DNA from: a virus | DNA length: 37,547 nucleotides | IMG/VR virus record: IMGVR_UViG_3300048838_000376 | Coordinates: 1-37,547 of that record | Direction: 5' to 3' (one strand) | Shown: piece after piece, positions 1 through 37,547 of the stretch | Numbering within the stretch: the stretch's first letter is position 1 | How the letters are laid out: every line of letters begins with the position of its first letter | Program-made: the position numbers and the translations under genes | The notes under the pieces: model-generated | Database searches by the model: none | What the model was told of the DNA's origin: nothing | The model's input: the letters and a program-made list of their open reading frames with translations, nothing else

Positions 1-1
1 C

Positions 2-925
2 TGGCGCCTGCTGGACAACGGCAAGGAAATTGCCCAGGTCGAGGAGCGCTACCTCGACGTCGTGATCATCAAGGCCGCACCGAAGGTCAGCCGCGTGCTG
101 TACCTCGGCAAGTACGACTCGTCCAATCCGGCGCCGCCTGACTGCTGGAGCGCCGACGGTGAGAAGCCCGACGCGAGCATCGCAGAACCACAGGCATCGA
201 TGTGCGCCAAGTGCGAGCAGAACGTGGCGGGGTCTGGCAAGGGCGACAGCCGCGCCTGCCGCTTCCAGCAGCGCATCGCGGTGGTGACTGCTGCCGATCT
301 CATCGAGAACGGCGAGAAAGCGGACGTGATGAACTTCACCGTGCCTGCCACCAGCCTGTTCGGCAAGGCCGAGGGCGACAAGCGTCCGCTGCAGGAGTAC
401 GCACGCTGGCTCGTGGCGCAGAAGGCCAGCCCCGAGATGCTGGTGACGCGCATGAAGTTCGACACCTCTGGCGAAGTCGAAGGCCAGAAGGTCATCTTCA
501 AAGCCATGCGCTGGCTGGAGCAGGACGAGTTTGCCGCGGTCGAGGTGCTGGCTGAGTCGGACGATGCCGAGAAGGCAGTCACCATGACGGTGGCCAAGAT
601 CGACAAGGTCGACGACGCTGTCGGCGGCAAGCGCCCGGTGAAGAAGGACGAGGACGAAGCGCCGGCCCCGAAGACCCGCGCCAAGGCCAAGCCGAAGGCA
701 CAGGAAGAGGAAGAGGAAGAAGCGCCTGCTCCGAAGACTCGTGCCAAGGCCAAGCCTGTACCGGCCGACGAGGACGATGAGCCAGCACCAGCGGCCAAGT
801 CCAAAGCCAAGCCTGCCCCGGCTGACGAAGACGACGAGCCACCTGCCGTGCGCAAGACGGCCAAGAAAGATGCGCCTGCCCCCGCAGCGGATCTGGCCTC
901 CGTCGTTGACGGCTGGGACGACTGA
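2..925 (+). CDS. Probable phage nucleic-acid-binding protein, 5' truncated
   Basis: The frame is open to the left edge; the GTG at 62 is internal, because the codons before it (WRLLDNGKEIAQVEERYLDV) read smoothly into the protein. A compact domain holds a cysteine cluster (C-x2-C in MCAKCEQN, then another Cys in SRACRF). It is followed by a low-complexity tail of Lys/Ala/Pro repeats (APAPKTRAKAKP occurs twice) alternating with Asp/Glu runs, ending in GWDD. I see similarity to uncharacterised proteins of podovirus replication modules. The acidic, aromatic C-terminus is what phage single-stranded DNA-binding proteins use to contact partners, so an SSB-like role is my inference, not a family match. 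The position next to the primase-helicase supports a replication role. A DNA- or RNA-binding accessory protein is the alternative. Confidence 0.7.
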   Translation, partial: WRLLDNGKEIAQVEERYLDVVIIKAAPKVSRVLYLGKYDSSNPAPPDCWSADGEKPDASIAEPQASMCAKCEQNVAGSGKGDSRACRFQQRIAVVTAADLIENGEKADVMNFTVPATSLFGKAEGDKRPLQEYARWLVAQKASPEMLVTRMKFDTSGEVEGQKVIFKAMRWLEQDEFAAVEVLAESDDAEKAVTMTVAKIDKVDDAVGGKRPVKKDEDEAPAPKTRAKAKPKAQEEEEEEAPAPKTRAKAKPVPADEDDEPAPAAKSKAKPAPADEDDEPPAVRKTAKKDAPAPAADLASVVDGWDD

Positions 926-1254
926 TGAATGAGGGGGCCCAGCGCCCCCTCTCTACTGCTATGCCATACCACCCAAAAGTTGTCGAACACATCAAGCAGC
1001 TGCCCATGACCAACATGGGGGGCGCTCTCGGGCGCTGGGCTGTTTACTTCGACCTATCCGTCATCAGGATCGCAACCGCCGTCGGTGTCACGCGTCAGAG
1101 CGTGTACAACTGGATCAAGGGAGGCGAGATCTTTCCCGTATTCAAGCCGCGCGTGCAAGCGCTGATCTCCATCATGGAGAGAGCGCACGGCAAGCGGCAC
1201 ACAACAGAACAAGTCTGGAGCACGATATGCAAGGAATTCGACCTGCGAGCCTGA
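925..1254 (+). CDS. Small helix-turn-helix DNA-binding protein
   Basis: 109 aa if the ATG at 925 is used; this overlaps the previous stop by one base (TGATG), suggesting coupling. The segment from about residue 44 (LSVIRIATAVGVTRQSVYNW) has the shape of a helix-turn-helix of the Cro/CI or resolvase type, with the recognition helix TRQSVYNWI. An alternative start is the ATG at 961 (MPYHPKVVEH...), which would leave the strong hairpin at 931-951 outside the gene. The first 12 residues are encoded largely by that hairpin and look unconserved, so 961 is a serious alternative, although it has no clear Shine-Dalgarno sequence. A role as transcription regulator or replication-associated DNA binder is inferred from the fold only. 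Confidence 0.75.
   Translation: MNEGAQRPLSTAMPYHPKVVEHIKQLPMTNMGGALGRWAVYFDLSVIRIATAVGVTRQSVYNWIKGGEIFPVFKPRVQALISIMERAHGKRHTTEQVWSTICKEFDLRA
931..951 (+). other. GC-rich hairpin at the gene junction
   Basis: A perfect 8-bp inverted repeat (GAGGGGGC / GCCCCCTC) with a 5-base loop lies immediately after the stop of the first gene and inside the first codons of the next. No T-run follows (tctactgct), so it is not a classical intrinsic terminator. It may stabilise the 3' end of the upstream message or damp translation from the 925 start. Confidence 0.5.
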
Positions 1255-1409
1255 CCAACCAAGAGTTGGCCCGAACGATCCACAGCGAAGGCACCAAGAA
1301 CCTGTCCCCCGAGGTCCTGGAGCACGTCGCGCTCCGCTTCATCGAACTGTTCGGCCACAACCAAAATAGCCACAGTGCGCACGTCACGCGCGTCCCCTTC
1401 GTAGCCTGA
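1227..1409 (+). CDS. Small phage protein of unknown function (60 aa)
   Basis: The gene overlaps the end of the helix-turn-helix gene by 28 bases in another frame. It has a good Shine-Dalgarno sequence (GGAG) seven bases before the ATG, which argues that it is real. The central part (LTNQELARTIHSEGTKNLSPEVLEHVALRF) is amphipathic and probably helical. It lies just ahead of the primase-helicase gene in the same direction, so it is part of the replication transcript. I do not recognise a family. Confidence 0.6.
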   Translation: MQGIRPASLTNQELARTIHSEGTKNLSPEVLEHVALRFIELFGHNQNSHSAHVTRVPFVA

Positions 1410-1422
1410 CCCAAGGACTCTC

Positions 1423-4416
1423 ATGAAACCGCTTGAGTTCCTAGCGGCGGTTCTTCCGTCGCCGGGTCACGGCCACTACTGTGTGGCCGAACTGAACACC
1501 ACGCGCAAGCAGCACGTTTTCGTGGACCAGCTTGACCAGATCAGGCCCCAGGTAAAGCAGTGGCTGGCCAAGAACCGCGACGTGTACTTTGCGCTGTCTA
1601 CTTTCGAAGACCCTGCCAAAGGGCGCAAGGCGGACAACGCCGCGCACATCAAGGCGCTGTTCATCGACATGGACGGCTACGAGAGCAAGAAGGCTGCAGG
1701 CGAGGCTCTGTTCTCGTTTCTGGCCAAGACGGGGCTCGACTCGTTCGGCATGCCCCACATCCTGTCTTCCGGTGGCGGCCTGCACGCCTACTGGCCGCTG
1801 AGTCAGGTCGCCGAGGTCGCGCAGTGGAAGCCTGTAGCCGAGAGCTTCAAGCGCCTGTGCAAGCAAGAAGGCCTGTCGATCGACATGACTGTCACCGCCG
1901 ACGCGGCGCGCGTACTGCGCATCCCCGGCACGTTCAACTTCAAGGCCAAGTACGGAGAGCCCCGCCCGGTCAAGATCCTGCAGCAGGGCGATGCCAAGGT
2001 AGACCTGCGCCGCTTCGGCGCCACGGTGCGCGGCATGCTGACCGAAGAGTTCGCGCCCCCGTCCAACAACCACGTCATCTCCGGCATCTCGCTGGCAGGC
2101 ACACGCCCCTCCCGTGCAGACGCACCGCGTTCAGCCCTGGCCGACGCCCTGATGGGCAACTCCACCTCTCGCTTCGAGACCATCTGGCTCAAGACCGAGC
2201 AGGGCACAGGCTGTGGCCAGCTCGACTACTACATGAACCACGCGCAGGACGACGGCATGGAGCCGCTGTGGCGCGGCTTGCTGTCCCTGGCCAAGGTGTG
2301 TGAGGACGGTGAAGAGTACGCAGCCAAGCTCTCAGCCCTGCACCCATACAGCCCTCAGCGCACACGCGAGAAGCTCGATAGCATCAAGGGCCCCTACGCC
2401 TGCGCCAAGCTCGACGGCGAGAACCCAGGCATCTGCGGCGGCTGCCCGCACTGGGGCAAGATCACCAACCCGCTGGCGCTGGGCCGTGAAGTCTCAGTGG
2501 ACAACGCGCCTCGCCAGATCGAGCTGCCACCACAGAAGAAGCAAGTGCACGAGGACGCCATCCCGTCCAAGCCCCGCAGCTTCACCCGCCCCACGCCCCC
2601 CAAAGGATTCGACTACGGCCGCGCCGGCGGCATCTACCGCACGGTGGAGATGGAAGACAGCTCGGGCCAGAAGTCCAAGGTGCAAGTGATGGTGCTGCCC
2701 TACGACCTGTACGTGGTCGAGATGCTGCGCATGGAAGGCAACGAGCGCCACGCGCACCTGCTGGCGATCAAGCCCTGTGGGCCCGAGGATGACGAGGGCA
2801 AGCGCCCTATGGAATACATCCCGATCCTGCTGCCACAGAAGACCGTGGTCGCCAAGGACGAACTGCTCAAGGTGCTGGCCAACAACGGCGTGACCGCTGC
2901 CAACGGCAAGTTCAACGACCCCTACCTTTACGACTATGTGCGTGGCGCTGTGGAGCAGGCCGGTATGGAACGTGAGTCGGTCGACGTGCCGATTCAGTTC
3001 GGCTGGCAAAAAGACCGCAGCTTCGTCTACAACGAGCGCGTGTTCCGGCCTGATGGCACCGTGCTGCCCGTGCCGATGCCGGGCCTGGAGAACATTAACC
3101 GCGTGACAGCCAGCAAAGGCAACCTCGACGAGTGGCGCGGCTTCTGGGAAGTCATGGTCAAGCGCAAGATGCACACGATGCTGGCGCTGTGTCTCAACGC
3201 CTTCGGCTCCACGCTCATGCACTTCAGCGAGTACGAGGGCTTTGTATGGCACATCGGCTCCACTGCCTCGGGTACCGGCAAGTCACTCACGCTCACTGCC
3301 ATCGCCAGCGTCTGGGGGCACCCCATCCGCTACCGCACAGGCAAGGGAACGTCCCAGGTCGCCATGCAGCAACGCGCCGGCCTGCTCAACAGCCTGCCCC
3401 TGCTCATCGACGAGATCACCACCAAGGCACGCAACGACATCGAGTGGATTCCCGAGTTCATATTCAACATCTCCGAAGGCCAGGGCAAGGAGCGCATGGA
3501 GTCAGGCGCCAACCGCGAGCGGGTCAACAACAGCACCTGGGCGCTGTCCTGCATGATGACCTCCAACACCCACCTGATGGACGTTCTGATGGGCGCGCGC
3601 AAGCACGCCAGCAACGGCGAGGTGATGCGCATGCTGGAATGGAACCCGGTGCGGCAGCTGGACTTCACAGACGAAGAGCGCGAGCACATTGGCGCCATGC
3701 GCCAGAACTACGGTGTGGCGGGGGAGATGTGGGTCAAGTACCTCGTTGCCAACTACGTCACGGTGCGCAAGGTCTGGGACCGCACGCACGACCTGCTGCG
3801 CGAGCAGATGGCTTTCGCTGACGAGGAGCGCTACTGGCACTCGGCCTGCACCGCGATCATTGCGGCGGCCATCCTGTGCGGCTCCAAGTACGCAGGCATC
3901 ATCGACGTACCAGTGCAGGGCGTCATGGAAGCGTTGCTGGCGCTGGTGAACAAGGCCCGGGAAAACCACAGCAAGAGCGTGCGCAGCGCGGAGGATGTGC
4001 TGTCCACCTTCATTGGCGACAACTACGGCCGCTTCGTCACGGTGCGCCGCGACGAGCTGGGCAAGACCAAGGCGGAGCTGGGCCTGGACCTGACGACGCG
4101 CAGCAGCACCAAAGGGGCTGTCATGGGGCGGGTCGAGATCGGCGTGAAGACCGACACCAAGGACTTCTACATCGAAGAGCAGCTGATGCGCCAGCACTGC
4201 GCGGCCATGAGCTTCGGCTACTCAGACTTCAAGCGCCAGATGCAGGCGCTGGTGAAGCAGCGGCGAGAGAACGGCAAGCTCTACGACGTCAAGTTCGAGG
4301 TCAAGAAGAACCTGACCGCCGGCACCGACGCGCCAGAGATGCGGGTCAACACCATGCGCTTCAGCGCCCCTCTGGGAGCCTTCGGTGAAGATGACGTGGC
4401 CGTGGACAAGGCTTGA
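1423..4416 (+). CDS. Primase-helicase: AEP-type primase fused to DUF927-type ATPase
   Basis: 997 aa, with AAGGA seven bases before the ATG. The N-terminal part carries archaeo-eukaryotic primase hallmarks: an acidic pair in FIDMD (D82, D84), SSGGGLHAYW with H121, and RIPGTFNFK (166-174). A cysteine-containing segment near residues 325-345 (ending CGGCPHWG) may bind zinc. The second half is a P-loop ATPase of the DUF927 kind: Walker A GSTASGTGKS (612-621), Walker B LPLLIDE (658-664), and a TSNT sensor-like motif further on. Proteins of this build are phage or plasmid replication initiators that prime and unwind DNA at the fork. It is the largest gene of the plus-strand arm, downstream of the probable DNA-binding proteins. 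No frameshift or missing motif is seen. Confidence 0.9.
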   Translation: MKPLEFLAAVLPSPGHGHYCVAELNTTRKQHVFVDQLDQIRPQVKQWLAKNRDVYFALSTFEDPAKGRKADNAAHIKALFIDMDGYESKKAAGEALFSFLAKTGLDSFGMPHILSSGGGLHAYWPLSQVAEVAQWKPVAESFKRLCKQEGLSIDMTVTADAARVLRIPGTFNFKAKYGEPRPVKILQQGDAKVDLRRFGATVRGMLTEEFAPPSNNHVISGISLAGTRPSRADAPRSALADALMGNSTSRFETIWLKTEQGTGCGQLDYYMNHAQDDGMEPLWRGLLSLAKVCEDGEEYAAKLSALHPYSPQRTREKLDSIKGPYACAKLDGENPGICGGCPHWGKITNPLALGREVSVDNAPRQIELPPQKKQVHEDAIPSKPRSFTRPTPPKGFDYGRAGGIYRTVEMEDSSGQKSKVQVMVLPYDLYVVEMLRMEGNERHAHLLAIKPCGPEDDEGKRPMEYIPILLPQKTVVAKDELLKVLANNGVTAANGKFNDPYLYDYVRGAVEQAGMERESVDVPIQFGWQKDRSFVYNERVFRPDGTVLPVPMPGLENINRVTASKGNLDEWRGFWEVMVKRKMHTMLALCLNAFGSTLMHFSEYEGFVWHIGSTASGTGKSLTLTAIASVWGHPIRYRTGKGTSQVAMQQRAGLLNSLPLLIDEITTKARNDIEWIPEFIFNISEGQGKERMESGANRERVNNSTWALSCMMTSNTHLMDVLMGARKHASNGEVMRMLEWNPVRQLDFTDEEREHIGAMRQNYGVAGEMWVKYLVANYVTVRKVWDRTHDLLREQMAFADEERYWHSACTAIIAAAILCGSKYAGIIDVPVQGVMEALLALVNKARENHSKSVRSAEDVLSTFIGDNYGRFVTVRRDELGKTKAELGLDLTTRSSTKGAVMGRVEIGVKTDTKDFYIEEQLMRQHCAAMSFGYSDFKRQMQALVKQRRENGKLYDVKFEVKKNLTAGTDAPEMRVNTMRFSAPLGAFGEDDVAVDKA

Positions 4417-4651
4417 GCCTGGGCAGGGGTTCTTCGTACCCTGCATTGCCGTGGCCAAAGTGCGCGAGCTGGGGCTCAAAGCCGCTCTCCAGCACCGGAT
4501 AAGGGCAGAGGGGCGCCCCGCGATCGTACGGGGCGCCTACGGCGTCTGGTTTACCCGCCTGCCCGAGCCGCGACGTCGCGGATCTGTCGAGCCAGCTGCA
4601 GCTCCACCTGCCGGATCTGATCCACCTGGGTCCGCTTCTCCTGGGGCGTGA
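4385..4651 (+). CDS. Small protein at the convergent junction (88 aa)
   Basis: The gene overlaps the end of the primase-helicase by 32 bases. The first 57 residues (RLEPGQGFFVPCIAVAKVRE..., ending WFTRLP) look like a compact phage protein. The last 30 residues are Pro/Ala-rich and are encoded opposite the final 100 bases of the giant minus-strand gene, so that tail is probably just run-on. A GGAG lies upstream of the ATG at 4385. The hairpin at 4512-4537 is inside it. No function is assigned, and it could be a chance frame. Confidence 0.5.
   Translation: MKMTWPWTRLEPGQGFFVPCIAVAKVRELGLKAALQHRIRAEGRPAIVRGAYGVWFTRLPEPRRRGSVEPAAAPPAGSDPPGSASPGA
4512..4537. terminator. Symmetrical hairpin between convergent transcripts
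   Basis: A perfect 9-bp inverted repeat (GGCGCCCCG / CGGGGCGCC) with an 8-base loop lies 14 bases beyond the stop of the giant minus-strand gene and about 95 bases beyond the primase-helicase stop. Its position is that of a bidirectional terminator. Neither strand has a T-run after it, so it may act as an RNA 3'-end barrier or need Rho; it also lies within the 88-aa frame. Confidence 0.4.
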
Positions 4652-7600
4652 GCGTCTTGCTGGCCAGGATGCCGCGGCGCAGCTTGGCGAGCTCGCCCAT
4701 GTGCTGCCGGAAGTCCCCGCCGACGCTGCTGAGCGCCATCTTCTGGGCGTTTTCCTGGGCGAACTTCAGCGCATCGGCGCGCCGGCCTTGCTCCAGCATG
4801 CGCTTGTAGGTCTGGGAGGCTTGGTTCCACTCCTCCATGTCCTTGTACGCCTCGTCGATCACGCCCCGGCCATCAACAGGCTGGAACAGCGCCCCCAGAA
4901 GCGGCAGCTGAGAGGCCTTCTTGGTTGCGGGGTCTGCAAGCCCCTCGGAAGGGTTGGCCATCTTCCAGACGTTGTCTGTCAGCTTGATCAGCGCCAAACC
5001 CATGCCACCGGTGTAGCCTCGGATCAGATAGTCCAGTTGCACAGGCGACAGCTCTTTCACCGCCCCCAGAGTAGCAACCGTCGCAGCCGTATCAACTCCC
5101 GGAACGCGGCTCAGCAGCTTGGACAGCTCCGAAGTGTTGTCGCGGAATCGCTCCTCCTTGTTTACCAGCCGCTCGCGCTGGCCCTCGACGTTCTGCCCCG
5201 TAAAGAAGGAGTAGTTCGAAGCCACCTCGACCAGAGGCTTGATGGCCTGCGGCATGCCGATCGGGATGGATTGAAACACCAGGGTGCGAACCGCTTCTGC
5301 AGCGTCTGCCGCCTTGGTGTCGCCAAAGGCCGTGTTGAATGCGACCTCTGGGAGCGCCTTGAAAGCGAAGCCGAGTTCAAACGGGATAGGTACCCGCAGG
5401 GGTTCATCCATTCCAGGCAGCGGGAGGAACCAGTTGCTGGCCCGCTCCACCGGGGTGGCGTTCTTGTACGCCTCGTCGTCCTGCATCATGGCGGCGTAGG
5501 CCAGGGTGCCGGCGGCCATCATGGTGCCGCGTGCGATCAGCTTGCGCTGCACGTCCAGCTTTTGCTCGAAGGTGGTCTTGCCCGTGGCAGCGCGGTAGAT
5601 CACATCCATACCCTGGATCTGGGCGTTGAAGAACGGCACCAGCATCGACATCATCTGCATCGTCGGCGACAGCCCCCGGCGCGAGAAGTTCATCGACTCC
5701 AGAGCGCCCAGCGTTGCCTGCATGTGCGTCATGCCTTGCTTGCGGAATTTGTCGTACAGCACCGCGCGGGTGGCGGTGTCGCCCTCCATGGCGAAGTTGT
5801 CCAGCTTCATCATCGCTTTCTGCCACGCCGTCTTACCCTGTGCGAGGTCGCGGAGGATGCGGGCCTGATCCTGCTTGTCGCCGGTGATGACGTTGGAGCT
5901 GATGGCGCCCGAGCGCTCCAGGGACTTGGTCGCGGTGCTGGTCCCCGACTGGATCTCGAGCAGTTCTTTCACGCTGCTGACGACCGGAGTGAAGTTGCCG
6001 CCGGTAACCAGAAACGCGTTGATGGGCTCCCGGATGATCTGGCGGATCGCGTAGGCAGGCGCCCGGGTGATCATGGTGCGCAGTAGGTTTGCAGGCATCT
6101 GCATCAGGCGCAGCGCCGCAGGGATCGTCGTCTTGATACCCTCCAGGCTCTTGACCAGCAGGTCGGCCGGCACGCCCCAGGTGTCAACAGCACCGTCGAT
6201 CACGAGGTGCACAGGCTCCCCGTCGATCTTGAACGTGACCGTGTTGCGGTTGTCCGCAGTGCCGGCGCCGCTGCGAATGTTGCCCAGGCCAAGCTCCTTG
6301 ACGAGGTTGGAGATCTCCATAGCCTGCTTGTTGCGCAAGGCCATGTCGACCAGCATGGACGTGTTCTGCATGGCGCCAGAGAAGAACGGCAGGATCTTGT
6401 CGTTGCCGCCCACCAGCTCCGCGAGGTAAGGCTGGTCCTTGATGTTGCCCACACGCACGGGAGTCTCCCCTGCGATGATCAGGTTCACCACGCCGTTGGC
6501 GTCCTGGCGATAGTAGGGCACGTAGTCCCCCTGCTTGAGCGCGGAGGCGGTGGACTTGTTCATGGCGCCCAGGTCCGTCAGCAGGTCCAGCAGGTTGTCG
6601 TTGTACTCCCGGTACAGCTTGCGCGCGGACTCGAAGGCAGCTTTACGCTCTGGGTTCGCGTTGACCGTGTCCTTGATGTCACGGGCCATGGCAGGCGTTA
6701 TGGGCTCATCGTAGTTGAGCTTGTCGAAGCCCACTTTCTCACCGCGCAGCACCGCCAGATACTGCGTGAACAGCCGCTCGGTGGCCGCTTCGTTGCCCAC
6801 GTTGGACTTGGACAGCGCCTCCGCGATCTTCTTCAGATTGGCATGCTCGCCTTCGGCGGTCTCGATGACGAAGTCGCCGTCCACCTTGCGCAGCTGCGGC
6901 ACGCCCTGCGTCACGGCTTGCTCGACGTACTGGTTCCGCTGCTCGCCCATTCGCATGAAGTAGCTGTACTGGAAAGCCTGCACGTCAGAAATCAGCCCCT
7001 TGTCCACGCCCATGCGCATCAGCTTCTCGTAGGGGTCGAAGCGGTCCAGGAACTGCGCGCGGAAGCCAGCCACGTTGGCCATGATCTTGTCGGCCAAGGT
7101 TGGGTCCCGTCCGACGGTCTTCTCGGTCTGCTCCCGCACGCTCTCCGGGATGTCAGCGGCGTACTGAGGCGCACGGTCGGGGAACACGCCGCGCATGATG
7201 CTCGGCACGGCCTGCATCTGGTAGTTGAAGGGGCGCGCCGGAGCGAACAGCTTGAACGCGTCTTCGACCGCCTTGTCCGAAGCCCGGATGCCAAGCAAGC
7301 GAAGCAGGCCATCGTAGAGTTTGTCGAGGAACCCACGGCCTTGCGCGGCATCGATCTTGTCCCGCACGTTTTGGTTCGACAGCAGTTCGGAGACAAACTC
7401 GGCAAGGTCTTTGCGGGCGTACTCGTTTTCGAAACCCGGATCGCGCTTCATGGTCTCATAGAGCGCCTGCAGATCGGCCAGCGCTTTTTGTTGAGACGCG
7501 TCGAGGGGAAGGTCCCCGGCGATAGCGCGCAGGGTGGCAGCGTGTGCAAGCTCGTGAACAAGCACCTCCTCCGTCATCGCGAAGTCGTCAATTACGATCT

Positions 7601-10600
7601 CGTTTCGAGCAGGGCGGTACACGCCCTCCGCACGACGGCCGTCAACACGCAGCATTTCCTGATTGCGCAGCTTGGGGACACGCCCCTTGGACAGCACTTC
7701 TCGCAGCTTGGTAGCTACTTGGCGCATGAAAGGCGTGGAGCCGTTGGCGGCTAGGTCGCTCAAGACATCCAGCGGGCGTCCGTCCAGCACGGCATCCGCC
7801 GCTTCTTCACTGAGGAAGTGTGTTTCGCGGTCGGAGTAGAAGCTGGCGTCCTCTCGAAGCAGCGCGTCCGTGCCGGCGTCGCCTTCAAAGTCGAGTTCGC
7901 CCATCTCGTCGATGGCGTTCTGTGTTTTGGTCTTAGGCCCACGAGTCTTCTCGTTGGCCGCGTTGTCTGCCTGGGCTTTCAAGATGGTCTGCGCCACAGT
8001 CTTGGCGTCTTCGACCTGTTTGGTGCGTTTTGGGCGCGGAGTCTTCTTCAGCTTCTCTGCCGCAGCATTGGCGCGCTTGGCGTCCTCTCGCATTTGCGCA
8101 GCGTCAGCGTTGGCCGACTGCTGCTCGGCACGGCTGATAGGTGTGTCCCGCTCCCGAAGGCGCTGAGATTCCTCGATGCGCTGTCGTTGCGCTCCTGCGC
8201 GCTCTGCGACCGTCTCGGCGTTGCCTGTGCGGAAGCCGCCGGTCTGACGGGTCACGCGGGTGGCCGGGCTGCTGGTGCGACGCTTGGTCTGCCTTTCGGT
8301 CAGCTGCTCATCTGCTGCACTGATGGGTTTTTCAAGTGCTTCGCGCTGTGCACGAATGTCATCGCGCTGAGCCTGTGTCAACGGCTGGGGCCCTTGCTTC
8401 AGCGCTTCTTTCCTTTCAGCGACGAGCGCGCGTTTGGAAGTAGTACCAACGATCGCTTCGCGGCGGATACCCCAGGCCTTGGAGATTTTCTGCCCCTGCT
8501 TGTCGATCTGGTTGCGCAGACGAGCCACAAGCTCCTGTGCTTTGGCCCGGGCGGGGGTGTCGACTTCTGAGGCGTCGTAGCGTTCCTGCGCGCGCTGCAG
8601 CATCTCGATGCGCTTGCGCTGCGCAGCCAGCTTGCCTTCGACGTTTTCCAGGCGTGCCTGTGCCTTCTTTTCCAGCGCCGTGGTGCGTGCAGCATACTCT
8701 GCCGCGGCCTCTTCGAATACAGCGCGTTGCTCTTCATTCATCGGGACGCGTGCCAGGATGTCTTCCAGCGCGGCCATGCGCGTGCTGGCCTCGTCCAGTT
8801 TCTCTTGGTCCAGGCGGCGTGGCTCGAAGGACACGCTCTCACGGGTGGTGCCCGGGGCGTTCTGTCGTGTCTCCAGCGTTTGCTGCTCTGCCTTGCGGCG
8901 CTCGCCATCCCGCTCTTCGCGATCGAGCTGCGTTTCCTTCTCGCCGGTGGGGGCCACGCCGCGCTTGGCATCACGGATACGCTCCGCTGCTTGGCGGCGC
9001 AGGCTCTTCACGGGCCCTGCTTCAGCCTCGACTTGGCTGTTGATCGCCTCCAACTCGCCGTCGGTGGCACGGATGGCTGCAAGGGAGTCGGCGCGTCGGG
9101 ACTTGGCCAGCGCCATCATTTCGTCTGCACGCGCCTTGCGGTCGCGCTGCGCCTGGAACTCTGGATCGGTCTCGAGCTGCGTAAGCGCTGCGTCAAGCTG
9201 CGCCTGGGCCCGGTTACGTGCGGCCTTGAACCCGCCGATGCGGCGAGACTGCTGGAGACGCTGTTTGGAAAGCTCGGCGGCGCGCTTCTGGAACTCGGCC
9301 AGGGCCTTACCGTCGGTCACCGCTTGATCCAGCCCCGGCACGTGCGCCGCGCGCGCTTGCACGCTGGCGGTGAGCAGCTCCTGCTCCAAGTCAGCCACCT
9401 TCTTCTCCAGGCGGTTGAACTCGGCCAGCTTGGGGCGGCTGATGGGGTCTGTGGAACTGAACAGCGTTGGGGTGTAGCTGGCCAGCTTCTGCTTGGCGTC
9501 CGCCAGTTCACGGGACAACCCGATCAGTTTGGTCTGTGCTTTGCGCAGCGCGGTCAGCTCACGCCCTTGCATCCGCTCGGCCTGATTCAGGTTCTGCAGG
9601 TTCTGGGCGATCTGCTCTGCGATCTGCGCGTCAGCATCGTAAGCGGCCTGCAGCTTCTGCTCCGCCTCGGCCAGCGCCTCGGTGTACTCGATGGTGGCGA
9701 AGTCCAACACATCCTGGGCTTCCATCACCGCTGCGGCTGCGGCGTCCATGTCTTTGCGAGAGGCTGCGTCCTCGGTGCTGCGCTCCTCAGCCCACGCAGC
9801 TTTCTGCGCTACCAGCTTCTGGACCTTGCCCTCCAGCTCGGCCACACGCTTCTGCAGCGGGGCCACCATCTTGACCGCGCGCGACAGCGTCTCGTTGATC
9901 TGCCCATTGGCCGTCTTGAGCACCACCAGTGCGTCGCTGGCCATCCAGTCGTCGAACTCGACCCAGTTGTTGAACAGGGTACCCCGGTCGTTGAACAGCT
10001 CGCTTTGCACGGCCGTCTTGCCGCCCTCAGTCTCTGAGCGCTTGCCCTGCTCCATGAGCGCCAGCTCGTCATTCAGCGCTTGTTGCTGCTCGGCAATGTC
10101 TTGCCCGCGCTGCGCGCGCATGGCGGCCTGCACGGCGTTGTCCACCAGGGTCGGGGTCTTGACCTTGGAGTCGATGACCTGCTGCACCAGCGGCTCGGCC
10201 GGCGTGCCTTGGGCCTGGGCCTGGGCTGTGGCCAGCCGGTCTTCGTTGCTGCGGTTGCTGTCCGTGCGGTCGGTGCCCGGGGCGCTCTCTTGCGTACCGG
10301 CGCGGCGGTTGCGAATCTGGTCCAGACCTTCAAGAATGCTCTGCGCCGCGGCGTAGCGGTTGCTGAACGTGCGCTCCCCGGGGTTGCGGGTTTCCTGGTT
10401 CTCCAGGCCCATACCCGTGGGGCCGGCGCCAGGGCCGGGCAGGTCTTTTCGGAACTCGCCGCTGCGGCGCTGCACGGGCTCCATCTCAGGGTTTTTACGG
10501 GTGCCTGTGTTGACCTCTTCCCGCGTGTCGCCGAAGCGGTTCTTCAGGTCGGCCAGCAGGTCGCGCGCCTGGGCCATGACTGTCTGGCGCTCGGCAACAC

Positions 10601-12728
10601 TCAGCGGCTGCCCGGTGATGCCCTCGATCTCGCGCACGAGGTTGTCGACCACGCCCTGCTCGGCCTGTTTCAGCGCACCGGCATCGGCAAGGCCGCGGTT
10701 GAACCGGTCCAGGGTGGAGACCATCTGGCCGAAAGAGCGCACTCGGGCGTCGGTGAAGGACTGGCGGCGCGCGGCATCTTCGGGCACCTTCATGCCCGCA
10801 GCTTGCTCCAGATCACGGCTGCGGATGTCCGCCCCTTGCGGACCTGCTTTGGCCTGGGTGTCCCGGTCGCGATTCTCGTTGCGCAGCGCGCGCAACTCCT
10901 CGACGATTTCCTTCTGGCGGCTCTTGTCCTGGCTGGCACGGGCAATGGCCAGATCCGCCATGATTTCTGCCTCGCTGCGCGCTGGAGCGCCCAGGCCGCT
11001 GCCTACACGGTCTTGCCCTTCCGGCTCACCAAACAGGCGTGGCTGCTGCGTTGCGTCGGCCGTACCTGCTGCCGCTTTGGACAGGTTATCCAGCTCGTAG
11101 TTGAAGTTGCCCTCTTCCCGGGCCGCATCCCCTTGCTCCATGGCGTCGCGCAGGCGCTGGATCTCGGCGTCGACGTTCGCAGAAGGGCGCTGCTGCTTGA
11201 GCAGGGCTTCACGATCGGCCAGTTCGGCCCGGTTTAGCTGGTCAAAGGCACGGGTGTTGTTGCCTTCGATGTCGAGCTGTCGCGTGCGGCCCAGGTCCAG
11301 CGTTCCCTGCACGCCGCCCATGGCGTCAATTTGCTGGGCGATCTGCAGCGCTTTGGCGGTGTCGCCGTTGTTGTCCGCCTTCTCCAGCTGCTTCTGGAGC
11401 GACGCCAGCTTCTTTGCAGCGGCAGCTGGGTCTTCAATGTTGAGCGACTTGAGCTCTTCCTCGGCCAACTTCTTGGCTTGGCGAAGCTGTTCCATCTGGC
11501 GTTCGCGCTCGGTGCGCTCGGCCAGCGTGGCACCGCCCAGGTTCTGCTGCCGGATGTCGTCCATGCGGGCATTGATCTGGGGGATGGTGTTGCGCAGGAA
11601 GCCCGCGCGCTGCACGGGGTCCTCTTGGGGTGCAGGCGCAGGGGCGGCGTTGGGCGTATTCTCCATGCCCGGCAGCGATGCCTGGGGCATGAGAGGCCCT
11701 GTTTCTTCAGCGGCGAGTCCCCCGGCCGACGGCGCGTTGCGCTCGGCCTCGATAAATGACTGCTCCTGTGCTTGCTGCGCGGCCAGTGCCTCGGCGCGCT
11801 TCTTCTTTTCCTCGTCCTCGGCCATCTTCAGGCTCTGGCGCTTCTCCGAGCCGCGCTCCACAAACCGGCCGGCGGGGGACAGCGTGCCTGCCAGCAGGGC
11901 GCCGCCGAAGAAACTCTGGATGTACTCGCCACGTGCCTCGGGGGAGACGGTGGAGATGCCCGCCTGCGCGCGCTCGAGCACCTGCTGCATGGTCTCGGTG
12001 AGGCCCTCGACCGTCATGGCTTGGCCGGTTTTCTTGGCGTACTCGGTAGCGATCTGCTTGGCCGTCTGCTGCGCCATTTGCTTGGCGGTCTCTGAAGTCA
12101 CCTTCTGGCCGGCGGCGCCGAACAGCTTGCCGATGCCGGGGATGAAACGGAAGCCCACCACGTCCAGGGCGGCCTGGGGGATGGCCGCGGCCAGCGCTTT
12201 ACCCCCGCTGGTGTTCTCCAGGGAGGTTTGGTTTTCCTCCATGCTGCGGTCGAGGTTGGTGCCGACGAACTGGCCCAACGATGCGAGACCGGCAGCGCCG
12301 GCGCCAACGGCTGCAGGTGCGCCCAGGGCGGCAGCGCCACCAGCGGCTACCAGCGGAGCGAGCATGTAGGGCGCAGAGCCCCCGGCCAGCTCCTTGATGT
12401 TCTGGAGCGGGGACTCGATGAAGGAGTCCTCGGTCGGCTTGAAGATCTGCTGCGAGCGCTGTTGCTGCTGCGCGTTGTACGCCTCGGCAGCCTTGAGGTC
12501 CATCAGCCCGGCCTTGCCCGCCGTGAGAGCGGCCTGCCCCTTCAGGTTTTCCAGACCCCCCTTGAACGCAGCGGTGAAGCCGCCTTGGGGCTGTTGCAGC
12601 CCGACGCGCTTGTAGAAGTCAGCCGGGTCGATGTCCGCGTAGAACTTTTTTCTCAGCCCTTCTACCAGCTCCGTATCACTCAGGTCTTCATACTGGGGAT
12701 ACTGTTGGCGAATTTGCTGGATGTTCAT
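4551..12728 (-). CDS. Giant internal virion/ejection protein with HELAH metallopeptidase motif (2725 aa)
   Basis: The N-terminus (QQYPQYEDLSDTELVEGL..., then DPADFYKRVG) is a recurring opening of large phage internal proteins. Residues about 115-165 are an Ala/Gly-rich hydrophobic stretch that could insert in a membrane. Residues about 280-1600 are mostly Glu/Gln/Ala/Arg-rich and predicted coiled coil. HELAH at 1725-1729, inside EEVLVHELAHAATL, is a zinc metallopeptidase motif. Beyond about residue 1850 there is a polyvalent-protein type region, and around 2215-2420 a segment resembling the large polyvalent protein domains (LPD38-like, ITRAPAYAIRQIIREPINAF). It is last in the late operon, after other internal proteins, as expected for proteins ejected with the DNA. 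The ATG is six bases after the previous gene. Ejection and cell-envelope penetration are inferred from family and position. Confidence 0.85.
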   Translation of the reverse strand: MNIQQIRQQYPQYEDLSDTELVEGLRKKFYADIDPADFYKRVGLQQPQGGFTAAFKGGLENLKGQAALTAGKAGLMDLKAAEAYNAQQQQRSQQIFKPTEDSFIESPLQNIKELAGGSAPYMLAPLVAAGGAAALGAPAAVGAGAAGLASLGQFVGTNLDRSMEENQTSLENTSGGKALAAAIPQAALDVVGFRFIPGIGKLFGAAGQKVTSETAKQMAQQTAKQIATEYAKKTGQAMTVEGLTETMQQVLERAQAGISTVSPEARGEYIQSFFGGALLAGTLSPAGRFVERGSEKRQSLKMAEDEEKKKRAEALAAQQAQEQSFIEAERNAPSAGGLAAEETGPLMPQASLPGMENTPNAAPAPAPQEDPVQRAGFLRNTIPQINARMDDIRQQNLGGATLAERTERERQMEQLRQAKKLAEEELKSLNIEDPAAAAKKLASLQKQLEKADNNGDTAKALQIAQQIDAMGGVQGTLDLGRTRQLDIEGNNTRAFDQLNRAELADREALLKQQRPSANVDAEIQRLRDAMEQGDAAREEGNFNYELDNLSKAAAGTADATQQPRLFGEPEGQDRVGSGLGAPARSEAEIMADLAIARASQDKSRQKEIVEELRALRNENRDRDTQAKAGPQGADIRSRDLEQAAGMKVPEDAARRQSFTDARVRSFGQMVSTLDRFNRGLADAGALKQAEQGVVDNLVREIEGITGQPLSVAERQTVMAQARDLLADLKNRFGDTREEVNTGTRKNPEMEPVQRRSGEFRKDLPGPGAGPTGMGLENQETRNPGERTFSNRYAAAQSILEGLDQIRNRRAGTQESAPGTDRTDSNRSNEDRLATAQAQAQGTPAEPLVQQVIDSKVKTPTLVDNAVQAAMRAQRGQDIAEQQQALNDELALMEQGKRSETEGGKTAVQSELFNDRGTLFNNWVEFDDWMASDALVVLKTANGQINETLSRAVKMVAPLQKRVAELEGKVQKLVAQKAAWAEERSTEDAASRKDMDAAAAAVMEAQDVLDFATIEYTEALAEAEQKLQAAYDADAQIAEQIAQNLQNLNQAERMQGRELTALRKAQTKLIGLSRELADAKQKLASYTPTLFSSTDPISRPKLAEFNRLEKKVADLEQELLTASVQARAAHVPGLDQAVTDGKALAEFQKRAAELSKQRLQQSRRIGGFKAARNRAQAQLDAALTQLETDPEFQAQRDRKARADEMMALAKSRRADSLAAIRATDGELEAINSQVEAEAGPVKSLRRQAAERIRDAKRGVAPTGEKETQLDREERDGERRKAEQQTLETRQNAPGTTRESVSFEPRRLDQEKLDEASTRMAALEDILARVPMNEEQRAVFEEAAAEYAARTTALEKKAQARLENVEGKLAAQRKRIEMLQRAQERYDASEVDTPARAKAQELVARLRNQIDKQGQKISKAWGIRREAIVGTTSKRALVAERKEALKQGPQPLTQAQRDDIRAQREALEKPISAADEQLTERQTKRRTSSPATRVTRQTGGFRTGNAETVAERAGAQRQRIEESQRLRERDTPISRAEQQSANADAAQMREDAKRANAAAEKLKKTPRPKRTKQVEDAKTVAQTILKAQADNAANEKTRGPKTKTQNAIDEMGELDFEGDAGTDALLREDASFYSDRETHFLSEEAADAVLDGRPLDVLSDLAANGSTPFMRQVATKLREVLSKGRVPKLRNQEMLRVDGRRAEGVYRPARNEIVIDDFAMTEEVLVHELAHAATLRAIAGDLPLDASQQKALADLQALYETMKRDPGFENEYARKDLAEFVSELLSNQNVRDKIDAAQGRGFLDKLYDGLLRLLGIRASDKAVEDAFKLFAPARPFNYQMQAVPSIMRGVFPDRAPQYAADIPESVREQTEKTVGRDPTLADKIMANVAGFRAQFLDRFDPYEKLMRMGVDKGLISDVQAFQYSYFMRMGEQRNQYVEQAVTQGVPQLRKVDGDFVIETAEGEHANLKKIAEALSKSNVGNEAATERLFTQYLAVLRGEKVGFDKLNYDEPITPAMARDIKDTVNANPERKAAFESARKLYREYNDNLLDLLTDLGAMNKSTASALKQGDYVPYYRQDANGVVNLIIAGETPVRVGNIKDQPYLAELVGGNDKILPFFSGAMQNTSMLVDMALRNKQAMEISNLVKELGLGNIRSGAGTADNRNTVTFKIDGEPVHLVIDGAVDTWGVPADLLVKSLEGIKTTIPAALRLMQMPANLLRTMITRAPAYAIRQIIREPINAFLVTGGNFTPVVSSVKELLEIQSGTSTATKSLERSGAISSNVITGDKQDQARILRDLAQGKTAWQKAMMKLDNFAMEGDTATRAVLYDKFRKQGMTHMQATLGALESMNFSRRGLSPTMQMMSMLVPFFNAQIQGMDVIYRAATGKTTFEQKLDVQRKLIARGTMMAAGTLAYAAMMQDDEAYKNATPVERASNWFLPLPGMDEPLRVPIPFELGFAFKALPEVAFNTAFGDTKAADAAEAVRTLVFQSIPIGMPQAIKPLVEVASNYSFFTGQNVEGQRERLVNKEERFRDNTSELSKLLSRVPGVDTAATVATLGAVKELSPVQLDYLIRGYTGGMGLALIKLTDNVWKMANPSEGLADPATKKASQLPLLGALFQPVDGRGVIDEAYKDMEEWNQASQTYKRMLEQGRRADALKFAQENAQKMALSSVGGDFRQHMGELAKLRRGILASKTLTPQEKRTQVDQIRQVELQLARQIRDVAARAGG

Positions 12729-12733
12729 GGCGG

Positions 12734-15304
12734 CTACCGAAGTCCGAGTGGGTCTTGAGAGGAGTTGCCTGCCGGCTGGCCAGGAGGCGTGGCCATTTTA
12801 ACGCCGTACTGCGCAAAAGTCTCCGCTTGAATAGCCCGCAGGCGGTTCAGAATTTGCTGCTGCTTGAGGGGGTCCATCTGCGTCATCGGGTTCTCAGCCT
12901 GCTTCTTCAGCATCGCCACCTCGGGGTTGCGCGCAAAGGCGGCGTCCGCGTCGCGCTGCTGGCGATCGTTTCCATCCGCGCTACTGGCGCGAGAGGCAGC
13001 CATGATGCGGGTGTTCTCACGATCGGCCTTGATCTTGAGGTCCGTGAGGTACCTTTCCTGGGCCATCTTTGCGGCTTCTTTGTTGAGCTCGACACCCGTT
13101 CCCTTTGCGATGTCGAGGTGCGCAGCGATGGCAGCCCCTTTCAGCCCGCGGATCTGCAGCTGAATGGCGCGGCGCTCCTTCGAGTCCGCCATCGACTCCT
13201 GGCGGCGCAGGTCGCTGATCTGGTCGAGCTTGTCGAGCATCCCCTGGCGTTTCTCTTCGAGCTTGTTGATGTCGCCACGGTACTGCGCCACGCCTTTGCC
13301 AGCGCCCTCTGCGATTGCAGCAAGGCCGCCACGGCTGGGGTCCGCGCCCAGGATAGCCAGACCGGCCTGGAGAAACGCCATTTTGCGCGCTTTCTCTTCG
13401 CCCCCAGCCAGCTTGTCCTGCTGGGCCTTGATGCGCTCTTCCTTGTCTTTGCCGTACACCCCCCGCGCCGCAACGGATGCGTCGAGATCGGCGAGAGCGC
13501 CTTCGGCGGCTTCCTTGTCAGCCAGTGCCTTCTTGTCCGCCAGTTCGTACAGCGGCTTCGTCATGGCTTCTGGATCGAAGGCCGGAGCGCCCGCAATGCC
13601 GCCGCGCGTCGAGCTGCTTGCTCCTGCGCTGCCCCCCGCACCCGCCGAGCTTGGCGCTGAGTTGTTTTGTGGTGCAGGCGTTTCTTTGGGAATGGCGAGA
13701 GGCAGGCCTTTCTCGGCAGTCGGGCCCATCGGCTCACGCCGACCTTCGTTGCCCATACCGTAAGGGGCCACGGCGGGGGCTTTTTCTGCCTCGACGTCGC
13801 TGCTGTACTTCAGCGCCTTTGCAAGCCCCTTCCATGCGCCCCCCATGTCCTCCGTGGTCACGGCGGCATCAGGATTGGCAAGGCGCACTTGCTCCAGTTC
13901 CTGCCAAGGCGTGCCTGCAGGCAGCACGATCTGGCGCTGGGCTGGGGTTGTCGACGCTGCTGGCGCCGGCGCGCGCTGGCGTGCACCCGCAAGAATCCCG
14001 CCGATGCGCGGGTCCCGGTTTTCGAAGCCAGGGATGGTGCTGATGTCGCCGCCGTCCGCATACCCCACGATGCCGCCGTCGGCGAACTCCATGTCAGGCG
14101 CTGCGTCGGCAATGCCGCCCATCTGGGCAGGGGCCATCTCGGCCGCCACCTCGTCCATCACGGTACCCTGCGGTGCCTGGGCCTGGGGGCCGGCTTGGCG
14201 CAGACGCGCGCGTGCGTCAGACTCGGACTTGGCCAGCGCCATGGAGAACAGGTCTTCCTTGTTCTGCTCCGAGAACTGCACCAGCTGCTGATCGGACAGG
14301 GTGCGCAGCCGCGCCGGCAGCGCCAGGGGCTCTGTGATGCCCCCCGAGGAATACTCAGGCGCTCCGCCAACCACGCCGCCTTCAGCAAAAGATGCCGCCA
14401 AAGACCCGAGCCCGGCCAAGTTCTGCAGCGTCCCGGCCTGGGGCTTGGACTCGTACATGGTCCGGGTCGACCCAGACGTGCCGCGCAGAATGTCGGACAG
14501 GAAGCCCAGCTGCTGGTACGGGTAGTCCCGCTGCGCCTGGAAGTCGGCGTACTGCTGGTCGAGCTGGCGCTGCCCAAGGGCCTGCTGCTGGCCGCCCATG
14601 GTGTCTTGCAGGCGGGTGATGTCCATCTGCTGGCCGAACTGCTGCTGGCCGAGCTGGCCGAGCGCATTGGCGCCCGCGAGCCCGCGGTTCATCTCGTTGT
14701 TGAACTGGCCCTGGCCCGACTCGAAAGCGGACTGCAGCCCCCGAGCCTGGATGTCACCCTGCTGCAGCGCGAGGTTGCGCGCGGCCTCAGCATCCATGAT
14801 CGCCTGCCGAGAACCTCCGAAGGCGCCAGACTTGGTGAAGTCCGCGGCCCGCTGGGTGCCTGCGATGCCTGCCTGCCGGGTGGCGTCGCGCTGCTGCATC
14901 TCCACCACGTTCTGCATGTACGGCGACATGTAGGCGCCAGCGATGCCGGGGTTGGTGAAGCTGTTGGTCGAGGCTGCCCCCGCGAGATTCGTGGCTGCGC
15001 CGATCTGACCGGCCACGCCCTGGTTGGCCGCTTGCGTCTGAGCTTGCTGCTGCATGGGGGTAAACCCCTCGATGCGCTGGCCGCCGAAGGCTTGGTAGGG
15101 TTGGTTCGAAAGCGCCTCTGATTTGCCAACCAGATCCATGAAGGGCTGCTTGGCGTACTCCGGGATGTTGGTCTGGTAGGACGTTGTCTGGCCGCCCCCG
15201 CCACCACCTTGCGGTTTTATCTTGCGGTCCCCAACGTGCTTGAACGCCTCCGACGGAAGGGTAGGAATGTCCAGCAGTGCACAGACTTGGTTCCAACGGC
15301 TCAT
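12734..15304 (-). CDS. Internal virion protein, Gly/Gln/Ala-rich (856 aa)
   Basis: The start ATG overlaps the previous stop (ATGA). After a Gly run near residue 35, residues about 60-270 are Gln/Ala/Gly-rich (AYMSPYMQNVVEMQQRDATR, then repeated GQQQFGQQ-like text), a pattern seen in internal proteins of many podoviruses. Two short Gly-rich patches (SFAEGGVVGG, FADGGIVGYADGG) follow. The C-terminal third (about 560-840) is charged and helical, with a hydrophobic AFLQAGLAILGADPSRGGLAAIAEGAG segment of a type common in these proteins. No enzyme motif is visible. Position between the nozzle and the giant internal protein supports a role as core or ejection protein. Function is inferred. Confidence 0.75.
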   Translation of the reverse strand: MSRWNQVCALLDIPTLPSEAFKHVGDRKIKPQGGGGGGQTTSYQTNIPEYAKQPFMDLVGKSEALSNQPYQAFGGQRIEGFTPMQQQAQTQAANQGVAGQIGAATNLAGAASTNSFTNPGIAGAYMSPYMQNVVEMQQRDATRQAGIAGTQRAADFTKSGAFGGSRQAIMDAEAARNLALQQGDIQARGLQSAFESGQGQFNNEMNRGLAGANALGQLGQQQFGQQMDITRLQDTMGGQQQALGQRQLDQQYADFQAQRDYPYQQLGFLSDILRGTSGSTRTMYESKPQAGTLQNLAGLGSLAASFAEGGVVGGAPEYSSGGITEPLALPARLRTLSDQQLVQFSEQNKEDLFSMALAKSESDARARLRQAGPQAQAPQGTVMDEVAAEMAPAQMGGIADAAPDMEFADGGIVGYADGGDISTIPGFENRDPRIGGILAGARQRAPAPAASTTPAQRQIVLPAGTPWQELEQVRLANPDAAVTTEDMGGAWKGLAKALKYSSDVEAEKAPAVAPYGMGNEGRREPMGPTAEKGLPLAIPKETPAPQNNSAPSSAGAGGSAGASSSTRGGIAGAPAFDPEAMTKPLYELADKKALADKEAAEGALADLDASVAARGVYGKDKEERIKAQQDKLAGGEEKARKMAFLQAGLAILGADPSRGGLAAIAEGAGKGVAQYRGDINKLEEKRQGMLDKLDQISDLRRQESMADSKERRAIQLQIRGLKGAAIAAHLDIAKGTGVELNKEAAKMAQERYLTDLKIKADRENTRIMAASRASSADGNDRQQRDADAAFARNPEVAMLKKQAENPMTQMDPLKQQQILNRLRAIQAETFAQYGVKMATPPGQPAGNSSQDPLGLR

Positions 15305-15702
15305 AGCTTCACTCCAACGATTCGGTATTTTTCAGCGAAGCCGTAGCGGCCCCAAAGGCGAGCAATGGACTCCCGCGCCGCGCCCTCCAAAGCGGTGGCC
15401 CCGAACGCTTTCATCAGCTGCTTGAGCTGCTCGAAAGTATCCAGGCTGCTGATCAGACGCCCACCGATCGTCGTGACCATGGCGACTCTTGCTCCAGGGC
15501 GGTTGAAAAACCACACCGTCGCCGCCCCTACGATTGCCTCCTCCTCAAGCGCCACCAGCAACATCCACTGCCCGGTGGCCACCAACGTCTTGACTTCCTC
15601 CAGGGTGTAGTCGTCCCCGAACTCCAACGCCTTCGCGATGAACCCCTCGACCCGCGGCCAAGTAGCCACGACCCAGTTGTCCGGGACGTGCTGGATCTTC
15701 AC
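15301..15702 (-). CDS. GNAT-like protein in the ejection-protein block (133 aa)
   Basis: The GTG start overlaps the previous stop (GTGA) and its own stop overlaps the next start (ATGA), so it is translated in step with two internal virion proteins. The layout of a helical N-terminus, the strand pair MLLVALEEEAIVGAATVWFF and a C-terminal RYGFAEKYRIVGVKL matches the GCN5-type N-acetyltransferase fold. The acetyl-CoA loop (Q/R-x-x-G-x-G/A) is not evident, so the protein may be non-catalytic. Proteins of this kind recur at this position in phages of this type. It may be a structural element or a modifier of a virion or host protein; I cannot tell which. Confidence 0.7.
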   Translation of the reverse strand: MKIQHVPDNWVVATWPRVEGFIAKALEFGDDYTLEEVKTLVATGQWMLLVALEEEAIVGAATVWFFNRPGARVAMVTTIGGRLISSLDTFEQLKQLMKAFGATALEGAARESIARLWGRYGFAEKYRIVGVKL

Positions 15703-16904
15703 ACCAGAGCCTTGCGCATGTTGACCGGGCGCTGCTGCTCGGTCTTGCCGTGGGCCATCTTGCGCACGCGCTCCACCATGTCGTAGAGCTTCTTGGCGCC
15801 ACCCATCTTTGCGACAACTTCAGGCGGTAGGTACGCTTCCTGGCGTGCAACGCGAGCGGGTGCCTGACCGTCGATGCTGGCGGGAATGTCGTCGCTCTGG
15901 CCGTCACCAGCACCGTCGATCGGCTGTGCGCCCAGCTGGCCGAAAATCTCAAGGCCTGCATTGGAGCTTCCGTTGCCAACCATGGACACCACGTCGGCGG
16001 GGACCACAAAACCGCCCTCGGACATCTGCACTTCGCCCCCTGCGGCCATGCGCGGGGTGTACACGGGGTCGAACCACTGGCGCTCGCTGGACGGGTCGGA
16101 GCCCACCATGGTGCCGCCGGTATAACCCGCGTTGTAGTCGTACTGAGTGCCTTTGCCTTCGCCGTAGTCTGGCCCTTCACCACCCCCCTGCATGGAGGCC
16201 CCGTACAGGCCCGGAGCTGCAGCCAGCCCGGCTGCCTTGGCCGTGGCCATACCGCCGCCCATGCCTTCCACAAAACCAGAGGGGTTCGAGAAAGCCGCCT
16301 GCGCGCCGCCGGCGAGCTGCTCGTAGAAAGGCTTGTCCAGAAACTGCAGCGTGGCGTCCGTGGCGGCCTTGTTCGTGGCGGCAGGCACGATGTTCTCGGT
16401 CATCGAGGCGGCGACCGTGGGGTCCAGGCCCAGCCCGACACTCGCTCCGCCGGGGGCCATCTGCAGGCCTTGCCCGATGGCGGCTTCTTTCATGCCCTCG
16501 GTAGCCGCGGCCTGGGCCGCCTGCTCGGCCGTCATCTGCACAGCACCCGCACCGGCACCTTGCAACCCCGCGGCAATCTGTCCGCCCCCATAGCCGCCGG
16601 CCGCGCCAAGAGCGGCCCCGAGCAGGGGGTCGTCCTTGTTCTGCAGTGCCCCGGTGATTCCGCCCACCAGCACGCCAGAGCCCGGAACAATGAAGTTGGC
16701 GCCGATGCCCAGGATGGTCGGAAGCATAGAGTCAAGAAAGCCTGCCTCAAGCATGCCCGTTTTCGGGTTGCGAGTGAGCGTGCCCCCCGCCGCTTTGGCG
16801 AGCCCCTCCATGGCGCCTACTTCATTCTTGGTGAAGTGCACCAGCTCGGTGTCTTTGCCGCGGCCGGCGCGGCGAACTTCTTCGGCTGCTTTTTGGAGAC
16901 TCAT
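15699..16904 (-). CDS. Internal virion protein with Gly-rich hydrophobic core (401 aa)
   Basis: GAGGA lies before the ATG. A basic, helical N-terminus (KAAEEVRRAGRGKDTELVHF) is followed by a long Gly/Ala/Leu-rich segment (about 51-125, with LPTILGIGANFIVPG and LLGAALGAAGGYGGG), which could cross or disturb a membrane. The middle has Gly/Met-rich disorder and a VVPADVVSMVGNGS motif near residue 300 that recurs in phage internal proteins. The gene is directly upstream of the GNAT-like gene and downstream of the nozzle and an 85-aa protein, in the usual order for ejection proteins. It is recognised by composition and context, not by a named domain. Confidence 0.7.
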   Translation of the reverse strand: MSLQKAAEEVRRAGRGKDTELVHFTKNEVGAMEGLAKAAGGTLTRNPKTGMLEAGFLDSMLPTILGIGANFIVPGSGVLVGGITGALQNKDDPLLGAALGAAGGYGGGQIAAGLQGAGAGAVQMTAEQAAQAAATEGMKEAAIGQGLQMAPGGASVGLGLDPTVAASMTENIVPAATNKAATDATLQFLDKPFYEQLAGGAQAAFSNPSGFVEGMGGGMATAKAAGLAAAPGLYGASMQGGGEGPDYGEGKGTQYDYNAGYTGGTMVGSDPSSERQWFDPVYTPRMAAGGEVQMSEGGFVVPADVVSMVGNGSSNAGLEIFGQLGAQPIDGAGDGQSDDIPASIDGQAPARVARQEAYLPPEVVAKMGGAKKLYDMVERVRKMAHGKTEQQRPVNMRKALV

Positions 16905-16932
16905 GGCGTGTTCCTCTGGTTGAGGGGTAATT

Positions 16933-17190
16933 TTAGGGCTTGATCTTCAGAACGTCACCTGCGCTGGTGTCGCGGTAAATGTCGCCGCTGCGCAGGGTGG
17001 CCAGATCTGCCTGCGTGGGCAGGCGCTCGATGTTCAGACGCAGCTTCGTAGCAGAAAGGTCCTGCTCCGCCGAGGATGCCTCGAAATACAGGCGTAGAGT
17101 GCGCATGAGGTCACTGAGATAGCTGCGCTGCCAAGCATCGAACGCCGGTCCGGGATCGGGCAGGCGCGGCGGTTTCACGTTGCTCGACAT
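16933..17190 (-). CDS. Small tail-associated protein (85 aa)
   Basis: The ATG overlaps the stop of the nozzle gene by one base (TGATG) and has GGAGAGG ten bases upstream, so I prefer this start to a longer frame reaching 17349. The protein is helical in its first half (FDAWQRSYLSDLMRTLRLYFEAS) and ends in RSGDIYRDTSAGDVLKIKP, a beta-rich ending that resembles the closing segments of phage fibre or spike subunits. Function is unknown; it probably belongs to the virion given its position. Confidence 0.65.
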   Translation of the reverse strand: MSSNVKPPRLPDPGPAFDAWQRSYLSDLMRTLRLYFEASSAEQDLSATKLRLNIERLPTQADLATLRSGDIYRDTSAGDVLKIKP

Positions 17191-19055
17191 CAGCCTCTCC
17201 GTCCAGAAGGCACCATGTCGACCCGAGGCGACCCCAACTGCCAAGCCACACCCAGGTTCTCGGCGTCGATCTGCAGCACCATCTGGCGCCCGCGTACGCG
17301 AAAATTGACCTGCGAGGTGTACTGTTCGACGGGGACCGCCACCGCGCAAACGACCTCTTCTACGGAGGCACCGCTGAGAGATGCCGGGACGCTCCGCCCC
17401 TGCCCCGAACTCTTCATCGGGAAAATGGTCATTGTGACCCGCGGAGAGCTGGCGGTAGACCGGTTGAAAGTGATGTCAGGCAGCATCCGGTTGACCAATG
17501 CAAAACGGGTGCCGTCGTCGATGTCGACGGGCGCCGAAGTGATGCGCGAGTTCAGCGGCTGCAGGGTGTCGCCGGCGCCGTTGTCTGTGCCCACCTCGTG
17601 GTCCAGCAAAAACCCGGTATCCGTCGCGGCCACAGGGTTTCCCCTAAGACGGCTGTCCAGCCACGCGGTGCGCGTCATGTTGCCGTGGTACCAGATGTTC
17701 TGCTCGTAGTTGAAAACGACGTACTTGTCGGGGACATGGCTCGAAGCCGCGGGGTAGAACCACCAGATCTCGCTGAAACCCTCATTGGTGCTGCACACCA
17801 CCTGATCCGCCTGCTCGAAGTTGAAGTCCTGAAACACGAAGCGGCGCAGATCGCACTCAAGGGTCTGCACGCGGCCGTCGTATTTGTAGAACTTGTCCCC
17901 GCCCATCCAGTACGCAACACCTTGCGCCAGCGCTACCGCCTGGGGCGAAACAATAGAGGTATTCTCGCCGAGGAGCTGAAAAGCCCAGATGGCGTCTGGG
18001 CCTACGTACTGCATGGAGTACAGCGCGGTGTCGGTCCAGATCAGGATTTCCTGGCGGCTTTGCTTTGCGCCAACGATGCGCGACCCGTTCGACAGCCGCT
18101 GTCCGCCCGCCTGATTGGTGATGGCCGGGGACCAGTTCGTGTAGTCCTCTTGGTCGGCCCACCGCACAAGCATAGGGTCCATGCTCCCACTGCCAAGCTC
18201 ATTGCACCCCAAGGCGATAACGAAGCGAGAAACGTCAGACACCAGCAACACGTTGTGCACAACAGGCACGTCGCTGCCGGTGATCAGCACCCCCGGGTTG
18301 GCGCTGGATACGCCTGCACTGACATCAAAGTAGTAGAGTGGGCCGCCGCGCGGGCCGAAGATCAGGTCTTCCCCGTAATTGCTGTGGTTCCAGATGCGCA
18401 GGGGCTCCGAACCCACACCGCCTATACCCCACTCATCTTCGCTCCAGGCGCCGGCGCCCCATCCGACCCCCGCTTCTTGTGTCGCTCCCCCCACCGGGAT
18501 CTGGTACGCCGCCACAACAGACGCGCCCCCGTTCCCCACGTCAGAGGCATTGGCCGCCGCCGCGAGCACCACGGTGTAGCTGTTACCGGATAGGACTTCG
18601 AAGATCTGGTGGTTTGTGTTGAGGACGGCTGCAGTGACGGTGCCCCCGAGGCTGACCGCACCGCTGAAAGTGACAAACTCTCCCACCTGTGCACCGTGCG
18701 CGGTGTCCGTAATCGTGAGCGTGGTGCTCCCGTTACTGGCCGCGAATGTCACGTCCCCCGCCCCGGTTGTGGAGCGCAGGGGGGTAATGTCAGCAAACTC
18801 TCCGCCGCGGGCAACGTAGTATTTCAGGTTCGTGCCAAAACCCAGCAGCGCCACTCCGCCCAGCGTGGACCACTCCGTGATCGAGCGGCAGACGCCTAGA
18901 AAGGCCTGACTCACATACCGCCGCCAGCCACCAATGCTTTCGGGAAAACCCTTACGAAAGCGGATCCGATCGCCGTCGGTCCAGCCGCCCTCCGCAGAGT
19001 ATGCGGTGACTTCTTTCTGGATTCCGGGTCGGAACTGGAGCTTCTTGAAGGGCAT
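17190..19055 (-). CDS. Tail nozzle/stabilisation protein, P22 gp10-like (621 aa)
   Basis: The protein opens with RPGIQKEVTAYSAEGGWTDG followed by DRIRFRKGFPESIGGWRRY, a signature of podovirus nozzle proteins in which the N-terminus contacts the tail tube. The middle is beta-propeller-like, with Trp/Tyr/Gly repeats (VRWADQEDYTNW, EILIWTDTALYSMQYVG, AYWMGGDKFYKYDG). It ends in RGRQMVLQIDAENLGVAW plus the SPRVDMVPSGRRG motif characteristic of this family. An inserted region at about 95-170 (STTGAGDVTFAASNGSTTLT...) looks like an extra surface domain. It caps the tail and holds packaged DNA. Placement between the lysis cassette and the internal proteins fits. Confidence 0.85.
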   Translation of the reverse strand: MPFKKLQFRPGIQKEVTAYSAEGGWTDGDRIRFRKGFPESIGGWRRYVSQAFLGVCRSITEWSTLGGVALLGFGTNLKYYVARGGEFADITPLRSTTGAGDVTFAASNGSTTLTITDTAHGAQVGEFVTFSGAVSLGGTVTAAVLNTNHQIFEVLSGNSYTVVLAAAANASDVGNGGASVVAAYQIPVGGATQEAGVGWGAGAWSEDEWGIGGVGSEPLRIWNHSNYGEDLIFGPRGGPLYYFDVSAGVSSANPGVLITGSDVPVVHNVLLVSDVSRFVIALGCNELGSGSMDPMLVRWADQEDYTNWSPAITNQAGGQRLSNGSRIVGAKQSRQEILIWTDTALYSMQYVGPDAIWAFQLLGENTSIVSPQAVALAQGVAYWMGGDKFYKYDGRVQTLECDLRRFVFQDFNFEQADQVVCSTNEGFSEIWWFYPAASSHVPDKYVVFNYEQNIWYHGNMTRTAWLDSRLRGNPVAATDTGFLLDHEVGTDNGAGDTLQPLNSRITSAPVDIDDGTRFALVNRMLPDITFNRSTASSPRVTMTIFPMKSSGQGRSVPASLSGASVEEVVCAVAVPVEQYTSQVNFRVRGRQMVLQIDAENLGVAWQLGSPRVDMVPSGRRG

Positions 19056-19062
19056 GCGGTTC

Positions 19063-19275
19063 TCAGCAGTAGCGACCCTTGCCCGACTTCTTGACCATAC
19101 CGCCGCGCTTCATGCCCGCAGCCTCGCGAGCGGCTTTGTTGGCCTTGTTGGCTTCGCCAATGGCCAGGGGGGTGCGTTTGCGCTTGGCCGTTGACGGCGC
19201 TTCATCCATGGGGGTGGACGTGCGCGCGCCCTTGCTGTCCACACGCACAAAATTGCCTTGCTGCATACGGGCCAT
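19063..19275 (-). CDS. Small basic protein (70 aa)
   Basis: Preceded by GGAG before the ATG. It is Lys/Arg/Ala-rich, with a TAKRKRTPLAIGEANKANKA segment and a Gly/Lys C-terminus (GMKRGGMVKKSGKGRYC). Small Lys/Gly proteins of this type are frequent between podovirus tail genes. It may bind nucleic acid or be a minor virion component. No family name can be given. Confidence 0.65.
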   Translation of the reverse strand: MARMQQGNFVRVDSKGARTSTPMDEAPSTAKRKRTPLAIGEANKANKAAREAAGMKRGGMVKKSGKGRYC

Positions 19276-19287
19276 GTCGATCTCCAG

Positions 19288-19572
19288 TTACTTGCCTGAT
19301 TCTACGGGGCTGGGGGGGTATGTGCCAAGCGCGGCGGCGCGGCACTTGCGGTATTGAGCGGAGACCTCCACGAGTTTGATCGTGGTGTCTCCGAAGGTGT
19401 CAGCGCCCGACGGCAGGGGCGTCAACTCTGGGCAGCTTGCTATCACCAAGGGGCTCAGCTCGGCCGGTGATGGCGTTGTTGAGTGCGCGCAGGCCATCAG
19501 GAGTGTGCTTGCACTCAGCGTACACAGTACGTGTGCGAATTTCGGTGCGGATCGGCTGGGTGATTTCGACAT
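19288..19572 (-). CDS. Rz1-like outer-membrane spanin lipoprotein, overlapping Rz
   Basis: 94 aa, starting inside the Rz gene in another reading frame (ATG at 19572 with GGAG seven bases upstream) and running 112 bases past the Rz stop. After a basic N-terminus there is a hydrophobic stretch and the lipobox LMAC with Cys28, followed by a Pro/Ser-rich segment (STTPSPAELSPL). These are the features of an o-spanin, which is lipidated into the outer membrane and pairs with Rz to fuse the membranes at lysis. The nested arrangement is classic for Rz/Rz1. The frame upstream of 19572 is not needed. Confidence 0.85.
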   Translation of the reverse strand: MSKSPSRSAPKFAHVLCTLSASTLLMACAHSTTPSPAELSPLVIASCPELTPLPSGADTFGDTTIKLVEVSAQYRKCRAAALGTYPPSPVESGK

Positions 19573-19765
19573 TCTTGATCTCCATAGCCGCGATGGCCTC
19601 CGCGGTTGCTTTCTGGGAAGACTCATACGCCACCTGGGCGATGCGGTTGTCGCGAGCCTGCTGCGCCTCGATCGAATCCTTGCCGATCTGCTGCCCGTAG
19701 AAAAACGCCCCGGTGACCGACGCCACGAAAGCAAGCCCTGCGCCGAGGAGAAGGTACGGGGTCAT
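19400..19765 (-). CDS. Rz-like inner-membrane spanin (121 aa)
   Basis: The start ATG overlaps the endolysin stop (ATGA). The N-terminus is a single transmembrane segment (PYLLLGAGLAFVASVTGAFF), followed by a helical, coiled-coil-like periplasmic part (SIEAQQARDNRIAQVAYESS...) and a C-terminal tail. Together with the overlapping lipoprotein gene this makes a two-component spanin. Function at the last lysis step is well known for the family. The identification rests on topology and context. Confidence 0.85.
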   Translation of the reverse strand: MTPYLLLGAGLAFVASVTGAFFYGQQIGKDSIEAQQARDNRIAQVAYESSQKATAEAIAAMEIKNVEITQPIRTEIRTRTVYAECKHTPDGLRALNNAITGRAEPLGDSKLPRVDAPAVGR

Positions 19766-20271
19766 GCCACGAACCGCTCGCGCTTGGCCACGCGCACCGC
19801 CTGGGCGTACAGGTCGTCCCAAGTCTTGCGGTGGGGCTTGCCCGGGCGCCACGTGCGGATGTATAGGTTCCACGCGCCGTTCACGTCGCCAACTTCAGGC
19901 AGCCGCTTGGGGTCGGTGAAAAGCAGCAGACGCGCGGCTGCGGCGGCCAGCACGTCGTCGGTTTCGATGGCATTCCAGATGGCCGTCGCGTTGAATTTGA
20001 CGCCGCGGGCCATGCAGACTTGGTACATCCAGTACCGGCTGGCGTCGTGGCGCACCACTCCCGCGCAGCCACCCATGCGCTCAAACTGCCATAAGCCCTT
20101 GGCCGGGCCGGTGGGCCTCGGCGGGTTGCCGACCAGTTGGCGGCGATGCTGGAATCGGCTTTCTTGCAGTCCGTTGGCGAGCATGCACACATGCGCTTCC
20201 ATGGAGTTCATCTTCCCGGGCAGCAAGGCGAACGCCTCGTTCATGGCGGCAATAACGGCGGGGGTAGTCAT
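19762..20271 (-). CDS. Endolysin, lysozyme-like fold (169 aa)
   Basis: Starts with MTTPAVIAAMNEAF; the ATG overlaps the holin stop (ATGA) and the stop overlaps the Rz start, so the cassette is fully coupled. The motif GLQESRFQHRRQ (catalytic Glu candidate E37), followed by GPAKGLWQFE, resembles lysozyme/lytic transglycosylase-type muramidases, where the Glu starts glycan cleavage. There is no signal peptide, so release would depend on the holin. A longer frame reaching 20400 is rejected because it overlaps the holin gene. Confidence 0.8.
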   Translation of the reverse strand: MTTPAVIAAMNEAFALLPGKMNSMEAHVCMLANGLQESRFQHRRQLVGNPPRPTGPAKGLWQFERMGGCAGVVRHDASRYWMYQVCMARGVKFNATAIWNAIETDDVLAAAAARLLLFTDPKRLPEVGDVNGAWNLYIRTWRPGKPHRKTWDDLYAQAVRVAKRERFVA

Positions 20272-20468
20272 GGTGTGTGCTCCTGTGCTTCGGCTTCGTT
20301 CTTCTTCTGAAGCACGTTGCCCGTGATGTACGCGCCGAGTGTGCCGACGACCACGAGGCCGTAAACACCACCGTCGATCTTCTCGCCCCAGGTCAGCCAA
20401 GTCACCGAAAGCAGTCCCGACATGACTGCGATGAACTTGCGCCCGCCTGCGTTCTCGTGCCAGCTCAT
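20268..20468 (-). CDS. Holin candidate with two membrane segments (66 aa)
   Basis: A short N-terminus is followed by two hydrophobic segments at about 11-26 (RKFIAVMSGLLSVTWL) and 35-54 (YGLVVVGTLGAYITGNVL) and a charged C-terminus (QKKNEAEAQEHTP). Size, topology and direct coupling to the endolysin by ATGA are what is expected for a class II holin. The start overlaps the previous stop in the same way. No motif-level family match can be claimed. Confidence 0.75.
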   Translation of the reverse strand: MSWHENAGGRKFIAVMSGLLSVTWLTWGEKIDGGVYGLVVVGTLGAYITGNVLQKKNEAEAQEHTP

Positions 20469-20923
20469 GGCGTCACCTCAAAAATGTTGCTCTCCGCCTG
20501 CACGACTTTGCGCGGAAGGTAGGAGATCAGCGGGTTGATCTCCCAAACCGTCCCAACGGTGTAGCGCCCCTCACCCAGCACCGGGCACCGGCCATCAGTC
20601 CACCAATCAAGCGTAAGCGCACGCGGCAACTCGGAGCCGGCCCGATAATGGCTTGCGCCCCGAGCCGTGCAGTAAGTCACCCACCCCTCCGCGCCCCAAC
20701 GCCGCACGGTCACGGTCCACGAGCCGAGAAACGGGCGTTTAATACTCCGGTCCACAATCATAGGTACAGACTCCCCCGCCCGCGACGGCCCTGCGCTCAC
20801 TGTGCGGACCTCTAGCCAGAAGGAAGCGGGCCACGCATGAACCAAAAGGAACAGCAAGGCCACGGGCAGCGTCACCAGAAAGAACAGGCGGTTGCTGGTG
20901 AAAAAAGACCAAGCGCGTGTCAC
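20465..20923 (-). CDS. Membrane-anchored protein of the lysis cassette, unknown function (152 aa)
   Basis: GTG start overlapping the previous stop (GTGA). One transmembrane segment at about 11-28 (RLFFLVTLPVALLFLLVHAW) precedes a globular domain containing SVPMIVDRSIKRPFLGSWTVTVRRW and two Cys (TYCTARG, GRCPVLGE) that could form a disulfide in the periplasm. A frame extending to 21037 lies inside the upstream gene and is not supported. Being between two holin-like genes suggests a lysis-timing or lysis-inhibition role, but this is only inference. Confidence 0.65.
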   Translation of the reverse strand: MTRAWSFFTSNRLFFLVTLPVALLFLLVHAWPASFWLEVRTVSAGPSRAGESVPMIVDRSIKRPFLGSWTVTVRRWGAEGWVTYCTARGASHYRAGSELPRALTLDWWTDGRCPVLGEGRYTVGTVWEINPLISYLPRKVVQAESNIFEVTP

Positions 20924-21186
20924 TTGAAAAAGTCCTGGAACAGCGTCTTGCCCGCCATGTAGGCCCCGGCCAAAAAGACCACCACACCGAGAAAGCCTTT
21001 CACGATCTTCCCCCCGTCGGCAATCCATTCGGCCCACTTGAGAATGACGGAGAGCAGAAGGCGCTGCCGCTCCGTCCGCCCGTGGTTGAGCGCGACTTCA
21101 GCCTTGAACACGGCAAGCTCCGCCTTGACTGCGGCGTAGTCTTCTTGGTGGAGCCGGTGTAGTTTGTCATGTTCGGAGTCGGTCAT
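20920..21186 (-). CDS. Holin-like protein with C-terminal membrane anchor (88 aa)
   Basis: The first 55 residues are charged and helical (DKLHRLHQEDYAAVKAELAVF), followed by one hydrophobic segment at about 62-82 (KGFLGVVVFLAGAYMAGKTL). This layout resembles XhlA/Mu-holin-type or antiholin proteins, with a cytoplasmic coiled coil and a C-terminal transmembrane helix. The Shine-Dalgarno sequence is poor. It begins the lysis cassette, 21 bases after the last tail gene. Confidence 0.65.
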   Translation of the reverse strand: MTDSEHDKLHRLHQEDYAAVKAELAVFKAEVALNHGRTERQRLLLSVILKWAEWIADGGKIVKGFLGVVVFLAGAYMAGKTLFQDFFK

Positions 21187-21207
21187 TTAACGGAACGTCC
21201 CCCAAAA

Positions 21208-21693
21208 TTAGATACTGGTGCGCTGGGCAGAAAGGTATCCGGCCCGCGTGATGACCGAGCCGGGTTCGCCAATCTTGCGCACGCGCACCGTGAAATCAAA
21301 ACTCACGTTGTTGCCCAGGTCAGCCAGCGCACGCAACGTCCTGTTTGCGCTCAGCGGGTACCAAGGCGTCGTGGCCACGGCGTTGTATTGGACACCGGCA
21401 AAGAACCCCGCCGCACTAAAGATGCCCCCTGTTTGCGACCAACTTGTGAACTCCACCTGAATCTCTACTTGGTCGCCCTGAGTGATGGGGCTCCCCGCCG
21501 CCCACTCCGGCGGCACGGGGCTGGGGATGAACAATGCGCCCGGCCCACCCTCCGTCGTGATGGTGCCGTTGGCGTTGAAAATAAGGTCGATGTACCCGTT
21601 GGAGTTCATCACGGTGAAGCTGTTCAGGTTGCCCCAAAACAACCGCAACACCGCGCCGACCGCGCCCAGCATCGAAGCCAGCACGCCGCTCAT
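21208..21693 (-). CDS. Tail protein, beta-rich (161 aa)
   Basis: The ATG at 21693 overlaps the previous stop (ATGA), so the much longer frame reaching 22143 is not the gene. A hydrophobic N-terminus (MSGVLASMLGAVGAVLRLFW) is followed by a beta-rich body (GNLNSFTVMNSNGYIDLIFN..., TLRALADLGNNVSFDFTVRVR). It follows tail fibre-like genes and precedes the lysis block. It is probably a fibre or tail-tip component, with no clear family. Confidence 0.65.
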   Translation of the reverse strand: MSGVLASMLGAVGAVLRLFWGNLNSFTVMNSNGYIDLIFNANGTITTEGGPGALFIPSPVPPEWAAGSPITQGDQVEIQVEFTSWSQTGGIFSAAGFFAGVQYNAVATTPWYPLSANRTLRALADLGNNVSFDFTVRVRKIGEPGSVITRAGYLSAQRTSI

Positions 21694-22442
21694 GTCAAAC
21701 CCGCGCCGCTGATGATGTACTCGGTGGTGGACAGCACCCACACCGACACCATGCCCCTGGGGGCCAGCGTTCGGTTGCCCGTGTTGGTCGAACCGGCCTG
21801 ACGCAACGTCAGCCCCGCGCCTTGAGTGAGCGTCATGCTGGAGGCGCTGTTGTTGTAGATGGGGTAAACGCCGCCCGCCGTCAGGCCGGTGGGGATGGTG
21901 AACCCCGCGGTGGCCACGTACACCTCGCCCGCAACGAGGTTGGCCCCGGCGTTGGGGACCAGTTTGTAGACGTCCGTTCCCAAAGCCGCTCTTCCAGCCG
22001 CAGCATCGCCCACATTGTCCAACTGTGCGCCAAAAGAGGACCCCGATGCGCGATCGACAGAGCTGCCATTGCAGTAAAGCGCAGTGCGTTGCCCCGGCGG
22101 AAGAACCACAACCCCCCCGACGCCACAGGTGATGTTGAGCCAAAAACCTCCCGTCGTGTTGTTCTGGACAAAATACAGCTTCGACTGCTGCGGAATCGTA
22201 ATCGTGCGTGCGGCTGTGATGGCCCCCGTAAACGTCAAGAACATGCTGCGCGCTTGGTCTGGCGCCTCGTTCGCGGTCGTCAGCGTGACGTTGGCATCGG
22301 GGACGTTCACCGTGCTTGTTCCGGCAATCGCCTGCTCGACAAGATTGGTCAGCCCCGCATTAACGACGTCACCCCAGGTGCCGGTCAACTCCCCCGTGAC
22401 GGGAAGAACAAGTCGAAGCAGGGGGGTATAGCTACTGGCCAT
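21690..22442 (-). CDS. Tail fibre-like protein (250 aa)
   Basis: The N-terminus MASSYTPLLRLVLPVTGELT and TWGDVVNAGLTNLVEQAI are typical of a widespread phage tail/fibre protein type. The rest is beta-structured, Thr/Gly/Asn-rich (GFWLNITCGVGGVVVLPPGQ..., NRTLAPRGMVSVWVL) as in trimeric fibres. It ends in EYIISGAGLT. The gene is the second in a run of tail genes and is coupled to the next gene. Confidence 0.8.
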   Translation of the reverse strand: MASSYTPLLRLVLPVTGELTGTWGDVVNAGLTNLVEQAIAGTSTVNVPDANVTLTTANEAPDQARSMFLTFTGAITAARTITIPQQSKLYFVQNNTTGGFWLNITCGVGGVVVLPPGQRTALYCNGSSVDRASGSSFGAQLDNVGDAAAGRAALGTDVYKLVPNAGANLVAGEVYVATAGFTIPTGLTAGGVYPIYNNSASSMTLTQGAGLTLRQAGSTNTGNRTLAPRGMVSVWVLSTTEYIISGAGLT

Positions 22443-22452
22443 GGCGGCATCC

Positions 22453-23742
22453 TCAAGGGTTGATGTTGATCTGGCCCCACGGGGCGTTCTGCGCGTCTAC
22501 AACGGGCACCCACAAACCGGCCTGCGCGTCTGACGCATTTTGCCAGTTCGCAGCTTGATTGTCACTTACGGGGGTCCAGGCGCCCGCGGGGGCTGCGGCC
22601 GGGCCCTGCCAGCCAGGAGACTGCGCGTCGCTCAGCGGGTTCCACAGGTACGCGAACCACGCTTGATCGCTGATCTGAGCCTCTTGCTCAAGAGTCACAA
22701 AGTAGACAAGACCGGGCAGTAAAGCCAGCCCTGCTTGCGCCCCCTCCACGCTGGTCGCCTGCATCGTGAAAAAGCCTACTCCGCCCGCCCCGTGCGCCTG
22801 GGCACCTTCTGCCACAAACACCTCGGGGGCGTCGATCGTGTCACTTGCGGCTGCTTCGGATACAGTGCCTGCTTCCTCCATCGCGGTGCTGACCTGCAGC
22901 CCCGGGGCCAGCATTTCCATGGCGGCCGCGTTTTCGTTGACCCCCCGCGCCGTGTCAGACAGAGGTACCTCCAACGCTTGAGCGGCGGCGATCTCAAGCA
23001 CACTGCGGTCGATGCGAGTCAGTCCGGAAGAAACCTCTGCGCCGGCCGCTGCCTCGAAAACAGCCCCGCCTTGCTGTGCAGTAGCCGTCTCCTGGGAAGC
23101 TCCCGCTGCGCTCTCAGCTGCCGCGCTGCGTAGCGCCACCCCCGCCCCGGCTTGCTCTGCGCTGTAAACCGTCTCGAAGACGCTGCGCTGGTTTCCTGAA
23201 GCTGTTGCCGGGGTGTCTTGGATTTCTATCCGCTCCCCAAGTACAGCCTCGTACAAGGTGAAGGGCGACCCCCACGGCCCGTAACTCCACCCGCCTGCGC
23301 CCCAAGAGCCCGGCTGCACGGTGCGCAGCGCCAGCGTAGTGGTGTCCGCCGCAGCCGTATTCAGCACCGTGCGCAAAGCGTTGATCAGCGTCGCGGTGGT
23401 GTCGCTCCCCCGGGCGCTGTCCGAAAAAGATCTTCGGAAGTTGGGGCTCGAACTGCCTTCATCCGCAGCGAACGCAAGGACAAGCGTCGAGACGGGAAGA
23501 CCCCGCCCGGCGACAAAACTCTCTTGGCTGGCCGCCTGTTCTGACGCTGCGCTAAGCAGCCGGGTGCCCCCCGTCTGCAGCGTGCTTCCTCGTGCTGCTG
23601 GCGCAACGGCGGCCAGCGCAATGCGGCGTGTGCTTGAGGTCTCTGCCCCAGCCCCGCTTTCAGAAACTGTGGCTGTGAAGTTAGAAGAGCTGTCGCTCCA
23701 GCTGCCGTAGCCCCAGCTCCCTTCGCCCCAGGCGCTGGGCAT
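22453..23742 (-). CDS. Ala/Ser-rich tail protein with Trp repeats (429 aa)
   Basis: Starts with MPSAWGEGSWGYGSWSD; a second Trp/Gly cluster occurs near residue 152 (SWGAGGWSYGPWGS). The body is very Ala/Ser/Glu/Thr-rich with heptad-like spacing (AAAGAEVSSGLTRIDRSVLE), suggesting an extended fibre shaft. The C-terminus has about four units of a W-x-P-x-x-D-x-Q motif (WNPLSDAQSPGW, WTPVSDNQAANW, ...). Such repeats occur in phage tail proteins and may form the binding tip. Role in host contact is inferred. Confidence 0.65.
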   Translation of the reverse strand: MPSAWGEGSWGYGSWSDSSSNFTATVSESGAGAETSSTRRIALAAVAPAARGSTLQTGGTRLLSAASEQAASQESFVAGRGLPVSTLVLAFAADEGSSSPNFRRSFSDSARGSDTTATLINALRTVLNTAAADTTTLALRTVQPGSWGAGGWSYGPWGSPFTLYEAVLGERIEIQDTPATASGNQRSVFETVYSAEQAGAGVALRSAAAESAAGASQETATAQQGGAVFEAAAGAEVSSGLTRIDRSVLEIAAAQALEVPLSDTARGVNENAAAMEMLAPGLQVSTAMEEAGTVSEAAASDTIDAPEVFVAEGAQAHGAGGVGFFTMQATSVEGAQAGLALLPGLVYFVTLEQEAQISDQAWFAYLWNPLSDAQSPGWQGPAAAPAGAWTPVSDNQAANWQNASDAQAGLWVPVVDAQNAPWGQININP

Positions 23743-23744
23743 GG

Positions 23745-23936
23745 TTACTGCGCGTCAGGCGCGCCCGCAAGCACGGCTTCCGCGAACCAGCGGCTTTGCT
23801 CCGCGCCTTCCGCGTCGACCCAGCTGATCAGGTACTCGATCTCGCCTTCTTCGGACAGGCGCATTTTCTGCACCGGACCCTGCGGCTGAACAGACTGCAA
23901 ACGGACCTGCTGCCCGACTTTGAACTTGGTGGCCAT
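23745..23936 (-). CDS. Small SH3-like protein (63 aa)
   Basis: AAGGA precedes the ATG. KFKVGQQVRLQSVQPQGPVQ, then IEYLISWVDAEGAEQSRWF, has the pattern of small beta-barrel proteins similar to the YodC/DUF2158 type. These are common in phage genomes and of unknown role. It is tightly packed between two tail genes. Confidence 0.65.
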   Translation of the reverse strand: MATKFKVGQQVRLQSVQPQGPVQKMRLSEEGEIEYLISWVDAEGAEQSRWFAEAVLAGAPDAQ

Positions 23937-23947
23937 GTCGATTCCTT

Positions 23948-24526
23948 TCAGACAGCGTCAAGGCTGAACGAGTACGTGAGCGTCAGGGTGTCCCCGTTCG
24001 TGACCGCGCGGTCCCCCGGGGCTGCGAAGTCGGCCGCGGAGAACAAAATGCCCGTGCTCCCGCCCTTGGTGCTGTTGGAGATCAAGAAGGCCCCGCCGAT
24101 CGTGGCAGTTCCGTTGATGTTGAACACGGCGGGCGAAGCAGTGTTAGATACCACCGAGGGGTCTGCCGTGGAAGCGGCCGCAAAAGCACACGCAGGACGA
24201 GTTGCGTTGCTGTACGCAGTGACTTCCGTCCACCCTGCGTGAGAAGCAGCAGTGTCTGCCGCGGCGGGGTTATTCGAGGCGCCAGCGCCGTACACGCCCA
24301 GGTACCACGCGGCTGTATAGCCGGAGCCCAGAAAGTACTTGTCGTTCATGTCCTTGAGGCCGACGTTGACGACAATGTTGAGCGTCTCCGTGGACCATTT
24401 TAGCGCGCCGTCTGCACCTCGACACTCAATTGCGTAGGTGCCCCCCGCTTTGACTTTGTCTGTGCCCACTGCACTGCGGCCAACGGCCCCGGTCACTGCG
24501 TCAGCAGCTTTGCTTTTGTCCATCAT
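23948..24526 (-). CDS. Virion structural protein of a common phage family (192 aa)
   Basis: AGGAG six bases before the first ATG. The body has a pattern that recurs in many phage genomes: GALKWSTETLNIVVNVGLKD, YFLGSGYTAAWYLGVYGAG, ASHAGWTEVTAYSNATRP, AVFNINGTATIGGAFLI. It is beta-rich with no enzyme motif. It is encoded next to the neck adaptor genes, so it is likely a tail or head-tail component; its exact role is not established here. Confidence 0.75.
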   Translation of the reverse strand: MMDKSKAADAVTGAVGRSAVGTDKVKAGGTYAIECRGADGALKWSTETLNIVVNVGLKDMNDKYFLGSGYTAAWYLGVYGAGASNNPAAADTAASHAGWTEVTAYSNATRPACAFAAASTADPSVVSNTASPAVFNINGTATIGGAFLISNSTKGGSTGILFSAADFAAPGDRAVTNGDTLTLTYSFSLDAV

Positions 24527-24535
24527 TTCAGGCTC

Positions 24536-25165
24536 CTATCGAACAGGGTTTCGCACCTGCCCGGTGCGGTAGGTGTCTTGGCGAAGTTTGGCGTCTGACA
24601 ACTGCTTGAGATCGGCCAGTGCCGAGTCGAACATTTTGCCGTACAAAGTTACCACATCGGCATCCATTTGCAAGAATCGCGCTGCTTCCAGACACATGCC
24701 GTTGAACAGCACTGCGTCTGCCGTCTCCCCCAGCCAACTGGTGCCGGCCGTCACGATCGACTCGGGGTAGCGCGCGAAATGGAGCTCGACGTTGTAGTTC
24801 ACATCGGGCGTTGGGCCCAGGATGAACGTGTCTGCATCGAATTGGGCGTAGGCCTTGGGCTGCCCGGTTACGGGCGGGGATGGGTACGCCTCGCGGATGT
24901 AGTTGACGTCTTTGTTCAGCAGGAACTCGTGACTGCCGTCGGGTCGAATGACGGCCAGCGAGAAAACGTACAGGAAGTTCGAAGGCGCTGACAAGTACGG
25001 GTTGCTTGGCGTTACGCTACCGATCTCGTTCGCGCGCAGCACGGGCGGCTGCACCGTGCTGTACACCTTCTGTTCCGTCTGGCGGCAGAAATTGGCGAGC
25101 TGCTCCGCGGAGAACTCGTTTTCAACGGTCTCCTGCACCCTGGCAGTGAGTTCGGCGTAGTTCAT
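24536..25165 (-). CDS. Neck/tail adaptor-like protein (209 aa)
   Basis: The ATG overlaps the previous stop (TGATG). The opening MNYAELTARVQETVENEFSA with helical N-terminus, then the PPVLRANEIGSVTPSNPYLS, PKAYAQFDADTFILGPTPDV and FARYPESIVTAG segments, matches podovirus head-tail adaptor or tail-tube proteins of the P22 gp4/T7 gp11 type. They form the ring between portal and nozzle. A related protein lies at 25640-26320. Confidence 0.8.
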   Translation of the reverse strand: MNYAELTARVQETVENEFSAEQLANFCRQTEQKVYSTVQPPVLRANEIGSVTPSNPYLSAPSNFLYVFSLAVIRPDGSHEFLLNKDVNYIREAYPSPPVTGQPKAYAQFDADTFILGPTPDVNYNVELHFARYPESIVTAGTSWLGETADAVLFNGMCLEAARFLQMDADVVTLYGKMFDSALADLKQLSDAKLRQDTYRTGQVRNPVR

Positions 25166-25344
25166 CAGTCGTGCGAGAAGCGAGTGCCCTTAACCGCCAC
25201 CCCGCCGCCGCGCGCGACCATACCGCCTTTGCTGAAGGTCTTGGTCTTCGGGGCACCTGGGTGCAGCTTGGACTCGTGCTTGTTGACGGCCTTCTTGACC
25301 ATCGCCTTGTCCTGCTTCATGTCGGACTTCGCGGTTTCTTTCAT
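25165..25344 (-). CDS. Small Lys-rich protein (59 aa)
   Basis: I choose the ATG at 25344 (MKETAKSDMKQDKAMVKKAV), which has AAGGAG at ideal distance, rather than an upstream TTG at 25359. It is extremely Lys-rich, with NKHESKLHPGAPKTKTFSKG and a Gly-rich C-terminus (GGMVARGGGVAVKG). Small proteins of this pattern recur in podovirus neck regions. The charge suggests nucleic-acid or capsid contact; function is unknown. Confidence 0.75.
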   Translation of the reverse strand: MKETAKSDMKQDKAMVKKAVNKHESKLHPGAPKTKTFSKGGMVARGGGVAVKGTRFSHD

Positions 25345-25355
25345 TTTCAACTCCT

Positions 25356-25643
25356 TCAAGATACGGGGGGATCAGGTAAAGGTGCAGGTGCAGGTGCAGG
25401 CAAGCGAGACGCGGTCAGTGCTGGGTCGGGACGTGGGCTGCGCAGTGCTTGCGGGTCGTCGACAGGAGTGCTGCCAAGCCAGTTCTGTGGGTGGTCGGGG
25501 TCGTGGCAGCTGGGGCACGCCTTGACGCCTGTAGGGCGGCCGCGAACAAAGTTTTCCCGCAGCTCGGCTAGCTGATAGCGGAACCCGCACACATCACAGA
25601 ACCCGTGCGCGCGCTTGCCGGAGGCGAAACGCGGGCCGCTCAC
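25356..25643 (-). CDS. Zinc-ribbon phage protein (95 aa)
   Basis: GTG start overlapping the previous stop (GTGA). RFASGKRAHGFCDVCGFRYQ and ACPSCHDPDHPQ provide two C-x2-C pairs that would bind one zinc. The C-terminal third is a Pro/Ala-rich tail. Proteins with the opening GPRFASGK and two Cys pairs are frequent next to podovirus neck genes. The role is unknown. Confidence 0.75.
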   Translation of the reverse strand: MSGPRFASGKRAHGFCDVCGFRYQLAELRENFVRGRPTGVKACPSCHDPDHPQNWLGSTPVDDPQALRSPRPDPALTASRLPAPAPAPLPDPPVS

Positions 25644-26320
25644 ACGTACCCCTGGTACGGCACCAGCCGCAAAGAAGCCTTCTCACGGTCCTCGTCCATG
25701 GCCATCTGCATGGTCTCGTCGTATACCGCCTTAAGCGCGCCCATGCGTTCCATACCCCCGGGCAACTTCATGCTGAGGTAGTAGGCCAGCCCGGCCACCA
25801 TGGCGGGCAGGAAGCGGAAGGGAAGGTCCTGTGTGTTGACCCCGCTGCCGGAGTCCTGGATGCGCCGCAGGCGCCAGTAGACGAAGGTGTATGGCACGCT
25901 GGTGTCGGGGACAGGCCAGAACGTCACCTGGGGCGTGATCGATCGCTGCACGAACATCTGCAGGGGGCGCCCCGACACCGTCTTGTTCGGGATCGACTGG
26001 TACGTCGGCATCGCAATGCGCGAGATGACCAGATCCGTCTGCGTAACGCCCGCACCGGTGCGAATGACCGCATCCATGATGTCGACGCTGTCTTCAGGCA
26101 AGGCGTACGCCGCGGTGCCGGGCACCAGCGAGATCGACTGCTGCTCGAAAGTCCACATGTTCAAGCCGCGGTTGGCCCAGTCCGCGAACAGCAGGTTCAG
26201 GCTGCGCCGCGCCGTCTTGAAGTCATACCCCGTACGCAGCTCGTAGCCACACCGCTCCGCCGCCTCTTCGAGGATCTCGGAGAGGTCGAGGTTGAATGCG
26301 GAGGTTCCAGAGGTGGCCAT
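25640..26320 (-). CDS. Tail tubular/adaptor-like protein (226 aa)
   Basis: The N-terminus (NLDLSEILEEAAERCGYELR) and TARRSLNLLFADWANRGLNMW, followed by VPGTAAYALPEDSVDIMDAV, are hallmarks of phage gp11/gp4-type adaptor proteins that form the head-tail connector. QVTFWPVPDTSVPYTFVYWR and the helical C-terminus also fit. Paired with the related protein at 24536-25165, these would give two rings of the podovirus tail. Confidence 0.85.
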   Translation of the reverse strand: MATSGTSAFNLDLSEILEEAAERCGYELRTGYDFKTARRSLNLLFADWANRGLNMWTFEQQSISLVPGTAAYALPEDSVDIMDAVIRTGAGVTQTDLVISRIAMPTYQSIPNKTVSGRPLQMFVQRSITPQVTFWPVPDTSVPYTFVYWRLRRIQDSGSGVNTQDLPFRFLPAMVAGLAYYLSMKLPGGMERMGALKAVYDETMQMAMDEDREKASLRLVPYQGYV

Positions 26321-26323
26321 GGG

Positions 26324-26449
26324 TTACTTCTTCTTGGCGAAGGGCTTGGCCATCTTGCCGAACGGGTTCGGCTTCTTGCCGGCCGCCTTCTTCTTGTCGC
26401 CGGGCTTGCCCTTCAGCATGAAGGCAGGGAGTTCTTTTTTGGTGGCCAT
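26324..26449 (-). CDS. Tiny Lys-rich protein (41 aa)
   Basis: Read directly from the sequence: MATKKELPAFMLKGKPGDKK..., rich in Lys/Gly/Pro and ending in PFAKKK. GAGGA lies six bases before the ATG, and the gene fits exactly between the tail fibre and the adaptor gene, three bases from the latter. Small Lys-rich proteins of this style occur in many phages. Function unknown, possibly capsid- or DNA-associated. Confidence 0.7.
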   Translation of the reverse strand: MATKKELPAFMLKGKPGDKKKAAGKKPNPFGKMAKPFAKKK

Positions 26450-26458
26450 TTACGTCCT

Positions 26459-29400
26459 CTATAAACCGATTTGTATTCCGATGGACATCCGGCTCGAGCT
26501 TCCTTGCCCGGCAGCAGGCGGGGCTGTCGTTGTGAACTGCCCCGATGATACGACGGTTGAGGTATTTCCGGCAGCGTCCACCTGCACGAAGTGATGGTAG
26601 TAGGCTGTCTCCGCCGTCAACCCCGGTGTGTATACGTTCTGCACACCGGCGGCCACCACGCTCTGCGACAGCCCTGCTTGCACTGTCGCCTCTAGCTCGA
26701 CCGCATTGATCGTCGTGACCCAGTACAGCGTGCCGTTGGCTTCATCCGTAGTGATCGTGCCGGCCCCTGCAGCGGAGCCCACCGCAACCCCCGTAGGGGC
26801 GCTAAGAATAGGGGCGGTCTCGTCCGGAGGATCCGTCTGCGTGATAGAAGGCGCAAACACCACCGCCGCACTACTCAGCAAAGGGATTGTGAGCATTTGA
26901 TTTCCAGGAGGCCCTTGTGTTATCGAAGGCGCAAACGGGCTTGCCGCGCTGTCGAGCAGGGGGAATGTAAGCGACACCCCTCCAATAGTTATCCCCGGGG
27001 CGAGAAGAACCGCTGCGCTGTCGAGCAGGGGGAATGTAAGCGACACCGCCCCCGTAGTGATCCCCGGCACAAACAGGGCCGCACTGTTGTCCAGCAGCGG
27101 AAGTGATACCGCCTGGGTACCCGGGGCGATCTGCACCACTGTAGGCGCGAACAGCAGGGCACTGTTGTCGAGCAGTGGAGGTGTGAGCGCCACTGCGCCC
27201 GTGGTGACTGCGGGGGCGAACAGGGCCGCACTGTTGTCGAGCAGTGGAGGTGTGAGCGTTAGCGCGCCCGTACTGTCTGCGCCGGTATCGAACGCTCTTG
27301 CATCAAAGGCCCCGTCATCAAATGCGAATTCTTCCGCACCCCCTGTGTCGAACGCTCCTGCGTCAAAAACCGCGTCCTCAAAAGCAAACTCTTCTGTGCC
27401 CGCGAGGTTGCTAACTGCAGGCGCGAACAGTACCGCTGCGCTGTCGAGAAGCGGGGGTGTGACCGGCACCGAACCCGTGGTGACTGCTGGTGCGAACAGG
27501 ACTGCCGTGCTGTCGAGCAACGGAGGCGTTAGCACCAGTGCCCCGCCACCAGCGTCAGGCGTGTAAATCTGCCACGGGTTTGCAGCAAGATCGGCAATCT
27601 CGGTAGCCGTCTTGGCCGTCGAGTAAGCCTGGGCAGAAAGAATCTTCGCCCCGATGGTGCTTTGATCCCCGTTGCCGATCTTGTTGAAGAACTCAACCCG
27701 GTCAAACTCAAGGGCGTTACCCAGGGAGCCGTTCGCGCTGGTGCTTATCAGAAAGCCGTCGAGGTATTGTCTGACATCAGCCCCGATGGTGATGGCGTAG
27801 TGGTAAAGGACATCTGGCCCAGGTGCTGCGGTCCCTGATTCACGGTCTGCCGCATAAGGGCGGGCATCAACACCAAGGTTGCTGGTAGAGAAAATGCGGT
27901 TTGCAAGGTGGATGCGGTTCGCACTGGATGTGCCAACAATGCCAAATGCGACCTCATACGCATTGGCTGGCGTCGGAGAACTGAACGCCATCGCCAGCGT
28001 CCACTCGCTGGATGTGACTGGAGCGGCGAGGTTGGTTAGGGCGTTTGCGTCCGAATAGTCGGTGGTGGTCGCGCTCGCAGCGATGCCTTCCGCAATTGTC
28101 AGCGGCGTGGTGTTGCGAGCAACGCCGGTCCCGTAGGTGTCCGCACCACTGAATGCGAAGAACAGCCCCGCGGCCAGCGGGTTGCCTGTGTCGATGGGCG
28201 TGTCAGGTGGCGGCTGGATCGTCCACGGCGTGCCGCCTGCCGGTTGACTGACTGCTGGCGCGAACAGTACCGCTGCGCTGTCGAGAAGCGGGGGTGTGAC
28301 CGGCACCGAACCCGTGGTGACTGCTGGTGCGAACAGGACTGCCGTGCTGTCGAGCAACGGAGGCGTGAGCGATGTGGAAGCAGCAGTGACTGTCAGCGCA
28401 GCAGGATTGCTGGTGACGGACCCTGCGGTGTTGGTATCGGTGAAGCGGTACTGATTGCCGTTGTCAATCAGCGCCAGCGCAGGCGTGGTGTAGTTGGTCC
28501 CGGTTGCGCCTGGAATCGCTGTCCACGTCGCCCCACCGACTTCTGATGCCTGCCAATCGTCGCCCGTGTTGAAAAATCCGTAACCGCCCGGCTGTCCTGT
28601 GGCATAAGTCGCGTCGGTCACGCTGCCCACCACTACGCCGTTTTGAGTCAGGCCGATGGTCGAACCAATCGCCCGCAAACCTATACGGTCACCGGAAACC
28701 AGCGTCAGACCCGTAATGTTTGCAAGGCCAGTCAGCGACCCGCCGCCATTGCTCCGATAAATCTGAACGAATACGGCTTCGGTTTCGTTGGTACAGATAT
28801 AGCCAGACCCGTCTGCCTGAATCCGCACACCGCCGCCGCAGTGCGTGTCGCCAGGATTCCCAATAACAAAAGAGGCTTCTTGATCTGCCGCAAATGTTTG
28901 GCCTTCGTACCTCACAACCGTGTTAGCCGATCCGAACGAGATGGCGTTTGAAGAGATTGAAGCCGAACCTATCGGGGTCGTCCAGTTGGCTCCAAGCGGG
29001 CCATCGGCTCGGTTGAAGTCGTCTGATGCAGTGACTGGCGGCGCTCCTGTGCCCAAAACCTGCCATTGACGGGCGGCAACCGGGTCGCCGTTCGGTGCGC
29101 TGGCCGTAAACGTGGCTGTAGCACCTACTGCCGCGCTTTGATCCGTTGGCTGGGTGCCGATGGTAGGCGCTACGGGGACAAACCCCTCGCGGATGCGCAG
29201 GAAGCCCGCAACACCAGAAGCCGATGCGCTGAGAGTGGCCGAATAGGTCGGGGCGGATGTACCGCTTCCCGTCATCGTTGCAGTCTCGACAACGTGCCTA
29301 TGATCGTTTCCGCTCGTAACAGCCGCGCTGGCACGGTTTGTTCTTGTGAACGTCAGTCCAGACGCCGTGAGTGACTGAGCCGAGTGCGTGGCGCTGTCTA

Positions 29401-29875
29401 CGTCGGTTGCAATCGCGTACAGCAGCAGATCGCCTGCCGCCATGTCAATGGCAGAAGAGCCAGTAACCGAAAACGTGGTAGCACGGGTGGTGTCTGCGCC
29501 CGTGCTGAATTCAAGCTCAAGCGCAGCGAATGCAGCTGACTCCACGCGGACGATGGACGCCCGCATGGTGTTGGCCGTGGTCCCGGCCAGACTGACGGCG
29601 ACGGTGCCGCTCTCAGCCCCTGTTACCGTATCCTTTTTGAAGACCGTGACGCGCCGTGTGCCAGTGTCAACAGCCCAGGAGCCAGTCCCTCCGACGAACG
29701 TGAACACCTGCGTCCAGCCCGCTGGCATGGTCGGGATGTTGCCCTCGGTATCCGACCGCCCGGTGATGACGCAGAACAGGTGGCTCGTGCTGGCGCTGAT
29801 CCCCGTCGGATACGAAGGCGCAGCGGTGGTGGTGCCGTTTGCGCCTGTCCCTATCGAGCCGTATGAGATCGCCAC
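26459..29875 (-). CDS. Modular tail fibre/receptor-binding protein (1138 aa)
   Basis: GTG start with AGGGA upstream, ten bases after the DUF1501 stop. Residues 1-233 are an N-terminal fibre domain. An Ig-like domain (about 234-273 and 449-500) is split by a lectin-like domain (274-448, beginning near DDFNRADGPLGANW). Next come two units of a 20-residue repeat (TPPLLDSTAVLFAPAVTTGS type), a LamG-type jelly-roll (about 550-775, ending TATEIADLAANPWQIY), two more units identical to the first two, two copies of a FAFDDGAFDARAFDTG motif, and six further repeat units. A fibronectin-like C-terminal part follows. The arrangement is that of a host-binding fibre; receptor binding is inferred. The PLL-x-FAP repeats are known from phage tail proteins. 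Confidence 0.85.
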   Translation of the reverse strand: MAISYGSIGTGANGTTTAAPSYPTGISASTSHLFCVITGRSDTEGNIPTMPAGWTQVFTFVGGTGSWAVDTGTRRVTVFKKDTVTGAESGTVAVSLAGTTANTMRASIVRVESAAFAALELEFSTGADTTRATTFSVTGSSAIDMAAGDLLLYAIATDVDSATHSAQSLTASGLTFTRTNRASAAVTSGNDHRHVVETATMTGSGTSAPTYSATLSASASGVAGFLRIREGFVPVAPTIGTQPTDQSAAVGATATFTASAPNGDPVAARQWQVLGTGAPPVTASDDFNRADGPLGANWTTPIGSASISSNAISFGSANTVVRYEGQTFAADQEASFVIGNPGDTHCGGGVRIQADGSGYICTNETEAVFVQIYRSNGGGSLTGLANITGLTLVSGDRIGLRAIGSTIGLTQNGVVVGSVTDATYATGQPGGYGFFNTGDDWQASEVGGATWTAIPGATGTNYTTPALALIDNGNQYRFTDTNTAGSVTSNPAALTVTAASTSLTPPLLDSTAVLFAPAVTTGSVPVTPPLLDSAAVLFAPAVSQPAGGTPWTIQPPPDTPIDTGNPLAAGLFFAFSGADTYGTGVARNTTPLTIAEGIAASATTTDYSDANALTNLAAPVTSSEWTLAMAFSSPTPANAYEVAFGIVGTSSANRIHLANRIFSTSNLGVDARPYAADRESGTAAPGPDVLYHYAITIGADVRQYLDGFLISTSANGSLGNALEFDRVEFFNKIGNGDQSTIGAKILSAQAYSTAKTATEIADLAANPWQIYTPDAGGGALVLTPPLLDSTAVLFAPAVTTGSVPVTPPLLDSAAVLFAPAVSNLAGTEEFAFEDAVFDAGAFDTGGAEEFAFDDGAFDARAFDTGADSTGALTLTPPLLDNSAALFAPAVTTGAVALTPPLLDNSALLFAPTVVQIAPGTQAVSLPLLDNSAALFVPGITTGAVSLTFPLLDSAAVLLAPGITIGGVSLTFPLLDSAASPFAPSITQGPPGNQMLTIPLLSSAAVVFAPSITQTDPPDETAPILSAPTGVAVGSAAGAGTITTDEANGTLYWVTTINAVELEATVQAGLSQSVVAAGVQNVYTPGLTAETAYYHHFVQVDAAGNTSTVVSSGQFTTTAPPAAGQGSSSRMSIGIQIGL
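26850..27265 (-). repeat. Array of degenerate 20-residue repeats in the tail fibre
   Basis: Six consecutive copies of the LTPPLLDNSAALFAPAVTTG-like unit, spaced about 60-75 bases, are encoded here; four more copies lie upstream in the same gene. At DNA level, stretches such as ctgtcgagcagggggaatgt and ttgtcgagcagtggaggtgt each occur twice. The array probably grew by unequal recombination. Confidence 0.75.
27288..27401 (-). repeat. Two tandem 60-base units (Phe/Asp/Ala motif)
   Basis: Two diverged in-frame copies at a 60-base period encode EEFAFEDAVFDAGAFDTG and EEFAFDDGAFDARAFDTG. This acidic, Phe-rich motif interrupts the PLL-x-FAP array and differs from it. Confidence 0.7.
27420..27529. 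repeat. 110-bp perfect direct repeat, copy 1
   Basis: Identical over 110 bases to 28257-28366; the offset is 837 bases (279 codons), so the two copies are in frame. The copy encodes two PLL-x-FAP repeat units. The DNA between the copies encodes the LamG-type domain. Confidence 0.95.
28257..28366. repeat. 110-bp perfect direct repeat, copy 2
   Basis: Partner of 27420-27529, same orientation, no mismatches over 110 bases. One mismatch followed by five more matching bases extends the similarity at the low-coordinate edge. Confidence 0.95.
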
Positions 29876-29884
29876 GGGCTTCCC

Positions 29885-31267
29885 TTACGCCATGATCCCA
29901 AGATCGCGGCTTGGAAAGTTTGGTAGCAACGGGAAAAGCAGGTTCATCGGGTTGACCCCGTTGGACACCGCATCCGGCACACCCATCCACTTCATCATGG
30001 TCGCGCCGAACTCGCTCACAGCAATGCCTGGAATCAGTCGGCCCTCTCCACCATCCCAGGGGCCGCCCAGCGTGATCGTAGGGTAGGTGTTTAGGATCGG
30101 GCCAGCCTTGGCGTCTCGGTTGTATAGCCTGCCGCCATTGACCGCGCCACCAATGACGAAGTGGTTACTGCCCCAACCGTGATCTGTCCCCCCGCTGTTA
30201 GGCAGCAGGGCGCGACCAAAATCGCTGGCAGTGAACAACGTCACGTTGTTGGTAACGCCTTGCGTCACCATTTCAGCCTGGAAGGCCGTTATTGCATCGT
30301 TGAGCTGCTGCAGAAGAGCGGTGTTCACCGACACATAGGGCGCCGAGTGCGTGTCGTAGCCGCCCATTTGGACGTAGAACATCTGGCGCCGATGCTGCGA
30401 GGCTCCACGCCCAGCGATCATGCGAGCCACCGAGGCAAGCTGGTTGCCAATGCTTGTGTCTGGGAAAGTTGCAGTCACTGCCGCAACATTGGATGCCGCG
30501 CTGGCAGCTTCCGTGTATTGGACCGTGTTGTTCTGCACGAAGTTGATGGACTGCTCAATCTTGTTGGCCCGACCCTGTGCGATCCAATTCAGCCGCCCGA
30601 GGTCAAGCACTGAGTTTGCCGTCGCGGCTTGAGGGGTTCCAGTGATGCTTGAGAAGTCAGGCGAGACTGATCCCGCGATAGAGCCCGTGATCTGAAATGG
30701 GTTCTGCTCGTAAGACTCCAGCATCCTTGAACGGCCTGCGATGGACAGCAGCGAGGAATAGGTGGCAGTTGGGTTGAATGCAGCGTTCAACAGGTCCGCA
30801 CCTCGACCAAACCAGCCGGTTGCCTCGCCTTGAAAGTCGCCGCGATCCGTTTGCCAAATGTCTTGCTGATCGTTGTGGCTGTAGAGTTGGTATGGCTTTG
30901 CACCTGGGCCAGAGCCAAATGTGCCGAAGTCGGTCTTGTTCAGCGGCTCGATCATCGGGCCGATGTTGCACACAATCGCAGCATCGCCTGCGTTGTAGAG
31001 CGCTTGGATGCCTGGAAGAGAGGGGTGAAGCCCGCAACCTGAGGTTCCCGTCAGCGGCAAGATGCTGGCGAGGGCCGGGGCAAGAGCAGAAGAGCGGTCA
31101 GATTGGAACTGCGCATACTGCGCACCAAGCGGCGGCACTGCGTTGACGCCATCCATGCCGCCGACCAAGTACACACAGATCAGCGCCTTGTAGTCCGTGC
31201 CGCCGCCCAGCGCGGCCTGGGCCGCCATGGCTGGCTGCGCGTCTACGAATCCGGTTGGTAATGGCAT
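29885..31267 (-). CDS. DUF1501 family protein in the virion operon (460 aa)
   Basis: YKALICVYLVGGMDGVNAV (25-43), GGYDTHS (D305, H307), TASDFGR (D349), GTDHGWGSNH (D362, H363, H369) and IGGAVNGGRLY are the conserved blocks of DUF1501, a family I place in the alkaline-phosphatase/sulfatase superfamily, where such Asp and His residues bind metals. All are intact, so the protein may be an active metallohydrolase; substrate unknown. Bacterial members usually carry a twin-arginine signal peptide and sit beside a DUF1800 gene. Here the N-terminus is only a short Ala-rich leader without RR, and the DUF1800 gene lies eight bases upstream. The gene is followed ten bases later by the tail fibre. A virion-associated or host-surface-directed enzyme is my inference. 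Confidence 0.9.
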   Translation of the reverse strand: MPLPTGFVDAQPAMAAQAALGGGTDYKALICVYLVGGMDGVNAVPPLGAQYAQFQSDRSSALAPALASILPLTGTSGCGLHPSLPGIQALYNAGDAAIVCNIGPMIEPLNKTDFGTFGSGPGAKPYQLYSHNDQQDIWQTDRGDFQGEATGWFGRGADLLNAAFNPTATYSSLLSIAGRSRMLESYEQNPFQITGSIAGSVSPDFSSITGTPQAATANSVLDLGRLNWIAQGRANKIEQSINFVQNNTVQYTEAASAASNVAAVTATFPDTSIGNQLASVARMIAGRGASQHRRQMFYVQMGGYDTHSAPYVSVNTALLQQLNDAITAFQAEMVTQGVTNNVTLFTASDFGRALLPNSGGTDHGWGSNHFVIGGAVNGGRLYNRDAKAGPILNTYPTITLGGPWDGGEGRLIPGIAVSEFGATMMKWMGVPDAVSNGVNPMNLLFPLLPNFPSRDLGIMA

Positions 31268-31275
31268 GTCGGTCC

Positions 31276-32931
31276 TTATTTTTGAGCGAGCGCTTGCGGG
31301 TGTGTCATCAGGTGACGAACCAAAGCCTCAACCGCTCGGGCACGGGTGAACTCACCTACATCTGACTGCAGGATGGCTACCCGTGAAATGGCGAAGTCCA
31401 GCGTCGCCTGAGAAAGTTGGCCAGCGCAGAACAGCAGATTGATCCGGTCGGCTACCGCTTGGTCATCCGGCAGCGCGATCAATTCTGAGAAGTCCACAGC
31501 AACCTCTTGAGAAGTGTCTTGATCGCCGACCGCCCCACGGGTCAGCGCTCCAGCAATCAGGTTCGTGACTGTTGGCATCACCGTGTCGCCCATGAAGGAC
31601 AACTCAGGAGAGACAAAGCCTTCCAGGCGAAGCAGCGGATCGGCTGCATACTCGTACTGGAAGAAGCCAAACACGCTTGGCGGGGTGACAGGCAGGGTGC
31701 CGCCACCAATCGCCCGCCCTAGCGGGCGATTGATGTTGATGGCCTGTGCCCACGTCCCAAGCGCTCTGCCTGTCCGCGTCGGGTTGTACGGGAACGACGC
31801 GCGAGCAACGTAGGCCCAAGGCTCAACCACCTTGCCCCAATCGCCGTTGTTGAAGCGGTCGCGGCTGCGAGCCTCTTGATCGAGAAGGATGGCTTTCCAC
31901 ATCGCAGACAGGTCGCCGTCGATGCTGTTGTTCCAGGCCGCAACCACCCTCGCCACATAGCCCGGCGACGGATTGCTGGTGGTCATCATCTGGATCATCT
32001 TCTTGCAGATGAACGGGCCGCAAGAAGGGTGTCTTGCAATTCGATCCAGCGCCAGGGACAGGCTGGTCGGCCCGTCCGTGTTGGCCGGGATGGTGATGTT
32101 CAAGAACTCCTTGGGGCCGTCTTCATGAAATGCTGGGATTGACACCAGCGGGGTATTCACCGCACTTCCAAACAGGCCATCCAGTTCCTCGGTGAATGCG
32201 GACCCTGCTCGGTTGGCCGTATTCCAGCCGGTAAACACGCGAGCGAGGCCGCGCACGTCGGCGAGGTTGTACGTTGGCACTTCGTCAGTGCCGCCCTCGA
32301 CATAGCGCGGATCGCCTGGGTCCAGTTCGCCAGACAGCTTGCGGGTGCCGTCCTGCCGAAGCTCCCACAGGCCGATTGAGAACAGCTGCATGATTTCTCG
32401 TGCAAAGTTCTCGTCGGGCTGGCTACCGCCTGCGGCCTTTGGGTTGACCAAGAAGGTCAGCCACTTGGCCATCGAGTAGTTCATCGACGCGCCTTCCAGC
32501 AGATTGCGGAAAGTGCCGAACAGGTGGGGCTCAACTTGACCGAACCAGCCGTAGATGCCGAACACGTTGTCAAGGTGAATCGGGAACAGCTTGACCATGC
32601 AAAAAATGGCCCTGGCACGAAGCGCGTCATTGGTGCCCATGGCTTGTTGAGCACGCCAAAACATGATGCTCGACACCTGCTCGCTTGGGCTGGTTCCCTC
32701 CACGCCGTTCTCTTCTGCCGCGTAAGCCAGTCTTGACCCGATCCAGTCATAGGCTGGCGCGGTGAGCTGGTTGTCGATCCAGGCTTCGTAGGCGTAGCGG
32801 CCCTGAGCCACCACGGAGTTGACCTGTGCCGTGCTGTAGCCCCAGGTTCCGTGCAACAGGATGCCGGCCGCATCGGCCTGGGAGATCGTTGCCGGGTACT
32901 TGCGGCGAACAGCCGCCGCCACCGCGCTCAT
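31276..32931 (-). CDS. DUF1800 family protein in the virion operon (551 aa)
   Basis: The start overlaps the stop of an upstream tail protein gene (ATGA). Diagnostic blocks are LLHGTWGYSTAQV, MVKLFPIHLDN, NYSMAKWLTFLVNPKA, PDENFAREIMQLFSIGLWEL, TYNLADVRGLARVFTGWNTA, ARHPSCGPFICKKMIQMM and PPSVFGFFQYEY, all typical of DUF1800. It is full length for the family, uninterrupted and without a signal peptide. The biochemical role of DUF1800 is not established; it is usually the genetic partner of DUF1501, as here. Sitting inside a phage tail operon is unusual. It could be a chaperone, a carrier or a structural partner for the DUF1501 enzyme. Confidence 0.9.
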   Translation of the reverse strand: MSAVAAAVRRKYPATISQADAAGILLHGTWGYSTAQVNSVVAQGRYAYEAWIDNQLTAPAYDWIGSRLAYAAEENGVEGTSPSEQVSSIMFWRAQQAMGTNDALRARAIFCMVKLFPIHLDNVFGIYGWFGQVEPHLFGTFRNLLEGASMNYSMAKWLTFLVNPKAAGGSQPDENFAREIMQLFSIGLWELRQDGTRKLSGELDPGDPRYVEGGTDEVPTYNLADVRGLARVFTGWNTANRAGSAFTEELDGLFGSAVNTPLVSIPAFHEDGPKEFLNITIPANTDGPTSLSLALDRIARHPSCGPFICKKMIQMMTTSNPSPGYVARVVAAWNNSIDGDLSAMWKAILLDQEARSRDRFNNGDWGKVVEPWAYVARASFPYNPTRTGRALGTWAQAININRPLGRAIGGGTLPVTPPSVFGFFQYEYAADPLLRLEGFVSPELSFMGDTVMPTVTNLIAGALTRGAVGDQDTSQEVAVDFSELIALPDDQAVADRINLLFCAGQLSQATLDFAISRVAILQSDVGEFTRARAVEALVRHLMTHPQALAQK

Positions 32932-33443
32932 GCGACCCTCACGAAGCTGGCCGTCTGCCGCTTGACCTCAAATGCGCTGAACTGATCCAGCGTGGCTGGC
33001 AGCAAAGCATTTCGCGGGATGGCCCCACCGCCGTCGAGCACGATAGACACGGCGCCAGCACCCATATTGGTGCCAAAGAAGCGAGTGCCTGCCGTGGCCG
33101 TTGCGGGGAGGGTCAGCGTGACGGGAGAGGCCGAATTAACCTCAATCTCACGATTGCCGTGCGAGGCTTCGGTCAGAGTCGTGTTGCCCGTGAGGACCAC
33201 AGGGGTCAGCACGCCACCGCCACCGCCACCGCCCGTGGCAGACAGCACGTTTCCAGACAGGTTGAGGCCAGAGCCAATGGCAATCTCTTGCGCTGCCCCT
33301 TGGTCAGCAGCCTCGCGCCCCAACAGGGCTGGGCCTTCCATTTCAAGGTCGTGCGGAGCGTTCCAGTTGGAGGTTCGGACCTTGGCGGCGTTGGTCCCTT
33401 CGGCAGCGGTGCTGACGAACGGGTGTGCAATTTGGATCGTCAT
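32928..33443 (-). CDS. Tail/fibre-associated protein (171 aa)
   Basis: MTIQIAHPFVSTAAEGTNAA, with VRTSNWNAPHDLEM, is a recurring N-terminus of phage tail proteins. A Gly-rich hinge (TGGGGGGGV) separates it from a beta-rich C-terminal part (NREIEVNSASPVTLTLPATA..., SFVRVA). AGGA precedes the ATG. The stop is coupled to the DUF1800 start, which ties that pair to virion gene expression. Confidence 0.8.
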   Translation of the reverse strand: MTIQIAHPFVSTAAEGTNAAKVRTSNWNAPHDLEMEGPALLGREAADQGAAQEIAIGSGLNLSGNVLSATGGGGGGGVLTPVVLTGNTTLTEASHGNREIEVNSASPVTLTLPATATAGTRFFGTNMGAGAVSIVLDGGGAIPRNALLPATLDQFSAFEVKRQTASFVRVA

Positions 33444-33500
33444 GGCGAAGTCCTATTTAAGGTGTTACCGGCCTGTGCAGCAGCCGATAAAAATCCACGC

Positions 33501-33902
33501 TCAGAACTGGATGATGCCTGACGCGTTCCAGGTTAGCAGCACATCGCCGCCGTTCGGCGTCACGGGCAGGCCCCCAACACCCGTGTCGAAGTAACCGACG
33601 AGGCGGGAAGTGGCCGGAGTGCCCGTGTCGAGAAAGAGCACAACGGCTTCGCACGGGTCGCCCGTGACAGCGACGAGGGTCGTGTCCGTTGCATCGAACA
33701 GGCCGTTCACATAGGTCTTGCCGGTCAGCTCGACGGGGGTGCCCACCACTGCCGCGCTGACCGAGGTGTAAAACTCATGCGCTGCGCTGTAGGTGTAGAG
33801 CGCGAGATCCACGAGAGCGGCTCGCAAAGTGCCTGTCAAGGCCGTGCCCGCAACACCTTGGATTTGGTTTTGCTTGTACAGGGGGTAGACTGCGTTTGCC
33901 AT
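33501..33902 (-). CDS. Virion protein of a common phage type (133 aa)
   Basis: The pattern ANAVYPLYKQNQIQGVAGTA, RAALVDLALYTYSAAHEFYT, TLVAVTGDPCEAVVLFLDTG and DVLLTWNASGIIQF is common in phage virion modules and beta-rich. AGAGG lies upstream of the ATG. It is probably a tail or head-surface protein. The 57 bases after its stop hold no gene or clear signal. Confidence 0.75.
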   Translation of the reverse strand: MANAVYPLYKQNQIQGVAGTALTGTLRAALVDLALYTYSAAHEFYTSVSAAVVGTPVELTGKTYVNGLFDATDTTLVAVTGDPCEAVVLFLDTGTPATSRLVGYFDTGVGGLPVTPNGGDVLLTWNASGIIQF

Positions 33903-33915
33903 GATGACCTCTTTT

Positions 33916-34176
33916 TCAGTAGAGTGCTAGGATGCTGCTCGCCGACGTGCCTGCGAGATACACGCGAGTGACTTGAAGCGGAAGGAGTGTCCCGGACGGG
34001 ACATTGACGAAAGTGATGTTGGAGCCTTGGACAGCCATGTCCACGGTGATATTGCCCCCGACCCCGACAAAAAGTCCGCGGGTGCAGTTGATTTCTACAC
34101 TGTCGCTGGGAACTACGGCGGCTGCCGACCATGCCGGTACCGTGGCGTTGGGGGTGCGGTATGCAGCGTTTCCCAT
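33916..34176 (-). CDS. Small beta-rich virion protein (86 aa)
   Basis: GLFVGVGGNITVDMAVQGSN, ITFVNVPSGTLLPLQVTRVY and the closing ASSILALY form a pattern found in many phage head- or tail-region proteins. It lies in a set of four small genes after the homing endonuclease. A decoration or fibre-base role is possible; no function can be proven. Confidence 0.75.
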   Translation of the reverse strand: MGNAAYRTPNATVPAWSAAAVVPSDSVEINCTRGLFVGVGGNITVDMAVQGSNITFVNVPSGTLLPLQVTRVYLAGTSASSILALY

Positions 34177-34188
34177 GTTCTACCCCTA

Positions 34189-34398
34189 TCAGCTCAGAGC
34201 TGCGCCGACGGCGGTGACCCAGGCGCTGCCGGTCCAGATGACGATACAGGTCTCGTTGTTGCCTGCGCCGTTGTCCGTGATCAGGCGGGTCTGGCCGGCG
34301 TCATCTGCGGTCAGCGTCGGCAGCGTGGCCGTGGTCAAGGGGGCGTAGGCGAAGCCGTTGTCCGAAGCAACGGGGCCGGAGAAGCGAGTTTGTGCCAT
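34189..34398 (-). CDS. Small virion protein (69 aa)
   Basis: The ATG overlaps the stop of the homing endonuclease by one base (TAATG) and has AAAGGA eight bases upstream. FSGPVASDNGF, followed by Thr/Ala-rich beta structure (TATLPTLTADDAGQTRLITD) and CIVIWTGSAWVTAVG, is a pattern of small phage virion proteins. It was probably the gene next to the capsid gene before the endonuclease was inserted. Confidence 0.75.
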   Translation of the reverse strand: MAQTRFSGPVASDNGFAYAPLTTATLPTLTADDAGQTRLITDNGAGNNETCIVIWTGSAWVTAVGAALS

Positions 34399-34988
34399 TA
34401 CAGTGTTCCTTTGAGGTGTTGATATCTTAACGCCAACCTACGGGTCGAGCTAGTATCGGAGCCAACCCGCCTAGCGCGCTCTGCATAGGACAGGTCTTCA
34501 TTCTCAAGGATAAACTTTAGCTTTGCAATGAATTTCGGGTCCCGGTGATAGCGGGCCATCTGCGCCTCGGACAGCAGCTTTCGGTACTCAGGCGCTGAGT
34601 AGTCAAACGTCGTTGCCCTACGGCCTAAGCGAATACGCTGCCGTACCTCTTCACTATGGACCTTTCCTCGCATCGGAGCTTTGGCAAAATCGGCGATGTT
34701 GTAGACCGTTGGTTCATCAAACCACGCGTCGCCTTTAATAAAGGCTTCCTCCAACCGATCCAGCTCTTCCAGATCGGAACACTCAGCTTCGACCGCACCG
34801 CAGAAATTCTCTGCCCCGTACTTGTTGTAGGCTCGCTGTAGATGTAAGTTGGGGTGTTTGTAAAGTCGCAACAGCCTGAAGTGCTCCTTGATCCGCTTGC
34901 GAACTCGCTGCGACTGCCCAACATAGCACTGCCCTGTCGCTTTGTTCACGAGCTTGTATATCCCGCAGATGTCGACTTTATATGGCAT
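34398..34988 (-). CDS. GIY-YIG homing endonuclease (196 aa)
   Basis: I choose the ATG at 34988 (MPYKVDICGIY), which has AAGGAG 6-7 bases upstream; the longer frame to 35045 runs into the terminator. The GIY-YIG domain shows GIYKLVNKATGQCYVGQS (GIY at 9-11, YVG at 22-24), the basic run RVRKRIKEH, E80 in RLEEAFIKG and N97 in YNIAD, all expected active-site positions. A NUMOD3-type DNA-binding motif (APMRGKVHSEEVRQRI) and a helical C-terminus follow. It is AT-richer than its neighbours, consistent with horizontal transfer. Such enzymes cut DNA to copy themselves into related phages. It lies between the capsid gene and small virion genes, a free-standing insertion. Confidence 0.92.
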   Translation of the reverse strand: MPYKVDICGIYKLVNKATGQCYVGQSQRVRKRIKEHFRLLRLYKHPNLHLQRAYNKYGAENFCGAVEAECSDLEELDRLEEAFIKGDAWFDEPTVYNIADFAKAPMRGKVHSEEVRQRIRLGRRATTFDYSAPEYRKLLSEAQMARYHRDPKFIAKLKFILENEDLSYAERARRVGSDTSSTRRLALRYQHLKGTL

Positions 34989-35017
34989 ACACAACTCCTT
35001 TTTATGTAGTGTATGCC
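34984..35017 (-). promoter_or_regulatory. Translation-blocking hairpin over the endonuclease start
   Basis: A perfect 9-bp stem (GGCATACAC / GTGTATGCC) with a 16-base loop. On the transcribed strand the AAGGAG ribosome binding site lies in the loop and the ATG (34986-34988) in the stem, so a read-through transcript would hide the start codon. Confidence 0.75.
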
Positions 35018-35026
35018 TTTTTCTAG

Positions 35027-35059
35027 AAAAAAAAGAAGGGCCCACCGAAGTGAGCCCTT
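35027..35059 (-). terminator. Intrinsic terminator after the major capsid gene
   Basis: On the minus strand a 10-bp stem (one G-U pair) closes a TTCG tetraloop and is followed by TTCTTTTTTTT. It is the only canonical intrinsic terminator I see in the window, 18 bases after the capsid stop. It would lower expression of the downstream tail genes relative to capsid. Confidence 0.93.
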
Positions 35060-35077
35060 GCTTTAGTCAGTCGCCGA

Positions 35078-35986
35078 TCAGGCGCCGGGGGAGCCGTACA
35101 TGCCCAGCGGGTCGCTCCAGCCGAAGCTGTAACGCTCGCGAGCCTTGTAGCGCATGTTGCCCGTGTCGAAGTCGGTGTCGGAACCGGTCTTCATGGCCAC
35201 GCGCTCGAAGTGCTTCAGGCCGTCAGGCACATCGGTCGACAGGAACCACGCATCCGGATCGGTCAGGTAGTGGTTGATCCGGTAGCCCTGCGGGATGGCC
35301 CCCGTGGACTTCAACGCGTTAATGTCGTTGTCGGCCGTCGCGACGCGCAGCTCGGTCTTCATCAGGCGTTCGATCACGAACTGCAGCTGGGTGGGCACGA
35401 TGGCTTTCATCGGCTTCGCAGCGATCAGCAGGCCCTTCTCGTCGGTCCATTGCGAGATCTGGATCACAGCGTTTTCCAGAGCGGTCTCGTTCAGGTCCGA
35501 AGGGGTGGCCGGCTCGTTGGAGTTCACGCCGCCGCCGATCAGGGGGTGTGCGGTGGAGAACAGCTCGACACCATCGCCGCCGGCGAAGGCAGCGTTGAAG
35601 CCGTTGTTCAGCACTGCAGCAGCCTTGACCTGCTTGGTGTGTGCCATCGAGCGCGCCAGCGCCTTGGTGTAGCGACCCGACAGGGAAGCGTACAGGTTGT
35701 CTTCCATCGCCTCTTCGGTGATGGCGAAACCAAGCACCACGGTCTCGTGCACGTAGCGCGAGGTGAATGCTTCCTGGGCGTTGTCGTAGGCCATTGCGGC
35801 GCCTTCGGTTTTCACCGGGGCAGCGCTGAAGCCGGCCAGCTTGGTTTCCTCTTCGAAGGAGCGATCGCTCGACTCGGTTTCGAAGATTTCCTTGTGCTCC
35901 TCGGCGTACTTCTTGTACTCCAGGCCGAACAGAGCGTTCAGGCCAGGAAGAAGTTCCTTGAGCATTTGTGCGCGGGAGATTGCCAT
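35078..35986 (-). CDS. Major capsid protein (302 aa)
   Basis: AGGAG precedes the ATG strongly. SRAQMLKELLPGLNALFGLE, YVHETVVLGFAITEEAMEDN, RSMAHTKQVKAAAVLNNGFN, FSTAHPLIGGGVNSNEPATP and MKAIVPTQLQFVIERLMKTE are typical of capsid proteins of this size class that adopt the HK97 fold. It is preceded by scaffold- and decoration-like genes and followed by a strong terminator, as expected for the most abundant virion protein. Confidence 0.88.
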   Translation of the reverse strand: MAISRAQMLKELLPGLNALFGLEYKKYAEEHKEIFETESSDRSFEEETKLAGFSAAPVKTEGAAMAYDNAQEAFTSRYVHETVVLGFAITEEAMEDNLYASLSGRYTKALARSMAHTKQVKAAAVLNNGFNAAFAGGDGVELFSTAHPLIGGGVNSNEPATPSDLNETALENAVIQISQWTDEKGLLIAAKPMKAIVPTQLQFVIERLMKTELRVATADNDINALKSTGAIPQGYRINHYLTDPDAWFLSTDVPDGLKHFERVAMKTGSDTDFDTGNMRYKARERYSFGWSDPLGMYGSPGA

Positions 35987-35996
35987 GTTGTGCTCC

Positions 35997-36617
35997 TCAG
36001 ATGCCGACGGCGTTGGTGTAGGCGTGGTAGCCGGGGTTGAACTTCACGAGCACATCGGGGAAAGCGTCGTCCGAAGGCGACACGAAACCGACGATCCGGA
36101 AAGCCGCGGTGGTGGTCACCGTGGTGGACTCCAGCGCAGAGGTCGAGGCACCGGTACGGACGTTGCCCGTGCTGGTGGACTGGGCCGCGGCGAAGAAGGT
36201 GTTGGCACCGATGTCGCTCTGGTCTGCCACACCGTCCAGCTGCGCCTGGAACAGCACGTTCGGATCATCGACCACGTAGGCCTTGATCTTGGTGCCGGCA
36301 GGAGCCGCGTAGTTGGCGGGGTAGTACGGCGAGTGGATCACCTGACCTTGAGCATTCACATACTCGCAGCCCATGAACACCCCCATCGAACCGCGCAGGG
36401 TGCCGCCGGTTGGAAGTGCGTTGGTGGTGGCATCAGCGCCGGTGGCGGTCGACAACGCGAGGTAGCCGTCGGCACCCAGGTTGACCACTTGGCCGGTGAA
36501 AAGGTTCGTTGCTTCGCCGGCAGGGTCGATCAAGTACTCCGTCATGGCGCCCGCGTAGGGCAGACCATCAGCGCGCTTGACCGGACGCAGGCCGTAGGGG
36601 GCTGCAGTTTGGGACAT
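35997..36617 (-). CDS. Decoration/capsid-associated protein (206 aa)
   Basis: AGGAG upstream. The start AAPYGLRPVKRADGLPYAGA and the internal RGSMGVFMGCEYVNAQGQVI, with IKAYVVDDPNVLFQAQLDG, are found in phage proteins encoded beside the capsid gene. Beta-rich, no enzyme motif. Likely a capsid-stabilising or minor head protein. Confidence 0.75.
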   Translation of the reverse strand: MSQTAAPYGLRPVKRADGLPYAGAMTEYLIDPAGEATNLFTGQVVNLGADGYLALSTATGADATTNALPTGGTLRGSMGVFMGCEYVNAQGQVIHSPYYPANYAAPAGTKIKAYVVDDPNVLFQAQLDGVADQSDIGANTFFAAAQSTSTGNVRTGASTSALESTTVTTTAAFRIVGFVSPSDDAFPDVLVKFNPGYHAYTNAVGI

Positions 36618-36631
36618 ATTTCGCTCCTAAA

Positions 36632-37075
36632 TCAGGATCCGTTTCCGAATCCCCGACCCCGCGTCACGGTCGATTTGACCTTCCGGAACTTGGGCATCAG
36701 GGGGTTGTTTTGGGCCATGAACTGCTCATCGACCGACTGCATCTGTTGCAAGTTCTTGTTGGCGTAGAAACGCCGACGTGCTTCAACTTGCTCCTCTGTG
36801 TTCTTGCAGAGCATCAGGCCGCCCACTTCGATGTTTCCCTCCTTGTTGGCAAGGTCGTTCATCTCAGGGTGGTCCGTAGCTTTTGCAGGAACCCAGCCGT
36901 CCCGGAACTTCTGCGATACGTTTCGGCCCGAGGCTTCACCCAACACGTGGGTGGCAATCCATCGGAAAACGTACCCAGGCTCTGGGCGCGGTTGAGGCAG
37001 CTGGTCGGGTGGCGTGTACTCGACCCGTTCTTCGTCAGCGCGAGTTTCAATTTCGCGAGGTGTGCGGCTTGCCAT
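36632..37075 (-). CDS. Head-region protein of unknown function (147 aa)
   Basis: AGGAG precedes the ATG. The protein is charged, with PQPRPEPGYVFRWIATHVLG, VSQKFRDGWVPAKATDHPEM, and VGGLMLCKNTEEQVEARRRF. Similar proteins occur beside capsid genes of podoviruses. The RGRGFGNGS end is flexible. A structural or assembly role is inferred from position only. Confidence 0.7.
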   Translation of the reverse strand: MASRTPREIETRADEERVEYTPPDQLPQPRPEPGYVFRWIATHVLGEASGRNVSQKFRDGWVPAKATDHPEMNDLANKEGNIEVGGLMLCKNTEEQVEARRRFYANKNLQQMQSVDEQFMAQNNPLMPKFRKVKSTVTRGRGFGNGS

Positions 37076-37077
37076 GA

Positions 37078-37547
37078 TCAGGCTCCTTTCGATGCAATTT
37101 GAGCAGCGTACTGCTGCGGGGTGATTCCGAGTTTCTTACACAGAGCCATCTGGGTCGACGTCAGGGTGACGCGTCGCTTTCCGGCCGGTGTGCGCTCGAC
37201 TGCTCCCACGGGTGAGGTGGTTTTGCGGCGTTGCGCGGGCTCGTCGTCTTGCTGTCGTTGGGAGGGTTTGAGATCTGGGAAGACCTTCTGTACGCGAGCG
37301 TCGATCTGCTCGTAGTAGGCGTCGCTGCCGGGGGCGAAGCCTCTTTGCACAAGTTCCTGGTGCAGCCCAAGTGCGAAGCTGGTTTCAGCAACCTTGTCCG
37401 GGGCGGTGAACCACTTGTTCTCATCCATCCAGGACTTGAGCTTCGGGTCCGCAGGCGCCGGATCGGCTGGTGCTTGACGCGTTTGTACCATATCTTTCGA
37501 CGTTGGCACAACAGGCGCACGAAAGTTTTGTGCCTGAATCAGCTTGA
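37078..37547 (-). CDS. Scaffold-like protein, 5' end cut by window edge
   Basis: The frame is open to the right edge (codons for KLIQAQNFRAPVVPTSKDM), so the GTG at 37509 is internal. LKSWMDENKWFTAPDKVAET, SDAYYEQIDARVQKVFPDL and the basic C-terminal RVTLTSTQMALCKKLGITPQ fit phage scaffolding proteins, which have charged helices and a C-terminal capsid-binding helix-turn-helix. Position upstream of the capsid gene agrees. Confidence 0.75.
   Translation of the reverse strand, partial: KLIQAQNFRAPVVPTSKDMVQTRQAPADPAPADPKLKSWMDENKWFTAPDKVAETSFALGLHQELVQRGFAPGSDAYYEQIDARVQKVFPDLKPSQRQQDDEPAQRRKTTSPVGAVERTPAGKRRVTLTSTQMALCKKLGITPQQYAAQIASKGA

Follow-up and report, generated by a model that had tools for sequence, protein, structure and literature searches.

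The question raised by this locus is why a phage should hold, between two tail-like genes, an adjacent pair of genes of the DUF1800 and DUF1501 families, which are common in bacteria and to which, to our knowledge, no function has been assigned. The stretch of DNA analyzed here (the window) is an IMG/VR virus record, IMGVR_UViG_3300048838_000376, of 37,547 bases, with end repeats absent.

An intact gene pair among virion genes

The pair lies on the minus strand and is transcribed after a gene for a 171-aa tail-domain protein and before one for a 1138-aa adhesin-like protein, in the following setting:

35078..35986, minus strand: major capsid protein (PF25209, phrog_371)
32928..33443, minus strand: 171-aa protein with a tail-protein C-terminal beta domain (phrog_8780 C-terminus, E = 2e-6)
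31276..32931, minus strand: DUF1800 protein, 551 aa (PF08811, E = 3e-57)
29885..31267, minus strand: DUF1501 protein, 460 aa (PF07394, E = 5e-23)
26459..29875, minus strand: 1138-aa repetitive adhesin/tail-like protein, GTG start (phrog_8501 minor tail protein, E = 1e-6)
25640..26320, minus strand: SU10/Pam1-type head-tail adaptor (PF24175, E = 5e-14)

Other structural neighbors in the window are a phrog_3287 structural protein and an ejection protein. Both open reading frames of the pair are free of internal stops, each being the longest that can be started in its own frame; PF08811 is matched over model positions 6–394 of 419 with 195 bits (Pfam cut-off, 26.1) and PF07394 over positions 2–333 of 390 with 82 bits (cut-off, 27), bearing out a preliminary description of this DNA, in which the pair was taken to be intact and full-length within a phage virion operon. 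The ATGA overlap that it placed at 32928–32931, between the 171-aa tail-domain gene and the DUF1800 gene, is real, and the tight spacing of the DUF1501 and adhesin-like genes stands as well, with a gap that measures 9 bases instead of the 10 given. Within the pair, the spacing is 8 bases, and DUF1501 follows DUF1800 as in bacterial pairs. The PHROG search gave no family for either member of the pair; their neighbors match tail and structural families. In G+C content (60%) and tetranucleotide make-up, the pair does not stand out from the rest of the contig, where 25 of 69 windows of equal size are more deviant.

Several further features of the window deserve mention. The 1138-aa protein (26459–29875, minus strand) contains many repeats of the type LTPPLLDSTAVLFAPAV, partly encoded by 69-bp tandem units. 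A GIY-YIG-type homing endonuclease gene (34398–35045, minus strand), with a G+C content of 51% versus 63%, directly follows the capsid gene, from which it is separated by a strong terminator-like hairpin and T-run (35059–35036, minus strand). A 2725-aa open reading frame (4551–12728, minus strand) has an LPD38 polyvalent-protein domain near its C-terminus, and a 997-aa DUF927 protein is encoded on the opposite strand (1423–4416, plus strand) and is kept in the sister contig 3300049811_000026.

Identity of the phage

The capsid and adaptor genes form the upstream and downstream boundaries, respectively, of a variable interval holding the pair. Across MinM2, DSL-LC04, and CRP-902, identity to the window's capsid protein is 54–72%; it is about 71% for Synechococcus phage MinM2 and Planktothrix phage Pag-Yong1, 61–63% for Pelagibacter phages HTVC023P and HTVC027P and phage DSL-LC04, and 54% for Roseobacter phage CRP-902, while the adaptor is 37–47% identical to those of MinM2, CRP-902, and DSL-LC04. 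Homologues of the capsid and adaptor of these podoviruses (MinM2/Pag-Yong1, HTVC023P, DSL-LC04, and CRP-902) bracket the pair in the window, whereas no DUF1800 or DUF1501 gene was found in the capsid–adaptor intervals examined in phages of the MinM2, HTVC023P, DSL-LC04, and CRP-902 types. In the named relatives, the interval comprises 1 to 2.3 kb of small genes; in HTVC023P it extends to 6.8 kb, with PurM and an M15 peptidase, and in the window to 8.7 kb, the pair included. It is a variable interval in the family to which the window's phage belongs. A genome scan with the ejection protein as query found no host relative.

Two contigs of metagenome 3300049811 are of particular value for comparison. 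One of them (3300049811_000009) carries a capsid gene whose product is 74% identical to that of the window, a 94-aa gene, and then a DUF1800 gene at the contig end; the other (3300049811_000026) starts with DUF1501, followed by an adaptor (56%) and other homologues of window genes, among them the phrog_3287 structural protein (42–48%) and the ejection protein. The two contigs probably belong to a single sister phage, with a join that we infer.

Recurrence in other phages

A search of phage genomes for the pair next to tail genes had been proposed, and profile scans of IMG/VR show that other phages carry it in tail, structural, or packaging contexts: at least about 17 further lineages have the pair (a lower bound, the scans resting on short conserved motifs), with conserved gene order and, in most of them, tail, portal, capsid, or terminase genes alongside. 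DUF1501 comes directly after DUF1800 wherever the contig permits. When the window proteins were used as single sequences to scan IMG/VR, no match came up; the relatives were reached by profile alignments only. The contexts of the pair are as follows:

L017: capsid
L019 and L026: terminase
L012: terminase downstream
L034: collagen-like tail fiber, then the pair, then portal
L024: tail fiber and tail-domain gene
L022 and L029: tail-domain gene, with an internal virion protein downstream
L023, L025, and L027: virion structural proteins
L052/L053: baseplate wedge upstream, terminase downstream
L036 (exception): replication region
L028 (exception): ParB-like genes

The portal among these neighbors matches phrog_156 with E = 1e-145. 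In two outlying lineages, L036 and L028, the pair is outside a recognized tail block; that of L036 (8247–11842) is very divergent and lies between DNA polymerase A and primase-like genes on the opposite strand. A 322-kb virus contig holds two pairs, the signal-less L027 next to a virion structural gene and the Tat-type L021 (5841–11242), which has a DUF1996 protein in front, is near ribonucleotide reductase genes, and groups with Hydrogenophaga in the bacterial clade. This contig has a terminase and looks like a jumbo phage, in which the L021 part is perhaps bacterial.

None of the 50,697 named phage records yielded a phage-type copy. The sole INPHARED match, MT837425 (MT837425.1, 'Bacteriophage sp.', our L002), is a Tat-type DUF1501 gene and was set aside as probable bacterial contamination; the gene annotated as 'DUF1501' in ZC03 (PMC5418858) is a 61-aa weak match and does not belong to the DUF1501 family as found here. 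A phage DUF1800–DUF1501 pair is not described in the literature that we searched for either name. The pair, occurring among virion genes in several unrelated phages, is a real and recurring phage module, and apparently an undescribed one.

Evolution of the module

The trees against bacterial copies that the preliminary description had proposed place most phage copies in a clade of their own. One clade (SH-aLRT 99) unites 13 phage DUF1800 proteins, among them that of the window, and one (support 84) unites 12 phage DUF1501 proteins, in trees that are quick searches on divergent proteins; L025, L028, L034, and L036 do not belong to these clades, and three of the four have long branches. A single origin of the phage copies is likely on these trees. 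A comparison of 14 phages shows DUF1800 and DUF1501 distances to be correlated (Mantel r = 0.86, p = 1e-4). The nearest copies in cells show just 33–40% identity, which, together with the separate clade of most phage copies, leaves a recent capture from a bacterium unsupported. The earlier suggestion that the phage captured the pair as one unit stands in so far as the two genes are held as a unit in the late operon, but not as a recent capture by the window's phage itself, the clade being old and moving between phages.

The pair of the 3300049811 phage is only 27–29% identical to that of the window and falls in other subclades, from which we conclude that the module has been replaced between phages while the capsid was kept. 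Taken together, the single clade, the co-variation of the two proteins, and the combination of 74% identical capsids with pairs of 27–29% identity indicate that the pair is an old, swappable phage module, with most copies in one clade. Module swapping is known for host-recognition genes, and the exchange pattern of the phage pair resembles theirs.

Export signals and fusions

The phage and bacterial forms differ at their N-termini. The Tat motif is present on DUF1501 in all 71 bacterial genes collected next to DUF1800 and in none of 16 phage copies (the window and 15 others), and a lipobox is present on DUF1800 in 29 of 44 bacterial rows, a minimum because the bacterial ORF starts are uncurated, versus none of 17 phage rows. 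The DUF1800 N-termini are less hydrophobic in the phage copies than in the bacterial ones (p = 3e-6), and in the window itself there is neither a signal peptide or lipobox on DUF1800 nor a Tat signal on DUF1501. The exported bacterial pairs, such as that found with chitin synthase (PMC5122149), have in common with the phage forms the two Pfam families, the gene order, the adjacency, and the conserved DUF1501 residues. However, the bacterial pairs have Tat and mostly lipobox signals and reside on chromosomes or plasmids, whereas the phage forms are without either signal, show tail-type fusions and insertions, and for the most part belong to the separate clade.

As for the fusions, the DUF1501 protein of L012 has a tail protein fused at its end (phrog_5939, E = 7e-17), the DUF1800 protein of L031 has cadherin/Ig and DUF4082 domains at its front, and that of L053 gives a weak match to a baseplate-fiber connector; large inserted segments occur in several phage copies, and the pair of the window is without fusion. 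In five lineages (the window, L022, L024, L027, and L029), DUF1800 has a homologous small gene with a tail domain directly next to it or overlapping it. The same five group together as a subclade in the DUF1800 tree (support 92), and within this subclade, that of the window, the cassette has the 171-aa-type gene as a conserved third member.

Predicted structures and putative active site

The AlphaFold model of the DUF1800 protein (pLDDT 66.5, pTM 0.72) is mostly helical. PDB sequence and structure searches found no solved relative; in BFVD it matches UniProt A0A6J5M749 (E = 2e-15, TM 0.70), a protein of an uncultured Caudovirales phage that bears the name 'DUF1800 family protein' by automatic assignment and shares the fold over most of the window's DUF1800.

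For the DUF1501 model (pLDDT 71.7, pTM 0.79), the best PDB matches by Foldseek are LtaS, YejM, and sulfatases, with weak scores (E about 4e-4, TM about 0.33); all the top matches belong to the alkaline-phosphatase superfamily, and a PDB sequence search detected no match to a solved member of it. The possible likeness to that superfamily (LtaS, YejM/PbgA, MCR-type transferases, and sulfatases) may extend to the conserved, metal-site-like Asp and His residues of DUF1501, whose ligand role is putative; Ser130 is a candidate nucleophile. The putative metal-site residues are Asp39, His131, Asp305/His307, Asp349, Asn357, and Asp362/His363, which are conserved in bacterial copies too. His131, Asp305, His307, Arg352, Asn357, Asp362, His363, and Trp365 are invariant in 16 phage copies otherwise about 30% identical, suggesting selection on the putative metal site; Asp39 is kept in 14 of the 16 and is Cys in two. 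Ser130, at the start of a helix, is present in the window and invariant in 44 bacterial rows, but is Ala or Asn in 5 of 16 phage rows.

Proposed function and alternatives

At the sequence level, the findings comprise an intact pair, its structural context, its recurrence, the loss of export signals, fusions in relatives, conserved residues, co-inheritance, and exchange between phages. The functional reading of the pair is, overall, moderately supported; the roles suggested in the preliminary description, on the virion, on a polysaccharide, phosphate, or sulfate group, or in fiber maturation, are conjectural. We consider it somewhat probable that the two proteins form a metalloenzyme of the alkaline-phosphatase superfamily that is borne on the tail and acts on host-surface polymers, its virion location, activity, and substrate all being presumed. 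In the more specific version, a DUF1800 docking partner and a DUF1501 hydrolase or transferase make up an undescribed class of virion-borne enzyme, which is exchanged among phages with short and with contractile tails and which, at adsorption, alters phosphate or sulfate esters on polymers of the host surface; this is a tentative proposal that we give slightly under an even chance.

In the predicted mechanism, the domesticated pair would be produced along with the structural proteins and would most likely become part of the tail or the host-recognition apparatus. DUF1800, which is mainly helical, would provide the docking onto tail proteins, a division of labor that we infer from the attachment or adhesive domains gained by its N-terminus in other phages and from the small tail-domain gene directly ahead of it in the window's subclade. 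DUF1501, as a metal-dependent hydrolase of the alkaline-phosphatase superfamily, would be held at the DUF1800 docking site. Once the phage meets a cell, DUF1501 would act on a polymer of the envelope, taking off or transferring ester groups such as phosphate or sulfate, and would thereby let the phage bind its receptor or gain access to it.

Phage tail depolymerases and tailspike enzymes act on surface polymers. The role proposed for the pair is alike in that it would be a tail-region enzyme, exchanged between phages, with a surface polymer as its target; the pair differs from them in fold and genes, having no beta-helix tailspike and consisting of two separate proteins. In the literature searched, we found no paper on phage tail sulfatases or on virion proteins of the alkaline-phosphatase superfamily.

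Of the alternatives, the one that survives best is that the pair is part of the virion without being catalytic and contributes to tail structure or to receptor binding, the metal-bound DUF1501 fold serving as a scaffold or lectin-like binder. The structural context and fusions, the large inserted segments, and the replacement of the candidate serine in 5 of 16 phage copies would all suit such a role, which we nevertheless judge unlikely, since conservation in DUF1501, otherwise about 30% identical, is highest at the active-site-like residues. An intracellular late function outside the particle, for example that of an assembly factor or of an enzyme modifying tail fibers or a host metabolite, is improbable: the tail and adhesin domain fusions and an exchange pattern typical of host-recognition genes speak against it, even though the loss of export signals would fit any cytoplasmic role, the pair is located in a late operon, and a metabolic gene, PurM, occupies the same interval in HTVC023P of the same family. 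There is still less to commend an auxiliary pair freed at lysis to work as a free enzyme on debris or neighboring cells; the Tat-type, Hydrogenophaga-like pair on the 322-kb contig implies that phages may carry exported copies, and the L036 pair lies between replication genes, but the exported L021 copy is in the bacterial clade, outside which the signal-less window copy falls. Finally, an assembly chimera or bacterial contamination, the former named in the preliminary description as a threat to the pair, is scarcely credible and a chimera at the pair borders is rejected: the two families are bacterial and IMG/VR contigs metagenomic, but both flanks come from one phage family, the base composition matches, an independent phage (the two 3300049811 contigs) has the same neighbors, and the copies are signal-less members of a phage-specific clade.

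Returning to the tail-borne enzyme, the loss of export signals in the phage form and the retention of an enzyme-like active site suggest an enzyme of a new kind, which phage particles would carry to attack the host surface. The findings point to a type of tail-associated enzyme that neither PHROGs nor the searched set of named phage records contains and that would hence be overlooked in current phage annotation. Moreover, the occurrence of a signal-less phage form in structural modules makes the function of DUF1800 and DUF1501 directly testable, through purified particles, host range, and receptor chemistry.
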